NCBI RefSeq assembly: GCF_900114485.1
Contig: NZ_FOTF01000004.1
Location: 62,001-126,000 of the forward strand
Direction of reading: 5' to 3'
DNA: 64,000 nt
DNA from: Loktanella salsilacus
GTDB taxonomy: Bacteria; Pseudomonadota; Alphaproteobacteria; Rhodobacterales; Rhodobacteraceae
Below are positions 1 through 64,000 of this stretch, one piece after another (positions within the stretch are counted from its first letter, which is position 1; the number at the start of each line of letters is the position of its first letter). The position numbers were made by a program, and so were the translations under genes. Under the pieces are notes generated by a model. The model saw only the letters and a list, made by a program, of their open reading frames with translations. It was not told the DNA's origin and made no database searches.

Positions 1-1644
1 TTGAGCGGTCGACATATTTATGCTGATGCTTGTGTGCGGCATCCCCTGGTCGGACAGCCAGCGCAGGGCATGACACGCCGCATCCGTCATCAACGTATCT
101 AGCGCGTCGGTAAGTCCAGCCCGCTGCGCAACGTCAAGAAACTGACCTGCGTTCATCACACCGCGTCGCGGATGGTTCCAGCGCAACAGCGCCTCGAACC
201 CGACGCATTCGCCGGCGACTGCGTCGACCTGTGGTTGAAAGTATGCCTCGAACTCGTTGCGTTCCAAACCGATCTGCAATTCGCGCGCCAAGGCGTTTGC
301 CGATAGCACCTGATCCCGCATCGTATTTTCAAAAAATAACGCGACGCCGCCAATTTTCTTTGCTTCGTATAAGGCAAGATCCGCGGCCGTCAGGACGGTG
401 CCGCGCGCCGCCATGCCCGATTTCAGTTCTAGCAGGGCGATGCCGATCGAAACGCCGATATGCATGAACTGGCCCGCATAGCCCAAGGGTTTTAGCAGGC
501 GGTCAATGATCTGATCCGCAAAGGCTGTGATCGCGTCCCTGTCATTTGGCATACGACGTACGATGATGAATTCATCACCGCCAACACGGGCCGCAAATTC
601 GCCAGGCGCGACCGCGCTTTCCAAAATCGCAGCGCAATGTTTGAGGACATGATCACCTGCTTCGTGGCCATAGACGTCATTGATCGCTTTGAAACGATCC
701 AGATCAAGGTGATAGACGACGACGGTTTCGTGCGGGCCAAGCCCATCCGCCATCAGTGCGATATCTTCCAGCAGGTTCCGTCTGTTTCGCAATCCGGTAA
801 GTTCATCCGTAATCGCAAGCCGGCGCAGCGCGTGCTGTTGTTCCTTTAGCTGGGTGACATCGACGCGCAGGCCAACGCGCCCGCCATCAGCGGTCGCGCG
901 TTCCACGATTCGCAACCAGCGACCATTGGACAGTTTTTGTTCGATAACGCCTTGAGAGCTGCGATGTTGCTTTAACCGCGTGGCGAGCCATTCTTCCTCT
1001 CGCCCAATGCCATCGGCATATTGACCGTTTTGCAACCCAAGCCGCAGGATGGTTTCAAACGTATTGCCAGGTTCCATTGCAGCCGCACTTTCGGGATAGA
1101 ATGTGCGGTAGGTCTGGTTGCAGATGACCAAGCGGTCGTCTGCGTCATACAGGACAAAGCCATCGGATAGGGCGTTGATGGCCGTCGCCATTTTGCTTTC
1201 CGCTTCGTCCGCCATTTTCAACGCGAGTACGGTCGCCGAGACATCCTGCGCAATGATGACAATCGACTTTTCCTGATCGGGCATCCGGATGATATCGACG
1301 TCGTAAATCGTCGCTTTGTCTGTGTTCAGACCAACCCGTGCCCGCACACTGCGCCGCCTGACCCTGATGAACTGTCGCAAAAAACGCGCAACGTCGTCGG
1401 GTGGAAGGCTGGGAACGGCATCCATCAACGTCAGGCGCTGCAACGCACGCATACCGTTTTTCAAAATCGTTCTGGCAAGTCTATTTGCTGCGACGATATG
1501 CAAATCGTCGCTGTTCAATACCATGATCGCTTGGCCGGAATTTTCGAACAGCGGCAACAGAATATTTCTGCCGATAACCTGCTGCATTGCCGATATTTCC
1601 GCGTTCTGATCGGGATCTACTTGCATCACACTCTCACTGAACAT
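1..1644 (-). CDS. PAS-GGDEF-EAL signalling protein, 3' end cut by window
   Basis: Predicted bifunctional cyclic-di-GMP enzyme (diguanylate cyclase plus phosphodiesterase) lacking its C-terminus because the window starts inside the EAL domain. Two PAS-like regions (about residues 20-130 and 150-265) precede a GGDEF domain with an intact GGDEF signature at residues 355-359 and an EAL domain with an intact EAL at 484-486, followed by the start of the substrate-binding fold (INMS). The intact signatures suggest both activities are possible; the rest of the EAL active site is outside the window. No transmembrane segment is seen before the PAS domains, so it is probably cytoplasmic. The start could be 1644 or the in-frame ATG at 1626; neither has an ideal ribosome site. 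Confidence 0.88.
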   Translation of the reverse strand, partial: MFSESVMQVDPDQNAEISAMQQVIGRNILLPLFENSGQAIMVLNSDDLHIVAANRLARTILKNGMRALQRLTLMDAVPSLPPDDVARFLRQFIRVRRRSVRARVGLNTDKATIYDVDIIRMPDQEKSIVIIAQDVSATVLALKMADEAESKMATAINALSDGFVLYDADDRLVICNQTYRTFYPESAAAMEPGNTFETILRLGLQNGQYADGIGREEEWLATRLKQHRSSQGVIEQKLSNGRWLRIVERATADGGRVGLRVDVTQLKEQQHALRRLAITDELTGLRNRRNLLEDIALMADGLGPHETVVVYHLDLDRFKAINDVYGHEAGDHVLKHCAAILESAVAPGEFAARVGGDEFIIVRRMPNDRDAITAFADQIIDRLLKPLGYAGQFMHIGVSIGIALLELKSGMAARGTVLTAADLALYEAKKIGGVALFFENTMRDQVLSANALARELQIGLERNEFEAYFQPQVDAVAGECVGFEALLRWNHPRRGVMNAGQFLDVAQRAGLTDALDTLMTDAACHALRWLSDQGMPHTSISINMSTAQ

Positions 1645-1747
1645 CCCCTCTAGGCTTAGGGGAAAGGCATGAAGCAAGTTTTAAAGATCAAGCAATGAAG
1701 CGACTTTTCTGCGGCGGATCAGACCCGTTTCTTGGGATTACCCAGCG

Positions 1748-2590
1748 CTACCGCCGCATGCCGAGGTTCAAAATCTTATGCGCCTGCACCAAATGCGGCT
1801 GATCCAACATCTGGCCATCCAAGCTCGCGACACCGCTTTGCGCCATGGCATCGACAACCCGCTGCGCATAATCGATCTGGTCGGCGCTTGGCGTAAAGGC
1901 TGCGTTAATAATTGGGACCTGCGCGGGGTGGATGGCCAGCTTTCCGTCGAATCCTTCGGCAAAGGCGGCACGCGATTCGCGCTCTAGCCCGCTCGCATCG
2001 CTGAGGGCCGTATAGGGGCCATCGATGGCTGCGACTCCGGCATCCTTTGCAGCCAAAAACGCGCAAGTCCGCGCCATCGCAAAGGGCGCGCGCCACGTGC
2101 CGTCATCGCAGCGGTTGGACATCGCGCCAAGATCGGCGGCCAGATCCTCGGCCCCCCAAGCCATGCCGCCAAGGGCCGGGTGGGCCCAGTCGCTGCGCAT
2201 CAGTTGACGCACGGCGCGTACGGTTTCCGTGGCGATAATCAGGATCGGCGCCTGCGATCCAGCCTGCGCGATCAACGCTGCGGTTTCGGCAATGTCCGCT
2301 AGGCTTTCACACTTTGGCAGCACATATCCGTCAGGCTGTCCGGGGGCCGTGGCGGCAATATCATCGGCCGCGCGACCGGTGGACAGTGCATTGATCCGCA
2401 CGAAGCGGGCCATTTTTGCGGGGGCCTTAAGCCACTCCGCCGTAAGCTGCCGGGCTGCGTCTTTTGATTCAGAAGCGACCGAATCTTCAAGGTCGAGAAT
2501 AATCGCATCAGCCCCAGTGCCGTGGGATTTTTCCTGCTTGCGCGCACTGTCGCCGGGCACAAACAGATAAGATCGGTGGGGAAAAATCAT
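1748..2590 (-). CDS. HpcH/HpaI (CitE-like) CoA-ester lyase
   Basis: A 280-residue member of the citrate lyase beta-subunit family, which cleaves or hydrolyses malyl-CoA, methylmalyl-CoA or citramalyl-CoA. The opening segment RSYLFVPGDSARK, the LDLEDSV segment near residue 35 and the magnesium-ligand region GAEDLAADLG are family hallmarks. It shares an ATGA overlap with the upstream MaoC-like gene, so the two are translationally coupled and probably act on successive CoA intermediates. A CoA transferase that would complete an itaconate-type pathway is not next to it. The exact substrate cannot be read from the sequence. Confidence 0.85.
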   Translation of the reverse strand: MIFPHRSYLFVPGDSARKQEKSHGTGADAIILDLEDSVASESKDAARQLTAEWLKAPAKMARFVRINALSTGRAADDIAATAPGQPDGYVLPKCESLADIAETAALIAQAGSQAPILIIATETVRAVRQLMRSDWAHPALGGMAWGAEDLAADLGAMSNRCDDGTWRAPFAMARTCAFLAAKDAGVAAIDGPYTALSDASGLERESRAAFAEGFDGKLAIHPAQVPIINAAFTPSADQIDYAQRVVDAMAQSGVASLDGQMLDQPHLVQAHKILNLGMRR

Positions 2591-3039
2591 GCGGGCCGAC
2601 CCTTCATCAGGGCGGCGCGATCACAAATAGCGCAAAGTATGTTGTCCTGATTAAAACACCGATGGCGGAATGTGACGATGCCTTGACCGGGCCGGGACGC
2701 GCTGGGCCGCAGGGCGACCACCTCTGTCGTGACATGGATCGTGTCACCTTCGAACAGGGGGGCAGGAAAATTGACGTCGGTCATGCCAAGATTGGCAACC
2801 GTCGTGCCCAGCGTTGTGTCGTTCACGGTCATGCCAACAAGGCATCCAAGCGTGAACAGCGAATTCACGATGGGCCGCCCGAATTCTGTCTGCGCGGCGG
2901 CATGCGCATCAATATGCAGCGGCTGCGGGTTCATCGTTAAAAGCGAAAACCAGCGGTTATCCGTCTCTGTAATTGTGCGGGTCCACGGGTGGTCAAAGGT
3001 CATGCCCACCGTGAATTCGTCAAACCATAAGCCTGCCAT
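2587..3039 (-). CDS. MaoC-like (hot-dog fold) acyl-CoA hydratase
   Basis: A 150-residue single hot-dog protein related to mesaconyl-CoA or itaconyl-CoA hydratases. The active-site helix reads LLTMNPQPLHID near residue 35: the Asn-Pro and His of the hydratase motif are present, but the Gly-Asp that precedes them in (R)-specific enoyl-CoA hydratases is replaced. The start is an ATG with a strong GGGGAGGA ribosome site 7 bases upstream. It is the first gene of a two-gene operon with the CitE-like lyase, with overlapping stop and start. Paired hydratase and lyase imply hydration of an unsaturated dicarboxyl-CoA followed by C-C cleavage. Substrate unknown. Confidence 0.85.
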   Translation of the reverse strand: MAGLWFDEFTVGMTFDHPWTRTITETDNRWFSLLTMNPQPLHIDAHAAAQTEFGRPIVNSLFTLGCLVGMTVNDTTLGTTVANLGMTDVNFPAPLFEGDTIHVTTEVVALRPSASRPGQGIVTFRHRCFNQDNILCAICDRAALMKGRPA

Positions 3040-3105
3040 TTTCGCATCCTCCCCAAGATATGCGCAGATATTGCCCGCAACCTGCGCGATGTGCCAGCGC
3101 TGTGA

Positions 3106-4122
3106 TTACAACGGAGTATCGGGGGGGACGTCCAGATGCTGTTGCGGCGGCGCTTCGGGGGTGCGGACAAGCGACATGGCGGCGCGTGCTAGGAAATCGC
3201 CAGCGGCAGCGACGTCTTCGTGGATGGCCAGAATGCGCGGACGCACCCGGCGCAGGAATGTAATCGCCTCTTTTGTAAAGACGTCCGCATCGTCCCCGAG
3301 CACACGGCCACAAGATTCGATCCCAGCGACCGCCGCCAATGCCGAGTTGGTCGAGCCGCCAATGATGCCATCAGTTTTATCGCCGTCGCGCAGCATTGCG
3401 GCCAGTTGGGCTTCGATCGCATCGACGGGCGAATCGCTGCTTAGGCCGGGCATGACGGCCAATGACACTCCGGCATGTTGGGCCGCGGCAGTCGCACCTG
3501 CGATCATGGCCGCACCATAGGATTGGTCGATTGGCGGCGCGATCAGCATGATGTGTTTGCGCCCGCGTGCAGCAAGCGATCGCACGCCAAGCGCGCCATA
3601 TGATCCATTATCAAAGTCGAACCAAGCGTGCTGATCCGACCAGTCGCTGCGCCCATGGGTCGCAAAGGGAAACTTGCGGTCAAGCAGGTATCTTACGCGC
3701 GGATCTTGCCCTTTAATCTGGTTGAAAATGACCGCGTCGGCAGATCCGGATTCAACGATGTAGCGGATCGGCTTCATCGGATCTTCGTCCGCGAAATAGG
3801 GCGTAATGTTCAAGTGAAACGGGGTGTTGCGCAGCCCGCCGGCAACAGAGGAAATCAACTTTGCCGTGTGGTTCATCACGTCATGTTCCGTCGACATGAC
3901 CAGCGAAATGACGTTCGTGCGCCCTGTGCGCAAGCGGACCCCGGCGCGGTTGGGGACATAGCCAATTTCGTCGGCAACGGCGCGCACGCGGGCGCGGGTG
4001 TCGATGTTGATATCCTCTGCGCCTGACAGCGCGCGCGACACAGTTGGCACGGCCAGACCCGTCAGCTTGGCAATCGTTTTCAGCGTCGGTTTAGGTGTGT
4101 TGCCGCGTGCTGCGTTATCCAA
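3106..4122 (-). CDS. LacI-family transcriptional regulator of the sugar locus
   Basis: A 338-residue LacI/GalR repressor. The N-terminal helix-turn-helix (about residues 13-60, with TIAKLTGLAVPTVSRALSG) binds DNA; the rest is a periplasmic-binding-protein-like effector domain that should sense a sugar. It is divergent from the ABC importer, and the 168-bp gap between them holds two perfect palindromes (4144-4157 and 4227-4242), the expected arrangement for a local repressor that also controls itself. The inducer is probably a product of xylan or mannan breakdown, inferred only from context. Confidence 0.92.
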   Translation of the reverse strand: MDNAARGNTPKPTLKTIAKLTGLAVPTVSRALSGAEDINIDTRARVRAVADEIGYVPNRAGVRLRTGRTNVISLVMSTEHDVMNHTAKLISSVAGGLRNTPFHLNITPYFADEDPMKPIRYIVESGSADAVIFNQIKGQDPRVRYLLDRKFPFATHGRSDWSDQHAWFDFDNGSYGALGVRSLAARGRKHIMLIAPPIDQSYGAAMIAGATAAAQHAGVSLAVMPGLSSDSPVDAIEAQLAAMLRDGDKTDGIIGGSTNSALAAVAGIESCGRVLGDDADVFTKEAITFLRRVRPRILAIHEDVAAAGDFLARAAMSLVRTPEAPPQQHLDVPPDTPL

Positions 4123-4143
4123 CCGAAACGTCCTTTATATCCT

Positions 4144-4157
4144 GTATCAATTGATAC
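4144..4157. promoter_or_regulatory. Perfect 14-bp palindrome, candidate LacI operator
   Basis: GTATCAATTGATAC is a perfect dyad 22-35 bases upstream of the LacI-family start codon. The position suits autorepression. Which regulator binds it is inferred. Confidence 0.55.
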
Positions 4158-4226
4158 TTTCTGCTGCCTTATTTTCCAGCGACTCTAACTGCAAACTGTA
4201 ATTTTTAAATGGCGTAAAAAACAGTC

Positions 4227-4242
4227 TTGTTTGCGCAAACAA
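4227..4242. promoter_or_regulatory. Perfect 16-bp palindrome, candidate LacI operator
   Basis: TTGTTTGCGCAAACAA has the central CG typical of LacI-family operators. It lies just upstream of a TATAAC -10-like hexamer at 4260-4265 and 49-64 bases before the GTG start of the binding-protein gene, so bound repressor would cover the -35 region. Confidence 0.65.
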
Positions 4243-4290
4243 CTTCAGAGTAGCCTTCCTATAACGATTTAGATCAGGGAGGTTAGAATC

Positions 4291-5520
4291 GTGAAGTTAA
4301 GCAAAATACTACTTTCGGGGGCGGCAATCTGCGCGGCAACAAGCGCAGGGGCTGTCGACCTAGAGGTGATGCACTGGTGGACTTCCGGGGGGGAGGCCAA
4401 CGCTGTTTCAAAGCTTGCAGAGGCTTGGGATGCGACCGGAAATACATGGGTCGACGGGGCCATCGCAGGCGGTGGTGATACCGCGCGCCCGATCATGGTG
4501 TCGCGTATTATTGGCGGTGATCCACCCGCCGCGTTCCAGTTCAACCATGGCCGTCAGGCCGAAGAATTAATCGACGCTGGTCTGCTGCTTGACCTGACCG
4601 AAGTGGCCGAGGCGAACAACTGGAAAGAGATCATCAATCCACCCAGCCTGCTGGATGCTTGCACCATCGACGGCAAGATTTACTGCGCGCCAGTGAACAT
4701 CCACTCTTGGCAGTGGATGTGGTTGTCGAGCGCTGCCTACGAAAAGGCTGGCGTTCCTGTCCCGGCAAACTGGTCAGAGTTCATGGAGACCGCACCCAAG
4801 CTGCAAGAGGCGGGAATCACGCCGCTGGCGATGGGTGGTCAGTCGTGGCAACAGAACGGCGCTTTCGGCGTGATGGCTGTCGCCCTTGGCGGCGTCGACG
4901 CGTGGACCAAAGTCAACGAAGGCAAGGATGCCGAGGCCGTAATGGGCCCAGAGTACACCAAAGTCTTTGAGGCTTACGGTGCGGCGCGCGAGATGGCCAA
5001 AGGTCTGAACGTGCAAGACTGGAACCAAGCGACCTCTGCCGTGATCGAGGGTACCGCCGGTGCGCAGATCATGGGCGACTGGGCGCAGGGCGAATTTGCG
5101 CTGGCTGGCAAAGTTGCTGGCACAGACTACGAATGTCTGCCGGGTCTGGGCGAAACGGGCGTTCTGTCCACGGGGGGCGATGCCTTCTACTTCCCGGTGA
5201 ACAGCGATGCTGACATCACTGCCGGTCAAAAAGAACTGGCCGCCCTTCTGGTTTCGCCAGAGGTTCAGGTGTCCTTTAACTCTGCCAAGGGATCGTTGCC
5301 GATCCGGGGCGACGTTGACCTGACCACGGTGAACGAATGCACGCAAAAGGGTCTGGATCTGCTGAAAGACGGCAAGACCATCCCAGACGCCGCATCCTTG
5401 CTGTCCCCTGATACCACGACGCAGTTGAACGATCTGCTGACGGAATTCTGGAACACCCCAGCAATGACACCCGCCGAGGTGCAGCAGCAGTACGCCGATA
5501 TCATCGCATCTGCTGACTAA
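4291..5520 (+). CDS. Sugar ABC transporter, periplasmic binding protein
   Basis: A 409-residue extracellular solute-binding protein of the carbohydrate (family 1) class. Residues 1-21 form a Sec signal peptide ending in SAGA, and the mature protein begins with the typical VDLEVMHWWTSGGEA sequence. It should capture an oligosaccharide in the periplasm and deliver it to the two permeases downstream. The start is GTG with AGGGAGG upstream; an alternative start would truncate the signal peptide. It is the first gene of a long operon of transport and hydrolase genes, separated from the permeases by a strong hairpin. The neighbouring beta-mannosidase and beta-xylosidase point to a hemicellulose-derived ligand. 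Confidence 0.95.
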   Translation: MKLSKILLSGAAICAATSAGAVDLEVMHWWTSGGEANAVSKLAEAWDATGNTWVDGAIAGGGDTARPIMVSRIIGGDPPAAFQFNHGRQAEELIDAGLLLDLTEVAEANNWKEIINPPSLLDACTIDGKIYCAPVNIHSWQWMWLSSAAYEKAGVPVPANWSEFMETAPKLQEAGITPLAMGGQSWQQNGAFGVMAVALGGVDAWTKVNEGKDAEAVMGPEYTKVFEAYGAAREMAKGLNVQDWNQATSAVIEGTAGAQIMGDWAQGEFALAGKVAGTDYECLPGLGETGVLSTGGDAFYFPVNSDADITAGQKELAALLVSPEVQVSFNSAKGSLPIRGDVDLTTVNECTQKGLDLLKDGKTIPDAASLLSPDTTTQLNDLLTEFWNTPAMTPAEVQQQYADIIASAD

Positions 5521-5542
5521 GCGATCCGGTATGGCAACGAAT

Positions 5543-5560
5543 GGGCCCCCGCGGGGGCCC
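5543..5560 (+). promoter_or_regulatory. Intra-operon GC hairpin after binding-protein gene
   Basis: GGGCCCCCGCGGGGGCCC is a perfect palindrome 22 bases after the binding-protein stop codon, with no T-run behind it. Such hairpins protect upstream mRNA or cause partial termination, giving more binding protein than permease. Function is inferred. Confidence 0.6.
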
Positions 5561-5617
5561 GTTCTGTCCGCTGCGCGCAACGCCCGCGCGGCTGGCATTT
5601 TTTGCGGGGGGGAGCCC

Positions 5618-6547
5618 ATGACGACCACTGATATCGGCCCGAACACCGGGCCACGCGAAACTGTGCGCCGCCCTTCGCGGTTCTTGCGCAACCTGTCGCC
5701 CAAGATTGCGATGTTGCCGCTCATTTTTACGGCCTGCGTGGTCTTCCTTGGCGGCACGCTATGGACCGTGCTGTATTCCTTTACGAAATCGGGCCTTTTG
5801 CCGCGATTGTCGTGGGTGGGCCTGGATCAATACGAACGCCTCTGGTCGTCACGAAAGTGGATCGTCTCGATCGAAAATCTGGCGCTTTACGGCATCTGCA
5901 GCCTGATCGGCACGCTTGTGATCGGCTTTACGCTCGCGGCCTTGCTGGATCGCAAAATCCGGGGCGAGGCTGTGTTCCGCTCGATCTTCCTTTATCCCTT
6001 TGCGCTGTCCTTTATTGTCACTGGCCTTGTCTGGCAGTGGATCCTGAACCCAGAATTGGGCTTGCAAAACGTTGTGCGCGAATGGGGCTGGACGTCGTTT
6101 ACCTTTGACCCGCTCAACAACCCGGAAATCGTGATGTTCGGCCTGCTGATTGCAGGGCTGTGGCAGGGCACCGGGCTGATCATGTGCATCATGCTGGCTG
6201 GTCTGCGCGGCATTGACGAAGATATCTGGAAAGCCGCCCGCGTGGACGGCATCGGCACGGTGAAAACCTATATCCGCGTGATTATTCCCATGATGCGCCC
6301 GGTCTTTGTGACGTCACTCGTGTTGATCGCAGCGGGCATTGTGAAGCTGTATGACCTGGTGGTCGCGCAGACATCGGGCGGGCCGGGCATCAGTTCTGAA
6401 GTGCCAGCGAAATACGTCATGACCGCGATGTTTGGCGGTCAGAACCTTGGCCAAGGTTTTGCGGCCTCGTCGATGATGCTGCTGATGGTCGTCATTATCC
6501 TGATCCCTTGGGCTTACCTAGAATTCGGAGGCAAGAAGCATGGCTGA
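5618..6547 (+). CDS. Sugar ABC transporter permease (MalF-like)
   Basis: A 309-residue inner-membrane permease with about six transmembrane segments and the cytoplasmic EAA-type loop EDIWKAARVDGIGTVKTYIR that contacts the ATPase. The frame is open back to 5531, but the ATG at 5618 is preferred because it has a GGGGGGAG ribosome site directly upstream and the earlier extension overlaps the hairpin at 5543-5560. Its last 8 bases overlap the next permease gene, so the pair is translated together and should form the heterodimeric channel. Confidence 0.93.
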   Translation: MTTTDIGPNTGPRETVRRPSRFLRNLSPKIAMLPLIFTACVVFLGGTLWTVLYSFTKSGLLPRLSWVGLDQYERLWSSRKWIVSIENLALYGICSLIGTLVIGFTLAALLDRKIRGEAVFRSIFLYPFALSFIVTGLVWQWILNPELGLQNVVREWGWTSFTFDPLNNPEIVMFGLLIAGLWQGTGLIMCIMLAGLRGIDEDIWKAARVDGIGTVKTYIRVIIPMMRPVFVTSLVLIAAGIVKLYDLVVAQTSGGPGISSEVPAKYVMTAMFGGQNLGQGFAASSMMLLMVVIILIPWAYLEFGGKKHG

Positions 6548-7487
6548 TACCGGCATGTTAAACGCGGCTGCCGCCGTCACGCAGCCCTTGCGCGGCACGC
6601 TTGCTGCCGGACCGCGGGGTCCGAAACCAAAGAACAAGTTCAGCCGTAGCAACATCATCATCTACGGCACGCTGTTCGTCGTCGCGCTGTATTACGCGCT
6701 GCCACTTTATGTGATGATCGTCACCTCGCTGAAAGGCTTGCCCGAAATCCGCATGGGCAACATCTTTGCCCCCCCACTAGAGGTCACGTTCCAGCCTTGG
6801 GTCAAGGCATGGCAAGAGGCCTGCACTGGCATCAACTGCGATGGCCTGTCGCGCGGGTTCTGGAATTCCGTCCGTATCCTGATCCCGTCGGTGATCCTGT
6901 CCGTCGCGATTGCGTCAGTGAACGGTTACGCCCTGTCGATGTGGAAGTTTAAAGGGTCAGAGGTGTTCTTTACCATCCTGATGATCGGCGCTTTCATCCC
7001 TTATCAGGTGATGCTGTATCCTATCGTGATCTTGCTGCGCGAGGCTGGCCTTTATGGCTCGCTGACGGGGCTGGTGCTGGTGCACGTCGCCTTTGGCATG
7101 CCGATCAACACCCTGCTGTTCCGCAACTATTTCGCGTCCATTCCAGAGGAACTGTTCAAGGCCGCCCGCGTCGATGGGGCAGGCTTTTGGGCGATCTTTT
7201 TCAAGATCATCTTGCCGATGTCCCTACCGATCTGCGTGGTGGCGCTGATCATTCAAGTCACGGGCATCTGGAACGACTTCCTATTCGGCGTGACCTATAT
7301 TTCGTCCCCTGATCGCTACCCGATGACGGTGCAGCTGAACAACATCGTCAACTCTGTGCAGGGGGTAAAGGAGTACAACGTCAACATGGCGGCGACGCTT
7401 CTGACCGGCCTCGTGCCCCTCGTCATTTACTTTGCCTCGGGCAAGCTCTTCGTCCGCGGGATCGCCGCTGGTGCGGTAAAAGGATAA
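6540..7487 (+). CDS. Sugar ABC transporter permease (MalG-like)
   Basis: A 315-residue second permease with about six membrane segments and the EAA loop EELFKAARVDGAGFWAIFFK. The first 40 residues are a polar, Ala/Gly/Pro-rich cytoplasmic extension before the first membrane helix. It overlaps the preceding permease gene by 8 bases and is followed 4 bases later by the ATPase gene. Together these genes make a complete CUT1-type importer with the binding protein at 4291. Confidence 0.94.
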   Translation: MADTGMLNAAAAVTQPLRGTLAAGPRGPKPKNKFSRSNIIIYGTLFVVALYYALPLYVMIVTSLKGLPEIRMGNIFAPPLEVTFQPWVKAWQEACTGINCDGLSRGFWNSVRILIPSVILSVAIASVNGYALSMWKFKGSEVFFTILMIGAFIPYQVMLYPIVILLREAGLYGSLTGLVLVHVAFGMPINTLLFRNYFASIPEELFKAARVDGAGFWAIFFKIILPMSLPICVVALIIQVTGIWNDFLFGVTYISSPDRYPMTVQLNNIVNSVQGVKEYNVNMAATLLTGLVPLVIYFASGKLFVRGIAAGAVKG

Positions 7488-7491
7488 GATA

Positions 7492-8580
7492 GTGACCATT
7501 CAAAACGCTTCCGTTTCGATCAAGAACCTCGATCTGTCGTTTGGTGCCGTGAAGGTGCTGCAAAACCTAAACCTTGATATCGGCGACGGTGAATTCCTTG
7601 TGCTGCTGGGGTCATCCGGTTGCGGTAAATCGACCCTACTCAACGTGATTGCGGGACTGCTTGAACCCACGGACGGGCAAATCTGGATCAAGGACAAGAA
7701 CGTCACATGGGCAGAGCCGTCAGAGCGGGGTATCGGTATGGTGTTCCAAAGCTACGCGCTTTACCCGCAGATGACGGTCGAGGGGAACCTGACCTTCGGT
7801 TTGAAAAACGCGAAGGTGCCTAAGGCTGAAATCGCCAAACGGGTCGCCCGCGCTGCGGAAATCTTGCAGATCGAGCCGCTGCTGAAACGCAAACCCGGTG
7901 CCCTCTCCGGCGGCCAGCGCCAGCGCGTTGCCATCGGCCGCGCTCTTGTGCGCGACGTAGAGGTGTTCTTGTTCGACGAACCTTTGTCGAACCTAGACGC
8001 CAAGCTGCGCGCCGATCTGCGGGTGGAACTGAAGCGCCTGCACAACAACCTGAAAAACACGATGATTTATGTGACCCACGATCAGGTCGAGGCGATGACC
8101 CTTGCCGACCGGATCGCGATCATGAAGGGCGGCAAGATCATGCAACTTGGCACCCCAGCCGAGATTTATGGCAAGCCGCAGAACTTGTATGTCGCCGACT
8201 TCATCGGTTCGCCCTCTATGACGTTTTTTGATGGCACGGTGGACGGCAATATCATGCGCATCCCCGGTCACGATCTGCCGCTGGGCCGCTATGAATTCAC
8301 GTCCCAACCCGCCCCCGGCACCCCGGCGATCATCGGTGTCCGGCCAGAACATGTGATGACCGGCGATAACCTACGTTCTGCGCCCTACACGACGGTGGTC
8401 GAAATTGATCTGGTCGAACCTATGGGCTCGGACACGCTGGTCTATTGCAAGTTCGGCGGCCAGACGATGCGGGTCCGGATGGACGGACAAGCGCAGGTCG
8501 CTGTTGGTGACCGCCTGACCATAGGTATTGATCCCGCCGCGGCGTCCTTGTTCGACAAAACGACAGAGGTGCGTTTGTGA
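7492..8580 (+). CDS. Sugar ABC transporter ATP-binding protein (UgpC/MsmK type)
   Basis: A 362-residue ATPase energising the importer. Visible are Walker A GSSGCGKSTLLN near residue 38, the signature LSGGQRQRVAIGRAL near 135, Walker B VFLFDEPLSNLD near 157 and the switch histidine in VTHDQVEAM. The C-terminal part (about 240-362) is the TOBE/MalK-type regulatory region. The start is GTG, 4 bases after the permease stop, and the gene overlaps the beta-mannosidase start by GTGA, which ties transport to hydrolysis. Confidence 0.95.
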   Translation: MTIQNASVSIKNLDLSFGAVKVLQNLNLDIGDGEFLVLLGSSGCGKSTLLNVIAGLLEPTDGQIWIKDKNVTWAEPSERGIGMVFQSYALYPQMTVEGNLTFGLKNAKVPKAEIAKRVARAAEILQIEPLLKRKPGALSGGQRQRVAIGRALVRDVEVFLFDEPLSNLDAKLRADLRVELKRLHNNLKNTMIYVTHDQVEAMTLADRIAIMKGGKIMQLGTPAEIYGKPQNLYVADFIGSPSMTFFDGTVDGNIMRIPGHDLPLGRYEFTSQPAPGTPAIIGVRPEHVMTGDNLRSAPYTTVVEIDLVEPMGSDTLVYCKFGGQTMRVRMDGQAQVAVGDRLTIGIDPAAASLFDKTTEVRL

Positions 8581-10961
8581 CACCTTGCGACCTAAGGGGC
8601 GGCTGGACGCTTGAATCCGCCTCTGGCGGGATGCGTGCGGCAATGACGTTTCCAGGCGACGTCGTATCCACGCTGCATGACGCCGCGCTGATCCCCGACC
8701 CTTATGCGGGGCAGAACGAATACGATCTACGCTGGATCTGCGAGGAAGACTGGACCGTATCGCGGACCTTTGATCTGGCTGATCCGAATGTTGATCTTGT
8801 GATCTCGGAACTCGACACCGTGGCTACGGTACGGGTGAATGGCACGGCGGTCCTGCATGCGGCAAACGCGTTCCGCAGCTACCGCGTGCCTTTAAACGCT
8901 GCGGCGAAGGTGGGTGCAAATGACATTGCGATCACCTTTCATTCGCCGGTGGTGGCTGGCAAGGCGCTTGCAGACGCCCACCCCTTCGACGTGCCGTGGT
9001 CCAAGAACTGCCCGATCCCCTATGGAAATTTCCTGCGCAAACCGGCCTGCGACTTCGGCTGGGACTGGAATATCGCGCTTGCCACGTCTGGCATCTATGG
9101 TGCCCTGCATCTGGAGCCGTCAAAGGCCGCGCGGATTGACCGGCTGGCGATCAGCCAAGATCACAGCGATGGCGTCAGCGTCACGGTAGCAGTCCACACC
9201 AGCCACCACGATGGTCCCGTGACTGTGACACTGGGTGACCAAGTGGTCACGGCCAACAGCGCCGGCGGCATGTGTCAGGTGACAATTCCTGTCCCGGACC
9301 CCCAGCTTTGGTGGCCCGCTGGCCTAGGTGATCAATACCTTTACAATCTGAAGGTGACCGCTGGCACCGCAACCACTACCCGCCGCATGGGCCTGCGGCA
9401 GATGGAACTGGTGGCAGAGCCCGACGCCGCTGGCCTTGGCTTTAAGATCAGAGTCAACGGGCACGATGTGTTCTGCAAAGGGGCCAACTGGATTCCTGCT
9501 GATGCATTGCCGGGGCGCATTACGGACGAAAAGACGCGTGCCCTGCTGCAATCGGCAGTCGACGCCAACATGAACATGGTGCGCGTCTGGGGCGGCGGGC
9601 GCTACGAGCCGGACAGCTTTTACGACGCCTGCGACGAACTTGGCCTACTGGTCTGGCAGGACTTCATGTTCGCCTGCAACCTTTACCCATCAGACCCCGC
9701 CTATTTGGCCGAGGTTCGGGCAGAGGTGCGCGATAACGTCGCCCGCATGCATCATCACGCCTGCCTTGCCCTGTGGTGCGGCGACAATGAACTGGTCGGC
9801 GCGTTGACGTGGTATGACGTCAGCATCAATGACCGCGACCGCTACTTGGTCAACTACGACCGCCTGAACCGCTGTATCGAAGATGCCCTGCGCGAGACCG
9901 ACCCAGCCGCAAATTGGTGGCCATCCAGCCCCTCGACCGGGCCGCTATCGTTTGGCGATGCGTGGCATGATGATAGCAGCGGCGACATGCACTTTTGGTC
10001 CGTCTGGCACGAAGGGCGCGACTTCGACCACTACCGCGATGTCGCACCCCGCTTTTGTTCAGAGTTTGGCTTTCAAAGCTATCCGTCGATGGACATCATC
10101 CGCCAGTTCGCGGACCCCAAGGATTTCAACATCGCCGCCCCGGTGATGGAGAGCCATCAAAAGAACGAGGGCGGCAACGCGCGTATTGCCGAAACCATGT
10201 TCCGCTACTTCCGCTTTCCCGTGGATTTCGAAAACTTCGTGTATGTCAGCCAAGTCCAGCAAGCGCTGGCGATCAAGACGGCCGTGACGCAGTGGCGCGG
10301 GCTAAAGCCGCACTGCATGGGGACTTTGGTCTGGCAGTTGAATGACACTTGGCCAGTGTGTTCTTGGGCCTCTCTCGACTATGGCGGGGGCTGGAAGGTG
10401 CTGCATCATCTGGCGCAGGATTTTTATGCGCCTGTGACGGTGGTCGTGATGCCTGATGGCGACGATCTAGTGCTGCGCGGCGTCAATGACCTGCGCGAGG
10501 CTGCCCGCATCGATGTCACCGCCTATGCCTGCGCGATGGACGGAACGGCCCGCGTCTTGGGGCAGGGCGAAGGCACCATCGGAGACAATGCGGTTGAACT
10601 GCTGCGCATCAAGCTGGCCGATCTGGGCGCGCAGGAGATGCTGAGTTTTGGCTGGACGGCGAGCGATGGCAGCAAAGGCGGGGATGTTTTCGCGCCGCGA
10701 CCCTATAAGACCTACGATCTGTTGCCGCCGCAGCTGACCTGCCATACCGAGGCAAAAGCAGGCACGCACGTGTTGCAGATCACCGCGCAAGCCATGGCAT
10801 TCTATGTCACTGCCGAAGCATCCGTGCCGGGCCGGTTCGACCGCAACGCGGTCCACCTTGGGCCGGGGCATACGGCGACGCTGACCTTCACACCCGCCGA
10901 TCCCGGCACCACCCCGACCTTTACGCTGCGCGACCTGCATAGCGCGACTTATAACGATTAA
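8577..10961 (+). CDS. GH2 beta-mannosidase
   Basis: A 794-residue glycoside hydrolase family 2 enzyme of the beta-mannosidase subgroup, which removes beta-mannose from the non-reducing end of mannan or glucomannan oligosaccharides. The acid/base is Glu405 in LWCGDNE and the nucleophile Glu496 in CSEFGFQSYPS, both in the (beta/alpha)8 barrel; the N-terminal 270 residues are the jelly-roll and Ig-like domains. There is no signal peptide, so hydrolysis is cytoplasmic after import of the intact oligosaccharide. The GTG start overlaps the ATPase stop. Other beta-linked sugars cannot be excluded. Confidence 0.92.
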   Translation: MTPCDLRGGWTLESASGGMRAAMTFPGDVVSTLHDAALIPDPYAGQNEYDLRWICEEDWTVSRTFDLADPNVDLVISELDTVATVRVNGTAVLHAANAFRSYRVPLNAAAKVGANDIAITFHSPVVAGKALADAHPFDVPWSKNCPIPYGNFLRKPACDFGWDWNIALATSGIYGALHLEPSKAARIDRLAISQDHSDGVSVTVAVHTSHHDGPVTVTLGDQVVTANSAGGMCQVTIPVPDPQLWWPAGLGDQYLYNLKVTAGTATTTRRMGLRQMELVAEPDAAGLGFKIRVNGHDVFCKGANWIPADALPGRITDEKTRALLQSAVDANMNMVRVWGGGRYEPDSFYDACDELGLLVWQDFMFACNLYPSDPAYLAEVRAEVRDNVARMHHHACLALWCGDNELVGALTWYDVSINDRDRYLVNYDRLNRCIEDALRETDPAANWWPSSPSTGPLSFGDAWHDDSSGDMHFWSVWHEGRDFDHYRDVAPRFCSEFGFQSYPSMDIIRQFADPKDFNIAAPVMESHQKNEGGNARIAETMFRYFRFPVDFENFVYVSQVQQALAIKTAVTQWRGLKPHCMGTLVWQLNDTWPVCSWASLDYGGGWKVLHHLAQDFYAPVTVVVMPDGDDLVLRGVNDLREAARIDVTAYACAMDGTARVLGQGEGTIGDNAVELLRIKLADLGAQEMLSFGWTASDGSKGGDVFAPRPYKTYDLLPPQLTCHTEAKAGTHVLQITAQAMAFYVTAEASVPGRFDRNAVHLGPGHTATLTFTPADPGTTPTFTLRDLHSATYND

Positions 10962-10970
10962 GGACACCTG

Positions 10971-11714
10971 ATGACCGATTTCTCCTATCAGCTTTACAGC
11001 TCTCGTGACTTTGGACCGATGCCGGAAACCTTCGGAATGCTGGCCGCGCTGGGCTATGCGCATGTCGAAGGCTACGGTCCCGTTTACGAAGATCTGGACG
11101 CCACCAAAAAGGCGCTGGACGAAACGGGCCTGACCATGCCGTCCGGCCACTTTGCAATGGATCTGGTGGAAAACAACCCGGATCGCGTCATCGAAATCGC
11201 CAAGGCGCTGGGTATTAGGAAAATCATTGTGCCCTACCTGATGCCCGCGGACCGTCCCACGGATGCCGCAGGCTGGACCGCTTTTGGCAAGCGTCTGGCC
11301 ACAGCAGGCAAGCCGCTGCAAGATGCAGGTTTTCAGTTTGGCTGGCACAACCATGACTTTGAATTCATCGCCCTACCAACCGGAGAGTTGCCGATCGACC
11401 TGATCCTTGCGAACGAAAGCGTCGGTTTCGAGTTCGACGTCGCATGGGCCGCCGTTGCAGGCCAAGATCCTGCGGATGTGATCGCTCAATACGGGGACCG
11501 CATTATCGCCGCCCACGTCAAGGACCGCGCGCCAGCGGGTCAGAACGCGAATGAGGACGGCTGGGCCGATGCAGGTCACGGCACACTGGACTGGCCGGGC
11601 CATTTCAGCGCATTGAAGGCGGCTGGCTGCGATCTGTTCATCATGGAACATGACAAGCCCGCAGACGACAACCGTTTTGCCAGCCGCGCGCTGGCCTACA
11701 TGACCTCTCTTTAA
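10971..11714 (+). CDS. Sugar phosphate isomerase/epimerase (TIM barrel)
   Basis: A 247-residue AP-endonuclease-2-like TIM-barrel protein of the xylose-isomerase-like superfamily. Metal- and substrate-binding segments GWHNHDFEF (around residue 125), GFEFDVAWA, AAHVKDR and FIMEHD are present. Members isomerise, epimerise or eliminate on free sugars, sugar phosphates or 3-keto sugars. It lies 9 bases after the beta-mannosidase and 12 bases before an Idh-like dehydrogenase, an arrangement repeated at 17889-20190. The reaction is not assigned. Confidence 0.85.
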   Translation: MTDFSYQLYSSRDFGPMPETFGMLAALGYAHVEGYGPVYEDLDATKKALDETGLTMPSGHFAMDLVENNPDRVIEIAKALGIRKIIVPYLMPADRPTDAAGWTAFGKRLATAGKPLQDAGFQFGWHNHDFEFIALPTGELPIDLILANESVGFEFDVAWAAVAGQDPADVIAQYGDRIIAAHVKDRAPAGQNANEDGWADAGHGTLDWPGHFSALKAAGCDLFIMEHDKPADDNRFASRALAYMTSL

Positions 11715-11726
11715 GGACTGCGATCC

Positions 11727-12869
11727 ATGACTATTCTGAACGTGGGCCTGATCGGCTGCGGCAACATCTCGACCGCTTATCTGACGCTGGCCCCGACCTT
11801 TAAAAATATCCGCTTTGTCGCTGTGTCCGACATGAACGAAGAGGCCGCGCTGGCGCGGGGCAAGGAATTCGGCATCAAGGCACGTACTGTCAGTGACCTG
11901 CTGGCGTCCGACGATATCGACATCGTCGTGAACCTGACGATCCCTGATGCGCATTACGATGTGACCCGGCGCATTCTGGAATCTGGTAAGCACGCCTATA
12001 CCGAAAAGCCGCTGGTGCTGACGCTGAAGCAGGCGAAATCGCTGGCTGATCTAGCCGCAAGCAAAGGCCTGCGCATCGGCTCTGCCCCCGATACCTTCCT
12101 TGGCGGTGCCCATCAGCAGGCGCGCCAGATCATTGACGCTGGCGGTATCGGCACAGTCACATCCGGCACCGCCCACTTTATGGGCCCAGGCATGGAGATG
12201 TGGCACCCGAACCCCGATTTCTTTTTCAAGCCCGGCGGCGGCCCAGTGCTAGACATGGGGCCGTATTACATCACGAACCTTGTGCAGCTGATCGGCCCGG
12301 TCAAACGCGTCGCGGCGCTTAGCTCTTCTGCGCAAAAGCAGCGGACCATCACGTCAGAGCCCCGCGCGGGAGAGACGATTCCGGTGCAGACGCCCACCAA
12401 CATCCACGCGCTGTTGGCGTTCGAGAATGGCGCGACGATCACGCTGTCTACCAGCTGGGATGTCAAAGCGCATCGCCATGCGAACATGGAGCTATATGGC
12501 ACGACAGGTACCTTGTTTGTGCCCGATCCCAACCACTTTGGCGGCGCGCTGGAACAGGCCGACGTAGAAGGAACGATTACGCAGGTTCCGGTCTGGGATC
12601 ACCCGTTTGGGCAAATGAACTGGGATCTGGACAAGGACACGCCGCGCGCCAATTATCGCACCGCCGGGCTGGCCGATATGGCCGCCGGTATCGTCGACAA
12701 CAGGCTGCACCGTTGCGCCTTGGAACTGGCCGTTCATGTGACTGACGTGATGACCAGCATCTTGAAATCCGGCGAGACGGGCCAGTTTGTCGATATGACG
12801 ACCACCTGCGACCGCCCGGCAGCCCTTGGCCCCGATGCGGCGCGTGACCTGTTAAAGGAAGATGCATGA
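11727..12869 (+). CDS. Gfo/Idh/MocA-family oxidoreductase
   Basis: A 380-residue NAD(P)-dependent sugar or cyclitol dehydrogenase. The Rossmann motif is VGLIGCGNIS at residues 5-14, and the conserved YTEKPLVL segment carrying the catalytic Lys lies near residue 90. The C-terminal domain contains GGPVLDMGPYYI, typical of sugar dehydrogenases. It probably oxidises a hydroxyl of a sugar released by the glycosidases. The stop overlaps the next gene start by ATGA. Substrate unknown. Confidence 0.88.
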   Translation: MTILNVGLIGCGNISTAYLTLAPTFKNIRFVAVSDMNEEAALARGKEFGIKARTVSDLLASDDIDIVVNLTIPDAHYDVTRRILESGKHAYTEKPLVLTLKQAKSLADLAASKGLRIGSAPDTFLGGAHQQARQIIDAGGIGTVTSGTAHFMGPGMEMWHPNPDFFFKPGGGPVLDMGPYYITNLVQLIGPVKRVAALSSSAQKQRTITSEPRAGETIPVQTPTNIHALLAFENGATITLSTSWDVKAHRHANMELYGTTGTLFVPDPNHFGGALEQADVEGTITQVPVWDHPFGQMNWDLDKDTPRANYRTAGLADMAAGIVDNRLHRCALELAVHVTDVMTSILKSGETGQFVDMTTTCDRPAALGPDAARDLLKEDA

Positions 12870-13909
12870 CCTATACACCCGCCGAAGACCGCTATGAAAA
12901 GATGACCTACCGCCGCTGCGGCGCATCGGGGGTCAAGCTGCCCGCCGTGTCGCTGGGGCTGTGGCACAATTTCGGCGGCGATAGCCCGCACGAAAACAAG
13001 CGCGATATGTGTCGCACGGCGTTTGATCACGGCATCACGCACTTTGACCTCGCAAACAACTACGGCCCGCCCGCAGGCAGCGCCGAGGAAGCCTTTGGCG
13101 AGATCCTCAAAACCGATTTCGCCGGCTACCGCGACGAGCTGATTATCAGTTCCAAGGCCGGCTACCGCATGTGGCCCGGCCCGTATGGAGAGTTTGGCAG
13201 CCGCAAGTACCTGATGGCGTCCTGCGATGCGTCGCTCAAGCGGATGGGCCTCGATTATGTCGATATCTTTTATTCCCACCGTTTCGACCCTGAAACGCCG
13301 CTCGAGGAAACGATGAGCGCGCTTGCCGATATCGTGTCGTCGGGCCGTGCGCTTTATGCCGGTATCTCTAGCTACAACACCGAGAAAACCCGCGAAGCTG
13401 TTGCGATCTTGGACGAGATGGGCGTGCCCATGCTGATCCACCAGCCCAGCTACAACATGTTTAACCGCTGGGTGGAAACGGACGGGCTAAAGGACGCGCT
13501 GGCCGATTTGGGCGTTGGCTCCATCGCCTTTACGCCGCTGGCGCAGGGCATGCTGACCAAGAAATACCTTGGCGGTATTCCTGCTGACAGCCGCGCCGCG
13601 CAGGGTAAATCGCTGGCGCAAAGCCTGATCACTGAAGAGGCGCTGAACTCTGTCCGTGCCCTGAACGATATCGCAGAAGCGCGCGGCCAGACGCTGGCGC
13701 AGATGGCGATCGCTTGGGTGCTGCGCGACAACGGCATCACCACGGCGCTGATCGGCGCAAGTAAATCCAGTCAGATCGTGGATTGCGTGGGCGCTGTCAG
13801 CAACCTTGAGTTCACCGCTGACGAACTTGCCCAAATCGACAAGCACGCAGGCGATCAAGCGATCAACCTGTGGGCCAAATCCAGCCTGTCTGACAACGCA
13901 CCGGAGTAA
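12866..13909 (+). CDS. Aldo/keto reductase (YghZ/GpxR-like)
   Basis: A 347-residue aldo/keto reductase resembling L-glyceraldehyde 3-phosphate reductase (YghZ) and the potassium-channel beta-subunit group. The catalytic tetrad is visible: Asp and Tyr in HFDLANNYGPPAG, Lys in IISSKAGYRM and His in FYSHRFD. It should use NADPH to reduce an aldehyde or keto sugar, or run in reverse as a sugar dehydrogenase. Translationally coupled to the oxidoreductase upstream, and 3 bases separate it from the beta-xylosidase. Confidence 0.88.
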   Translation: MTYTPAEDRYEKMTYRRCGASGVKLPAVSLGLWHNFGGDSPHENKRDMCRTAFDHGITHFDLANNYGPPAGSAEEAFGEILKTDFAGYRDELIISSKAGYRMWPGPYGEFGSRKYLMASCDASLKRMGLDYVDIFYSHRFDPETPLEETMSALADIVSSGRALYAGISSYNTEKTREAVAILDEMGVPMLIHQPSYNMFNRWVETDGLKDALADLGVGSIAFTPLAQGMLTKKYLGGIPADSRAAQGKSLAQSLITEEALNSVRALNDIAEARGQTLAQMAIAWVLRDNGITTALIGASKSSQIVDCVGAVSNLEFTADELAQIDKHAGDQAINLWAKSSLSDNAPE

Positions 13910-13912
13910 CCG

Positions 13913-15502
13913 ATGATCCGTAATCCCATCCTGCCCGGTTTTAATCCTGATCCTTCGATCTGCCGGGTAGGCAGGGATTACTACATCGCGACGTCCACCT
14001 TTGAATGGTATCCCGGCGTCCAGATTCACCACAGTACGGACTTGGTGAATTGGACGCTGGTAGCGCGGCCTCTGAACCGGGCCGCGCTGCTAGATATGCG
14101 TGGAAACCCCGACAGCTGCGGGGTTTGGGCCCCCTGTTTGTCCCATGCGGACGGCAAGTTCTGGTTGGTTTATACCGACGTGAAGCGGCTAGAGGGCGAC
14201 TGGAAAGACGCCCATAACTACATCACCACCTGCGAGGCGATCGACGGCGACTGGACTGACCCGTGGTACGTGAACTCCAGCGGTTTTGATCCGTCGCTGT
14301 TCCACGACGAAGACGGCCGCAAGTGGTTCGTGAATATGCAATGGAACCACCGCGCAGCGGGCACGGGTGTAAACCCGGCGCATGACCGCTTTGACGGGAT
14401 CATCTTGCAGGAATGGTCGCCGGATCGCGGGTTGTTCGGTCCGGTCAAGAATATCTACGCGGGCACCGATCGCGGTCTGACAGAGGCACCGCACATCTTT
14501 CGCCGCAACGGCTGGTACTATCTGACAACGGCCGAAGGCGGCACCGGCTATGATCACGCGGTAACGCTGGCGCGGTCGCGGCACATCGACGGCCCCTACG
14601 AGACGCACCCCGATAAGCACGTCATGTCAACGCAGGGCGCACCGGATCATCCCGTGCAGCGCACCGGTCACGGGCAATATGTCGAAGCGCCAGACGGCAC
14701 CGCGTGGCATACCTATCTGATGGGCCGCCCACTGATGCATGACAGCAAACCGTTCTGCGCCACAGGAAGAGAGACCGGCATCGCGCGCTGCGTCTGGCGG
14801 GACGATTGGCTTTATTTAGAGGATGGCAGTCTGCTGCCGCCCGAGACGGTAGATGCCCCCGTGGATGCAGCGCCGCGTGGTCCGGTCGTGCATGCGCGCT
14901 TTGACAGCTTGCCGCCGGAATTCCAGTGGCTGCGCACGCCTGATCCGGATCGACTGTTTTCCATCGAAGACGGCGCGCTGGTTCTGACAGGGCGAGAGAG
15001 CATTGGCAGCTGGTTTGAACAATCCCTTGTCGCGCGGCGGCAAGAGGATGCAGCTTTTGACGCCAGCACAACGCTCGATTTTGCGCCGGATTGCTATCAG
15101 CAAGGCGCTGGGCTGATGACCTATTACAACCGCCACAAATTCCACGGTGCATTCGTGACGTTTGAGGGCGGCCAGCGGTGTTTGACGCTGATGTCGTGCA
15201 ATGGTGATTGGCCGGAAGGTCGACTTGATCATCCGATCGCGCCAGTTCCGATCCCGGATGGCCCCATTGGCTTGCGGGTCGAAGTGCGCGGCGCATCACA
15301 GCAGTTTTTCTGGTCGAGCGGTGGGCAAGAGCATCCGCTTGGCCCGGCGCGAGACGCCTATCACGTCTCGGACGAGGGCGCGCAGGGAGAGCACGCGTCT
15401 TTTACCGGGGCTTTTGTCGGTATGATGGCATTCGACATCACCGGTCGTGGTGAAAAGGCGCGGTTTTCCGCCTTTTCGTACGCACCTGTTGCCATCACGT
15501 GA
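13913..15502 (+). CDS. GH43 beta-xylosidase
   Basis: A 529-residue family 43 glycosidase with the five-bladed propeller first (about residues 1-310) and a beta-sandwich domain after it, the layout and length of known XynB-type beta-xylosidases. Catalytic residues are Asp13 (base, in GFNPDPSIC), Asp126 (pKa modulator, in SGFDPSLFHDE) and Glu191 (acid, in LTEAPHIF). There is no signal peptide, so it cleaves imported xylo-oligosaccharides in the cytoplasm. It ends the first sugar operon; an inverted repeat and the second LacI gene follow. Confidence 0.93.
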   Translation: MIRNPILPGFNPDPSICRVGRDYYIATSTFEWYPGVQIHHSTDLVNWTLVARPLNRAALLDMRGNPDSCGVWAPCLSHADGKFWLVYTDVKRLEGDWKDAHNYITTCEAIDGDWTDPWYVNSSGFDPSLFHDEDGRKWFVNMQWNHRAAGTGVNPAHDRFDGIILQEWSPDRGLFGPVKNIYAGTDRGLTEAPHIFRRNGWYYLTTAEGGTGYDHAVTLARSRHIDGPYETHPDKHVMSTQGAPDHPVQRTGHGQYVEAPDGTAWHTYLMGRPLMHDSKPFCATGRETGIARCVWRDDWLYLEDGSLLPPETVDAPVDAAPRGPVVHARFDSLPPEFQWLRTPDPDRLFSIEDGALVLTGRESIGSWFEQSLVARRQEDAAFDASTTLDFAPDCYQQGAGLMTYYNRHKFHGAFVTFEGGQRCLTLMSCNGDWPEGRLDHPIAPVPIPDGPIGLRVEVRGASQQFFWSSGGQEHPLGPARDAYHVSDEGAQGEHASFTGAFVGMMAFDITGRGEKARFSAFSYAPVAIT

Positions 15503-15532
15503 CCGAAAAAGATTGACGTACATCATTTTCGG
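15503..15532. promoter_or_regulatory. 30-bp imperfect palindrome, candidate operator
   Basis: Arms CCGAAAA (15503-15509) and TTTTCGG (15526-15532) flank matching GAT/ATC and a central ACGT, with the dyad centre on CG at 15517/15518. It begins right after the beta-xylosidase stop and ends 27 bases before the LacI-family start. AT-rich arms make a terminator less likely than an operator. Confidence 0.5.
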
Positions 15533-15559
15533 AGGTTAGAACTGTCGCAGGAGGACGCG

Positions 15560-16585
15560 ATGGAAAGACCGACGATTCATGATGTCGCCCGCGAGGCACA
15601 AGTTAGTCTTGCGACGGTTGATCGCGTTCTGAACGCGCGTGGTGGAGTCGCGGCGAAATCCATCGATAAAGTGCAGCGGGCTGTTGAGAAAACAGGATAT
15701 GTCCGGGATCAGTTCGCGGCTAATCTGTCGCGTGGTCGTGGTTATCGGTTTGTATTCTTGCTGCCCGCCGGGCAATCGTCGTTTGTTCGGTCTTTGATCG
15801 CAGCAATTGGCGATGAAGCGCAGCGCGTGCGCAAAGATCGTATCAATGTTGATGTGCGGTCCTCAAAAACATTTGATTCAGCTGCGCAAGTTGCAGCGCT
15901 GCGCCGTATTGACCCCGAACAGACAGATTGCGCCGCTGTTATGGTGTCGGATGTGCCTGAAGTGCGCAGTGAATTGGCGCGGCTGCGCGGGGCAGGCGTT
16001 CGCATCCTCTCGCTCGTGTCTGATGTCGCGGCCCCGGGGCGCGATATCTATGTGGGGCCTGATAATGAGGTTGCTGGCCGCATGGCGGGCAGCTTTATGG
16101 GGCGCTTTATGCGCAACCCGATTGGCTCTGTGCTTGTGATCGCGGGATCGCTGGCCGCGCGGGACCACGCGCAGCGCTTGTTCGGCTTTCGGCAGGTGAT
16201 CGCATCCGAATTTCCCGGGCTGAACGTTTTGCCCGTGACCGAAGGCTTTGATGATGCGCGCCGCGTTGCGGCCATTGCGCAGCAGGCGATGGCCGACGCG
16301 CCTTTGATGGGCGTCTATGCGATTGGTGCCGGTAACGCGGGTCTGCTGAGTGCGATGAAAAACACCAATAGCGCATTTCGTCCTGTCACGATCCTGCACG
16401 AATTGACCGATGCGGCCCGCAAAGGCCTGCGGTCTGATCTATTCGATCTGGTCATCGACCAAGATCCGGCCCGCGCCGTGACGCGGGCCATGTCCATCAT
16501 GCGTGATCTTGCGGACGGCGCGACTGCCGACGCAGGGCGCGGCGATATCCCTCTTAACATTTTTATCAAAGAGAACGTCCAATGA
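15560..16585 (+). CDS. LacI-family regulator coupled to xylose isomerase
   Basis: A 341-residue LacI/GalR-type regulator with an N-terminal helix-turn-helix ([21 protein letters not shown], residues 5-25) and a periplasmic-binding-like sensor domain. The start follows AGGAGG. It shares an ATGA overlap with xylA, so regulator and isomerase are translated together; the product of xylA, or xylose itself, is a plausible effector. It differs clearly in sequence from the LacI protein at 3106-4122, so the locus has two inputs. Confidence 0.92.
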
Positions 16586-17877
16586 CTGAATTCTTCAAAA
16601 ACATCGCCCCAATCAAGTTTGAGGGCGAAAGCAGCACAAACCCGATGGCGTTTCGCCACTACAACCCGGACGAAGTCGTCATGGGGAAGCGGATGGAAGA
16701 CCACCTGCGCTTTGCTGTCGCCTATTGGCACAGCTTTGTCTGGGAAGGCGGCGATCCCTTTGGCGGCCAGACCTTCGATCGTCCTTGGTTTCCTGCTGAC
16801 ACGATGGACCTGGCCAAGCAGCGCGCGGATGCGGCGTTCGACATGTTCCGCATCCTTGGCGTGCCATACTTTTGTTTCCACGACCACGACGTTCGGCCCG
16901 AGGGCGCGACGCTGGCGGAAAGCCGGGATCGCCTGAACCAGATCGCTGATGTGTTCGAGGCGAAGATGGCTGACGGCGGCCCCAAACTGCTTTGGGGTAC
17001 CGCGAACATGTTCAGCAACCGCCGCTACATGAGCGGCGCAAGCACGAACCCCGATCCTGATATCTTTGCTTATTGCGCAGCCACGGTGAAGGCTTGCATG
17101 GACGTGACCCAGCGCCTGAACGGCGAGAACTATGTCCTGTGGGGCGGCCGCGAAGGATACGAGACGCTGCTGAACACCGATCTGGACCGCGAATTGCAGC
17201 AGATGGGCCGCTTTTTGCAGATGGTCGTCGAATATAAGCACAAGATTGGCTATAAGGGCGCAATCCTGATCGAGCCAAAGCCGCAGGAGCCGACCAAGCA
17301 CCAGTATGACTATGACGTCGCCACGGTTTACGGCTTCCTCAAGCGGTTCGGTCTGGAAGGTGAAGTGCAGGTCAATGTCGAGCAGGGCCACGCGATCCTA
17401 GCCGGCCATTCGTTCGAGCATGAACTGGCGATGGCGCGCACACTGGGCATCTTTGGGTCCATCGATATGAACCGCAACGATTACCAGTCCGGCTGGGACA
17501 CGGACCAGTTCCCGAACAACACACCAGAAGCCGCGCTGGCCTATTACGAGGTGCTTAAGGCGGGCGGTTTCACGACGGGCGGTACGAACTTTGACAGCAA
17601 GCTCCGCCGTCAGTCGCTGGATGCCGAAGACCTGATCGCCGCGCATATCGGCGGGATGGACATTTGCGCACGGGGCCTGAAAGCTGCGGCTAAGATGCTA
17701 GAGGATGATGCACTCGAGGCACCGCGCCGCGCCCGTTATGCTAAATGGGACAGTGTTGATTATCTGGCCGAAGGCGCGACGCTGGATGGTATCGCTGCCC
17801 GCGCCGAGGGACTTGATCCGCAGCCCGTATCGGGCCGTCAAGAAATACTGGAAAACGTCGTTAATCGTTACGTCTGA
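16582..17877 (+). CDS. xylA: Xylose isomerase
   Basis: A 431-residue class II xylose isomerase converting D-xylose to D-xylulose in the cytoplasm. Catalytic His100 and Asp103 lie in [12 protein letters not shown]; metal ligands and neighbours Glu231, Lys233, Glu267, His270, Asp295, Asp306 and Asp308 match the E. coli enzyme with an offset of about one. The metal-site segment reads [11 protein letters not shown], differing slightly from the common EANHATLAGH. No xylulokinase gene is next to it, so phosphorylation must be encoded elsewhere. It starts by ATGA overlap with the LacI gene. Confidence 0.96.
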
Positions 17878-17888
17878 GGGAGGACACC

Positions 17889-18941
17889 ATGAAGACCATC
17901 AAAGGACCGGCACTGTTTTTAGCGCAATTTGCAGGGGACAGCGCCCCCTTTGATACTTGGGACGGCATTACCAAATGGGCCAAAGAGATGGTCTATGACG
18001 GTGTGCAAGTGCCCAGCTGGGACGCGCGTCTGTTCGATCTGGACAAGGCCGCGACCAGCAAGACCTATTGCGATGAATGGAAAGGGCAGGCGGCCGACAA
18101 CGGGATCACAGTGACAGAGCTGTCGACCCACCTTCAGGGGCAATTGGTCGCCGTCCACCCTGCCTATGATCTGGCGTTTGACGGTTTTGCCGCGCCGTCG
18201 GTGCACGGCGATCCGAAGGCCCGGCAGGTCTGGGCGGTGGAACAGGTGAAAAAGGCGCTTGATGCCTCTGCGCATCTGGGACTGACAGCGCAGGCGACGT
18301 TTTCCGGCGCGCTCGCATGGCCTTACGTCTATCCGTGGCCGCAGCGCCCCGCTGGCTTGGTCGAGGCAGCCTTTGACGAGCTTGCGAAACGTTGGCGGCC
18401 TATTCTTGATCACGCAGAGGATCGCGGCGTTGATTTGTGCTATGAAATCCACCCCGGCGAAGACCTGCACGATGGTGTCACGTTCGAGATGTTTCTGGAA
18501 CGTGTCGGCAACCATAAGCGCGCCAAGATGCTGTACGATCCGTCGCATTATGTGCTGCAATGCCTCGATTATTTGGACAACATCGACATCTATAAGGATG
18601 TGATTGGCATGTTCCACGTCAAGGATGCCGAGTTCAATCCGACGGGGCGTCAAGGCGTTTACGGCGGCTATCAGCCTTGGGTCGATCGCGCTGGTCGTTT
18701 CCGGTCGCTTGGGGACGGTCAGGTCGATTTCGGCGCTATCTTTTCCAAGATGGCGGCGAATGACTTTGACGGTTGGGCTGTTGTGGAATGGGAATGTGCG
18801 CTGAAACATCCTGAGGACGGCGCGCGGGAAGGTGCGCAGTTCGTGCGGGATCATATCATTCGCGTGACGCCGCATGCCTTTGACGATTTCGCAGCAGGCG
18901 GGACGGATGATGCGATGAACCGCAAGATGCTGGGGCTTTGA
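17889..18941 (+). CDS. Sugar phosphate isomerase/epimerase (TIM barrel)
   Basis: A 350-residue TIM-barrel protein of the xylose-isomerase-like superfamily, longer than the 247-residue relative at 10971. Metal-site segments include CYEIHPGEDLHDG near residue 195, LYDPSHYVLQ near 220, MFHVKDAEF near 243 and VVEWECALKHPE near 303. A GAGGGAGGA ribosome site precedes the ATG 11 bases after xylA. Together with the following Gfo/Idh/MocA gene it repeats the isomerase-plus-dehydrogenase pairing of 10971-12869. Reaction unknown. Confidence 0.85.
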   Translation: MKTIKGPALFLAQFAGDSAPFDTWDGITKWAKEMVYDGVQVPSWDARLFDLDKAATSKTYCDEWKGQAADNGITVTELSTHLQGQLVAVHPAYDLAFDGFAAPSVHGDPKARQVWAVEQVKKALDASAHLGLTAQATFSGALAWPYVYPWPQRPAGLVEAAFDELAKRWRPILDHAEDRGVDLCYEIHPGEDLHDGVTFEMFLERVGNHKRAKMLYDPSHYVLQCLDYLDNIDIYKDVIGMFHVKDAEFNPTGRQGVYGGYQPWVDRAGRFRSLGDGQVDFGAIFSKMAANDFDGWAVVEWECALKHPEDGAREGAQFVRDHIIRVTPHAFDDFAAGGTDDAMNRKMLGL

Positions 18942-18976
18942 CAATTTGAACTGTCGGACTGGGGCGCTGCCGTCGC

Positions 18977-19038
18977 CCATTGGGCTCGAACCAATGGCGC
19001 ACCAAAGGGCGACCCCGAGGTATTTTTGACCAGAAGAA
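18977..19038 (+). repeat. Intergenic hairpin plus TATTTTT motif
   Basis: A 7-bp stem (CCATTGG 18977-18983, CCAATGG 18991-18997, loop 7) is followed by CCCCGAGGTATTTTTGACC at 19013-19031 and CAGAAGAA. The second part matches the TATTTTT-type intergenic element recalled from many Rhodobacteraceae genomes. It separates the isomerase and oxidoreductase genes. Confidence 0.5.
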
Positions 19039-19056
19039 TTCGGACGCAGGAGAGAT

Positions 19057-20190
19057 ATGATGGCACGGATCAGGCTTGGCATGGTGGGCGGGGGCAAGGA
19101 TGCCTTTATCGGGGCGGTGCATCGCTATGCGGCGCGGCTGGATGATCGGTTCGATTTGGTGGCGGGGGCTTTGTCGTCGACACCGGAAAAGTCGATGGAA
19201 TCCGGGCGGGCTTTGGGATTGGCCGAGGACCGGATTTATCCTGATTTCGACACGATGGCCGTAGCAGAGGCGGCCCGCGATGATGGGGTCGAGGCGGTTG
19301 CGATTGTGACGCCGAACCACATGCACGCGCCCGCCGCCAAAGCGTTCCTGTCGCGCGGCATCCATGTGATTTGCGACAAGCCGCTGACGGCAACGTTGGA
19401 CGAGGCAAAGGAGTTGGTCGCGGTGGCCGAAGCATCGGACGCGCTGTTTGTGCTGACGCATAATTACACCGGCTATCCCCTGATGCGCCACGCGCGGCAA
19501 ATGGTGGCAGATGGCAAGCTGGGCAATATTCGCGTTGTGCAGGTCGAATACGCACAGGACTGGCTGACCGAAGAGGCGGACGCGGACAACAAGCAGGCGG
19601 GCTGGCGGACGGATCCGGCGCGATCGGGCGCTGGCGGGTCCACCGGTGATATCGGCACGCATGCCTATAACCTTGCCTGTTTTGTGTCTGGGCTGACGCT
19701 GGATAGTCTGGCGGCGGATTTGCAAAGCTTTGTGCTGGGGCGGCGTGTTGATGACAACGGGCATGTGCTGCTGCGCTTCAAGGGCGGTGCGCGGGGGATG
19801 CTGTGGTGTTCACAGGTGGCACCGGGCAATGAAAACCGGCTAACGCTGCGGATTTATGGCGACAAGGGTGGGCTGTCTTGGGGGCAAGAGAACCCTAATG
19901 TGATGGAATATACGCCCTTTGGACAACCAACGCAGATCCTGACGCGCAACGGGGCCTCTGGTGCGCAAGACGGCGTGCGTATTCCGGGCGGCCATCCAGA
20001 GGGGTATCTGGAAGGGTTTGCGAATATCTACGTCGCGGCTGCTGACGCAATTGAGGCAGCGCGCACCGGGCGCAAAAGTGATGCGCTTTATCCGACTGTG
20101 CGTGACGGTCTGGCCGGGGTCATGTTTGTTGATGCCTGTGTCAGGTCATCTGCAAATGATGCTGCCTGGGTATCAGTCGCGGATCAGTGA
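19057..20190 (+). CDS. Gfo/Idh/MocA-family oxidoreductase
   Basis: A 377-residue NAD(P)-dependent oxidoreductase. The nucleotide-binding motif is [12 protein letters not shown] near residue 8, and the catalytic Lys is in CDKPLTATL near residue 108. The C-terminal domain has [13 protein letters not shown], a sugar-binding segment of this family. It is the last gene of the sugar locus and its 3' end overlaps the convergent response-regulator gene by 7 bases. Two adjacent ATGs (19057, 19060) could start it. Substrate unknown, probably a pentose or hexose derivative. Confidence 0.87.
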
Positions 20191-20558
20191 TCCGTCTTTT
20201 CGGCCGCGAAAGCGGCCGAAATATCCGACAGCTGAAACGGCTTTTCGATCAGTTGAAACGAGTCGATCTTGGAAATCTCGTGACGGTTATAGCCAGAGGC
20301 AAAGACGACATGCGTCCCGCGTTCGGCTAGCATCAGACCCAGCGCTAGACTGTTTTCGCCGTTGCCGAGGTTCATGTCCAGCAACGCAAAATCAAACGAT
20401 GTAGTTTCGCACTTTGCCATCGCAGCCGGCAGGTTATGCGCCATATGAACGTCGAACCCTAGTTCGTGTTCTAGCCCGTCAGACACATCCAGAGCGACGA
20501 TCACCTCATCCTCGACATATAGCAGTTTAGATTTCGAGGGAGTTGAACAGTGATTCAT
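20184..20558 (-). CDS. Single-domain response regulator
   Basis: A 124-residue receiver domain without an output domain. Visible are the acidic pair in LLYVEDE, the phosphoacceptor Asp in FALLDMNLG, the Ser in FASGY and the conserved Lys in IEKPF. The ATG at 20558 is preferred over a TTG at 20570. It overlaps the 3' end of the HWE-kinase gene by 32 bases, so the two are co-translated and the regulator is its likely partner. Lacking an effector domain, it may pass the phosphate on or compete for it. Confidence 0.9.
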   Translation of the reverse strand: MNHCSTPSKSKLLYVEDEVIVALDVSDGLEHELGFDVHMAHNLPAAMAKCETTSFDFALLDMNLGNGENSLALGLMLAERGTHVVFASGYNRHEISKIDSFQLIEKPFQLSDISAAFAAEKTDH

Positions 20559-23500
20559 GAGGGATCTCAATTAGCGCATTTACCGGTATTTGGAGAACGC
20601 ACCGCAAACCTTCTGGTTCCCAATGAAATTCAACATTTCCATTTAGACTGCCGGTGATAGTGGATTTGATCAGTTGAGTGCCAAAGCCATCGTCACCGCT
20701 GACCGTTGGGGCGGGACCACCCGTTTCTGTCCAAGTAAAGATGTAGGTGTCGGACTCGCCATCGTCTTGGCGCAGCCAATTAAGTCTAACCTTGCCCTGG
20801 GGATTTGAGAACGCACCATATTTTGCGGCGTTCGTGGCCAGTTCATGCACTGCCATGCCCAGCGATAGGGCCGCGCGAGCGTTGACGATAATCTCTGGGC
20901 CTTTCAGTTCGACGCGGTCCGCGCCGTAGACCGCAGTTAGTTCGGGGGCAAGGATCTGGCTAAGGTTCGCAGAGGCCCAGTTCGACTGGGTCAGCAGTTT
21001 GTGCGTCTGCGCGAGCGCCTGAATGCGGCGGGCGAGCGCGGTAAACACATCGCGGTCCACCGTGGCATCGCGGCTGGCACGGGACACAAGCGCCAGCACA
21101 TTTGCCAGCATATTTTTCACGCGGTGCTGCAGTTCCTGCATCACACGGCGCAGTTCAAACTGCAGCTGCACTTGTTCGGTGATGTCGCGAACGTTCAGTC
21201 CTACGCCTGTCAGGCCCCCATCGTGAAATACCGGATACCAATCCGTTTCCCAGACCCGTTCTTGTCCGGGGTTGTCGGCTGTGCCGCCGCGCAACTGCTT
21301 GTTTTCGATGCGCGTGCGGTTGTCCAGAACTTCGCGTGCGATCGGCTCAATCACATCACGCAGCGCGGGTGACATAGAACCCAGTGTTTTGCCGATCAGC
21401 TCGTCCACCTCGAACCCTGCGATTTTCGCAAGGCGTTCGTTGGCGCGCATATAAACTAGATCATGGCTGAGCATGCCCATCGCGAGGGGGCTGCCATTAT
21501 ACAGGTCTTCAATCTCGGCCAGACGCTGGACCGACAGGCCGCGCTGATGCTCTGCCTCTTGGGCAAGGACGCGCAATTCGGTGACATCGAATAGCGACAG
21601 CACGATCCCGCCTTGGGTCGATCGGTCGGATTCAAACGGGACGATCCGGGCGCGAAAGGCTTGACCGTTACGGCTGTCATAATCCGTTTCGATCATGGTC
21701 TGCGTTTCCAGCACCTTGCGGCAATCATCAAGGATGGCAAAGACATCAAGGTCCGACCCGATGTCATCTAGGGGCCGCCCAACGTCGCCCGACACAAAGC
21801 GGAATTGATTGCGCGCTTCTGGCGTAAACCGACGTAGGCGCAGTTTACTGTCGAGGAAGATGGTGCTGATTTTGCTGCTGGCGATAAAGTTTGCCATATC
21901 GGCATGAGCATCGCGAATTTCGGCAATCTTGGCGTTCAACTCGTCATTGGTGGTCGTCAGCTCTTCATTCGCGGATTGAAGCTCTTCGTTCATCGACATC
22001 ATTTCCTCGTTAGAGCTTTTCAGCTCTTCGTTCGAGGTCTCAAGCTTTTCAGTCGCACTGGTTAGCTGCCCGCGCACGTCGTCCAGCTCTGACTCTAGCT
22101 GACGCAGGTATTCTTCATTGTCTTGTCCGACCATCTGACTTGTGAGTGCAGCGTCGACGTCGTCAGTCGCGAGCGCCTCGAATGCGATCAGGATCTGGCG
22201 GTCATCGGTTTTACGGCCGGTGATGCGTAGCCGCACGGGCTTGTCGTCTAGCGCGCCGCTAAAGGTAATGGATTGATTTTGATCAAGCTTTTGATCCAGC
22301 CGTAAAAGCCGCGCAAGTGTGGTGTTCAGCTCGGGTCGGATCAATTTCAGGATCGACAGTTGCGGACGTCCCGCGCCGACTTGCAGGTATTTGCTGGCTT
22401 TTTCAGAGGTATAAAGCAGATCGCCCTGCATGGTCAGAACCATATAAGGCGGCGCAAAATGTTGCATCAACTCGGGTGCGCCGGGGGCCGTTTCAGGCTG
22501 CGTCACGGAAGACAGATTGTTATCGTTTGCCTTGTCAAAGATGCCATCTGCTGCGCGCAATTCCAGCCGGGACGGTGGCCCGGGCATGCGGCGAAAGATG
22601 TGGTGGTTACGCGATGTTTCTTCGAACAAGTCATGGACGCGGGGGATGCTTTCGCTGTTTCCCAAAACCAAAATGCCATTTTCACGCAGGCTGTAGTGGA
22701 ACGCCTTCGCGACGGAATCCTGCAACGACGTCTGAAAATAGATCATGACATTCCGGCACGACAGCAGATCGATCTGCGAAAATGGCGGATCTTTGATCAG
22801 GCTTTGGTTGGAAAATCGGATGATATTGCGCAGCCGCTCGTTGACGGAATATCCATTCGCATTGGGTCTGAAGTATTTCTGCACCAAGTCAGTTGGCATG
22901 TGACTGACGTTTTCCGTGCTGTAGTGTCCCGCACGTGCGACGCGCAGCGCGCCTTCATCGATGTCGGTGCCAAAAATTGACAGGGACGGCCAGACGTTCA
23001 GCCGTTCCATCACCTCTAGCAGGGCGATCCCATAGCTATAGGCTTCTTCGCCGGTCGCGCAGCCGGCCACCCAGATGCGCAGATCGCCCTCGCTGCCTGC
23101 GCGCGCGATCAAATCGGGCAGGGTGACATCGCGCAACTCTCTGAATGTGTCTTCGTCGCGAAAGAAGCTGGTGACGTTGATCAAAATGCTATCGAACAGC
23201 AGGTCAGCCTCTCTTGGATCGTCGATCAGATAGCGCAGATATTCCGACGCGCGTTCCTGCCCAAGGATCGACATGCGCACGGCAATGCGGCGCAGTAGCG
23301 TGCCGGGTTTGTATTCGGTGAAGTCATGCCCGACGCGGTGGCGCAGGTGACGCATCACGCGCTGGATAAAGTCACTATCCGATGGCTCTTCGATGGCAAA
23401 GTTCTGGATGCGGGCAAAGAAGTCTTCGAGGACAGGCGCGATTTCGGCGACGGGTAGGATTAGGTCGCAGGCCCCGGTCGCAATCGCGTTGCGCGGCATG

Positions 23501-24006
23501 CCATCGTACTTCGCCTCTTCGGGGCGCTGGACCAGTACGAGGCCGCCGTTATTCTTAATGTCACTGATCCCGACGCTATTATCGCTGCCGGTGCCTGACA
23601 GGATAATTCCGACCGCATTCAGGCCAGAATGCCGCGCGAGTGAAATCAGGAAGTCGTCGATAGGCCGTCGTACGCCGCGCGGCTCTTGAAACTTTTCAGT
23701 GTGAAAGCGGCTATCCGCGATCGTCAAAATATCGCCCGGCGCAATCAGATAAATGTGCCCTTCGTGGACGGGGCAACCCTCGTAGGCGGTCACGACGGGG
23801 CTCTTGGTTTGTCGGCTTAGCAGTTCCTGCATCAGGCTGTCGTGATGCGGGTCTAGATGCTGCACGATGACGATTGCCATTCTGTGCTGATCGGGCAGAT
23901 ATTCCAGCAGACCTTGGATCGCCTCAAGCCCCCCGGCAGAGGCACCGATGCCGACAATGATCAAGCCGTCGTGGTCAGTGGTCGTTTGGTCAGTCAGGCG
24001 CGTCAT
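20527..24006 (-). CDS. CheB-CheR-PAS-HWE histidine kinase fusion
   Basis: A 1159-residue cytoplasmic fusion. The N-terminal CheB-like methylesterase (about 14-195) keeps catalytic Ser23, His50 and Asp142. A CheR-like methyltransferase follows (about 210-470, with WVAGCATGEEAYSYG and FGTDIDEGAL). A coiled coil rich in NEEL/SNEE repeats spans about 635-710, then two PAS domains (about 715-830 and 850-960). The end is an HWE-type kinase with phosphoacceptor His in LQHRVKN, the N-box HELATNAAKYGA and the TWTE of the HWE motif. The PAS domains lack the LOV cysteine. It is divergent from a LOV protein and coupled to a receiver protein. The ligand and methylation target are unknown. Confidence 0.93.
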   Translation of the reverse strand: MTRLTDQTTTDHDGLIIVGIGASAGGLEAIQGLLEYLPDQHRMAIVIVQHLDPHHDSLMQELLSRQTKSPVVTAYEGCPVHEGHIYLIAPGDILTIADSRFHTEKFQEPRGVRRPIDDFLISLARHSGLNAVGIILSGTGSDNSVGISDIKNNGGLVLVQRPEEAKYDGMPRNAIATGACDLILPVAEIAPVLEDFFARIQNFAIEEPSDSDFIQRVMRHLRHRVGHDFTEYKPGTLLRRIAVRMSILGQERASEYLRYLIDDPREADLLFDSILINVTSFFRDEDTFRELRDVTLPDLIARAGSEGDLRIWVAGCATGEEAYSYGIALLEVMERLNVWPSLSIFGTDIDEGALRVARAGHYSTENVSHMPTDLVQKYFRPNANGYSVNERLRNIIRFSNQSLIKDPPFSQIDLLSCRNVMIYFQTSLQDSVAKAFHYSLRENGILVLGNSESIPRVHDLFEETSRNHHIFRRMPGPPSRLELRAADGIFDKANDNNLSSVTQPETAPGAPELMQHFAPPYMVLTMQGDLLYTSEKASKYLQVGAGRPQLSILKLIRPELNTTLARLLRLDQKLDQNQSITFSGALDDKPVRLRITGRKTDDRQILIAFEALATDDVDAALTSQMVGQDNEEYLRQLESELDDVRGQLTSATEKLETSNEELKSSNEEMMSMNEELQSANEELTTTNDELNAKIAEIRDAHADMANFIASSKISTIFLDSKLRLRRFTPEARNQFRFVSGDVGRPLDDIGSDLDVFAILDDCRKVLETQTMIETDYDSRNGQAFRARIVPFESDRSTQGGIVLSLFDVTELRVLAQEAEHQRGLSVQRLAEIEDLYNGSPLAMGMLSHDLVYMRANERLAKIAGFEVDELIGKTLGSMSPALRDVIEPIAREVLDNRTRIENKQLRGGTADNPGQERVWETDWYPVFHDGGLTGVGLNVRDITEQVQLQFELRRVMQELQHRVKNMLANVLALVSRASRDATVDRDVFTALARRIQALAQTHKLLTQSNWASANLSQILAPELTAVYGADRVELKGPEIIVNARAALSLGMAVHELATNAAKYGAFSNPQGKVRLNWLRQDDGESDTYIFTWTETGGPAPTVSGDDGFGTQLIKSTITGSLNGNVEFHWEPEGLRCVLQIPVNALIEIPHESLFNSLEI

Positions 24007-24088
24007 GTCTGGTTCCGGTCGGGTGCATTCGTTAAGCTGGGTACATAAACCATAGAGGCGTTCGGTCTAGGGGCTTGGAAGTAACAAC

Positions 24089-24610
24089 ATGACGCAGCTG
24101 AATATGACCGAAGTCGCGAAGCGGCTGGATGGTGCCAACATCCCGCTGACGATTGCCGATGCAACACGTCCCGATATGCCGCTTTGCTACGTCAATCCCG
24201 CATTTTGTACCGCGACAGGCTATGATTCAGAGCAGGTTATCGGCAAGAACTGCCGGTTTTTGCAGGGCGATTTGGACAACGACACCGCTCGGCTAAAAAT
24301 GCGCCGCGGGCTGGCGCAAAGAACCGGATTTCAGGTCGTGTTCCGCAACAAACGTGCCGATGGCAGCACGTTTGACAACCTTGTGATCATTGAGCCGCTG
24401 ACAGATGCAGAAGGGGAACTGCTTTATGTCGTTGGATCGCAATTCGTCCTGAAGGACGGCATGCAGGCGGAACAGACGAACAGCGCTGGGCAAGGCATCG
24501 TGCGTGAAATCGACAAGCTGTTGCAGTTAAACGAACGCCTGCGCGCGACATCGCGACAGGCGCTGGCGCGGTCAATGGCCGCGTCCGTTAAACTGTGGCT
24601 GGAACGCTAA
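24089..24610 (+). CDS. Short LOV-domain blue-light photoreceptor
   Basis: A 173-residue protein made of one LOV (PAS-type) domain and a C-terminal helical tail. The flavin-adduct cysteine is Cys55 in GKNCRFLQG, the diagnostic LOV motif, and the flavin-contacting Asn in FDNLVIIEPL and Gln in VVGSQF are present. It should bind FMN and form a blue-light adduct. There is no output domain, as in short LOV proteins such as the one from Dinoroseobacter. GGAAG precedes the ATG. It is divergent from the CheB-CheR-HWE kinase, which may be its signalling partner. Its stop overlaps the convergent Anbu gene by 4 bases. Confidence 0.92.
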   Translation: MTQLNMTEVAKRLDGANIPLTIADATRPDMPLCYVNPAFCTATGYDSEQVIGKNCRFLQGDLDNDTARLKMRRGLAQRTGFQVVFRNKRADGSTFDNLVIIEPLTDAEGELLYVVGSQFVLKDGMQAEQTNSAGQGIVREIDKLLQLNERLRATSRQALARSMAASVKLWLER

Positions 24611-25338
24611 AGCTTATACGTCGGAAGAGATACGAAAGCTTCTTTTAACGCATCACCCCAGCCGCTGGAAATCTGATGATAGACCTCGTCGTCAGCTTCG
24701 ACGCGGGCGCGTTTGTGGATTTCAAAAGCGTCTTTTTCGTACAGCACGATGTCAAACGGCAGACCGACAGACAGGTTCGATTTGACCGTTGAATCGAAGG
24801 ACACCAGCAGCAGTTTGACGGTGTCTTCGAACGTCATCTCTGGGTCATAGGCGCGCACAAGGATTGGCTTGCCGTATTTCGTCTCTCCAATCTGAAAGAA
24901 CGGAGTCTCTTCGGTCACTTCGACGAAGTTGCCTTCGGGATAGACCATAAAGATCGTCGGCACGCCGCCAGCGATCTGGCCGCCGACGATGACGGTCGCG
25001 CGGAAATTGCTGCCCGATGTGTCGCCCGTGGGGGACGAATAGGCGATGACCTCTTGCAAGGTCGCGCCGACCAGGCGGGCGACCTGAAACATTGTTGGTT
25101 CGCGCATGATGCTGGGGTCGCGGTCAGCGGCGGATTTTGACCGTTCTTCCAGCAGGGAAATCAGGGATTGCGTCGTCGCAAGGTTGCCGGCGGTCATGAT
25201 CGTGATGACCCGCTCGCCCGGCGCTTCCCATGTAAACATCTTGCGGGTCATGGAAAAGTTGTCGACGCCAGCGTTGGTGCGGGTGTCGGACATGAAGACT
25301 AGGCCGCGGTTTAGACGCAGGCCAACGCAATAGGTCAT
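24607..25338 (-). CDS. Anbu, bacterial proteasome-like peptidase
   Basis: A 243-residue Ntn-hydrolase of the Anbu (ancestral beta subunit) family, related to HslV and 20S proteasome beta subunits. After Met removal, the N-terminal nucleophile would be Thr1 (TYCVGLRLNRGLVF), with Asp17 (MSDTRT) and Lys32 (MTRKMF) at the proteasome positions, so the active site is complete. Anbu forms helical or open-ring oligomers rather than closed barrels and its substrates are unknown. It is the last of five genes in one direction, with transglutaminase, alpha-E and ATP-grasp genes upstream, the typical Anbu neighbourhood. The only other frame over this region is the 4-base overlap with the LOV gene. Confidence 0.93.
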   Translation of the reverse strand: MTYCVGLRLNRGLVFMSDTRTNAGVDNFSMTRKMFTWEAPGERVITIMTAGNLATTQSLISLLEERSKSAADRDPSIMREPTMFQVARLVGATLQEVIAYSSPTGDTSGSNFRATVIVGGQIAGGVPTIFMVYPEGNFVEVTEETPFFQIGETKYGKPILVRAYDPEMTFEDTVKLLLVSFDSTVKSNLSVGLPFDIVLYEKDAFEIHKRARVEADDEVYHQISSGWGDALKEAFVSLPTYKL

Positions 25339-25368
25339 GGGAATTCTCTGATTTAGGTTAAGTCGCTT

Positions 25369-26166
25369 CTACTGCTGGACTTGCAGCGTGACAATCAGCG
25401 ATTCATCCCCGTCGCCCAAGCGCATCCCCTTAACCGGGGCCGCATCGCTTGCGTCGCACCCAATAGCCAAGCGGGCATAGCGTTCATCCGGGCTGATCCC
25501 GTTGGACACATCGAACCCCACCCAACCAAGCGTCGGCAGATGCACCTCTGCCCACGCATGGCTGGCGTCTTGATCAATCCGGTCGTCTAGTTTCAGATAG
25601 CCCGAGACATAGCGCGCAGGAAATCCGGCGTACCGTGCGACAGCGATCATGATATGCGCATGGTCTTGGCACACACCCGCGCCGCCCGTCAGTGCCTGAT
25701 CGGCGGTGGTGTTGGTATAGGTCTGGCCGATCAGATAGGGCACAGCCGCCAAAATTTGGGCTGATAGTGCGTGGCAAGCCCCCAGCGTATCAGTGGCTGA
25801 TTTCAGCGGACGGGCCAGTGCACGGATATCCTTGCTAGGTTTTGTCAGCGCCGTGTCCTGCATGAAATGCCACAACGGTGCAGCGCCATAAACCTTGCCC
25901 ATCACGCCTGCACGGTCATGCGTGCGCACGGTTCCGCTGGCGGTGACGGTCAGTTCGGTCGCACCGCGGTCGGTGTTCACCAGATCGATGACGTTGCCGT
26001 GGTGGTCCTCGCAGGTCAGTTCGATCACGCCGCCATCGACGGTGACTGTCCAGTCCAGCACGGTTTGCATGATGTTCGACTGAGGCCGCAAATGCAGTCG
26101 CTGCAGCGCATAGCTGACGGGCGTGTCATAGGCGTAGCGGGTCGTGTGGGAAATATGCAGGTCCAA
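25369..26166 (-). CDS. Transglutaminase-like cysteine peptidase (Anbu cluster)
   Basis: A 265-residue protein with an N-terminal transglutaminase-associated beta domain and a papain-like core. The catalytic triad is visible: Cys in GGAGVCQDHAH, His in DASHAWAEVHL and Asp in GFDVSNG. Such bacterial members are thought to cleave or form amide bonds. The start is TTG with AGGATA 6-9 bases upstream; no ATG or GTG fits. It follows the alpha-E gene after 8 bases and precedes Anbu by 30, so it is co-transcribed with both. Confidence 0.9.
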   Translation of the reverse strand: MDLHISHTTRYAYDTPVSYALQRLHLRPQSNIMQTVLDWTVTVDGGVIELTCEDHHGNVIDLVNTDRGATELTVTASGTVRTHDRAGVMGKVYGAAPLWHFMQDTALTKPSKDIRALARPLKSATDTLGACHALSAQILAAVPYLIGQTYTNTTADQALTGGAGVCQDHAHIMIAVARYAGFPARYVSGYLKLDDRIDQDASHAWAEVHLPTLGWVGFDVSNGISPDERYARLAIGCDASDAAPVKGMRLGDGDESLIVTLQVQQ

Positions 26167-26174
26167 GGGGTATC

Positions 26175-27116
26175 CTAACCGTAGAACTTGTAATCACGCT
26201 CGATCATTTGGCCGAGGGCATAGTTGTCTTGAATGAAATTCGTGATGAATTCATGCAAACCCTCATCAAAGATCGAGGCGATGTCCCGCTCTTTCAGCTT
26301 TTTCAGCATCAGCTCGGCATGGTCATGGCAGGCGTGACGCTCGCCATATTCGTCGGCCAGATAGTTCAGGTTTTCGACGGTTGTTGCCATGGAAAACACC
26401 AGCGACCGGGGTAGGCGGCGATCAAGGATCAGGAACCGCGCGACGCCAGCGGCTGTCATCTCGTCCTCGTCCAGCCAGCGAAAGGCCCGGTGTGCGGATA
26501 CGGACCGCAGGATGGTTTCCCACTGCACGTTATCTAAGGACGATCCGACAAAGCTGCTGGACGGCAGCAGGGTGTAATATTTTACGTCGATGATCCGCGC
26601 CGTGTTGTCAGCGCGTTCGATAAAGGTGCCGATGCGGGCAAAGTCGTAAATATCATTGCGCAGCATCGTGCCGTGCAACGCGCCGCGCACGATGGCGGAT
26701 TGCTGGCGGATACTGTCCAGAACGCGGGGCAGTTCGGTTTCCTTGACCGGGCGCTTTAGCAGATCCTGAATCGTCATCCAGCTATCGTTAACGGCGGTCC
26801 AGACCTCTGACGTGAGCGCGGTGCGCACCAACCGCGCATTGTCGCGGGCCGATTTTGTCACCGAATAGACCGACGACATGTTGTCTTTGTCGCGCAGCAA
26901 ATAGTCGATCACATCGGTGGCGTTAAAGGTGTCGTGCTTTTCGTGGTAGCGGGTCGCGACGCCTGCGGTGGTGGCAACGGATTCCCATTCGGTGCTCGCG
27001 TCAGTGGACCGGGTCAATGCAATGCGAAAGCCAGCCTCGACCAAGCGTGCGGTGTTTTCGGCGCGTTCCAGAAAGCGAAACATCCAGAACAGGCCGCCTG
27101 CGGTTTTTCCCAGCAT
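26175..27116 (-). CDS. Alpha-E domain protein (DUF403)
   Basis: A 313-residue all-helical alpha-E protein, starting with the family hallmark KTAGGLFWMFRFLERAENTARL and carrying the IERADNTARI segment near residue 168. Alpha-E proteins are of unknown mechanism and occur with circularly permuted ATP-grasp proteins and transglutaminases. It lies 3 bases after the ATP-grasp stop and 8 bases before the transglutaminase, so it is in the same operon. A role as partner or scaffold of the ATP-grasp enzyme is inferred from this conserved linkage. Confidence 0.92.
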   Translation of the reverse strand: MLGKTAGGLFWMFRFLERAENTARLVEAGFRIALTRSTDASTEWESVATTAGVATRYHEKHDTFNATDVIDYLLRDKDNMSSVYSVTKSARDNARLVRTALTSEVWTAVNDSWMTIQDLLKRPVKETELPRVLDSIRQQSAIVRGALHGTMLRNDIYDFARIGTFIERADNTARIIDVKYYTLLPSSSFVGSSLDNVQWETILRSVSAHRAFRWLDEDEMTAAGVARFLILDRRLPRSLVFSMATTVENLNYLADEYGERHACHDHAELMLKKLKERDIASIFDEGLHEFITNFIQDNYALGQMIERDYKFYG

Positions 27117-27119
27117 AGT

Positions 27120-28547
27120 TTAGTCCTCCAGCACCCAAGTATCCTTGGTGCCGCCTCCTTGGCTGGAATTGACGACAAGCGATCCTTCGGTCAGCGCAAC
27201 GCGCGTCAGGCCGCCGGGCGTGATGTCGACGCCATCAGGCGACACCAGCACGTAGGGGCGCAGGTCAACGTGGCGCGGAGCAAGGCCCTTTTTCACCATG
27301 ATGGGCACAGTCGACAGCGACAGCGTGGGTTGAGCGATATAGTTGCTGGGCCGGGCGCGCAGCTTGTCAGCGAAATCAGCGAGCTCTTTTTTGCTGGCGG
27401 CGGGGCCGACTAACATGCCGTAACCGCCCGATCCGTGGACTTCTTTCACAACCAGCTCTGCCAGATTATCGAGCACGTATTTCAAGCTATCCTGCTCGCC
27501 GCAGCGGAACGTCTCGACGTTTTTCAGGATCGCTTTTTCACCGGTATAGAATTCAATGATATCGGGCATATAGCTATAGATCGCCTTGTCGTCGGCGACC
27601 CCCGTGCCCGGTGCATTGGCGATGGTGATATTGCCGGCGCGGTAGACGTCCATAATGCCCGGCACGCCCAGCATCGACTTGGGATTGAACGTCAGCGGGT
27701 CAAGGAATTCATCATCGACCCGGCGATACAGCACGTCAATTTGCTTGTAGCCGCGGGTCGTGCGCATGGCGATGTGCCCGTCCACAACGCGCAGGTCGTG
27801 GCCTTCGACCAGCTCTGCCCCCATCTGATCGGCGAGGAATGAATGTTCGTAATAAGCCGAGTTATAAATTCCCGGCGTCAGCACAGCGATCACCGGCTTG
27901 CCACCGCAGGACTTGGGCGCAGATGCCGCAAGAGAACGGCGCAGATTCTTCGGGTAATCGCTGACGGGCCGCACTTTGATGCGGCTGAACAACTCTGGGA
28001 ACATCTGCAGCATCGTTTCGCGGTTTTCCAGCATATAGCTGACACCGGACGGCGTGCGTGCGTTGTCTTCTAGGACAAAGAAATCGTCTTCGCCGGTGCG
28101 GACAATATCGGTGCCGACGATATGCGTGTAAACGCCGCCGGGGGGCGAAAAGCCCATCATTTGCGGCAGGAACGCCTCGTTTCTGGCGATCAAATCTATC
28201 GGGATGCGGCCTGCCCGCAGAATTTCTTGGCGGTTGTAGATGTCGTGTAGGAACGCGTTGATGGCACGCACACGCTGTTCGATACCGCGTGACAGCTTCG
28301 TCCATTCGCGCCCCGAAATGATGCGCGGCACCAGATCGAACGGGATTAGCCGCTCTTCGGCGGCCATCTGCCCGTAGACGTTAAAGGTGATGCCGGTACG
28401 CCGAAAGAAGGCTTCGGCCTCTTTGGATTTCTTGGCAAGGCGGCCGGGATCTTGGCCGTCGAACCACGATTTATAATTGGCATAAGGCGGGCGCACCTGA
28501 TCGTCGCCCATCCGCATTTCGTCAAAGTGATCTGGCTTTGTATTCAT
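27120..28547 (-). CDS. Circularly permuted type 2 ATP-grasp protein
   Basis: A 475-residue ATP-grasp protein of the DUF404/DUF407 group, of usual family length. Recognisable segments are DLVPRIISGREW, the nucleotide-site region VLEDNARTPSGVSYMLENR, and the glycine-rich loop VVKEVHGSGGYGML near residue 365. ATP-grasp enzymes join a carboxylate to an amine through an acyl phosphate, so it may synthesise a peptide or tag that the transglutaminases and Anbu then process. Product unknown. It is upstream of and nearly touching the alpha-E gene. Confidence 0.92.
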   Translation of the reverse strand: MNTKPDHFDEMRMGDDQVRPPYANYKSWFDGQDPGRLAKKSKEAEAFFRRTGITFNVYGQMAAEERLIPFDLVPRIISGREWTKLSRGIEQRVRAINAFLHDIYNRQEILRAGRIPIDLIARNEAFLPQMMGFSPPGGVYTHIVGTDIVRTGEDDFFVLEDNARTPSGVSYMLENRETMLQMFPELFSRIKVRPVSDYPKNLRRSLAASAPKSCGGKPVIAVLTPGIYNSAYYEHSFLADQMGAELVEGHDLRVVDGHIAMRTTRGYKQIDVLYRRVDDEFLDPLTFNPKSMLGVPGIMDVYRAGNITIANAPGTGVADDKAIYSYMPDIIEFYTGEKAILKNVETFRCGEQDSLKYVLDNLAELVVKEVHGSGGYGMLVGPAASKKELADFADKLRARPSNYIAQPTLSLSTVPIMVKKGLAPRHVDLRPYVLVSPDGVDITPGGLTRVALTEGSLVVNSSQGGGTKDTWVLED

Positions 28548-28609
28548 GTGACTGAAGCTAACGCTTTCCTAGGATACTGCAAATTATTCAGGCAGGTTCC
28601 GCGGAAAGG

Positions 28610-29386
28610 TCAACAGGTCACCACCGAAACTGTCTGCTCATTTAAGGTTGCCGCCCCAAAAGCGGTTAAAAAAGCGACATCCGCGGCGTCGCGGCCAACG
28701 CCTGCGATGATCATGCGATCAGGCGTCGTCATGCCTGTGGGATCGATTAAATGCCAGCCGCCGTTCAGGTAAACCTCTGCTACAGCATGAAAATCTGGCG
28801 GGGTGACATCTGGGCTATAGACACTGGCGATGCGTGCGGGGATCGCGCTGGATCGGCACATAGCGATTAAAAGATGGGCATAATCGCGGCAAACGCCGCG
28901 CCGGGCGTCAAATGTATCCTGCGCGGTGGTGTTGCCGTCGCTGCTTTCGCCATCATAGGTCAAATTATCGGTGATCCAACGCGACATCGCCAGCACACGC
29001 GGCCCGCCGCGCAGGTCGCCAAACGTGTCCGTCATGAACGCGCCAAAGCTGTCAGCCGTGCAATAACGCGACGCCATCAGGTATTTCACCGTTGGCGCGT
29101 TCAGCTGATACAGCGGCGTTTCTTTCAGGGATTTCAGTTGGGCAACCGGGCGATTGACGGTCACTTGCGCGGAATAGGTCAGCAGCAGATCACCGTTGGT
29201 TTCCAACCAGATACGATTGCCGATACCTTCTTCGGCGGGCATGTCGCGAAAGGACTTATAGGCCGCAATTTCTGTGTTTTCCCACGTCACCGTCTGGTTG
29301 AAATCCGTCATCGCGCGGATCTGCAACAGCAGGGTGCAAGGCTGAGGGATGCCATAGTTCAGGCGCACAGTGATCTGGCTGTCCAA
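28610..29386 (-). CDS. Second transglutaminase-like protein (Anbu cluster)
   Basis: A 258-residue transglutaminase-core protein with a complete triad: Cys in RRGVCRDYAHL, His in PDFHAVAEVYL and Asp in HLIDPTG. It differs from the one at 25369 in its N-terminal half, so it is not a recent duplicate. The start is TTG with AGGA upstream; no ATG is available in frame, and the other transglutaminase also uses TTG. It is the first gene of the cluster in the direction of transcription, 62 bases before the ATP-grasp gene. Confidence 0.87.
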   Translation of the reverse strand: MDSQITVRLNYGIPQPCTLLLQIRAMTDFNQTVTWENTEIAAYKSFRDMPAEEGIGNRIWLETNGDLLLTYSAQVTVNRPVAQLKSLKETPLYQLNAPTVKYLMASRYCTADSFGAFMTDTFGDLRGGPRVLAMSRWITDNLTYDGESSDGNTTAQDTFDARRGVCRDYAHLLIAMCRSSAIPARIASVYSPDVTPPDFHAVAEVYLNGGWHLIDPTGMTTPDRMIIAGVGRDAADVAFLTAFGAATLNEQTVSVVTC

Positions 29387-29452
29387 GTAAATAATCCTGT
29401 CTGAAGGTGTCGTCGCAAAACCCGCCGTAACGCAGATTAGTTCCGTCCTATG

Positions 29453-30073
29453 TCACACCAAAGACAACCCGCCAAGGGCCGCAATGCGGGCGATGATGGG
29501 ATCAATTCCCTGATCGTGGCGCAGGGCCGCAAAGCAAACCGTGCCATCGCCGCGCATGCGTGCTGCGTCGCGGGCCATGACGTCAAGCGATGCGCCGACA
29601 TGCGGGGCTAGATCGGTTTTGTTAATCACCAAAATATCGGACCGGGTGATGGCGGGGCCACCTTTGCGTGGAATCTCCTCTCCTGCGGCGACGTCGATGA
29701 CATAGATCGTCAGGTCGGCAAGTTCGGGACTAAAGGTTGCGGAAAGATTGTCGCCGCCGCTCTCAATCAGGACGACGTCCAGATCGGGATGGCGGCTGCG
29801 CATTTCAGCGACGGCGGCCAGATTGATACTGGCATCCTCGCGGATGGCGGTATGCGGGCAGCCACCGGTTTCCACGCCGATGATCCTGTCCATGGGCAGG
29901 ATTTGCATCCGCATCAGCGCCTCGGCGTCCTCTTGCGTATAGATATCGTTGGTGATCACGCCGATGGACAGTTGGTCCTTCAGCCGCACTGCCAGCTTGG
30001 CCGTCAGCGTTGTTTTGCCCGCGCCAACAGGTCCGCCAATACCAATGCGCAGTGGCCCGTGAGGAGAGGTCAT
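29453..30073 (-). CDS. ureG: Urease accessory GTPase UreG
   Basis: A 206-residue GTPase that delivers nickel to apo-urease with UreD and UreF. The P-loop [11 protein letters not shown] lies near residue 13, and the metal-binding Cys-Pro-His of [14 protein letters not shown] near residue 70 and the base-specificity NKTDLA are intact. It overlaps ureF by ATGA and is the last gene of the urease operon. Confidence 0.97.
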
Positions 30074-30705
30074 GACCGGAATATCCTTGGTTGAAGTGTC
30101 TCGTGCTGCATGGCGGCGATGTCCGCCAGAAACGCGCTGCCGCCCAGATCGTCAATGCTTTGCGTCAGCGCCGCTTGCGCCAGCGATAGGCATAGCGGCG
30201 TTTGATCCGCGACAATCCGTTGCGCCTGAGTTTGCCCCAATGGCATGCAGCGCTGCGCCGCTGAAATCAGCCCGGCGGTGAACGCATGCAGGTACGCCGA
30301 AAGCGTCACATCTAGGGCGATCCCCTGCATCCGGGCCGCACGGCCGACGGCAACCGGCAAGCACATGGGCCGCAGGTCCAGCCCCCAAACGGCATTTACC
30401 GTGGTGCAAAACGCCTCGCCCTGTGCTGTCGTTTCCAGCAGCCGTTCGCGGGATGGCGCAAGCGCGCGGGCGAGTGCGTCAATCTGTTGCGCATCGTCGC
30501 TGCGATACGCCTCTGCCAACAGGATGGCGTCGTTGCGGCCTGTTCCATGCGTGAGCACTGTGGCAATCCAGTCCTGCAGGCCCGCTGCATCGCGCAACCG
30601 CCCATCCGCGACTGCCATTTCCAACCCGTGCGAATAGCTAAACGTACCCAGCGGAAAACCGGGCGAGAGCCATTGCATCAGCGTTAGTAGTCCCTCAGTG
30701 GGCAT
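30070..30705 (-). CDS. ureF: Urease accessory protein UreF
   Basis: A 211-residue all-helical nickel-insertion chaperone that acts in the UreDFG complex. The N-terminus [20 protein letters not shown] with FSYSHGLE is typical. The frame is open to 30807, but the ATG at 30705 matches the normal family start and overlaps the ureE stop by 11 bases; the longer version would run through ureE. It is followed by ureG with a 4-base overlap. Confidence 0.95.
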
Positions 30706-31144
30706 GCGGCATCGTCCGGCCGTGGCCATAAGCGCCGCCTTCAGGGGTGAAGGGTGCGTCGATTTCGGCAACATCCGCGCCCAGATGATCGCGCAACATG
30801 TGACCAATGACCGGATCGCGCAGGATCAGCAGGTGGTCGCCTGCAAACTGACAGGGCATGTGGCGATTGCCGATATGCCATGCCATCCGCACCAAATCGC
30901 CAGCGACGCGGTAAAGCGGCTCTGCGGCAGCTTTGATGCGAATAAACCGACCGTCGTTCAGCGCCAGCAGATCACCGTCATTTAGGGATGTTGTGTGTTC
31001 CAAATCGACCAGAACCGCGGTGCCACCATCGCAGGTTAGCACTTTGCGCCGCATCAACCTCGCATCGTAGGTCAGCGCGCAGGTGTCGAACACCTGCGCG
31101 CTGTGATTGTCAGTGACAATGTTATGAACGATCAGCTGCGTCAT
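30695..31144 (-). CDS. ureE: Urease accessory protein UreE
   Basis: A 149-residue nickel-binding metallochaperone. The central segment AWHIGNRHMPCQF holds the conserved His pair and the peptidyl-prolyl-like fold, and the C-terminal tail [10 protein letters not shown] is a short His-rich nickel-binding end. It lies 28 bases after the DUF1127 gene and overlaps ureF. Confidence 0.95.
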   Translation of the reverse strand: MTQLIVHNIVTDNHSAQVFDTCALTYDARLMRRKVLTCDGGTAVLVDLEHTTSLNDGDLLALNDGRFIRIKAAAEPLYRVAGDLVRMAWHIGNRHMPCQFAGDHLLILRDPVIGHMLRDHLGADVAEIDAPFTPEGGAYGHGRTMPHAH

Positions 31145-31172
31145 GCGCGGCCCCCGTTCGCCAGATCAAAGA

Positions 31173-31397
31173 TCAGACGTAGAACAGGTCGCGAAAGACG
31201 TGTTGCACGATACGGTCGCGCTTGATGCCCAGTTTGGACAGCTCTTCGTCTGTTTTTGCTTCCAGATTGTTGATCTGGTCCATCCGCGAACGGCGCTCCA
31301 TATAGGCATTCATGCCCTGGCCGATCGAAGCGAAGAAAGCGTCCACTTTTTCGCGGATTGCTGCGGTGCGCGGTGCGCTGAGTGTTTGCGTAGCCAT
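31173..31397 (-). CDS. DUF1127 small protein inside the urease operon
   Basis: A 74-residue protein whose C-terminal part, with EAKTDEELSKLGIKRDRIVQ, is the short DUF1127 motif, an Arg-rich helical segment common in alphaproteobacteria and linked in some species to RNA turnover and phosphate or stress responses. The ATG at 31397 is preferred to an upstream TTG at 31418. It sits between ureC and ureE in the same direction, with a 120-bp gap before it containing a GCGGC/GCCGC hairpin (31412-31425). A urease role is not established. Confidence 0.82.
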   Translation of the reverse strand: MATQTLSAPRTAAIREKVDAFFASIGQGMNAYMERRSRMDQINNLEAKTDEELSKLGIKRDRIVQHVFRDLFYV

Positions 31398-31517
31398 TGG
31401 AAACCTTGTCTGCGGCAATCGCCGCTAAAGTATGAATCAGGTCTCCTCCCCTGCCAGACAACATAGGGATGCTGCGGCGCAGCACAATTGCGTTTTCTGC
31501 AACCCCGATGCCCACCA

Positions 31518-33227
31518 TCAGAATAGAAAGTATCGCTGGGCCATCGGCAGAACCTCGGCGGGTTGGCATGTCAGTAGCTCTCCGTCGGCGCGGACCTCGT
31601 ATGTTTCGGGGTCCACATCGATCTGGGGCAGGGCGTCATTCAAGATCAGATCGCGCTTGCCGATGTTGCGGGTGTTCTTGACGGCGACAGTCTGCTTTGC
31701 CAGCCCAAGGCTGTCACGGATGCCTGCATCCTGTGCTGCTGCGCTGACGAAACTAACGCTGCCATGCCGAAGTGAGCTGCCATACGCCCCGAACATCGGG
31801 CGCGAATAAACAGGCTGCGGCGTTGGGATGCTGGCATTCGGATCGCCCATCTGTGCCACGACTATCGTGCCGCCCAGCAGCACCATTTCCGGCTTCACGC
31901 CAAAGAATGCGGGGCTCCACAATACCAGATCGGCGCGCTTACCCTCTGTGATGGATCCCACCTCGTGGCTGACGCCATGGGCAATCGCCGGGTTGATCGT
32001 ATATTTCGCAATATAGCGGCGGACGCGAAAGTTGTCGTTGTCGCCGGTTTCCTCGGCCAAGCGCCCGCGCTGTTTCTTCATCTTGTCCGCGGTCTGCCAT
32101 GTGCGGATGAGCACCTCACCGACCCTGCCCATCGCCTGACTGTCGGACGCGATGATCGAAAACGCGCCCATATCGTGCAAAATATCCTCTGCGGCAATCG
32201 TCTCGCGGCGGATGCGGGATTCGGCAAAGGCGACGTCTTCGGGGATCGATTTGTCCAGATGGTGGCACACCATCAGCATATCGAGGTGCTCTTCGATGGT
32301 GTTCACGGTGAAGGGCCGCGTCGGGTTGGTGGACGACGGCAGAACAAACTCTTCGCCGCAAATCTTGATGATATCCGGGGCATGACCGCCGCCAGCGCCT
32401 TCAGTGTGGAACGCGTGGATCGTGCGGCCTTTCATGGCCTTCACGGTATGCTCCACAAAGCCGCTCTCGTTCAACGTGTCGGTGTGGATCATCACCTGCA
32501 CGTCCATGTCGTCTGCGACAGACAGGCAGCAATCGATGGCCGCAGGTGTGGTGCCCCAATCCTCGTGCAGCTTTAGACTGCAAGCGCCAGCTTTGACCAT
32601 CTCGATCAAAGCGTCCGGCTGGCTGGCGTTGCCCTTGCCCGCAAGGCCGATGTTCATTGGGATGCCGTCAAAGGCCTGCAGCATCCGCCCGATATGCCAA
32701 GGACCCGGCGTACAGGTCGTGGCCAACGTGCCATGGGCAGGCCCCGTGCCGCCGCCAAAACAGGTGGTGACGCCTGAATGCAGCGAATCTTCCATCTGCT
32801 GCGGCGCGATAAAGTGGATGTGCGAATCAAACCCGCCAGCGGTTAAAATGCGGCCCTCGCCGGCGATAATCTCTGTCCCCGGTCCGATAATAATATCAAC
32901 GCCGCTTTGCGTGTCAGGATTGCCCGCCTTGCCGATCTTGTGAATGCGGCCATCCTTCAGCGCGACATCCGCCTTCCAGATCCCAGCATGATCAACGATC
33001 AGCGCATTGGTGATGACCGTATCCACAGCCCCGCCCGCCCGCGTGACCTGAGACTGCCCCATCCCGTCGCGGATCACCTTGCCGCCACCGAACTTCACCT
33101 CTTCGCCGTAGGTGGTCAGATCGCGTTCGACCTCAATGATCAAATCAGTGTCCGCCAGACGCACCTTGTCGCCCGTCGTTGGGCCAAAGGTGGCGGCATA
33201 ATTCGCGCGGGAAATCAGGGCTGGCAT
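31518..33227 (-). CDS. ureC: Urease alpha subunit
   Basis: A 569-residue catalytic subunit hydrolysing urea to ammonia and carbamate at a dinickel centre. The nickel-bridging carbamylated lysine is Lys219 in [17 protein letters not shown] supplies metal-ligand histidines, and the flap segment [20 protein letters not shown] is intact. Length matches the family. It follows the small gene at 33232 after 4 bases and precedes the DUF1127 gene. Confidence 0.98.
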
Positions 33228-33231
33228 AGGC

Positions 33232-33549
33232 TCACTTCATCAACGTTGGGCCGCGCTTGCCAAGGCGTTTGGCATTGGCGCGGGTTTTCTGGCGCAAGGG
33301 CTTTACGGCGGCATTCATGATCTCGTCCGGGCGCTTGCCCGTCATCGCCGCCAGCGTGGCACTTTGCATCGATTTGGTGATCGCTTCGGTCTTCTCGGAC
33401 ACCATGCGGTCGTTTTCATCGGAGGTGACGGACCACAGCCCGCCCCAGCCCATCATGCGCATGGCGATGACGCTCTGCGCTTCGGCCAGCATCATGCCGA
33501 CCTCCATCTGTGTTTTAAATAATTCAAGCGGGGTCGCATTCCGGGCCAT
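33232..33549 (-). CDS. Small hypothetical protein between ureB and ureC
   Basis: A 105-residue protein with no recognised catalytic motif. The first half is a helical, Met-rich segment ([24 protein letters not shown]) resembling phasin-type coiled helices; the last 25 residues are strongly basic. The ATG at 33549 is one base after the ureB stop, and the gene ends 4 bases before ureC, so it is firmly inside the operon. An earlier in-frame start at 33585 would overlap ureB. Position suggests a role in urease assembly or storage, but this is only inference. Confidence 0.75.
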
Positions 33550-33550
33550 G

Positions 33551-33856
33551 TCACAACTCTCCCATGACGGCTGCATTGAACCCATAGATATGCCGCCGCC
33601 CGCCGATTGCGATCAGTTTCACTTCGCGGCGCTGACCCGGCTCGAACCGCACGGCAGAGCCGGGCGGGATATCCAGCCGCATCCCGCGCGCCGCAGCCCG
33701 GTCAAAATCCAAACCCGGATTGGTCTCTGCAAAATGGTAGTGGCTGCCAACTTGCACCGGCCGGTCGCCCGTATTGGCGACCATCAGCGTCAGCGCCTCA
33801 GAGCCCGCGTTCAGCTCGATATCACCCTCTGCCGTCATCACTTCACCGGGGATCAT
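33551..33856 (-). CDS. ureB: Urease beta subunit
   Basis: A 101-residue structural subunit with the family start [16 protein letters not shown] and the conserved [11 protein letters not shown]. The frame continues upstream to 33895, but those 13 residues are the reading of an intergenic TATTTTT motif and lack family character; the ATG at 33856 has AGAGGT 7 bases before it. Confidence 0.96.
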
Positions 33857-33870
33857 TGCGATACCTCTTC

Positions 33871-33896
33871 TCATCATCTTGCTAAAAATACTCAAA
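33871..33896 (-). repeat. TATTTTT-type intergenic motif in ureA-ureB gap
   Basis: On the minus strand it reads TTGAGTATTTTTAGCAAGAT followed by GATGAG. It closely resembles the element at 19013-19038 and fills most of the 42-bp ureA-ureB gap, ending just before the ureB ribosome site. Confidence 0.5.
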
Positions 33897-33898
33897 AT

Positions 33899-34201
33899 TC
33901 AACGGATCGGTTCGTGAACCGTCACCAGCTTGGTGCCGTCTGGAAACGTCGCCTCGACCTGCACCTCGGGCAGCATCTCTGCGATACCCTCCATGCACTG
34001 ATCACGGGTAATCACCTGCGCGCCGGCTTCCATCATATCGGCAACGGACCGCCCGTCGCGGGCGCCTTCGACGACGGTATCTGTAATCAGCGCAATCGCT
34101 TCGGGGTAATTCAGCTTTACCCCCCGCGATAGCCGCTTGCGCGCGACCTCGGCCGCCATAGCGATCAGCAGTTTGTCTTTTTCACGGGGTGTCAGTTGCA
34201 T
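33899..34201 (-). CDS. ureA: Urease gamma subunit
   Basis: A 100-residue structural subunit of the urease trimer with the canonical opening [12 protein letters not shown] and the segments [13 protein letters not shown], and [15 protein letters not shown]-like [20 protein letters not shown] at the end. It follows ureD after one base. Length is the usual 100. Confidence 0.97.
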
Positions 34202-34202
34202 A

Positions 34203-35027
34203 TCAAAGCGTCCAAGTCGGGGGCAGGGGGCCGCGCAAGGCGGTCAAAACGGGGATCAGCGCGCGGCGTAGATCGTGGCTGTCTGCGGCCAGAACGCGCG
34301 CGAATAGGACGCCGTCCCGGATCAGGCTGACACCAGCATTGGCGGGCATCAATGCGCGCAGGGTATTCAGCCGTGCCTCGGCATCGGGGGCCACATAGGT
34401 CACGCTGGCAAGGCAATTCGCCGGGCCGCCGCACCAAGCCGCAGCCATCTGGTCAGAAATCGCGCCATCCAGCGCGATGGCATCAGCAAAGATTAAATCG
34501 CCGCCGCGTGTGATGCGGACGTCGTCCTTTGCAAAACCTGCTTCAATCCGCTCGCCCATCAGGGCACGGCCAAGCACAAGCGTTTCGACACCTAGGAAAA
34601 TAGCGTCATTGGCCATATCAACAGTCAGCCTGCGCCGCAGGCGGCAGCGATCAAACAGGATGGTTTCCTGCGGCAGCCAGTCCAGCCGTGCGCCGGGGGC
34701 AAGGGCCGCTTCCGTCGTCATGCGGGCGGTCTGACCGGGCTGGGCTTTGTAAATCCGCTCTGCCGTTTGAGTGGTCAGGGTCAGGTGACTACCCTGTGCG
34801 ACCTGCGCGGCAATGGAAAAGCGGTCGCCTCCAGTCACGCCGCCTGCGGTGTTCAGCGTCACGGCCAGCAGATCGCCACCCGCGTGGCGCGGGAACAGCG
34901 CCTTGGACGCGCCGGATTGGCGCAGCGTGTCCAGCCGGTTACCTGCCTTCACGCCAATGCGCAGCACACCCTGCGCGCGGGGCGTCAGGTGATGCGGGTC
35001 ATCATGCAAGGGCGCGGCAAGTGTCAT
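34203..35027 (-). CDS. ureD: Urease accessory protein UreD
   Basis: A 274-residue accessory protein that docks UreF and UreG onto apo-urease. Diagnostic segments are [28 protein letters not shown] and [12 protein letters not shown]. The ATG at 35027 is chosen over an upstream in-frame TTG at 35063. It is the first urease gene in transcription order, 83 bases after the TRAP permease, and abuts ureA. Confidence 0.95.
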
Positions 35028-35110
35028 GGCCCAACCCTGCGCAAATTTCTCGGGCAGAGGCAACAGAACAGCCCTTCGTCACGGGCCATTCTTGTGCGAT
35101 TGCCTGAAAA

Positions 35111-37201
35111 TTAGGCGATAACCGCGCGGCGTTCCCCGCGCATGTTCAGCGCAAGCAGTCCTGCGACCACGGCCAAACCGACCAGATTGACCGACAGATG
35201 GTGCGGCCAAAGGCAGGCAATACCCGCCGCTAACGCCACAACCCGCAACGGCCAGCCGAGGGGGCGTTCCATACAGCCCTGCAGCGCCGCCGCGACGGCG
35301 TAGATGCCAAAGACCGCAAATCCGAAAACGGTCACGACCGCCCCCCAGTCGCGTGACAGCAAGGGCGTATAGGCGAACAGGACCGGCACGATGTACAGGC
35401 CCTTGGCGAGCTTCCAACTGGCAAAGCCTGTCGCCATCGCCGGGGCCTTGGCGATCGCAGCGGCGGTAAATGCCGCAAGTGCAACGGGCGGCGTCACGTT
35501 ACTGTCTTGGGACAGCCAAAAGATGATCATATGCGCTGACAGTAGGGCCAGCGTCGCAGCCTCTGCCGGGACCGTCAGGTCGCGCAGGGGGCTTGCGACC
35601 TCTAGCGGCAAGGACGCGACCAGCGCCGCAGCCTCGGGCCGCGCCATGGGGGCCATGATCGCTTGCATCGCCTCTGGTGCGCCCAGCATCAGGACGGCGC
35701 GGGCGGTGTCGGGCAGCTGACCCAGGACCAGCGCGTCCACGACAAAGCGGTCTGCGATCATACCTGCCAATGCGGGAGCCGACAGCGTCGCCAGCACGAT
35801 ATAGGCCGCCGTCACCGGCAGACCCATGCCAAGGATTAATGACGCCAGCGCGATCAGGACGATGGCCACCAGAATGTTGCCGCCAGCCCAATCCGAGATC
35901 ATCAAGCTAAAGGTATTGCCGATCCCCGCAGTCGCGATCACGTTCACGATCAAGCCGACAGCGCACAGCAGCACGGCGGTCAAGATCATACCCTTTGCGC
36001 CCATCGACAGCGCCTCGACCACAGCCTTTGGGCCCATGGGATTGCGGGTTAGCCAGCTGGAGGCGATGACCGCGACGATGCCGTAAACGGCGGCATAGGT
36101 TGGCGTATAGCCCGCGACCAGCATCCCGATCAGCAGGCCGATGGGCAGCACGAAACTCGCCCCGCCATTGCGGAAGGCGGAACCAAGGGTTTGGCCGGTG
36201 TTTTCCATTGGTGGCAGGTTTTGACGCTTCGCCTCGATCCGCACAAAGAACGCGACGGATAAGAAGTACAGCAGGGCGGGCAGGGCAGCGGCCGCGACGA
36301 TACGCTCGTAAGGGATCTGGGTGAAGGCAGCCATGACAAAGGCACCGGCCCCCATAATGGGCGGCATCAGCTGACCGCCAGTGCTGGCCGCGGCCTCGAC
36401 CCCGCCGGCAAACTTGGGACTAAAGCCTGCCTTTTTCATCAAAGGGATCGTGATGACGCCAGTGCTGGCCGTATTGGCAACGGCAGAGCCGCTGATCGTG
36501 CCAGTCAGTCCGCTGGCAATGACAGCAACAATACCCGGCCCGCCGACCATCTTGCCTGCGACAGCGCGCGCCAAATCAATGACGAAATCGCCCGCACCCG
36601 ACCGCAGCAGGAAGGCACCGAAGATGATGAACAAAAACACATAGGTCGACGAAATCCGCGCAATCGACCCGAACATCGCGTCATCGCCATAGATAGAGCG
36701 GAAGGCGACAGTCTCGACACTCAGCCCCGGAAACCGGAAGACGCCGCCGACAAACTGACCCCACCACGCGATGTAGGTCAGGGCAAGGATGATCAGAACG
36801 GGGATGATCCAGCCGGTCAGCCGCCGCGTCAACTCTATCGCGCCGCCGACGCAGACAGCGATGGCGATCCAGTCGGGCGTCGACAGCTTTACCCCGCGGT
36901 CATAAATCGCGTTTTCCGCTGTGGCGAGCCAGATGGCGGAGGCGGCAACAGCAAGCCCAAGGATCAGATCAAAGATCCGCACCAGTCGGCTGTCGCGCGC
37001 TGTGCCCGCAAGAGGGTAATAGATGCATGCCAGCAGGGCAAAGACCGCAAAGTGCAGCGCATTGCGCGTCAGTTCTGACACCACCGGATACAGCGCGATA
37101 TAAAGGTGTGCCACGGATATGGCCGCGCAGAATACGGTCAGCCCACGCGCCCACGCGCCATCAATGCGCCGCAGTGCGGCGTTTTCGGTATCATCCGACA
37201 T
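35111..37201 (-). CDS. TRAP transporter fused permease (4TM/12TM, TAXI type)
   Basis: A 696-residue inner-membrane protein combining the small and large TRAP subunits, with roughly 16-18 hydrophobic segments. The segment around 225-300 with SGSAVANTASTGVITIP and GGQLMPPIMGAGAF is the conserved core of the large subunit. It uses the sodium or proton gradient to import a solute captured by the binding protein encoded just upstream. It points into the urease operon, so the solute may be linked to nitrogen supply; the ligand is not readable from sequence. Confidence 0.94.
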   Translation of the reverse strand: MSDDTENAALRRIDGAWARGLTVFCAAISVAHLYIALYPVVSELTRNALHFAVFALLACIYYPLAGTARDSRLVRIFDLILGLAVAASAIWLATAENAIYDRGVKLSTPDWIAIAVCVGGAIELTRRLTGWIIPVLIILALTYIAWWGQFVGGVFRFPGLSVETVAFRSIYGDDAMFGSIARISSTYVFLFIIFGAFLLRSGAGDFVIDLARAVAGKMVGGPGIVAVIASGLTGTISGSAVANTASTGVITIPLMKKAGFSPKFAGGVEAAASTGGQLMPPIMGAGAFVMAAFTQIPYERIVAAAALPALLYFLSVAFFVRIEAKRQNLPPMENTGQTLGSAFRNGGASFVLPIGLLIGMLVAGYTPTYAAVYGIVAVIASSWLTRNPMGPKAVVEALSMGAKGMILTAVLLCAVGLIVNVIATAGIGNTFSLMISDWAGGNILVAIVLIALASLILGMGLPVTAAYIVLATLSAPALAGMIADRFVVDALVLGQLPDTARAVLMLGAPEAMQAIMAPMARPEAAALVASLPLEVASPLRDLTVPAEAATLALLSAHMIIFWLSQDSNVTPPVALAAFTAAAIAKAPAMATGFASWKLAKGLYIVPVLFAYTPLLSRDWGAVVTVFGFAVFGIYAVAAALQGCMERPLGWPLRVVALAAGIACLWPHHLSVNLVGLAVVAGLLALNMRGERRAVIA

Positions 37202-37224
37202 GCAAATTCCCCTTTGCGCAGAGT

Positions 37225-37248
37225 CCCCGGCCCGGATGAGGGCCGGGG
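37225..37248 (-). promoter_or_regulatory. Intra-operon hairpin after TAXI binding-protein gene
   Basis: CCCCGGCCC (37225-37233) pairs perfectly with GGGCCGGGG (37240-37248) around a 6-base loop. It lies between the TAXI stop and the permease start and has no T-run, so it likely stabilises or attenuates the mRNA. Confidence 0.6.
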
Positions 37249-37256
37249 GATTGGTG

Positions 37257-38267
37257 CTATTTCGCGATCAGACGGTCAGGGACGTTGACCCCGGCCTCTT
37301 GGAAATAACGCAGCGCACCGGGGTGCAGCGGCAGGGGCAAGCCCGCAATTGCGGCCTCTAGGCTCATGGCCTGCGTGGCCGGGTGGATTGCCTGCAGGAA
37401 GGGCAGGTTTTCATAGATCGCTTTGGTGATCTGATAGACGTTTTCCTCTGACACGCTGGCGTCCACGGCCAAAAAGTTCGGCTGTGCGACGGTCGTGACG
37501 TCCTCTGACTGGCCAGAGTAGGTGTTGGCCGGCACGGTATAGGCGGTCCAAAGCTCGCGTCCGGCGTCAGCCGCCGCACGCTCTTCGTCGGTGAAGGACA
37601 GCAGACGCACGCTGTCACCGGCGGATGCGAAAAGCTGGCTTAGCGCGCCAACGGGCACGCCCGCGGGGGTGCTGATGCCTTTGACCTGACCGTTCTGCAA
37701 CGCCTCTGCTGCGGGACCATAGCCGCCATAGACAAGGGTGTAATCGGTTTCAGCATTGACGCCGAGCCCGTCCAGAAGGGCCGTGTTCGACCCCAAAGTG
37801 CCGGAGTTCTGCGCGCCAAGGGCGACGCTTTCACCCTTGAGCGCCACGAAATCTGCCATGGTGCCGGTGGCTGCTGCATCAGCGCTAACGACGAAATGTT
37901 CCACGTTCTGCCACAGCATCGAAACAGAGCGCAGGTTGTCTTGCGGTCCCACGTCGGCCAGCGGGCCGGTGCCGGATGCTGCGAAGTAGCCGTACAGACC
38001 TTGCAGGATGCCGAACTGCGCCTCTCCTTCGCGCAGCAGGCGGATGTTTTCACCCGACCCGGCGCTGCTGATGGCGGACATGCCGATGCCTTGGCTTGGT
38101 TGCAGCTTAACCTTGACCAGTGTCGAAAGTGCGACGCCGACGGGATAATAGGTGCCGCCAGTGGATGCTGTGGCGAGGATGTAATCCGCCTCTTGGGCGT
38201 GCAGCGGTGCGGCTGCTGATATACTTAGCGCCAAGGCGGCCAGCGCGGTGCGTCCAGTGTAGTTCAT
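37257..38267 (-). CDS. TAXI-family TRAP solute-binding protein
   Basis: A 336-residue periplasmic binding protein with a Sec signal peptide (residues 1-24, ending APLHAQ). The family segment ILATASTGGTYYPVG follows directly, and VALGAQNSGTLGSNT forms part of the ligand cleft. Partner of the fused permease downstream. Known TAXI ligands include glutamate and other dicarboxylates; this one is unassigned. Confidence 0.93.
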   Translation of the reverse strand: MNYTGRTALAALALSISAAAPLHAQEADYILATASTGGTYYPVGVALSTLVKVKLQPSQGIGMSAISSAGSGENIRLLREGEAQFGILQGLYGYFAASGTGPLADVGPQDNLRSVSMLWQNVEHFVVSADAAATGTMADFVALKGESVALGAQNSGTLGSNTALLDGLGVNAETDYTLVYGGYGPAAEALQNGQVKGISTPAGVPVGALSQLFASAGDSVRLLSFTDEERAAADAGRELWTAYTVPANTYSGQSEDVTTVAQPNFLAVDASVSEENVYQITKAIYENLPFLQAIHPATQAMSLEAAIAGLPLPLHPGALRYFQEAGVNVPDRLIAK

Positions 38268-38455
38268 TGTATTCCTCCCGGTTTTCGTCTGTTCCGTCCG
38301 GTCTATGCCGGGCTAGGGGGAAACTATGGCAGACCAAAACGGATACGCCTACGGCAAATTTCCGCACGGGTCACGAAACTGCGGCCATTCGCCCCTTTCA
38401 CGCAGGCAGCAGACTGCATAGGTCAGTGACGATGACCGATACGAAGGATCCCACC

Positions 38456-38938
38456 ATGACGTCTTTGACCCGCCTGATGATTGCGCTGTCCGTGGCCATT
38501 TTGCCCGGCTTTGCGATGGGCCACGACTATAAGGTTGGCGATTTGCATGTCGAACACCCCTTTGCCCGCGCGACGCCAAAGACGGCGATGACCGGGGCTG
38601 GCTATCTGACGATCCTGAATTCCGGCACCGAAGACGACACCCTTGTCGCGATAGAGGCTGATTACCCCCGCGTGATGATGCACGACAGTGCCACCGTCGA
38701 CGGTATCGCGACGATGACCCAGATGGACGGCGTGACGATCCCAGCTGGCGGCACCGTCAGCTTTGCGCCCGGCGGGCTGCATGTCATGTTTATGGGCCTG
38801 AATGGCGATCCATTGGAAGCCGGCGAAAGCGTTCCTGCGACGCTTGTGTTTGAAAAGGCCGGCCGCCTTGATGTTGTTTTCAAGGTCGAGGATTCGGACA
38901 ATATCGCCGCTGATAACGACGCCCACGCCGATCACTAA
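38456..38938 (+). CDS. Periplasmic copper chaperone PCu(A)C
   Basis: A 160-residue exported protein with a signal peptide (residues 1-22, cleaved near AMG-HD). Copper ligands fit the PCu(A)C pattern: Met-His in RVMMHDS, Met in TMTQMD and His-Met in GLHVMF. It delivers Cu(I) to the CuA site of cytochrome oxidase. The ATG at 38456 has AAGGAT 6 bases upstream; a second ATG at 38432 is possible. Divergent from the TAXI gene and upstream of a cytochrome c gene, which fits a respiratory role. Confidence 0.92.
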   Translation: MTSLTRLMIALSVAILPGFAMGHDYKVGDLHVEHPFARATPKTAMTGAGYLTILNSGTEDDTLVAIEADYPRVMMHDSATVDGIATMTQMDGVTIPAGGTVSFAPGGLHVMFMGLNGDPLEAGESVPATLVFEKAGRLDVVFKVEDSDNIAADNDAHADH

Positions 38939-39127
38939 GGCGTCATGTCGCATGGGCGCGACCAAAGGCGCAGTTGTGCGGCCAATCATACTAGGGCAAT
39001 GTCCGTTGCACCCCGGCGCGATGTCCGCGCCTATCAGGCGAATGATCTGGACGCCGTGGCGCAGGACGCTAAATCAAGCTTAGACCTGCGCAGATACATT
39101 TGAATTCCACCTCGAAGGAAGAACACG

Positions 39128-39580
39128 ATGAAACTTACAACTCTTGCATTGGCGATGACGACCTTCGCCGCGCCCGCTTTTGCTGAAAGCCACATGGCTG
39201 CCCCCACCGGCGACGTTGCTGGCGGTGAAGAGCAGTTCAACCGTCAGTGCGTCGCTTGTCACGTTGTGCAAGACCCCGTGTCGGGCGAAGTGCTGGCTGG
39301 CCGTAACGCCAAGGTTGGCCCGAACCTGTATGGTCTTGCTGGCCACATGCCGGCCAGCGTCGAAGGCTTTAACTATGGCGACGCTCTGGTTGCTTACGGT
39401 GAAATCGGTACGGCTTGGGACGAGGAAAGCTTTGTCGGCTACGTCCAGAACCCAACCGCTTTCCTGCGCGAGGCGCTGGACGACAAGCGCGCCCGCAGCA
39501 AAATGGCCTATCAGGTGCGTGATGCGGGCCAAGCGGCTGACCTTTACGCCTATCTGGCAAGCTTTGGTCCTGCCAACTAA
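39128..39580 (+). CDS. Cytochrome c2-type monoheme cytochrome
   Basis: A 150-residue periplasmic class I cytochrome c. Residues 1-19 are a signal peptide ending AFA; the heme site is CVACH near residue 41 and the Met ligand is in ARSKMAYQV near residue 126. AGRNAKVGPNLYG and WDEESFVGYVQNPTAFLRE closely resemble Rhodobacter cytochrome c2, the mobile carrier between the bc1 complex and oxidases or a photosynthetic reaction centre. It is a single-gene unit ending in a strong terminator. Confidence 0.93.
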   Translation: MKLTTLALAMTTFAAPAFAESHMAAPTGDVAGGEEQFNRQCVACHVVQDPVSGEVLAGRNAKVGPNLYGLAGHMPASVEGFNYGDALVAYGEIGTAWDEESFVGYVQNPTAFLREALDDKRARSKMAYQVRDAGQAADLYAYLASFGPAN

Positions 39581-39606
39581 TCGGCACGTCGGTTAGCGAT
39601 TTACGG

Positions 39607-39640
39607 GGCCGCCGCGGGAAACTGCGGCGGCCTTTTCCTT
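39607..39640 (+). terminator. Rho-independent terminator after cytochrome c gene
   Basis: GGCCGCCGC and GCGGCGGCC form a perfect 9-bp stem with an 8-base loop, followed by TTTTCCTTT. Confidence 0.9.
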
Positions 39641-39726
39641 TGCCCAATGATCTACGTTAGCGTGCAGCTTGGCGCGGACCCGTATCAGCCCTAGGTTATG
39701 CGTGAAGCTTTAAGAAAGGCACTTTC

Positions 39727-40209
39727 ATGTCCATCACCTTGTTCGCGATTTTTCTGGCCGCCACGGTCGCCGCTGGCGCAACCGGGATGCTGTTTCCGAC
39801 AGGTGCATGGTACAAGAGCCTGCAAAAGCCAGCTTGGACGCCACCGAACTGGGCCTTTCCCGTGATGTGGACGACGATTTATCTGCTGATCGCCTTTGCT
39901 GGCGCACGCGTTGCGCCGCTAGAGGGCAATACCTTTGCCATGGCGTTTTGGGCGCTGCAAATCGCCCTGAATACGCTGTGGACGCCGGTGTTCTTTGGTG
40001 CGCGGCGGATTAAGGGCGCTCTGGTGATTATCGTGGCACTGTGGCTGGCGATCTTGGGCGCGACGATTACGCACTTTCAGCTTGATCTGTGGGCAGGCCT
40101 TGCCTTTGTGCCTTATCTGGTCTGGGTCACTATCGCGACGGCGCTGAATTTGTCGATCCTGCGACTTAATCCCGGTCAGAAACCGCTGGAATTGCACAAA
40201 CTACCCTAG
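39727..40209 (+). CDS. tspO: TspO/MBR-family tryptophan-rich sensory protein
   Basis: A 160-residue membrane protein with five hydrophobic segments and the family's Trp-rich loops (WYKSLQKPAWTPPNWAFPVMWT near residue 28, and WALQIALNTLWTPVFFGARR). TspO binds porphyrins and, in Rhodobacter sphaeroides, modulates photosynthesis gene expression in response to oxygen. Its place next to a c2-type cytochrome gene fits respiratory or tetrapyrrole signalling. Confidence 0.95.
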   Translation: MSITLFAIFLAATVAAGATGMLFPTGAWYKSLQKPAWTPPNWAFPVMWTTIYLLIAFAGARVAPLEGNTFAMAFWALQIALNTLWTPVFFGARRIKGALVIIVALWLAILGATITHFQLDLWAGLAFVPYLVWVTIATALNLSILRLNPGQKPLELHKLP

Positions 40210-40251
40210 GCCGGGGTTGAAGCGGGGCGGGCTTTGGTGTCACGTTTCGCC

Positions 40252-42051
40252 ATGTCACATCATATTCCCACTTGGGCTGAAACTGCCCCCCGCCTTGTTG
40301 CCGTCGCCGCGGGTCGCGACGCAGCCGATCTGGTCGTTCGCAACGTCCATCTGGTCAACGTCCAGTCCCGAGAGGTTCTTGAGGGTTGGCAGGTTGCCGT
40401 CGCTGATGGCCGCTTTGCCTATGTTGGTCCTGACGCCAGCCATTGCATTGGCGGCGCGACCGAAGTGATTGACGGCGCTGGGCGTTATCTGATCCCCGGT
40501 TTGTGCGACGGGCATATGCATATTGAAAGCGGCATGCTGACGCCCGCCGAATTTGCTGCTGCTGTGATCCCGCATGGCACGACAACCATGTTCACCGACC
40601 CGCACGAGATTGCGAATGTGTTGGGGCTGAACGGTGTGCGGATGATGCATGACGAGGCGTTGATGCAGCCCGTGAACATCTTTACCCAGATGCCGTCCTG
40701 CGCGCCCTCTGCCCCCGGCTTGGAAACCACAGGGTATGAGATCACGGCAGAAGACGTCGCTCAGGCGATGTCTTGGCCGGGTATCGTTGGCTTGGGCGAA
40801 ATGATGAACTTTCCCGGTGTCATCAATGGCGATCCGCAAATGTTGGCGGAAATGGCGGCGACGATGAACGCGGGCAAGACTGTCGGCGGCCACTACGCGA
40901 GCCCCGACAAGGGTATCCCGTTCCATGCCTATGCCGCTGGCGGCGCCGCCGATGACCACGAAGGCACCGCTGAATCCGACGCCATCGCCCGCGTGCGGCA
41001 AGGCATGCGCAGCATGATGCGGCTGGGGTCGGCTTGGTATGATGTCGAAAGCCAGATCACGGCGGTGACAGAACGCGGCCTTGATCCGCGCAACTTCATC
41101 CTGTGCACCGACGATTGCATGGCGGGAACGCTGGTGAATGACGGGCACATGAACCGCGTTGTGCGCCACGCCATTGCCTGCGGCTGCGATCCGGTCATCG
41201 CGCTGCAAATGGCAACGATCAATACCGCGACGCATTTCGGGCTGGAACGCGAGCTTGGCTCTATCGCGCCGGGGCGGCGGGCTGACATGATCCTGACATC
41301 CGACTTGGTCACACTGCCGATCGAACATGTAATCGCGCGGGGGCGGACAGTGGCCATAGATCGCAAGATTACAGTCGATTGTCCGCATTATGACTGGCCA
41401 AGGGCCGCGCGGCAGACGGTGCATCTGGGCAAGGTGCTAGGTGCCGCGGATTTCGCGATCCCGGCCCCCCAAGGGGCGAATGCTGTCACCGCCAAGGTCA
41501 TCGGCGTTGTGGAAAATCAGGCGCCAACCAAGTCGCTGAAATTCGAACTCCCCGTCACCGAAGGCCGCGTTCAGGCGACAGGCGAAGTCTGCCAGATCGC
41601 GCTGGTTGAGCGGCACCGGGGCACCGGCGGCGTGACAAACGGCTTTGTCTCGGGCTTTGGCTATACCGGGGACATGGCCATCGCGTCGACCGTGGCACAT
41701 GACAGTCACCACATGATTGTGGTCGGCACGGACGCGGATTGCATGGCAAAGGCTGCGAACCGGCTTGGCGAAGTGGGCGGCGGCATCACGGTGTGGAAAG
41801 ATGGCGTCGAAATCGCGCTGGTCGAACTGCCCATCGCTGGCCTGATGTCTGATCGCCCTGCGGCAATGGTCGCAGCCGCGGCGGACGCCATGGTCGCCGC
41901 GATGGCCGACTGCGGCTGCACGCTGAACAACGCCTATATGCAACACTCCTTGCTAGCGCTGGTCGTGATTCCAGAATTGCGGATCAGCGATCTAGGGCTC
42001 GTCGACGTGACCAAATTTGAACTGACACCGCTATTCGAGGGCCAGCCATGA
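40252..42051 (+). CDS. ade: Adenine deaminase
   Basis: A 599-residue amidohydrolase converting adenine to hypoxanthine and ammonia. Metal-binding motifs DGHMHIESGML near residue 85 and FTDPHEIANV near 118, the segment GGHYASPDKGIPFHAYAAGG and the C-terminal extension with GFGYTGDMAIASTVAHDSHH are characteristic. The ATG at 40252 has a weak ribosome site; GTG at 40237 behind GCGGGGCGGG is an alternative. The stop overlaps the AMP nucleosidase start by ATGA, so adenine released from AMP would be deaminated at once. Confidence 0.94.
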   Translation: MSHHIPTWAETAPRLVAVAAGRDAADLVVRNVHLVNVQSREVLEGWQVAVADGRFAYVGPDASHCIGGATEVIDGAGRYLIPGLCDGHMHIESGMLTPAEFAAAVIPHGTTTMFTDPHEIANVLGLNGVRMMHDEALMQPVNIFTQMPSCAPSAPGLETTGYEITAEDVAQAMSWPGIVGLGEMMNFPGVINGDPQMLAEMAATMNAGKTVGGHYASPDKGIPFHAYAAGGAADDHEGTAESDAIARVRQGMRSMMRLGSAWYDVESQITAVTERGLDPRNFILCTDDCMAGTLVNDGHMNRVVRHAIACGCDPVIALQMATINTATHFGLERELGSIAPGRRADMILTSDLVTLPIEHVIARGRTVAIDRKITVDCPHYDWPRAARQTVHLGKVLGAADFAIPAPQGANAVTAKVIGVVENQAPTKSLKFELPVTEGRVQATGEVCQIALVERHRGTGGVTNGFVSGFGYTGDMAIASTVAHDSHHMIVVGTDADCMAKAANRLGEVGGGITVWKDGVEIALVELPIAGLMSDRPAAMVAAAADAMVAAMADCGCTLNNAYMQHSLLALVVIPELRISDLGLVDVTKFELTPLFEGQP

Positions 42052-43523
42052 CCGAAATCCGCCATTTGCGCTGCCCTGATGTGGCAGCCCCCGAAACCTT
42101 TGATGATGCCGCCGCTGCTGTGGTGCGCCTGTGCGAGCTTTATGAGGCCGCCACCGGTTTCCTGTCTCGGCATTTCCAAGAGGTGCTCCGCAGCGGTCAA
42201 TCCGACGTCAGTTATCGCGCCTACTATCCCGAAATTCGCCTAACCACGACCAGCTTTGCCCCGACAGACAGCCGCCTGTCCTTTGGCCATGTGCCGCAGC
42301 CGGGGACTTATTCGACGACAGTGACGCGGCCTGATCTGTTCCGGCATTATCTGGAACAGCAGATTGGCCTGCTGATGCAGAACCACCGCGTGCCCGTGAC
42401 GATTGGTGTGTCCACGACGCCAATGCCCGTGCATTTTGCTGTTGCGAACGACGCGAGCGTCACGGTGCCGCAAGAGGGTGCCGCAGATTTCCATCTGCGC
42501 GACATCTTTGACGTGCCGGACCTGTCCACGACCCATGATGACATCGTGAATGGGAATGGGTTCCTTTATCCCGACGGTGCCGCGCCTTTGGCGCCCTTTA
42601 CCGCGCAGCGCGTTGATTATTCGCTGGCGCGCCTGTCGCACTACACCGCCACCAACGCCGAGCATTTTCAGAACCACGTTCTGTTTACCAACTACCAGTT
42701 CTATATTGAGGAGTTCGAAGCCTTTGCCCGTCTGATGCTGGCAGACCCGGACAGCGGCTATACGGCCTTTGTCGGACCAGGCAATCAGATCATCACGGAC
42801 GCGGATGCGCCAATGCAGACCCCGGCAAAGCTGCCGCAGATGCCGACCTATCATTTGAAGCGGAAGCACGGTGCAGGGATCACGCTGGTGAACATCGGCG
42901 TCGGCCCGTCGAACGCCAAAACCGCAACCGACCATATCGCCGTCCTGCGTCCGCACGCTTGGCTGATGGTCGGGCATTGCGCGGGTCTGCGCAATTCGCA
43001 GCGGCTGGGGGATTTTGTGCTGGCCCACGCCTATCTGCGCGAAGATCACGTGCTGGATGATGACCTGCCGGTCTGGGTGCCGATCCCGGCGCTGGCGGAA
43101 ATCCAGATCGCCCTAGAAGACGCGGTCGAGGCTGTGACCCAGCTGGAGGGTTACGAGCTAAAGCGCATCATGCGCACCGGCACCGTTGCCACCATCGACA
43201 ACCGCAACTGGGAACTGCGCGACCATTCCGGCCCGGTGCAGCGCCTGTCGCAGTCCCGCGCTGTGGGGCTAGATATGGAAAGCGCGACCATCGCCGCCAA
43301 CGGCTTTCGGTTCCGCGTGCCCTATGGCACATTACTTTGCGTCAGCGATAAGCCCCTGCACGGAGAGCTGAAACTGCCCGGCATGGCGTCGGATTTCTAT
43401 CGCAGTCAGGTCGCAAATCACCTGATGATTGGCATCCGGGCGATGGAAACACTGCGCGAAATGCCACTTGAACGCATTCACAGTCGCAAATTGCGTAGCT
43501 TTGAAGAGACAGCTTTCCTCTGA
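42048..43523 (+). CDS. amn: AMP nucleosidase
   Basis: A 491-residue enzyme hydrolysing AMP to adenine and ribose 5-phosphate. It has the AMN-specific N-terminal domain (about 1-180) and a C-terminal nucleoside-phosphorylase-like catalytic domain with GVGPSNAKTATDHIAVLRPHAWLMVGHCAGL and GLDMESATIAANGFRFRVPYG, where the Glu-Ser pair contacts the ribose. Translationally coupled to adenine deaminase. The two enzymes make a nitrogen-releasing purine salvage route. Confidence 0.95.
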   Translation: MTEIRHLRCPDVAAPETFDDAAAAVVRLCELYEAATGFLSRHFQEVLRSGQSDVSYRAYYPEIRLTTTSFAPTDSRLSFGHVPQPGTYSTTVTRPDLFRHYLEQQIGLLMQNHRVPVTIGVSTTPMPVHFAVANDASVTVPQEGAADFHLRDIFDVPDLSTTHDDIVNGNGFLYPDGAAPLAPFTAQRVDYSLARLSHYTATNAEHFQNHVLFTNYQFYIEEFEAFARLMLADPDSGYTAFVGPGNQIITDADAPMQTPAKLPQMPTYHLKRKHGAGITLVNIGVGPSNAKTATDHIAVLRPHAWLMVGHCAGLRNSQRLGDFVLAHAYLREDHVLDDDLPVWVPIPALAEIQIALEDAVEAVTQLEGYELKRIMRTGTVATIDNRNWELRDHSGPVQRLSQSRAVGLDMESATIAANGFRFRVPYGTLLCVSDKPLHGELKLPGMASDFYRSQVANHLMIGIRAMETLREMPLERIHSRKLRSFEETAFL

Positions 43524-43578
43524 ACCCCACGAAATAAGCGTTTTTTTGTAAATTTGCGCTTGCACGAGGCAGCAAACC

Positions 43579-43596
43579 GTTGTGGTGTCCCACAAC
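43579..43596. promoter_or_regulatory. Inverted repeat upstream of HU gene
   Basis: GTTGTGG (43579-43585) and CCACAAC (43590-43596) form a 7-bp dyad with a 4-base spacer, 63 bases before the HU start. It may be an operator in the promoter region; the binding protein is unknown. Confidence 0.4.
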
Positions 43597-43658
43597 ATAA
43601 CGTTTAAACGCGACCAACCGGCCCCATAGGCGGGGATCATTTAAGGGAGATACGATCA

Positions 43659-43949
43659 ATGGCAACGAAACCGATGACCAAGGCAGCACTTGTCGCAGCG
43701 CTGGCTGAAAAGACCGACATGGACAAAAAGTCCGCCGGTGCCGCTTTGGACGCCGTCGTCGCGATCATCACTGAAGAAGTGTCCGGCGGCGGTGCCGTTA
43801 CGCTTCCCGGCGTTGGCAAAATTTATTGCCGCGAGCGTCCAGAGCGGATGGTTCGTAACCCCGCCACGGGCGAGCAGATGAAGAAAGACGCCGACAAGGT
43901 TGTCAAAATGACGATCGCCAAAGCGCTGAAGGACAGCGTGAACGGCTGA
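43659..43949 (+). CDS. HU-family DNA-binding protein
   Basis: A 96-residue nucleoid protein. The helical N-terminus (TKAALVAALAEKTDMDKKSAGAAL), the beta-arm segment and the ending DKVVKMTIAKALKDSV show the HU fold, but the usual VTLpGFG-RNPATG signature reads VTLPGVGKIYCRERPERMVRNPATG. It contains a Cys (C57), unusual for HU. GGGAGA precedes the ATG. A single-gene unit with its own terminator, so probably strongly expressed. Confidence 0.94.
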   Translation: MATKPMTKAALVAALAEKTDMDKKSAGAALDAVVAIITEEVSGGGAVTLPGVGKIYCRERPERMVRNPATGEQMKKDADKVVKMTIAKALKDSVNG

Positions 43950-43973
43950 TCTTGCATCTTGCAGGAATAAACG

Positions 43974-44006
43974 AAAGGGTCGCCCTCGGGCGGCCCTTTT
44001 TGCGTT
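43974..44006 (+). terminator. Terminator after HU gene
   Basis: AAAGGG-T-CGCC and GGCG-GCCCTTTTT form a GC stem with a CTCG-type loop and a T-run, ending 10 bases before the next start. Confidence 0.8.
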
Positions 44007-44015
44007 TGAGGTGAT

Positions 44016-44921
44016 ATGGATTTCAAGTCTCTTTTCATGGGCTTCGCTTTTGCCGCGATGTGGTCCTCTGCCTTCACCTCGGCGCGGATTATCGTGCAAT
44101 ACGCGCCGCCGCTGACGGCGCTGTCGCTGCGGTTTCTGATTTCAGGTTTGCTGGGCTGCGCGATTGCTTGGGCGCTGGGCCAGTCGTTTCGCCTGACAAA
44201 GCGGCAATGGACCGGGGTCGTGATCTTTGGCCTGTGCCAGAATGCGCTGTATCTGGGCCTGAACTTTGTCGCGATGCAGACCGTACAGGCGTCACTGGCG
44301 GCGATCATCGCGTCGACCATGCCGCTGCTTGTGGCGATCGCAGGATGGTTGCTGTTTGGCACGCGCGTGCGCCCACTCGGCATCGCGGGGCTGGCTGCGG
44401 GCGTTATAGGCGTGGTCCTGATTATGGGCGCGCGGTTGTCGGGGGGCACCGATGTGCTGGGGCTGATCCTGCTGATCGTGGGCGTCTTTTCCCTGACCGC
44501 GGCAACCTTGGCCGTGATGGGCGCGTCGTCTGGCGGCAATGTGCTGGCGATTGTCGGGCTGCAACTGCTGGTGGGGGCCATCTTGACCGCGATCCCCGCT
44601 GTCATCTTTGAACCCTTTGTCGTGGACTGGAATTGGACGCTGATCGCTGCGTTCTTTTATACAACGCTGATCCCTGGGCTTGCGGCGACATGGGTTTGGT
44701 TTTTGCTGGTCGGCCGGATCGGTGCCGTGCGCGCCAGTACGTTCCACTTCTTGAACCCCTTCCTTGGGGTCGTGATTGCTGCCGGGTTTCTGGGTGAACA
44801 AATCGGCCCGCTTGATGTCGTAGGTGTCATCATCATCGCGGCAGGCATTCTGGCGGTACAGCTAAGCAAGCAACCAACTGCGCTTGCGACCAGTGACACA
44901 GCTAACAACCGATTAAACTAA
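44016..44921 (+). CDS. DMT-superfamily (EamA) transporter
   Basis: A 301-residue inner-membrane exporter with ten hydrophobic segments arranged as two EamA repeats (about 5-140 and 150-285), as shown by the paired motifs GFAFAAMWSSAFTSARI and GLAATWVWFLLVGRIGAVRAS. Substrates of this family are metabolites or amino acids; none can be inferred here. The gene begins 10 bases after the HU terminator. Confidence 0.92.
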   Translation: MDFKSLFMGFAFAAMWSSAFTSARIIVQYAPPLTALSLRFLISGLLGCAIAWALGQSFRLTKRQWTGVVIFGLCQNALYLGLNFVAMQTVQASLAAIIASTMPLLVAIAGWLLFGTRVRPLGIAGLAAGVIGVVLIMGARLSGGTDVLGLILLIVGVFSLTAATLAVMGASSGGNVLAIVGLQLLVGAILTAIPAVIFEPFVVDWNWTLIAAFFYTTLIPGLAATWVWFLLVGRIGAVRASTFHFLNPFLGVVIAAGFLGEQIGPLDVVGVIIIAAGILAVQLSKQPTALATSDTANNRLN

Positions 44922-44939
44922 TACAGATCGGTAGGGAAC

Positions 44940-44970
44940 TTTGCTCACGGATGCGTGTTTGCTCACAGAT
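44940..44970 (+). promoter_or_regulatory. Direct repeats upstream of a tiny membrane-peptide gene
   Basis: TTTGCTCACGGAT (44940-44952) and TTTGCTCACAGAT (44958-44970) match at 12 of 13 positions with an 18-bp period. They end 17 bases before the small ORF at 44988. Possible activator sites; function unknown. Confidence 0.4.
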
Positions 44971-44987
44971 AATATAAGGAACACCCC

Positions 44988-45062
44988 ATGCGCAGCATCA
45001 TCTACATCATTGGCCTCGTCGTCGTCGTCTTGGCCGTCCTGAGCCTGTTTGGTCTTCGGTAA
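44988..45062 (+). CDS. 24-residue single-pass membrane peptide
   Basis: ATG-started ORF of 24 codons plus stop, encoding MRSIIYIIGLVVVVLAVLSL then FGLR: one hydrophobic helix with Arg at both ends. A good ribosome site (TAAGGA) lies 7 bases upstream, direct repeats precede it and a strong terminator follows, so it is a complete small transcription unit. It is too short for standard gene callers. Function unknown; it may be a regulatory micropeptide of a membrane complex. Confidence 0.72.
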   Translation: MRSIIYIIGLVVVVLAVLSLFGLR

Positions 45063-45074
45063 ACCCGTTTTCTT

Positions 45075-45452
45075 TTACGAGTATGGGCCGTCCTGATCAT
45101 CTGATCGGACGGCCTTTTTTACGTCTGGACCCGTTTGCAGTTGCTGGTCCAAAAACGCCTCGAAGGCATCAAGGTCGATCCCGCCAATTTGGCCAAACCC
45201 CTGCATCCACACCGCGGCAGAGCGCAGAGCGTCCGGTTCCAGCTTGCACCATTTGACCCGGCCCCGCTTTTCCTGAGAGATCAGACCAGCAGCAGACAGC
45301 ACCCCCAAGTGTTTCGAGATCGCAGCAAGCGACATCTGGAATGGCTCTGCCACATCGGTGACGGCCATATCGTCCTCTAGCAGCATCGCCAGAATGGCGC
45401 GGCGCGTTGGGTCGGCCAGTGCGGCAAAGGTTGTGTCCAGATCTTGTGTCAT
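45075..45452 (-). CDS. ArsR-family transcriptional regulator
   Basis: A 125-residue winged-helix repressor with the ArsR core FAALADPTRRAILAMLLEDDMAVTDVAEPF and the recognition helix MSLAAISKHLGVL. There are no Cys pairs in the alpha-3 helix, so it is not an obvious metal sensor; it resembles regulators paired with SRPBCC or transport genes. A perfect dyad at 45483-45498 lies 31-46 bases upstream of its start. The last codons overlap the terminator of the opposite small ORF. Confidence 0.93.
   Translation of the reverse strand: MTQDLDTTFAALADPTRRAILAMLLEDDMAVTDVAEPFQMSLAAISKHLGVLSAAGLISQEKRGRVKWCKLEPDALRSAAVWMQGFGQIGGIDLDAFEAFLDQQLQTGPDVKKAVRSDDQDGPYS
45085..45121 (+). terminator. Terminator of the 24-residue gene, inside arsR 3' end
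   Basis: GGCCGTCC-T-GATC and GATCGGACGGCC form a 12-bp stem with one bulge, followed by six Ts. It lies within the last codons of the convergent arsR gene. Confidence 0.85.
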
Positions 45453-45482
45453 GCGGCCATTAGGGGCGCGTTGCGGTAATCG

Positions 45483-45498
45483 TCAACCGATTGGTTGA
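45483..45498. promoter_or_regulatory. Dyad operator candidate for the ArsR regulator
   Basis: TCAACC GATT GGTTGA, a perfect 6-bp dyad with a 4-base spacer, 31 bases upstream of the arsR start. The CAACC-N4-GGTTG form recalls known autoregulatory sites of this ArsR subgroup. Confidence 0.6.
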
Positions 45499-45659
45499 AT
45501 TTGATATATGCGGAAATAGGGGTGTTTGGCGGTCGACTTGCCGAATCTCTGTTCAGGATAAGTCATGTTTTTCAGGCGTTTGGGGCAATATACCCCTGCC
45601 TTGACTCGCAGCCCCACGCCGCTTAGACGAAGCCAAGTAATTTACGGGACATTTACCGC

Positions 45660-46016
45660 GTGTCAGACAGCCCGGACCCAGCCGACCATGCCACTCGCCT
45701 TCAGGCGTTAGAGGCGAAATTGGCGGCCCGGCGCACAGTCGCGCAGGATAATGGTCAAACCGACGGTCACTACCAAGGGCAGCTTGCCTGGCGGATGGTG
45801 ATCGAGCTTGTCGCCGGTCTTGGGATCGGTTTTGGCATCGGATACAGTTTGGATCGGTTCTTTGGAACTCTTCCGCTTTTTCTGGTGCTGTTCGTTTTGT
45901 TGGGTCTGGCCGCTGGTATCAAAACCATGATCAGGTCTGCCGACGAAGTGCAGAAGAAACAACTGGCGGGCCAAGAGGGGCCGACTGCCAAGAACGAGGG
46001 TGACACACGTGGCTAG
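45660..46016 (+). CDS. atpI: ATP synthase protein I (AtpI)
   Basis: A 118-residue assembly factor of the F0 sector. It has a polar, helical N-terminus and two membrane segments (around residues 48-66 and 72-90) with [18 protein letters not shown], characteristic of AtpI. The start is GTG. First gene of the F0 operon and overlapping atpB by a few bases. Confidence 0.9.
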
Positions 46017-46851
46017 TCATACGGCAACCGAGACGACCGAAGCAGCGACCCACGGCGCAGAAGCGACTGCGGCCCACGGCGGCGACGCAGTGGCACAGGG
46101 TGCCGATGCAGCGCATGACGCTGGCGGCCTGGTGTTTCACCCGCTGGACCAGTTCATTGTTAAGCCATTGTTTGGTGACGGCGCTGTGCATTGGTACACC
46201 CCGACGAACGTAACGCTGTGGTTGGCGCTGGCCGTCCTTTGCGTTGTCCTGCTGTTCGTTGTCGGTTCCCGTGGCCGCGCCACGATCCCGAGCCGCGTTC
46301 AGTCGGTCGGCGAATTGTTCTACGGCTTCACACACAAGATGGTCGAAGATGTCTGCGGCAAAGAGGGTCTGAAGTATTTCCCTTATGTCATGACACTGTT
46401 TGTCTTCATCCTGTTCGCCAACTTCCTTGGCTTGCTGCCAATGTCCTTTGCCACCACCAGCCACATCGCTGTGACAGCGGTTCTTGGTTTCGGCGTGTTC
46501 TTCGGTGTGACCATCCTGGGTTTCGTTCTGAACGGCCCGTCTTTCCTGAAGCTGTTCTGGATGTCCGAGGCACCGCTGTTCCTGCGCCCAATCATCGCCG
46601 TGATCGAGCTGATTTCCTACTTCGTGCGCCCCGTGAGCCACTCTGTCCGTCTGGCCGGTAACATCACCGCTGGTCACGCCGTCATGAAGGTTTTCGCCGC
46701 ATTCGCTGGCCTCGCGATCGTCAGCCCTGTGTCGATCCTCGCGATCACAGCCATCTATGGCCTCGAGGTCCTTGTGGCCGGTATTCAGGCCTACGTCTTT
46801 GCCATTCTGACTTGTGTGTACCTCAAGGATGCACTGCACCCGGCTCACTGA
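46009..46851 (+). CDS. atpB: ATP synthase F0 subunit a
   Basis: A 280-residue membrane subunit forming the proton half-channels. The essential Arg is in [14 protein letters not shown] near residue 215. The first 40 residues are a His/Ala-rich polar extension. Two GTG starts fit: 46009, with GAGGG 8 bases upstream, is preferred; 46000 is the alternative. It overlaps the atpI stop by 8 bases. Confidence 0.95.
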
Positions 46852-46916
46852 GCCAAGGACCACAAGTAAGTCTACGAACCACCAACGCAATTCCACCATC
46901 GTAAGGAGATAAGATT

Positions 46917-47153
46917 ATGGAAGGCGATATCGCAAGCATGGGTCAATTCCTCGGTGCCGGCCTCGCAGGCATCGGTACTGGTCTGGCCGCTCTGGGTGTT
47001 GGCAACGTTGCCGGCAACTACCTGGCTGGCGCACTGCGCAACCCTTCGGCCGCTGCTTCGCAAACTGCGACGCTGTTCATCGGCCTGGCCTTCGCAGAAG
47101 CACTGGGGATCTTCTCGTTCCTCATCGCTCTGCTGCTGATGTTCGCAGCCTAA
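46917..47153 (+). CDS. atpE: ATP synthase F0 subunit c
   Basis: A 78-residue two-helix proteolipid. The ion-carrying acidic residue is Glu in [10 protein letters not shown] near residue 61, and the first helix has the glycine-rich [17 protein letters not shown] ring-packing motif. It follows a strong TAAGGAGA ribosome site and is followed by a hairpin that may raise its expression over its neighbours. Confidence 0.97.
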
Positions 47154-47180
47154 TACGCTGAACAACATCCTTACGACTTT

Positions 47181-47206
47181 CCGGCGCGGGGCAACCCTCG
47201 CGTCGG
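47181..47206 (+). promoter_or_regulatory. Hairpin between atpE and b' gene
   Basis: CCGGCGCGGGG (47181-47191) pairs with CCCTCGCGTCGG (47195-47206) through 11 pairs including two G-U, with a very short loop and no T-run. Probably mRNA stabilisation for the multicopy c subunit. Confidence 0.55.
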
Positions 47207-47238
47207 ATCGTTGAAACCAACGGTAACCGGGGACACAG

Positions 47239-47760
47239 ATGGCTACTGCAGACGTCGCACAAGAAGTCGAAGCGGGCATGCCGCAGCTTGATTTCTCGAC
47301 TTTTCCGAACCAGATTTTCTGGCTTCTGATCGCGCTAGTCGTGATCTATCTGGTCCTGTCCCGGATCGCCCTTCCGCGCATTAGCGGTGTGTTGGCGGAA
47401 CGGTCGGGCACCATTTCAAATGATCTTGCTGCCGCAGAAGACTTTAAACTGCGCGCAACAGAGGCTGAAGCGGTCTATGAAAAGGCCCTTGCTGACGCCC
47501 GTACAGAATCAAACCGTATCGGTGACGAAGCCCGCGCAGTTGCGCAGGCTGACCTGGACGCAGCATTGGCCGAGGCCGATGCAAAGATTGCGACCCAGAC
47601 CGCTGCGGCAGAGGCGAATATCGCCGAAATCCGTGCCAGTGCGACTGACAACGTCGCCATCGTGGCAAAGGACGTCGCGCAAGCGCTCGTCGCTGCCATG
47701 GGCACAAACGCCGATCAGGTCGCAATCGACGCGGCTGTCGCAAACCGGATGAAAGGGTAA
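47239..47760 (+). CDS. atpF': ATP synthase F0 subunit b'
   Basis: A 173-residue peripheral-stalk subunit with one N-terminal membrane helix ([20 protein letters not shown]) and a long Ala/Glu-rich coiled coil. The presence of b' beside b is typical of photosynthetic bacteria and relatives in the alphaproteobacteria. It ends 3 bases before the b subunit gene, with which it forms a heterodimer. Confidence 0.95.
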
Positions 47761-47763
47761 ACC

Positions 47764-48321
47764 ATGCGTTATCTGATGATCCCATTGTTCACGGTTCTGG
47801 CGTCCCCCGCCATGGCTGCGACGGGTCCCTTCTTTTCGCTGCGGAACACGAACTTCATCGTTTTGCTGGCGTTCATCCTGTTCATCGCGATCCTGATGTA
47901 CATGAAAATTCCGGCGAAGATTGGTGCGATGCTCGATGCGCGCGCTGATGGTATTCGGTCTGACCTGGACGAAGCCCGTGCTCTGCGTGAAGAAGCACAG
48001 ACGCTGCTGGCCTCGTACGAGCGTAAGCAAAAAGAAGTGCAAGAGCAGGCTGACCGCATCGTCGCCAACGCCCGCACCGAAGCAGTGCGTTCTGCGCAAG
48101 AGTCTAAGGACGACATCGCTGCATCCATCGCCCGCCGTCTGGCAAGCGCTGAAGAGCAGCTGGAAAGCGCCCGCGCTGCCGCTGTCAAGGACGTGCAGAA
48201 CCGTGCTGTGACTGTCGCTGTCGCTGCCGCGAAGGACGTGATTGCCAGTAACATGGACGCTGCCCGCGCCAACGCGCTGATCGACGAGTCGATCGCCACG
48301 GTGAAGGCAAAGATGCACTAA
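47764..48321 (+). CDS. atpF: ATP synthase F0 subunit b
   Basis: A 185-residue peripheral-stalk subunit. A signal-like hydrophobic N-terminus (MRYLMIPLFTVLASPAMAAT) precedes the membrane helix NFIVLLAFILFIAILMYMK; the rest is an alternating charged coiled coil. Last gene of the F0 operon, followed by a bidirectional terminator. F1 genes are not in the window. Confidence 0.95.
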   Translation: MRYLMIPLFTVLASPAMAATGPFFSLRNTNFIVLLAFILFIAILMYMKIPAKIGAMLDARADGIRSDLDEARALREEAQTLLASYERKQKEVQEQADRIVANARTEAVRSAQESKDDIAASIARRLASAEEQLESARAAAVKDVQNRAVTVAVAAAKDVIASNMDAARANALIDESIATVKAKMH

Positions 48322-48342
48322 GCTGCGTCTGACCAACTTAGT

Positions 48343-48379
48343 AAAAAGCCCCGGCCGCAAATAGCGCCGGGGCTTTTTT
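48343..48379 (+). terminator. Bidirectional terminator after F0 operon
   Basis: AAAAAGCCCCGGC (48343-48355) pairs with GCCGGGGCTTTTTT (48366-48379). The A-run and T-run serve both the F0 operon and the convergent FadR-type gene. Confidence 0.9.
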
Positions 48380-48384
48380 CGTTT

Positions 48385-49152
48385 CTAGCGTTGGCGTTCG
48401 ATATCTAGACGCTTGCGGGCGAAGCCTTCGTTCTGAATCGCTGTTTGCTGATCCTCTAGCGCGTGCTGCACGTAGTCCAAATGCGCATTGATCGCAGCCT
48501 GCGCGCCTGCCGCATCGCGGTTTTGGATCGCGACGTTGATGGCACGGTGCTGCCCAACCAGATCGCCGCGCGTTAAACGCTGCTGGAACATAACAGCCCG
48601 GTTATAAAACACGCCCTGCCGCAGCAGATCATACATCGACCGCATCATATGCAGCAGGATGATGTTGTGGCTCGCCTCGATGATGGCGAGGTGGAAATCG
48701 GCGTCCAGCTGCGCCTCGTCCGTGGGGTCAGCTTTGCGATGGGCCGCTTCCATTTTCTTGAAAATCGTATCGATGACGGCAAGATCCGTATCGGTGCCAT
48801 GCTTGGTGGCGCGAACGGCGGCCAGCCCCTCCATGTCGCGGCGAAAACTGATGGTGTCGAACAAGGCGACCGGGTGATCGGCGAACAAATCAATCAGCGC
48901 CGGGGCAAAGGCGCTGCCCAGCACGTCAGCAACGTAGACACCCGCCCCAGCCCGTGCCGTAAGCAAGCCACGATGCTGCAGGTCAGCCAGCGCCTCGCGC
49001 AGGGACGGGCGCGACACCTCCATCCGCTCGCTTAGCTCGCGCTCTGACGGCAGGCGCTGACCGGGGCGCAGTATGCCGCGCAGGATCAGATCCTCGATCT
49101 GGCGGGCGATGCCGATAGATAGCTTCTCCTGAGTAACACGCTCGAACGGCAT
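48385..49152 (-). CDS. FadR/PdhR-type GntR transcriptional regulator
   Basis: A 255-residue GntR regulator with an N-terminal winged helix (RQIEDLILRGILRPGQRLPSERELSERMEVSRPSLREAL, about 15-55) and a helical FCD effector domain (about 95-215) with the metal-ligand Asp and His in DADFHLAIIEASHN. Such proteins sense carboxylic acids. The ATG at 49152 is preferred because the extension to 49221 would begin upstream of a TATATA-like -10. A perfect 7-bp dyad at 49160-49179 sits in the leader, suggesting autoregulation. Target genes unknown. Confidence 0.9.
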   Translation of the reverse strand: MPFERVTQEKLSIGIARQIEDLILRGILRPGQRLPSERELSERMEVSRPSLREALADLQHRGLLTARAGAGVYVADVLGSAFAPALIDLFADHPVALFDTISFRRDMEGLAAVRATKHGTDTDLAVIDTIFKKMEAAHRKADPTDEAQLDADFHLAIIEASHNIILLHMMRSMYDLLRQGVFYNRAVMFQQRLTRGDLVGQHRAINVAIQNRDAAGAQAAINAHLDYVQHALEDQQTAIQNEGFARKRLDIERQR

Positions 49153-49159
49153 AACATTC

Positions 49160-49179
49160 CCTGACCTAAGGTGGTCAGG
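49160..49179. promoter_or_regulatory. Dyad operator candidate for the FadR-type regulator
   Basis: CCTGACC (49160-49166) and GGTCAGG (49173-49179) form a perfect dyad with a 6-base spacer, 8 bases before the regulator's start and next to a TATATA box at 49180-49186. Confidence 0.6.
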
Positions 49180-49209
49180 ATATATAACCAATTTCGCGAT
49201 GTCACATAC

Positions 49210-49236
49210 AAAAAGGGCCACCCCGAAGGGCAGCCC
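49210..49236 (-). terminator. Terminator with TTCG loop after OmpA-like gene
   Basis: On the minus strand GGGCTGCCC-TTCG-GGGTGGCCC is followed by TTTTT. The TTCG loop is exceptionally stable in RNA. It ends the OmpA-like lipoprotein transcript. Confidence 0.85.
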
Positions 49237-49263
49237 GATGTGTCGTCACGGCAAAAGCGTGGT

Positions 49264-49920
49264 TTAGTTCGGCGTGATGACGATATCGACGCGGCGGTTC
49301 TGCGCGCGGCCTTCGGCGGTCAGGTTCGTTGCGACGGGCTGGTCTTCACCGCGGCCGATGGACCGGATACGTGCGTTGGACACACCGTAGTTGGCCAGAA
49401 CAGCGGACACGGCCTGCGCGCGGCGCTGGGACAGATCAAAGTTGAACGCTGCATCGCCCACATCGTCGGTGTGACCAATCACGTTGACGGTGGAGTTCGG
49501 GTACTGCCGCAGCGAATTGGCCAGTGTCGCCAAGTTGCCTTGCGCCGCACCGGAAACAGAGGTGGAGTTCGTGGCGAACAGGATATCCTGTGGCAGGGTC
49601 ACGGTCAGGTTCTGGCCGTTGTTCACGATGCCGACGTTGCCGCCCAACTGGTTGCGCAGTTCCTGCTCTTGCTTGTCCATTTGGTTGCCGACAGTTGCGC
49701 CAGCAGCGGCACCTAAGGATGCACCGATCAGGCCGTTGCGGATACGCTCACTCTTGTCGTCGCCAGTAGCAGCGCCAACCAAGGCACCCAGGCCCGCGCC
49801 AATGGCAGCACCTTGGCCGGTCATAACGTTGTCATTTGGGCCGCCGGTGCCAGCGCAGGCTGTCGTCAGGGCCAGTGCGGCGGTTGCGAGTGTCAGGTTC
49901 AAACGGGTCATGGTGATCAT
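49264..49920 (-). CDS. OmpA-like lipoprotein with glycine-zipper domain (YiaD-like)
   Basis: A 218-residue outer-membrane lipoprotein. The signal peptide ends in the lipobox LTTAC near residue 20. A glycine-zipper segment (GAAIGAGLGALVGAATG and LGAAAGATVGNQ) is followed by an OmpA C-terminal peptidoglycan-binding domain with NVIGHTDDVG, FDLSQRRAQAVSAVL and GRGEDQPV. The start could be 49935, 49920 or 49911; 49920 has AAAGAGA at good spacing. It anchors the outer membrane to the cell wall. Confidence 0.92.
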   Translation of the reverse strand: MITMTRLNLTLATAALALTTACAGTGGPNDNVMTGQGAAIGAGLGALVGAATGDDKSERIRNGLIGASLGAAAGATVGNQMDKQEQELRNQLGGNVGIVNNGQNLTVTLPQDILFATNSTSVSGAAQGNLATLANSLRQYPNSTVNVIGHTDDVGDAAFNFDLSQRRAQAVSAVLANYGVSNARIRSIGRGEDQPVATNLTAEGRAQNRRVDIVITPN

Positions 49921-50012
49921 GCGAATCTCTTTCATTAATGCCCCGGTCTTCCGGGTATGGTGATTGGGCTTATATGCCGCAATCATCCACGCTATCCAAT
50001 AACGCGCAACTA

Positions 50013-50867
50013 TCAGGCAAGGTTCCGCTGATCTAACGATTGTGTTTCACGTGCCGACTCCCACGCCAGAAGGGTTCGTTTCACTGGCAGACCCCAATGA
50101 TACCCACCCAGCGCCCCCGATTTGCGTAGGGCGCGGTGGCAAGGAATCAGCAAGCTGACAGGGTTACGCCCGACAGCCGTGCCGACGGCGCGCACGGCCT
50201 TGTCCCGGCCGATGCATTTCGCGATCTCGCTATAGGTCGTCACATGCCCGGACGGAATGCGCAGAAGCGCTTCCCAGACTTGGATTTGAAGCGGAGTGCC
50301 GATCATCAAAAGCCGCGCTTCGCCCACACCGGTCAATGCGGCCTGCGTCCATTCCACAATACTGTCCGGTGCCTCGATATAAGTCGCGGCGGGCCACCGC
50401 GCGGTAAGGTCAGCCATCGCTGCCTGTGGACCCGACTCTGCCGCAAAAGCCAAACCGCAAAGCCCCTTGTCTGTCGCCATCGACAGGACCGGGCCAAAGG
50501 GGCTGTCGAACCATCCCCAGAACACCGTCAGCCCGTCACCTTTGCGGGCAAATTCCCCGGGTGTCATTGCCTCCCACCGGATGAACAGGTCATGCAGGCG
50601 ACTGCTGCCGGACAAGCCGACCTCTGCTGCGGCGTCTAATGTAGTGAAATTATTGCGCAGCAACTCTCTTGCGTGATCCAAAGCTAGGAACTGCTGATAC
50701 CTTTTGGGCGATACCCCAACCCAAGTGGTGAATACGCGCTGCACGTGGCTGGTGCTCATGCCAAGGGACTCGGCAAGTTCTGTCAGGGACAGTGGCGTGC
50801 CCGCGCGGTCATCAATCAGTGCGATCGCCCGCGCCATGACATCGTAATGATAAGGTGCAAGTTCCAT
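50013..50867 (-). CDS. AraC-type HTH/O6-methylguanine-DNA methyltransferase (Ada-like)
   Basis: A 284-residue fusion of an AraC-type helix-turn-helix (about 10-105) and a methyltransferase domain (about 115-275) with the alkyl-acceptor Cys in IPCHRALRKSGALGG. It repairs O6-alkylguanine by suicidal transfer and may control repair genes. The N-terminal zinc-cysteine Ada domain that senses methylphosphotriesters is missing. The ATG at 50867 is preferred to the upstream frame opening at 50954, which overlaps the divergent nth start. Divergent from endonuclease III over an 80-bp gap. Confidence 0.9.
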   Translation of the reverse strand: MELAPYHYDVMARAIALIDDRAGTPLSLTELAESLGMSTSHVQRVFTTWVGVSPKRYQQFLALDHARELLRNNFTTLDAAAEVGLSGSSRLHDLFIRWEAMTPGEFARKGDGLTVFWGWFDSPFGPVLSMATDKGLCGLAFAAESGPQAAMADLTARWPAATYIEAPDSIVEWTQAALTGVGEARLLMIGTPLQIQVWEALLRIPSGHVTTYSEIAKCIGRDKAVRAVGTAVGRNPVSLLIPCHRALRKSGALGGYHWGLPVKRTLLAWESARETQSLDQRNLA

Positions 50868-50947
50868 GATCTTAACCTTAAGGATTACCGCTGCAGCAGG
50901 CGACCCGGAACTTGCGCTTAGGTGCCGGGGCAGGGCACAAAGCGCGT

Positions 50948-51592
50948 ATGACACAACAACTCGACTATCAGACGATCCGCGAAATCTTTACCCGGTTTGA
51001 AGCGGCCGAGGCCGAGCCGAAAGGCGAGCTTGATCATGTAAACGCCTATACCCTTGTTGTCGCTGTGGCTCTGTCGGCGCAGGCCACTGACAAGGGCGTC
51101 AACAAAGCGACGCGCGATCTGTTCGCTATCGCCGATACGCCGCAGAAGATGCTGGCGTTGGGGATTGACGGCGTGACAGAGCATATCAAGACCATCGGCC
51201 TGTTCCGGCAGAAGGCGAAGAACGTCATCAAGCTAAGCCAGATCCTCGTCGACGACTATGGTGGAGAGGTCCCCAATTCCCGCGCGGCCTTGGTGTCTTT
51301 GCCAGGTGTTGGTCGCAAAACGGCTAATGTGGTGCTGAATATGTGGTGGGGCCACCCGGCGCAGGCTGTGGACACCCATATCTTTCGTGTCGGTAACCGC
51401 ACCGGCATCGCGCCGGGCAAAGATGTCGACGCTGTTGAGCGCAAGATCGAGGACCACGTTCCCGCAGATTTTCAGCGCCATGCGCATCACTGGTTGATCC
51501 TACACGGACGCTACACTTGCGTCGCGCGCAAGCCAAAATGCGGGGCCTGCCTGATCCGCGATCTTTGCGCCTACGATGCCAAAGAGTTCTGA
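50948..51592 (+). CDS. nth: Endonuclease III
   Basis: A 214-residue DNA glycosylase/AP lyase for oxidised pyrimidines. The helix-hairpin-helix LPGVGRKTANVVL holds the catalytic Lys; Asp lies in VDTHIFRV; and the [4Fe-4S] cluster ligands are spaced C-X6-C-X2-C-X5-C in the C-terminal CVARKPKCGACLIRDLC. The ATG at 50948 is chosen over an earlier in-frame start. It shares its upstream region with the Ada-like gene and overlaps the next, convergent gene by 22 bases. Confidence 0.96.
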   Translation: MTQQLDYQTIREIFTRFEAAEAEPKGELDHVNAYTLVVAVALSAQATDKGVNKATRDLFAIADTPQKMLALGIDGVTEHIKTIGLFRQKAKNVIKLSQILVDDYGGEVPNSRAALVSLPGVGRKTANVVLNMWWGHPAQAVDTHIFRVGNRTGIAPGKDVDAVERKIEDHVPADFQRHAHHWLILHGRYTCVARKPKCGACLIRDLCAYDAKEF

Positions 51593-52284
51593 ACGGCTGA
51601 AAGCCACATTGCATCCAGCGCATCAATCGCGGCCGGATCAAAGCGATCTTCTTCTTTCCAGTATTTGCCGCTGGGGACGTAATAGTTCAGCCGCGCTTCC
51701 TCCGCATCCGCACGTGCGGCGATTGCTTGGTCATAGGGAAGCGCTGCGGCAGGAAGGCCACTCGGATTCCCGCGGGGGAACACCAATTGGCTGTCCGCCG
51801 TCGATAAATTAATACACGCACATCCCGCTCGCGCCGCCATGATCTGAAGCCTCGCCGACTTTGCCGGAAGCGATCGCAGGGTGACGTCCTGTCGCAAGGG
51901 GTCGGGCGCGCCGGTGCCATAAAAATGAGTAGGGCCAGTAGCAGGGTAAACCATATCGCAACCCAAGAAGGCCATCACCGATGGCTTTAACGCGGACAGC
52001 GCCCAGTACCCCGCTGTGAATGCCATCGTCCCCCCTGCATAGACAAACCCGCCAAAGTCGTTTTGGGCTGGGACATATGCGTTTGCAGTAACGATGTGTT
52101 GGGATGCCGATAAGGACGAAGGTCTGCGCTCCACCGGAAAATCGCTTGGATGGATAAGATCATCCCAATCAGGCCGCACACGCCAAGCATTGTTGATCGC
52201 GACAATGCGGTCGAATGGCCCTCTTTCCCAATGCTCGCAATCCATGACGGATGGGCCTGAACCCAGAATAAGTACTGCAGCCAT
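51571..52284 (-). CDS. DUF115-like putative glycan-associated protein
   Basis: A 237-residue protein beginning with a Rossmann-like glycine motif, VLILGSGPSVMDCEHWERGPFDRIVAINNAWRV split as LILGSGPSVMD then RIVAINNAW, and containing FLGCDMVYP further on. This resembles DUF115/MptE-like proteins that use nucleotide sugars or related substrates. The ATG at 52284 is preferred over the frame opening at 52377. Its 3' end overlaps nth. The nearby sulfotransferase and GT14 genes suggest surface-glycan work, but the activity is not established. Confidence 0.7.
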   Translation of the reverse strand: MAAVLILGSGPSVMDCEHWERGPFDRIVAINNAWRVRPDWDDLIHPSDFPVERRPSSLSASQHIVTANAYVPAQNDFGGFVYAGGTMAFTAGYWALSALKPSVMAFLGCDMVYPATGPTHFYGTGAPDPLRQDVTLRSLPAKSARLQIMAARAGCACINLSTADSQLVFPRGNPSGLPAAALPYDQAIAARADAEEARLNYYVPSGKYWKEEDRFDPAAIDALDAMWLSAVQNSLAS

Positions 52285-52354
52285 GTCCCAACCGTCCTGA
52301 TTTGTGCATGACAGGAGGTAGCGGTGCCGCTGCAGATGTCGATCAGAAATCGAA

Positions 52355-52561
52355 CGGAAGAAGCCTCCGGCGGACATATTTTTGTTCGGGTGAAAACCTA
52401 AGTGGGTGCGCCATTCCAGACTTTGTCACTTGGTGCGCACCCTGGAATGGCGGCTTTCACCGTCAGCGGTCATCGGCATGTCTGCCTGTACCGCTCGCCT
52501 ATCCAATGCCATTGAGCTTAATAGGGGATTAATTTCACCCGAATAAAAATATGTTGGGGGG
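52355..52561. repeat. Pair of inverted TATTTTT-type intergenic motifs
   Basis: The arm at 52374-52395 and its reverse complement at 52533-52554 match at 21 of 22 bases (core ACATATTTTTGTTCGGGTGA). They enclose 137 bp that carry a second perfect 11-bp inverted repeat, CGCCATTCCAG (52409-52419) and CTGGAATGGCG (52442-52452). The left arm follows GCCTCCGGCGG. The structure resembles a small non-coding mobile element. It occupies most of the 328-bp gap 52285-52612; I see no convincing gene there. Confidence 0.6.
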
Positions 52562-52577
52562 TGACGCCGAAGGCGGC

Positions 52578-52593
52578 GGGGGGCTAGCCCCCC
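52578..52593. terminator. Terminator-like palindrome after sulfotransferase gene
   Basis: GGGGGGCTAGCCCCCC is a perfect palindrome 20 bases past the sulfotransferase stop. There is no T-run, so efficiency is uncertain. Confidence 0.5.
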
Positions 52594-52612
52594 TGCTGCG
52601 GTGCGTCCTTAA

Positions 52613-53431
52613 CTACTCGCCAAGCTTGGCATGGACCTCTGCAAGGTCGATTTCACCCGTTGGCATCTTGTTGTCTGGGTTTTCGAAATCATAACGGAAA
52701 AGCTGGAAATCTTTCTTATAGATTTCATAGACAAGATGCATCGACAGGTCGTCGAAATAGTCTGACACTTTGTGCAGCCGCTTTGGGCCGTGGCCTTCGC
52801 TTTCGTTGAAGCGCGGAATCGTCGCAAGATCGACTTTATGCGGTGTTTCGACGGCAGACAGCACGTCCTGCATCCCGTCGTTGAAGGTTTCGGTCCAGAA
52901 AATTTTGTCATAGGTGCCGCCATTCACGATGAACGTCGAGATGTGACCTGACATTGCTGACCAGTGGATGTCAGGCTCCATCGGGCGGCGCCAGCGGATG
53001 GTGTCGCGGGCAAAAAGCAGGAAGCGGCGGAATGATTGGATTTGATCGAATTCAAACCCGGTTTCGGGATCGCCGACTTCAATGCCGTATTTTTGGATCA
53101 GCAGCGGGACAAGGTTCCCGCGATAGCGGCGGCCATTGCGCTGGATGCCGCAGATCTTGTCAAAGAAGGACGACAGGATGCGGGTGTAGGGGTTGCGCAC
53201 GCAGGTGAAGGCATAGCTTTTATGCGCTTTCACGTTGGCATTAATCAGCGGCTGGCTGTCATCCATCGCCCACTTGTGCATGCCAGCCTGAGCGTCGTGG
53301 ATGTCGCCATCAAAGAACGTGCCGTGGTCCGAGTAGTACATGATCTGACCGATGGTCGAGCAGGCGCACTTTGGCACCACGCGGTAAACCATGCTTTCGC
53401 TTTCCGTCATCCAGGTGCCTGGAAAACCCAT
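52613..53431 (-). CDS. Sulfotransferase family protein
   Basis: A 272-residue PAPS-dependent sulfotransferase of the carbohydrate (family 2) type. The 5'-phosphosulfate loop is VPKCACSTIGQIM near residue 19 and the 3'-phosphate site is VRNPYTRILSSFFDK near residue 78. There is no signal peptide or membrane helix, so it is cytosolic. It is divergent from a GT14 glycosyltransferase, and both probably build a sulfated cell-surface or secreted glycan. Confidence 0.9.
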   Translation of the reverse strand: MGFPGTWMTESESMVYRVVPKCACSTIGQIMYYSDHGTFFDGDIHDAQAGMHKWAMDDSQPLINANVKAHKSYAFTCVRNPYTRILSSFFDKICGIQRNGRRYRGNLVPLLIQKYGIEVGDPETGFEFDQIQSFRRFLLFARDTIRWRRPMEPDIHWSAMSGHISTFIVNGGTYDKIFWTETFNDGMQDVLSAVETPHKVDLATIPRFNESEGHGPKRLHKVSDYFDDLSMHLVYEIYKKDFQLFRYDFENPDNKMPTGEIDLAEVHAKLGE

Positions 53432-53585
53432 CGTGTCTACCCTTCCTATTCGGACTGAACTGCCGAAAGTCGCTTCCGGTCCTGTCTTAGTGGACTGGGA
53501 AATGCAAAGAAACCCTGTATGTTCAGGGGCCGTTCACGCTATGACGGCTATGGACGTCGGTAAACTGGAGCATAACGGCCTTTTC

Positions 53586-55163
53586 ATGGCAAAAATCGCT
53601 TTTATTCTTCTCTGCCACAAAGACCCTGATGCGATCATCCAGCAGGCCCGGCAACTGACGGCGGCTGGTGACTGCATCGCGATTCACTTTGATGCCCGCG
53701 CCCCGAAAGAGGCTTATGCCCTTATTCAGGCTGCGCTGCATGACAATCCGAATGTTGCCTTTGCACGCTGCCGGATCAAATGCGGCTGGGGTGAGTGGAG
53801 CCTTGTGCAAGCAACGCTTTACGCGGTTGAGGCCGCGGTCGAGGCGTTTCCCCGCGCAACCCATTTTTACATGGTGTCTGGCGACTGCATGGCGATCAAG
53901 TCGGCCAGTTATGCGCATGATTTTCTGGATCGCCACGACAAAGACTATGTCGAAAGCTTTGACTTTTACGACAGCGAATGGATCAAAACGGGCTTTAAAG
54001 AAGAGCGTTTGATTTATCGCCATTGGTTCAATGAGCGCACGCAAAAGCGGCGATTTTACTGGAGCTTTTGGGCGCAGCGCAAGCTGGGCTGGACCCGTCC
54101 GGTGCCTGCGGATGTGCAGGTTATGATTGGTTCGCAGTGGTGGTGTCTTCGGCGGCGCACGATCGAGGCGCTTCTTGATTTCACCAAGAACCGGCGCGAC
54201 GTCATGCGGTTTTTCCGCACGACTTGGATCCCGGACGAGACATTCTTTCAAACCGTGGTGCGGCACTTGATTCCAAGCAAGGAAATCGAAACGCGCACCC
54301 TGACGTTTTTGATGTTTACCGATTACGGCATGCCCGTGACGTTCTACAACGACCACTTCGATCTGCTACTCAGCCAAGACGCCCTGTTCGCCCGCAAGAT
54401 TAGCCCCGAGGCGAAAGAGCTGAAGGCCAGGCTTGGGATTCTTTACGCTTCGGATCGGCAGGAGTTCAAGATTTCGAACGAAGGCCGCAGCCTTTTCACC
54501 TTTTTGACCGGGCGGGGCCGGGTTGGTCGGCGCTTTGCGGCGCGGTTCTGGGAATCGGAAAGCACGCTGGGCCGCGAGCGAGAGCTGTTGATCATCGCCT
54601 GCAAGAAATGGCATGTCGCCAAACGCTTGCTGGGGGCGATCAAATCGCACACGCAAACCCCGGCGATAGCCTATCTGTTCAACGAGGAGGGCACGGAAAT
54701 GCCTGACCTAGGCGGCATTCAGGGCAGCCTTGGCAAGCGGACGCGGCATCGGCGTGCCTTGATGCGGATGCTGTTTGATTACTACGACAGCGACCGCCTG
54801 ATCATTTGTCTTGATACCGCGAATATTGACTTGATGCAGGACTTCTTTTCGGATCGGTCCACGACCAAGCTGCTTGAAATCCAATGCGGGCTGTCGGACG
54901 ACTTTCTAAGCGGCCATGCCCGGCGTGTTGGGCTCGCTGGGGAAGAGACGCCGGCGCATGCATTGGCGCAACTTTTACCGACGATCCGTGCCGACGTGAT
55001 CTTTGAGTCTGACCAGATTAAAGACGCAGAGTTCCCTAATCACCTGCGTATCCGCGAAAGCGCGACTCCGGCAGAAAACGCGCCGGCGCTCGCGGAATTC
55101 CTGCAAGTCTCTGACGAGACAGCCCGCACGTTGGCGGAAACACCTTACCTATTCGTTGATTGA
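53586..55163 (+). CDS. GT14 (core-2/I-branching) glycosyltransferase with C-terminal extension
   Basis: A 525-residue protein. The N-terminal half (about 1-260) is a family 14 beta-1,6-N-acetylglucosaminyltransferase-like domain, beginning AKIAFILLCHKDPD and containing FYMVSGDCMAIKS and GSQWWCLRRRTIEALL. The C-terminal half (about 270-525) matches a Rhodobacterales-type extension (recalled as DUF5928) and holds no recognised catalytic motif. The start at 53586 begins with the domain's first strand; starts at 53541 or 53550 are possible. HIT gene follows after 8 bases. Confidence 0.87.
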   Translation: MAKIAFILLCHKDPDAIIQQARQLTAAGDCIAIHFDARAPKEAYALIQAALHDNPNVAFARCRIKCGWGEWSLVQATLYAVEAAVEAFPRATHFYMVSGDCMAIKSASYAHDFLDRHDKDYVESFDFYDSEWIKTGFKEERLIYRHWFNERTQKRRFYWSFWAQRKLGWTRPVPADVQVMIGSQWWCLRRRTIEALLDFTKNRRDVMRFFRTTWIPDETFFQTVVRHLIPSKEIETRTLTFLMFTDYGMPVTFYNDHFDLLLSQDALFARKISPEAKELKARLGILYASDRQEFKISNEGRSLFTFLTGRGRVGRRFAARFWESESTLGRERELLIIACKKWHVAKRLLGAIKSHTQTPAIAYLFNEEGTEMPDLGGIQGSLGKRTRHRRALMRMLFDYYDSDRLIICLDTANIDLMQDFFSDRSTTKLLEIQCGLSDDFLSGHARRVGLAGEETPAHALAQLLPTIRADVIFESDQIKDAEFPNHLRIRESATPAENAPALAEFLQVSDETARTLAETPYLFVD

Positions 55164-55171
55164 GGACGGCT

Positions 55172-55534
55172 ATGACCTTTGACTATGACGACCAAAACAT
55201 CTTTGCCAAAATCCTGCGCGGTGAAATTCCGAACCGGACTGTGTTTGAAAACGATCATGCACTGGCTTTTGAAGACATCTCGCCGCAAGCCCCGGTGCAT
55301 GTGCTGATCATCCCAAAGGGCGCTTACATGAGCCTTGACCACTTCGCCGCCGAGGCGAGCGCGGAAGAGCAGGCGGGGTTTATGAAAGCTGTGGCAGAGG
55401 TTTGCCGGATCAGCGGTGTGGATGACGGCTTTCGCGCCATCGCGAACACCCGCGCGCATGGTGTGCAGGACGTGCCGCATTTCCACATGCATATTCTGGG
55501 CGGAAAGCGGCTGGGCCGGATGTTGCCAGAGTAA
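55172..55534 (+). CDS. HIT-family nucleotide-binding hydrolase
   Basis: A 120-residue HIT (Hint-type) protein with the histidine triad HFHMHILGG near residue 103. Such enzymes hydrolyse AMP-N-linked substrates such as AMP-lysine or aminoacyl-AMP. IFAKILRGEIPNRTVFEND is the conserved N-terminal nucleotide-binding part. ATG at 55172 is preferred to a TTG at 55160. It lies just after the GT14 gene and may be co-transcribed. Confidence 0.95.
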   Translation: MTFDYDDQNIFAKILRGEIPNRTVFENDHALAFEDISPQAPVHVLIIPKGAYMSLDHFAAEASAEEQAGFMKAVAEVCRISGVDDGFRAIANTRAHGVQDVPHFHMHILGGKRLGRMLPE

Positions 55535-55549
55535 CGCCGTCCGGCGCTG

Positions 55550-55571
55550 TTGCCCGCCGGCGGGCGGGCAA
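55550..55571. terminator. GC hairpin between convergent genes
   Basis: TTGCCCGCC and GGCGGGCAA form a perfect 9-bp stem with a GGCG loop between the convergent HIT and ABC ATPase genes; no T-run follows. Confidence 0.5.
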
Positions 55572-55598
55572 GGCGCCCCGCCCGCCGTCCCGTTTACT

Positions 55599-56531
55599 TT
55601 AGCGGCCGGACGTGAGGGACAGGAATACGTCCTCTAGATCAGGCTGTTCGCTGGTGACGTCGCGGATTGTAATTCCAGCGTCGCGCACAGCTTGTAGGAT
55701 TTCGCCCGCAGGGGTTTTGCTGGACTGATAGGTGAACGCCAGTGTGCCGTTGTCGCGCCGCTGTCCTGTGATGCCGCCGGGCAGGGGGGGCAGGTTCGGG
55801 TGATCGGCGTCCGGTGTGATGACCAATGTCTTTTGATCCAGCGTGCCCAGCAGATTTGCTGTGGTGTCGCGGACGATCATTTCACCGTGGTTGATGATCG
55901 CGATTTCGTCGCACATTTGTTCGGCTTCTTCCAGATAGTGCGTCGTCAGGATGATCGTCATCCCCTCGTCGTTCAGCTGTCGCACGTTCTGCCACAGCAT
56001 GTTGCGCAGTTCGATATCGACGCCAGCGGTGGGTTCATCCAGCACAAGGATTTGCGGGCTGTGGACCAGCGCCTTGCCCAGAAGAAGGCGGCGGCGCATC
56101 CCGCCGGAAAGCGACCGCGCATAGGCGTCAGCCTTGTCAGACAGGCCGATCAGTTCCAGCAGTTCATCCGTTTTGCGCTGCGCTTTGGGCACGCCGTAAA
56201 GGCCAGCCTGCACGTCAAGCGATCCACGCGGCGTAAAGAAAGGGTCAAGATTGGGCTCTTGCGGCATGATGCCGATGGCGGCGCGGGATTGGCGCGGGTT
56301 TTCGTCCTGATCAAAGCCCCAGATGTTCACCTTGCCGGACGTTTTTACCACCAGCCCGGCCAGCACGTTGATCAGGGTCGATTTGCCAGCGCCATTCGGC
56401 CCAAGCAGGCCAAAGATCGACCCGCGCGGGATGTTCAGGTCGATGCCTTTCAGCGCCTCTTTTGCCGGGGAACGGCCCGTGGCGGCGTAGGTTTTCGTCA
56501 GGCCGGAGATTTCGATAGCGTTGTCGGTCAT
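55599..56531 (-). CDS. ABC-2-type transporter ATPase without adjacent permease
   Basis: A 310-residue ATPase of the drug/polysaccharide export (ABC-2) class. Walker [13 protein letters not shown] near residue 41, signature [15 protein letters not shown] near 142, Walker [13 protein letters not shown] and switch His in TTHYLEEAE are intact, with a C-terminal DrrA-like extension. No permease gene is next to it: the next genes on both sides are on the opposite strand. The partner must be encoded elsewhere. Confidence 0.93.
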
Positions 56532-56639
56532 GGTGTTGCCTTTTGCAGTCGTGCGGGGGCTGGCACCGGCGGCGGTGCTGGGCTAGTGTCGTGTCTGATC
56601 TATGGCGGGTTTGGCCCGCGACAACAGACAGGCATGCCA

Positions 56640-56822
56640 ATGACACGTCCCGCCCCCGAAACCAAGATCGTTCACACCCGCAAGGTCGCTTGCGACGGCG
56701 GCGACGGTGGCCTTGGCCACCCCCGCGTCTGGCTGGCGATTCCCGAAGAGACAGGCTTTGTCGAATGCGGCTATTGCGACGCGAAATATGTGCTTGAGGG
56801 TGACGGCGCGGACGACCATTAA
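56640..56822 (+). CDS. CHCC-type zinc-finger protein
   Basis: A 60-residue protein with the zf-CHCC pattern: Cys in KVACDGG, His in GLGHPRVWL, and CGYC near the end ([11 protein letters not shown]). This domain is related to the mitochondrial complex I subunit NDUFS6 and occurs as a small stand-alone protein in alphaproteobacteria. ATG at 56640 or 56634 are both possible. It precedes polA by 48 bases. Role in complex I assembly is inferred only from the domain. Confidence 0.88.
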
Positions 56823-56870
56823 GACCGCCCGGGCGATCACCTTTTAACCGACCAAACGAGGAAGTTCACC

Positions 56871-59681
56871 ATGGCCAACGCGTTTGGAAAAGGCTGTCAT
56901 CTACATTTGATTGACGGCTCTGCCTTCATATTCCGCGCCTATCACGCGCTGCCGCCGCTCACACGCGCCTCTGACGGATTGCCTGTCGGCGCAGTCAGCG
57001 GCTTTGTGAATATGTTGCAGCGCTATATTGAAAATAACGCGGGCCCTGATGCCGCGACGCATGTCGCTGTGATTTTTGATAAGGGCAGCCATACCTTTCG
57101 CAACGACATGTACGACCAGTACAAGGCGAACCGCGAGGCGATGCCAGAGGATCTGCGCCCGCAGATCCCGCTGACCCGCGACGCCACCCGTGCGTTCAAC
57201 ATCGCTTGCGAAGAGATCGAAGGGTTTGAGGCCGACGATATCATCGCCACCCTGTCCCACATGGCGCGGAACGCAGGCGGGCGGGTGACGATCCTGAGCT
57301 CTGACAAGGACATGATGCAGCTTGTCGGTGACGGTGTCGAAATGCTGGACCCGATGAAGAACAAGCGTATCGACCGCGAGGCGGTGATCGAAAAGTTCGG
57401 CGTCCCGCCCGAAGGCGTCGTTGACGTGCAGGCACTGGCTGGCGATTCTGTCGATAACGTTCCTGGCGCGCCCGGCATCGGGATTAAGACCGCTGCCTTG
57501 CTGATCAACGAATTTGGCAATCTGGAAAGCCTGCTGGACCGCGCGACCGAAATTAAGCAGCCCAAACGCCGCCAAACCTTGATCGACCACCGTGCCCAGA
57601 TTGAGCTGTCGAAACGCCTTGTGCAGCTGGACTGCGATATGACGTTGCCCTTTGGGCTGGATGATCTGGAAATCCGTGACCCAGAGCCGGAAAAACTGCT
57701 CGCCTTCTTGGCCGAGATGGAATTCCGCACTGTGACAAAGCGGATTGCGGATCGTTTGGGGGCAGAAGCACCGGTTATCGAAACCGTCCCGGTGGCCAAC
57801 GTTGCGACCCCGGACGAGGTGCCGTTCGATGCGGACGGCTACGAATGCGTCCGGACGCTGGATGCGCTGCAGGTCTGGATCGACCGGATCATGGAACGCG
57901 GCTACGTCGCCGTCGACACTGAAACCACATCGCTGAACGAAATGCGCGCCGATCTGGTGGGCATCAGCCTGTGCGTCACCGCTGGGCAGGCCTGTTATAT
58001 CCCGCTTGCGCATAAGGCTGCGGCACAGGACGATCTGTTCGGCTCTGACGCGCGGGCAGAGGGGCAGATCGATTTCGACGCCTGCCTCGCTGCGTTGAAG
58101 CCTTTGCTAGAGGATGAAAGCATCCTCAAGATCGGGCAGAACATGAAATACGACGCAAAGATTTTCGCGTTGCAGGGCATTAACGTTGCCCCGATCGACG
58201 ACACGATGCTGCTATCCTACGCGATGCACGCGGGCCTGCATAACCATGGCATGGATACGTTGTCGGAACGATACCTTGGCCATACGCCGATCCCGATTAA
58301 GCCGCTTCTAGGCACCGGAAAATCTGCCGTGACCTTTGACCGGGTGCCAATTGATGACGCGGTAAAATACGCCGCCGAAGACGCTGATATCACCCTGCGC
58401 CTGTGGGAACTGCTGAAGCCGCAGTTGCACGTCAAAGGCGTCACTACCGTCTATGAAACGCTGGAACGCCCACTTGTGCCTGTGCTGGCGCAGATGGAGA
58501 TGGCGGGCATTAAAGTTGACCGCGATACGCTGTCGCGCATGTCTAACGCCTTTGCCCAGAAAATGGCCGGGCTAGAGGATGAGATTCAGGAGCTTGCAGG
58601 GCGCAAGTTCAACGTAGGCTCCCCCAAGCAGCTGGGCGAAATCCTGTTTGACGAGCTGAACCTGACCATGCCGGATGGCAAGAAGCCCGCGACAGGCAAG
58701 ACCGGGGCCTATTCCACCGGCGCTGACGTGCTCGAGGACCTTGCCACCATCCACGATCTGCCGCGCCGTATTTTGGACTGGCGGCAGTTGGCCAAGCTGA
58801 AATCGACCTATACCGACGCGCTGCAGGACCACATCAACCCCGAAACGGGGCGCGTTCATACGTCCTATTCCATCGCGGGGGCGAACACGGGGCGTCTGGC
58901 GTCGACCGATCCGAACTTGCAAAACATTCCCGTTCGATCAGACGAAGGCCGCCGCATCCGCGAAGCCTTTATCGCCGAGGATGGCAAGGTTCTGGTAAGC
59001 CTAGACTATTCCCAGATCGAACTGCGCATCCTCGCGCATGTCGCGGGTATCGAAGAGTTGAAGCAAGCCTTCCGCGACGGCGTCGACATTCACGCGCTGA
59101 CCGCATCAGAGATGTTCAACGTCCCGCTAGAAGACATGACACCCGACATCCGCCGCCAGGCCAAGGCGATCAACTTCGGCGTGATCTACGGCATCAGCGG
59201 CTTTGGCTTGGCGCGCAACCTGCGCATTCCGCGCGCCGACGCACAGGGGTTCATCGACCGGTATTTCGAACGCTTCCCCGGCATCCGCGCGTATATGGAT
59301 GACACCGTGAAATTCGCTAAGGATCATGGCTACGTCCAGACCTTGTTCGGCCGTAAGATCAACACGCCAGAGATTAACGCCAAAGGCCCGCAAGCCGGCT
59401 TTGCCAAGCGCGCCGCGATCAACGCGCCGATCCAAGGCACAGCTGCTGATGTTATCCGCCGCGCGATGATCCGCATGCCCGACGCAATCAAAGGCCAGCC
59501 CGCCAAGATGCTGCTGCAGGTCCACGACGAACTGCTGTTCGAGGTCGAAGACGGTGCGCAAGACAAGCTGATCGAGACGGCCCGTGATGTCATGGAAAAC
59601 GCCTCTGACCCGGCGGTAAAGCTGGATGTGAAACTCGCGGTAGAGGCCGGACAAGGGCCAAACTGGGCCGCCGCCCACTAA
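56871..59681 (+). CDS. polA: DNA polymerase I
   Basis: A 936-residue enzyme with all three domains: 5'-3' exonuclease (about 1-295), 3'-5' exonuclease (about 335-510) and polymerase (about 555-936). The proofreading domain keeps its metal ligands in VAVDTETTSLNE, so it should be active, unlike in some relatives. Polymerase motifs A (SLDYSQIELRILAH), B (RRQAKAINFGVIYG) and C (QVHDELLFEV) are intact. Start ATG after GAGGAAG. Single-gene unit ending in a terminator. Confidence 0.98.
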   Translation: MANAFGKGCHLHLIDGSAFIFRAYHALPPLTRASDGLPVGAVSGFVNMLQRYIENNAGPDAATHVAVIFDKGSHTFRNDMYDQYKANREAMPEDLRPQIPLTRDATRAFNIACEEIEGFEADDIIATLSHMARNAGGRVTILSSDKDMMQLVGDGVEMLDPMKNKRIDREAVIEKFGVPPEGVVDVQALAGDSVDNVPGAPGIGIKTAALLINEFGNLESLLDRATEIKQPKRRQTLIDHRAQIELSKRLVQLDCDMTLPFGLDDLEIRDPEPEKLLAFLAEMEFRTVTKRIADRLGAEAPVIETVPVANVATPDEVPFDADGYECVRTLDALQVWIDRIMERGYVAVDTETTSLNEMRADLVGISLCVTAGQACYIPLAHKAAAQDDLFGSDARAEGQIDFDACLAALKPLLEDESILKIGQNMKYDAKIFALQGINVAPIDDTMLLSYAMHAGLHNHGMDTLSERYLGHTPIPIKPLLGTGKSAVTFDRVPIDDAVKYAAEDADITLRLWELLKPQLHVKGVTTVYETLERPLVPVLAQMEMAGIKVDRDTLSRMSNAFAQKMAGLEDEIQELAGRKFNVGSPKQLGEILFDELNLTMPDGKKPATGKTGAYSTGADVLEDLATIHDLPRRILDWRQLAKLKSTYTDALQDHINPETGRVHTSYSIAGANTGRLASTDPNLQNIPVRSDEGRRIREAFIAEDGKVLVSLDYSQIELRILAHVAGIEELKQAFRDGVDIHALTASEMFNVPLEDMTPDIRRQAKAINFGVIYGISGFGLARNLRIPRADAQGFIDRYFERFPGIRAYMDDTVKFAKDHGYVQTLFGRKINTPEINAKGPQAGFAKRAAINAPIQGTAADVIRRAMIRMPDAIKGQPAKMLLQVHDELLFEVEDGAQDKLIETARDVMENASDPAVKLDVKLAVEAGQGPNWAAAH

Positions 59682-59683
59682 CG

Positions 59684-59720
59684 CTAAGGGCAGGAAACTG
59701 CCCTTAGTTCCCAGTTTTTC
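59684..59720 (+). terminator. Terminator after polA
   Basis: CTAAGGGCAG-GAAA-CTGCCCTTAG is a perfect 10-bp stem with a GNRA loop (59684-59707), followed after six bases by a T-run. Confidence 0.85.
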
Positions 59721-59737
59721 GGAACTTTCCCGCCGAC

Positions 59738-59766
59738 GTTCCCGTTGTTTTCACAATAACAGGAAC
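59738..59766. promoter_or_regulatory. Inverted repeat upstream of nhaC-like gene
   Basis: GTTCCCGTTGTT (59738-59749) and AATAACAGGAAC (59755-59766) are complementary at 10 of 12 positions around a 5-base spacer, ending 15 bases before the start codon. Possible operator or leader hairpin. Confidence 0.4.
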
Positions 59767-59781
59767 AAAATCGAGGGAACA

Positions 59782-61263
59782 ATGTCAGAGAAAAATCTGC
59801 CATCACTGGGGCTGGCGCTTCTGCCGGTCGTTTTGACACTGGGGCTATTGGCGCTTCAACTTTTCTATTACGGCGATTTCACCCCGCATATTCCGCTGGT
59901 GATCGGCCTTGCGATTACGTCTTTGCTTGGCGTGTTGCGCGGGCAAAAGTGGATGGACGTGCGCGAGGGCATCTTTCACGTGATCCACGTGTCGATGCCA
60001 TCCGTCGCAGTGCTGATCGTCGTCGGTATGATCATCGGCACGTGGATCGCATCTGGCACGGTGCCGACGCTGATCTATTACGGTCTGACGATCCTGAACC
60101 CTTCGATATTCCTCGCGGCCGCCATGATCCTTTGTGCTGTCGTCTCGCTGTCGCTGGGCACCAGCTGGGGCACGGTCGGCACCGTTGGCCTTGCGCTGAT
60201 GGGCATTGGCGCGGGCTTTGGCGTGCCGGTCTATTGGACCGCGGGCGCTGTCGTGTCGGGGTCGTTCTTTGGTGACAAAATCTCTCCGCTCTCTGACACC
60301 ACGAACCTTGCGCCTGCTGTCACCGGCACCACGGTGTTTGACCACATCCAGAATATGCTGCCGACGACGGTTCCTGCGATGCTGATCGCGTTGGTGATCT
60401 ACCTTATCGCGGGCTTCGCGCTGATCGACAGTGAGGGGTCATCCTTTGACGCCATCACCGCCATCACGACAGAGCTGCAAAGCCAGTTCGCCATTGGTCT
60501 TGTGCCGTTGCTGCCAGCCGTTGTGGTCATTGGCTTGGCACTGACCAAGAACCCGCCACTGCCGTCGCTGTTTGCCGGTGTGTTAGCGGGCGCTGCCGTT
60601 GCGATCTTTTGGCAAGGCTACGGGCTGCATGACGTCTTTGCCTTTGCGCAGTCGGGTTACAGCATCGACACCGGCATCGCCGATATCGATAGCTTGCTGA
60701 ATTCTGGCGGTATCCAATCGATGATGTGGACAATTTCGCTGATCCTGATCGCGCTTGGTTTTGGCGGCGCGCTGGAACGGACAGGCTGCCTAGAGGCGAT
60801 CATCAACGCGATCATCTCTCGCGTCAGCAGCTTTGGCGCAGTGCAAACCTCTGCTATCGCGACATCCTTTGCGACCAATATGGTGGCGGGTGATCCGTAC
60901 ATCAGTATCGCGCTGCCGGGCCGCATGTATGCGCCGCTGTATCGCGGTATGGGATATTCCACGCTAAACCTGTCCCGCGCGGTCGAAGAGGGAGGCACAT
61001 TGATGTCGCCGCTGATCCCGTGGAACGCGGGCGGTGCCTTTGTCATCTCTGCGCTGGGGCTTGGCATCATGGACGGCAATTTGGAAAATCTGCTGTATAT
61101 TCCGCTGTCCTTTGCCTGCTGGACCGCCCCCGTGATCGGTATCTTCTATGCGCTGACGGGGCTGTTTTCGCCCAAGGCGACGGACGAAGAACGCCGCCAG
61201 TGGGAAAAATCGAACGAGGACGTGATGGATATGTCCGACCACACCCTTGGCAAACACGCCTGA
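59782..61263 (+). CDS. NhaC-family Na+/H+ antiporter
   Basis: A 493-residue inner-membrane protein with 11-12 hydrophobic segments. Family motifs are SLSLGTSWGTVGTVGLAL, SGSFFGDKISPLSDTTNLAPA (the ion-binding Asp residues) and SAVEEGG-like SRAVEEGGTLMSPLIPWNAGGAF. It exchanges sodium for protons, consistent with a marine lifestyle. GAGGGA precedes the ATG. Long stem-loop after the stop (61276-61319). Confidence 0.94.
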   Translation: MSEKNLPSLGLALLPVVLTLGLLALQLFYYGDFTPHIPLVIGLAITSLLGVLRGQKWMDVREGIFHVIHVSMPSVAVLIVVGMIIGTWIASGTVPTLIYYGLTILNPSIFLAAAMILCAVVSLSLGTSWGTVGTVGLALMGIGAGFGVPVYWTAGAVVSGSFFGDKISPLSDTTNLAPAVTGTTVFDHIQNMLPTTVPAMLIALVIYLIAGFALIDSEGSSFDAITAITTELQSQFAIGLVPLLPAVVVIGLALTKNPPLPSLFAGVLAGAAVAIFWQGYGLHDVFAFAQSGYSIDTGIADIDSLLNSGGIQSMMWTISLILIALGFGGALERTGCLEAIINAIISRVSSFGAVQTSAIATSFATNMVAGDPYISIALPGRMYAPLYRGMGYSTLNLSRAVEEGGTLMSPLIPWNAGGAFVISALGLGIMDGNLENLLYIPLSFACWTAPVIGIFYALTGLFSPKATDEERRQWEKSNEDVMDMSDHTLGKHA

Positions 61264-61275
61264 TCCGCCGCGCCG

Positions 61276-61319
61276 TTGCCGCAGGAACAAATCGCCCTTC
61301 TGGCGGGTTCTTGCGGCAA
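61276..61319 (+). promoter_or_regulatory. Long stem-loop between antiporter and stress-protein genes
   Basis: TTGCCGCAGGAAC (61276-61288) pairs with GTTCTTGCGGCAA (61307-61319) at 12 of 13 positions, enclosing an inner CGCC/GGCG stem. No T-run follows, so it may be a processing or stabilising element rather than a full terminator. Confidence 0.55.
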
Positions 61320-61341
61320 CGGACACAAAAGGATCAATGCC

Positions 61342-61824
61342 ATGACTAAGGACGCAAAAGCCGATTTCTGGGACCGCGTAGACGACGTGCAGGCCGGCAT
61401 GCTGGGCCTGACCAGCGACGGCAAGCTGGTGCCAATGTCGCCCAACCTGCGCAAGACACGCGATGGGAAAATCTGGTTTATCGCCGCCGAAGGCGAAGAG
61501 ATCGTAGATAGCACATCTGCCGCCTCATCAGAGGCACGGTTTGTGATCGCCGACGCCAAATCCGGCCTTTATGCCAACGTCGAAGGCACGCTGGCCCATG
61601 ACAATGACACAGAGGTTTTGGACGAAATCTGGAACATGGTCGCCTCGGCTTGGTTCGAGGATGACAAACAAGACCCCGATCTGCGCCTACTGGCCTTCAC
61701 CCCGTCCAAGGCGGGGGTCTGGCTGTCGACCACCAGCGGCGTTAAGTTTCTGTATGAAATTGCAAAGGCCAACTTGACTGACACCCAACCCGACACCGGA
61801 TATCAGGCTGAATTGACGTTCTAA
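61342..61824 (+). CDS. General stress protein 26-like flavin/pyridoxamine-oxidase fold protein
   Basis: A 160-residue protein of the split-barrel (pyridoxamine 5'-phosphate oxidase-like) family, similar to general stress protein 26: it opens with FWDRVDDVQAGMLGL and has DGKIWFIAAEGEEI and the dimer strand GLYANVEGTL. Members bind flavins or F420 and are induced by stress. The ATG at 61342 has AAAAGGA upstream. Terminator follows 24 bases later. Confidence 0.88.
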   Translation: MTKDAKADFWDRVDDVQAGMLGLTSDGKLVPMSPNLRKTRDGKIWFIAAEGEEIVDSTSAASSEARFVIADAKSGLYANVEGTLAHDNDTEVLDEIWNMVASAWFEDDKQDPDLRLLAFTPSKAGVWLSTTSGVKFLYEIAKANLTDTQPDTGYQAELTF

Positions 61825-61841
61825 ACTTTGCTAGAACGATC

Positions 61842-61872
61842 AAAAAAAGGCGGGCCAATCGGCCCGCCTTTC
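61842..61872. terminator. Bidirectional terminator between stress gene and Hsp20
   Basis: A7-GGCGGGCC (61849-61856), loop AATC, GGCCCGCC (61861-61868) then TTT. The A-run makes it a strong terminator on the minus strand for the convergent hsp20 gene as well. Confidence 0.88.
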
Positions 61873-61892
61873 GTTCGCCCGCTGATACCGGA

Positions 61893-62360
61893 TCAGTTGA
61901 CGGCTTTTGCGTCCACAACATCTGTGCGGGTTGCGTTCGACTTTTCAATCGCGATCCGGCGCGGCTTCAGCGCTTCGGGCACTTCGCGGACCAGATCGAT
62001 ATGCAGCATGCCGTCGGCATGGCTCGCGCCCGTCACGCGGACATGGTCGGCCAGATGAAAGCGACGCTCGAACGCGCGCGTGGCGATGCCGCGATGCAGG
62101 AACTTGCGCGCGCTTTCGTCCTCGGACTTGCGGCCCGTCACGATCAGGGCGCGGTCATTCACTTCGATCCCAAGGTCGCTATCGGCAAAACCAGCGACAG
62201 CGATCGAAATGCGCCAAGCGTCATCCTCGGTCTTTTCAATGTTATAAGGGGGGTAGGTCGATTGGCCAACGTCGGCGGCCAAAGCGCGGTCCATCAGGTC
62301 GGCGATTTGATCAAAGCCAACAGTGGCGCGGTAAAGGGGTGTTAAATCATAGCTACGCAT
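61893..62360 (-). CDS. Small heat-shock protein (Hsp20/IbpA-like)
   Basis: A 155-residue alpha-crystallin-domain chaperone (domain about 40-135). MRSYDLTPLYRATVGFDQIADLMDRAL split as YDLTPLYRATVGFD and QIADLMDRAL is the class A (IbpA/HspH) N-terminus; YPPYNIEKTEDDAWRI and GIATRAFERRFHLADHV are conserved. The ATG at 62360 behind AAAAGGA is preferred over the open frame to 62612. It holds denatured proteins for refolding; expected to be heat-induced, though I see no clear ROSE or CIRCE element. Confidence 0.95.
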   Translation of the reverse strand: MRSYDLTPLYRATVGFDQIADLMDRALAADVGQSTYPPYNIEKTEDDAWRISIAVAGFADSDLGIEVNDRALIVTGRKSEDESARKFLHRGIATRAFERRFHLADHVRVTGASHADGMLHIDLVREVPEALKPRRIAIEKSNATRTDVVDAKAVN

Positions 62361-62485
62361 CGGGTCATCCTTTTCAAAGCGATAACAGTGACGCCTTCCC
62401 GCAAAGGGACAGGCGTATCGTACGGACGGCCCGTTGTGGCACCGTCCTGACCTTGATGTGGGGAGCGTTTTGCAGTGGTTCAAGA

Positions 62486-62497
62486 GGGGGGGGGGGG
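62486..62497. repeat. 12-base homopolymeric G/C tract
   Basis: Twelve consecutive Gs on the + strand (Cs on the coding strand of the protease), one base past the protease stop codon. Likely to slip in replication or sequencing; it does not alter the protease frame as read here. Confidence 0.85.
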
Positions 62498-62499
62498 CG

Positions 62500-63312
62500 C
62501 TACGGCCTGACGAACTTGGCACCCGTGTCATTGCGCGTGCCGCTGCTGGTGAAACGCGGCTGGGGTGCCTGCGGGGCCTGCGTGATTTGCCCTTGGTTCG
62601 ACCGATGCGCAATCAACACCGCGTCGATGGCAGAGGCCGCCGCCACAGCAAGTGAAACTTGCTTGCCATTCGACGTGCCCATCGCGGACACGATCGCAAC
62701 AATGCGCGATTGCCCGTTTTGTGTCCAAAATACGGGCGCGCCGCTGGCCCCGAAATCGGCAGAACACGACATCATCAGCACGCCGCGTGATTGATCCAGC
62801 ACATGACAAACCCGCTGCAGGCTCGCCGCATTTGCGCGGTCGCGGGCATAGGACACGACCGCCACATCGGCCTGCACTGTTGGTGTGGGGCCGATCCCGT
62901 AGGGCGTCAGGCTTGGCAGACGGACCGGGCGTTCAAGTTCAAGCACGGCCAGATCGACGGCCACGGCACCGTCCTGTGGTTTCTCGCCGTGATGTCGATA
63001 GTCCGGATGAGGCGTGACCTTGATGACGGCGCGGGTGGCCATCGCCCGGTCATCACGTAGGCCTGCGAGAAAGGTAAAGTTTTTGGCCGGAATAAGGCTT
63101 CCATCGTCGGCATAGACGCAATGCGCTGCGGTAATAATCATCGTCTGGGAAATGAGTGACGCGGTACAAAATCCGCTACCCGCAATGTCCAAACGGCCGA
63201 CCGATTGCCAGCCACGGCTGCTTTCCCCGGTATCAAGGGATTGCAGGTTCGTATCCTGCGCAGCGGCAAGGCTAGCCCAAAGCGCCATCACGAGTGCCAG
63301 AAAATGACGCAT
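62500..63312 (-). CDS. Secreted trypsin-like serine protease
   Basis: A 270-residue chymotrypsin-fold protease with signal peptide (residues 1-18, ending LAAAQ). The triad is His in MIITAAHCVY, Asp in AVDLAVLEL and Ser in ADFGASGAPVF, all intact; two Cys pairs are visible. ATG at 63312 behind AAGGCAGGG is preferred over 63336. Likely periplasmic or exported. Target unknown. It ends next to a homopolymeric C tract. Confidence 0.92.
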   Translation of the reverse strand: MRHFLALVMALWASLAAAQDTNLQSLDTGESSRGWQSVGRLDIAGSGFCTASLISQTMIITAAHCVYADDGSLIPAKNFTFLAGLRDDRAMATRAVIKVTPHPDYRHHGEKPQDGAVAVDLAVLELERPVRLPSLTPYGIGPTPTVQADVAVVSYARDRANAASLQRVCHVLDQSRGVLMMSCSADFGASGAPVFWTQNGQSRIVAIVSAMGTSNGKQVSLAVAAASAIDAVLIAHRSNQGQITQAPQAPQPRFTSSGTRNDTGAKFVRP

Positions 63313-63367
63313 GCCCTGCCTTATAAAACGGTCCATACGGCCTTGGTCGCACGGGTTTCAGGCTGGA

Positions 63368-64000
63368 TTAAGGCGCCCCGCGCAAATTGGGAACAGGGTT
63401 GTCAGTAATCTGCCGTGTCAGGGCCGGCGGCTGTGGCCCTCCGGTTGCCCAGTCCAGCAGTTCGACCGTGTGGACAATCGGCACACCTGCGCCCGTGCCG
63501 ATCTGCATCATGCAGCCGATATTTCCCGCAGCAACGATCTGCGGCGATAGTGCCTTAAGCGTGGCCACTTTACGCGCCTTTAACTGGCCAGAGATTTCGG
63601 GCTGCATCAGGTTGTAGGTACCAGCAGAGCCGCAGCACAGGTGACTGTCAGCAGGCTCTAACACGGTGAAACCTGCGCGTTTTAGCAGCTCTTTGGGCGC
63701 GGATTTGATCTGCTGGCCATGTTGCAGGGAACAGGCGGCATGGTAGGCGACGCGCATGCCGCTGCCCTCGACGCTGGGCTCTGATGGCAGGCGCTTCGCA
63801 TCCGTTCCGGCAATGCCGCCCTTGGCCACATTCAGGTCGATATGGGGCGAGCTGGCTGGCAACAGGTCCAATATGACCTCGCTCACGTCCTTGGCGATTG
63901 CCGATACGCGCGCGGCGTCGTCGGCCAGATCGGTATTGCGGAACATATGGCCGTAATCCTTGACCGTCGTGCCGCAACCAGAGGTGTTGATGACAATCGC
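63368..64000 (-). CDS. glcF: Glycolate oxidase iron-sulfur subunit GlcF, 5' part outside window
   Basis: The C-terminal 210 residues of a CCG-domain protein. The last CCG-type cysteine motif is visible as HLCCGSAGTYNLMQPEIS, preceded by VAYHAACSLQHGQQIK and, at the window edge, TSGCGTTVKDY. These match GlcF/LutA-like subunits that pass electrons from a flavin dehydrogenase oxidising glycolate to glyoxylate. The start and N-terminal ferredoxin-like region lie beyond 64000. Confidence 0.87.
   Translation of the reverse strand, partial: AIVINTSGCGTTVKDYGHMFRNTDLADDAARVSAIAKDVSEVILDLLPASSPHIDLNVAKGGIAGTDAKRLPSEPSVEGSGMRVAYHAACSLQHGQQIKSAPKELLKRAGFTVLEPADSHLCCGSAGTYNLMQPEISGQLKARKVATLKALSPQIVAAGNIGCMMQIGTGAGVPIVHTVELLDWATGGPQPPALTRQITDNPVPNLRGAP

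Follow-up and report, generated by a model that had tools for sequence, protein, structure and literature searches.

A predicted NtrC-controlled Anbu operon with an accessory transglutaminase in Loktanella salsilacus

Five adjoining genes of Loktanella salsilacus, located in the 64,000-nucleotide stretch of DNA analysed in this work (the window), probably encode an NtrC-controlled amide ligase/amidase system of a known kind, which forms part of the response to nitrogen starvation. Judged from sequence comparison, the core of the cluster (ATP-grasp, alpha-E, TG2 and Anbu) is the published four-gene Anbu operon, and the upstream transglutaminase-like gene TG1 is an addition to it (Table 1). Three results go beyond the first-pass annotation of this DNA: the co-occurrence of TG1 with ATP-grasp, the NtrC-type sites and the placement of the cluster after the urease genes.

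Table 1. Genes and predicted regulatory sites of the Anbu cluster and its urease neighbourhood (window coordinates)
Feature	Position	Strand	Description
Anbu	24607..25338	-	243 aa; Thr1/Asp17/Lys32
TG2	25369..26166	-	transglutaminase-like with Bact_transglu_N, 265 aa; TTG start
alpha-E	26175..27116	-	313 aa, all-helical, internally duplicated
ATP-grasp	27120..28547	-	circularly permuted, 475 aa; 3n6x match, E 8e-194
NtrC-like palindrome TGCCTGAATAATTTGCA	28578..28594	-	TG1/ATP-grasp gap, 47 bp before ATP-grasp start
TG1	28610..29386	-	transglutaminase-like protein, 258 aa; TTG start; accessory component
ureD, gamma, beta, alpha, ureE, ureF, ureG	29453..35063	-	urease genes upstream of TG1, same strand
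NtrC-like palindrome CGCCTAATTTTCAGGCA	35101..35117	-	54 bp before ureD

The five genes and the known Anbu operon

The first-pass annotation had described a complete cluster of five co-oriented genes, and this description was confirmed by the minus-strand open reading frames and by Pfam. Transglut_core was found in both TG1 and TG2, with Bact_transglu_N in addition in TG2 (no Pfam match to the latter was obtained for TG1 at E <= 0.001), and the remaining three proteins matched CP_ATPgrasp_1/2, Alpha-E and Proteasome, respectively. PF14403 and PF04174 span the full domain of the ATP-grasp protein, which identifies it as a circularly permuted ATP-grasp of type 2. The alpha-E protein contains PF04168 and the conserved ER motif, with ER at positions 17-18 and 167-168 invariant in 40 sequences; its fold was predicted with confidence (pLDDT 90.1, pTM 0.88), and a search of the PDB gave zero matches at E <= 0.001. 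By sequence comparison only, Anbu resembles five distinct solved sequences over nearly its full length (E 1e-85 to 2e-63), four of which are named Anbu or Peptidase and one of which is a designed Anbu. Residues 8-250 of TG1 match the solved transglutaminase-like protein 3isr (E 2e-38), whose own annotation goes no further than "putative".

The catalytic residues, also recorded as intact in the first-pass annotation, are invariant in all aligned relatives, the window being counted in each set: Thr1/Asp17/Lys32 in 88/88 Anbu sequences and the Cys/His/Asp triad in 29/29 TG1 and 85/85 TG2 sequences. The two transglutaminase-like proteins may act as amidases rather than in glutamine transamidation. 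According to PMC5666114, the S1 pocket of the Anbu-1 subtype, as in Pseudomonas aeruginosa Anbu, carries Phe30, a mark of this subtype and not of the whole Anbu family. The window Anbu has Thr at position 30, but does agree in Thr20, Thr48 and Leu52. Residue 30 varies across 88 Rhodobacterales (F 36, Y 29, T 11, S 9, A 2, C 1). Thr30 accompanies cluster-linked TG1 in 6/6 cases, but because it also occurs in five relatives without TG1, this association is probably a clade signal.

As noted before, TG1 and TG2 both begin with TTG-GAC. The suggestion that the TTG codons set a low stoichiometry found no support for TG2: the starts in 84 other relatives were 83 ATG and 1 GTG (with a start-picking rule mildly biased towards ATG), which rules out TTG as a common device for this gene, and the TTG start looks private to the genome of the window. 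Loktanella fryxellensis shares the TTG start of TG1 and has ATG for TG2. For TG1, linked copies start with TTG or GTG (6/6) and unlinked copies mostly with ATG (22/23); these starts are nevertheless not independent evidence, because the linked copies may form one clade (support 64/88).

The four core genes were found in identical order and orientation in 81 of the 87 other Anbu loci of Rhodobacterales, which exceeds chance. In 121 Rhodobacterales genomes ATP-grasp was present in 86 of the 88 with Anbu, and among 152 genomes sampled at class level all 38 with Anbu had an ATP-grasp match, whereas 15 of 53 genomes with such a match were without Anbu (all phyletic counts are raw, uncorrected for phylogeny). 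Anbu without ATP-grasp and alpha-E would speak for chance linkage; this was seen in 1/88 Rhodobacterales genomes (G106), where Anbu is catalytically intact and the other two genes were not found. The second exception (G109) has a locus cut by a contig end, and the linkage is thus not due to chance.

The four-gene operon known from Pseudomonas putida (PP_2685-2688), Yersinia bercovieri and P. aeruginosa has the same four families and catalytic residues. No specific interaction was found among the Y. bercovieri operon proteins (PMC6376114, PMC5666114). The P. putida operon is likewise under nitrogen-starvation control, which for the window is predicted from sites; the window differs in the extra upstream TG1, in an NtrC-type site of the Rhodobacterales kind and in the position behind the urease genes. 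A second system in the same genome (L122) consists of an ATP-grasp/alpha-E fusion, a DUF2126 large transglutaminase and a transglutaminase. It resembles the window cluster in having ATP-grasp, alpha-E, transglutaminase and an NtrC-type site, which outscores every other position in 20 kb around it (20.5 and 18.9 bits), but it has no Anbu, its ATP-grasp and alpha-E are fused, DUF2126 is added and the ATP-grasp identity is 30%.

NtrC-type sites upstream of Anbu operons

A 17-bp palindrome, obtained by de novo dyad search, is present upstream of most core operons; scans with the textbook NtrC and sigma54 consensus sequences gave weak or no enrichment. When a matrix trained on glnB-type promoters was applied to the operon promoters, 62/80 scored above the 95th percentile of the controls (AUC 0.94), and the operon-trained matrix recognized 29/29 glnB-type promoters by the same measure (AUC 0.99), compared with 1, 3 and 1 of 29 for control matrices derived from random promoters. 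No site was detected in 11/85 operon promoters with the operon matrix (three of these were TG1-linked) and in 19/85 with the glnB matrix. Outside Rhodobacterales just 9 of the 40 promoters tested scored.

The window was absent from the training sets of both matrices. With both of them the palindrome before ureD (21.1 bits) was the top 17-mer of the window, and the one before ATP-grasp (16.2 bits) came second when scored by the operon matrix and fourth when the glnB matrix was used. The same gap between TG1 and ATP-grasp contains a 13.2-bit site in L. fryxellensis. Most sites (56/70) lie at -136 to -86, whereas the window site, at -47, is closer to the start. The strict published NtrC pattern matches 17/85 operon and 2/30 glnB promoters; if one mismatch is allowed, it is found before ureD, but not before ATP-grasp, where two mismatches occur. 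The predicted palindrome upstream of the core genes would place them in the NtrC regulon.

Published data from other bacteria are available for comparison. A published NtrC site of Paracoccus denitrificans resembles the operon motif, and its mutation before nasT abolished up-regulation (PMC5424462). In P. putida, growth on nitrate rather than ammonium increased Anbu by log2 4.44 and ATP-grasp by log2 3.99 (PMC8050072, Table 2), and the Anbu operon was assigned to NtrB/NtrC (PMC7801951); in one dataset, however, Anbu of the wild type was only 1.12-fold up, with the three partners 11- to 15-fold up. The NtrC regulon of Burkholderia cenocepacia includes a DUF403/404/transglutaminase cluster (PMC5491218), which is related to the Anbu-less CP-ATP-grasp system.

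TG1 and the urease neighbourhood

TG1 constitutes its own orthologous family. Every TG1 genome examined has ATP-grasp (29/29, 6/6 and 50/50 in three partly overlapping samples, the window's genome being counted in both the 29- and the 6-genome sample), whereas Anbu is present in only 39 of the 50. These counts suggest that TG1 is an accessory which tracks the ligase and not Anbu. The gene lies elsewhere on the chromosome in 23 of the 29 Rhodobacterales genomes that have it. An NtrC-type site was found before none of the 23 unlinked TG1 genes at order level, and before none of 73 unlinked TG1 genes on genome contigs, many of which are non-Rhodobacterales and outside the validated range of the matrix (this count omits one locus, L205, without a proper upstream stretch). 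The five-gene cluster of the first-pass annotation calls for correction: TG1 is an accessory gene that mostly lies apart from the others, and in the window an NtrC-like site separates it from the core.

The gap between ureG and TG1 is 66 bp, and the protein at the ureG position scores as CobW/HypB/UreG. The cluster stands directly behind the urease genes here and in L. fryxellensis (L147). Urease linkage as a general rule was rejected: 113 loci, including the 87 other Anbu loci, yielded only one distant ureC (L084), and L. fryxellensis alone showed adjacency. Simple read-through from the urease genes is disfavoured by a terminator-like hairpin at the end of ureG (29482-29464), although hairpins of this kind are not enriched over shuffled sequence; a scan of 24400-30200 gave 2 promoter-like and 3 terminator-like elements, with shuffle means of 2.8 and 5.9.

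Proposed function and alternatives

In the reading that we favour, the four-gene core would be run under NtrC when nitrogen is short. From fold and gene dependency, ATP-grasp, with alpha-E as a partner, may form an amide bond on some carboxylate at the expense of ATP, and TG1 and TG2 as cysteine enzymes, together with Anbu as a threonine enzyme, would then cut or transfer the amide bonds of the product. TG1 would follow the ligase and not Anbu; no NtrC-type site was found before it where it stands alone. The likely purpose would be to reclaim or reallocate the nitrogen of peptides, proteins or amine conjugates under ammonium shortage, by a scheme of ligation followed by hydrolysis and not by classical unfoldase-fed proteolysis. 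The earlier idea of a putative amide product processed by the peptidases fits the dependency, as Anbu almost never occurs without ATP-grasp and the reverse is often seen. Counting against the favoured reading are the published lack of Anbu activity on the substrates tried and of specific interaction among the Y. bercovieri proteins, the operon promoters in which no site was detected, and the intact Anbu of G106. More tentatively, TG1 might be an overlooked fifth enzyme, mostly distant and not NtrC-controlled, which works on the product of the ligase without dependence on Anbu; the machine would then be a nitrogen-scavenging, ligate-then-hydrolyse pathway with Anbu as one optional amidase, joined to urea use in Loktanella by a move behind the urease genes.

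It is somewhat improbable that the cluster serves the synthesis of a peptide or metabolite, with ATP-grasp making a specific amide-linked compound that is matured by transglutaminase and Anbu, a proposal reportedly made by Iyer et al. in 2009, as related in later papers. The ATP-grasp fold is compatible with it, DUF2126 of the second system bears the Pfam name putative amidoligase, and the Y. bercovieri ATP-grasp shows ATP-dependent phosphate release (PMC6376114). However, a comparison of 2089 short ORFs at up to 1.2 kb from 81 clusters did not reveal the conserved substrate peptide expected nearby, the largest families spanning 7/81 clusters. Nor was any accessory gene family common to most loci; the biggest non-core ORF family covered 24 loci in mixed places and the next 14, as detected by a crude ORF caller that missed or mis-stranded some genes. 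Scavenging fits NtrC control at least equally well.

We regard it as unlikely that Anbu works on its own as a protease in general protein turnover during starvation, with the other genes as regulators or mere neighbours. Thr1 of P. aeruginosa Anbu binds epoxomicin and MG132, and protein degradation is favoured by the authors (PMC5666114); G106, too, keeps Anbu alone. Against this stand the near-constant company of ATP-grasp in the Rhodobacterales and class-level samples described above, and the published lack of peptidase or amidase activity of Anbu on the substrates tried, casein and peptides among them (PMC6376114, PMC5666114). Less likely still, the palindrome could be the site of another NtrC-family regulator such as NtrX, as the published NtrC-family/NtrX search pattern GCA-N9-TGC overlaps the motif (PMC7240162), but the operon matrix recognizes all 29 glnB-type promoters. 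In addition, glnBA, amtB and nasTS of P. denitrificans are listed as preceded by the site, and an ntrB mutant expresses less nasT (PMC5424462).

Structures of Anbu have been solved while no substrate is known, and the assays cited here relied on standard peptides. Should NtrC control the operon of Rhodobacterales as it does that of Pseudomonas, a substrate hunt would best be made under ammonium limitation. Should TG1 prove to be a dependent partner, it may be a component that earlier co-expression tests with four genes lacked, at least where the host has TG1.

Gene products of the cluster

The first-pass annotation had described five intact genes in one orientation, and all five open reading frames are present and intact at the place given, on one strand (table). 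Their products matched the Pfam families Proteasome, Transglut_core with Bact_transglu_N, Alpha-E, CP_ATPgrasp_1/2 and Transglut_core. The catalytic residues, also claimed to be intact, were invariant among the aligned sequences of Anbu (88/88), of TG1, the extra upstream transglutaminase (29/29), and of TG2 (85/85). The nearest solved relatives of Anbu were five distinct Anbu sequences, that of the ATP-grasp protein (the ligase) was 3n6x, and that of TG1 was 3isr, which TG2 matched more weakly. At S1-pocket residue 30 Anbu has Thr in the window; among 88 Rhodobacterales this residue is Thr/Ser in 20 and Phe/Tyr in 65. The nearest named relative found was Loktanella fryxellensis (five proteins 75-93% identical), and the order and class labels of the comparison genomes were inferred from this relationship.

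Location of the cluster, its neighbours and related loci
Feature	Locus	Coordinates	Strand
TG1	window	28610-29386	-
ATP-grasp	window	27120-28547	-
Alpha-E	window	26175-27116	-
TG2	window	25369-26166	-
Anbu	window	24607-25338	-
Single-PAS protein	window	24089-24610	+
CheB-CheR-PAS-HWE kinase hybrid	window	20527-24006	-
Second, Anbu-less system of the same genome (transglutaminase, ATP-grasp/alpha-E fusion, DUF2126 protein)	L122 (C47)	4766-11387	-
Solitary Anbu of G106	L110	5989-6723	

For alpha-E no solved relative was found by sequence (best E 0.91), nor did Foldseek find one in the PDB at E <= 0.001 with its confidently predicted structure model. The two parts of the protein are homologous, indicating an internal duplication (hhalign probability 98.3%, E 2.5e-14, 84 columns), which aligns ERAENTARL with ERADNTARI; both ER pairs of these ER..NTAR motifs were invariant in 40 sequences. 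The pseudo-symmetry and the paired Glu-Arg motifs suggest a possible binding or partner role.

Near Anbu lies a CheB-CheR-PAS-HWE kinase hybrid, a relative of which is found beyond Anbu in L. fryxellensis and in locus L148, and on the opposite side of the cluster in a Loktanella MAG (L167). The single-PAS protein converging on Anbu has a counterpart in L. fryxellensis and matches LOV blue-light photoreceptor models, in all cases below the model cut-offs.

Conservation of the core operon and distribution of TG1

Among 121 genomes of the order, Anbu was present in 88 and ATP-grasp in 86. The proposed linkage proved real: 81 of 87 Anbu neighbourhoods (that of the window excluded) share the co-directional gene order ATP-grasp, alpha-E, TG2, Anbu, in which successive genes are separated by medians of 4, 3 and 37 bases. 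As to the exceptions, the G109 contig ends within alpha-E; in G044 Anbu and TG1 stand beside a second-type system, with ATP-grasp, alpha-E and TG2 on a different contig; in G052 Anbu is distant from these three genes (the trio); G084 and G086 are without TG2 but encode, in the opposite orientation, a large protein whose ORF family includes the L122 DUF2126 protein; and in G106 Anbu stands by itself. A search of the G106 genome (99% complete) found neither alpha-E nor circularly permuted ATP-grasp. Its Anbu retains the catalytic residues despite standing alone and is flanked by families that, in certain related genomes (e.g. L119, L111), border the complete operon; the loss appears to be restricted to ATP-grasp, alpha-E and TG2. 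Among 152 genomes sampled at class level an ATP-grasp match, of either type and in a few cases weak or partial, was present in 38/38 Anbu genomes, and Anbu was absent from 15 of the 53 genomes with such a match. Thus it is Anbu that depends on the ligase.

TG1 orthologues were clearly set apart from other transglutaminases, scoring above 200 bits in 29/121 genomes (next match 110 bits). TG1 adjoins core genes in six (the window, G102, G028, G003, G095 and, with Anbu only, G044) and is located elsewhere in 23, where no neighbour family was common to more than five. The linked copies group together in a tree with weak support (64/88); all six start with TTG or GTG, and 22/23 unlinked copies with ATG, under a start-picking rule mildly favouring ATG. 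Anbu and ATP-grasp were present in 29/29 TG1 genomes (hypergeometric 2e-5 and 9e-6, respectively, uncorrected for phylogeny) and in all six class-sample genomes (6/152, the window's included) with TG1 at E <= 1e-30. Scanning a public genome collection with the TG1 alignment yielded at least 592 relatives, of which the best 80 were retained; the order, class and public-collection samples may have species in common. Flanking DNA of these 80 contained Anbu in five cases and an Anbu-less trio in one. Whole genomes were searched for 50 of the 80, the other 30 being nearly all titled MAG or uncultured: ATP-grasp was present in 50/50 and Anbu in 39/50, the Anbu-less genomes being eight Sphingomonas, two Caulobacter and one Phenylobacterium. 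Since every TG1 genome searched had ATP-grasp and only 39/50 had Anbu, TG1 tracks the ligase, not Anbu. No paper on TG1, which has no searchable name, was found in a literature search that left the key 2009 paper outside. The cluster, real and intact, belongs to a known system, of which it is a variant with a dependent extra transglutaminase.

An NtrC-type motif upstream of the operon

An unguided paired-tetramer search upstream of the operon returned TGCC-N9-GGCA with an A/T-rich centre. Exact copies occurred in 15/85 operon promoters, versus 26/1700 random segments and 5/380 promoters of other genes. By its sequence, the motif has the shape of the Paracoccus denitrificans NtrC site, (T/C)GC(C/A)NNNNTTNNT(G/A)GCA, which PMC5424462 lists before glnBA, amtB and nasTS, and whose mutation before nasT is reported there to abolish up-regulation. 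With up to one mismatch the strict published pattern was found in 17/85 operon promoters, 2/30 glnB-type promoters and 14/380 controls. Because it detects even glnB poorly, palindromic matrices were trained, all from one seed pattern picked after the motif had been seen. The glnB set comprised DNA upstream of the 30 best P-II genes (29 dereplicated) and may mix glnB and glnK. With the glnB-trained matrix 62/80 dereplicated operon promoters exceeded the control 95th percentile (AUC 0.94); the operon-trained matrix recovered 29/29 glnB promoters (AUC 0.99) and, cross-validated, 67/80 operon promoters. Matrices trained on random promoters recovered 1, 3 and 1 of 29 glnB promoters (AUC 0.49, 0.63 and 0.50). 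Among all 85 promoters the operon matrix passed 74, a count that includes its training set, and the glnB matrix 66; 56/70 sites lay 86 to 136 bases upstream of the ATP-grasp start.

Two relocated trios, both in the training set, have sites, which score 12.7 and 18.2 bits under the operon matrix and 10.3 and 16.6 bits under the glnB matrix. No site was found at three relocated or orphan Anbu loci, nor at unlinked TG1 genes (0/23 loci in the order sample; 0/73 public-collection loci among the matches listed). Beyond the order, 40 promoters from 52 other class-level genomes with ATP-grasp were tested with the operon matrix; nine scored, 9/30 in Anbu genomes versus 0/10 in Anbu-less ones (Fisher 0.08).

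Sites in the window and proposed nitrogen control

In the window, which was not part of matrix training, the best operon-matrix site of the 64 kb (21.1 bits) lies 54 bases upstream of ureD; the second best (16.2 bits) is in the TG1/ATP-grasp gap, 47 bases upstream of ATP-grasp. The glnB matrix ranks them first and fourth. L. fryxellensis has the same gene order, urease genes and then the cluster; there the top site (17.5 bits) stands 28 bases upstream of the ureD match, and a 13.2-bit site, third best of 20.8 kb, is in the TG1/ATP-grasp gap. In the second system, L122, a 20.5-bit NtrC-like site 57 bases before the DUF2126 reading frame is the top-scoring site of the 20-kb locus under either matrix and overlaps the end of the preceding frame. 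Rhodobacterales urease is listed as NtrC-regulated in PMC5343134. The urease genes stop 66 bases short of TG1. The end of ureG carries a terminator-like hairpin, but such hairpins are no commoner in this region than in its shuffles, so read-through into the cluster may be possible.

In Pseudomonas the Anbu operon is already known to be nitrogen-controlled, from reports on P. putida. Table 2 of PMC8050072 gives log2 changes, nitrate versus ammonium, of 4.44 for PP_2685 (Anbu), 3.99 for PP_2688 (ATP-grasp) and 4.38 for ureD, and the same paper describes a PP_2685 promoter construct as nitrogen-agnostic. PMC7801951 places PP_2685-2688 under NtrB/NtrC and reports Anbu up only 1.12-fold in the wild type. 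A DUF403/404/transglutaminase cluster is included in the B. cenocepacia NtrC regulon of PMC5491218, and PMC3597751 reports that in marine metagenomes these domains correlate with urea metabolism. As described in PMC5666114 and PMC6376114, structures of Anbu have been solved, and the substrates tried revealed no activity. Our search found no paper pairing Anbu with NtrC by name; relevant papers may go by gene numbers.

The ureG hairpin and the nitrogen-agnostic PP_2685 construct lower our confidence slightly; even so, we moderately favour an amide ligase/amidase system under NtrC control as the best explanation. Promoter sequences support the view that in Rhodobacterales the operon is under nitrogen-starvation control.
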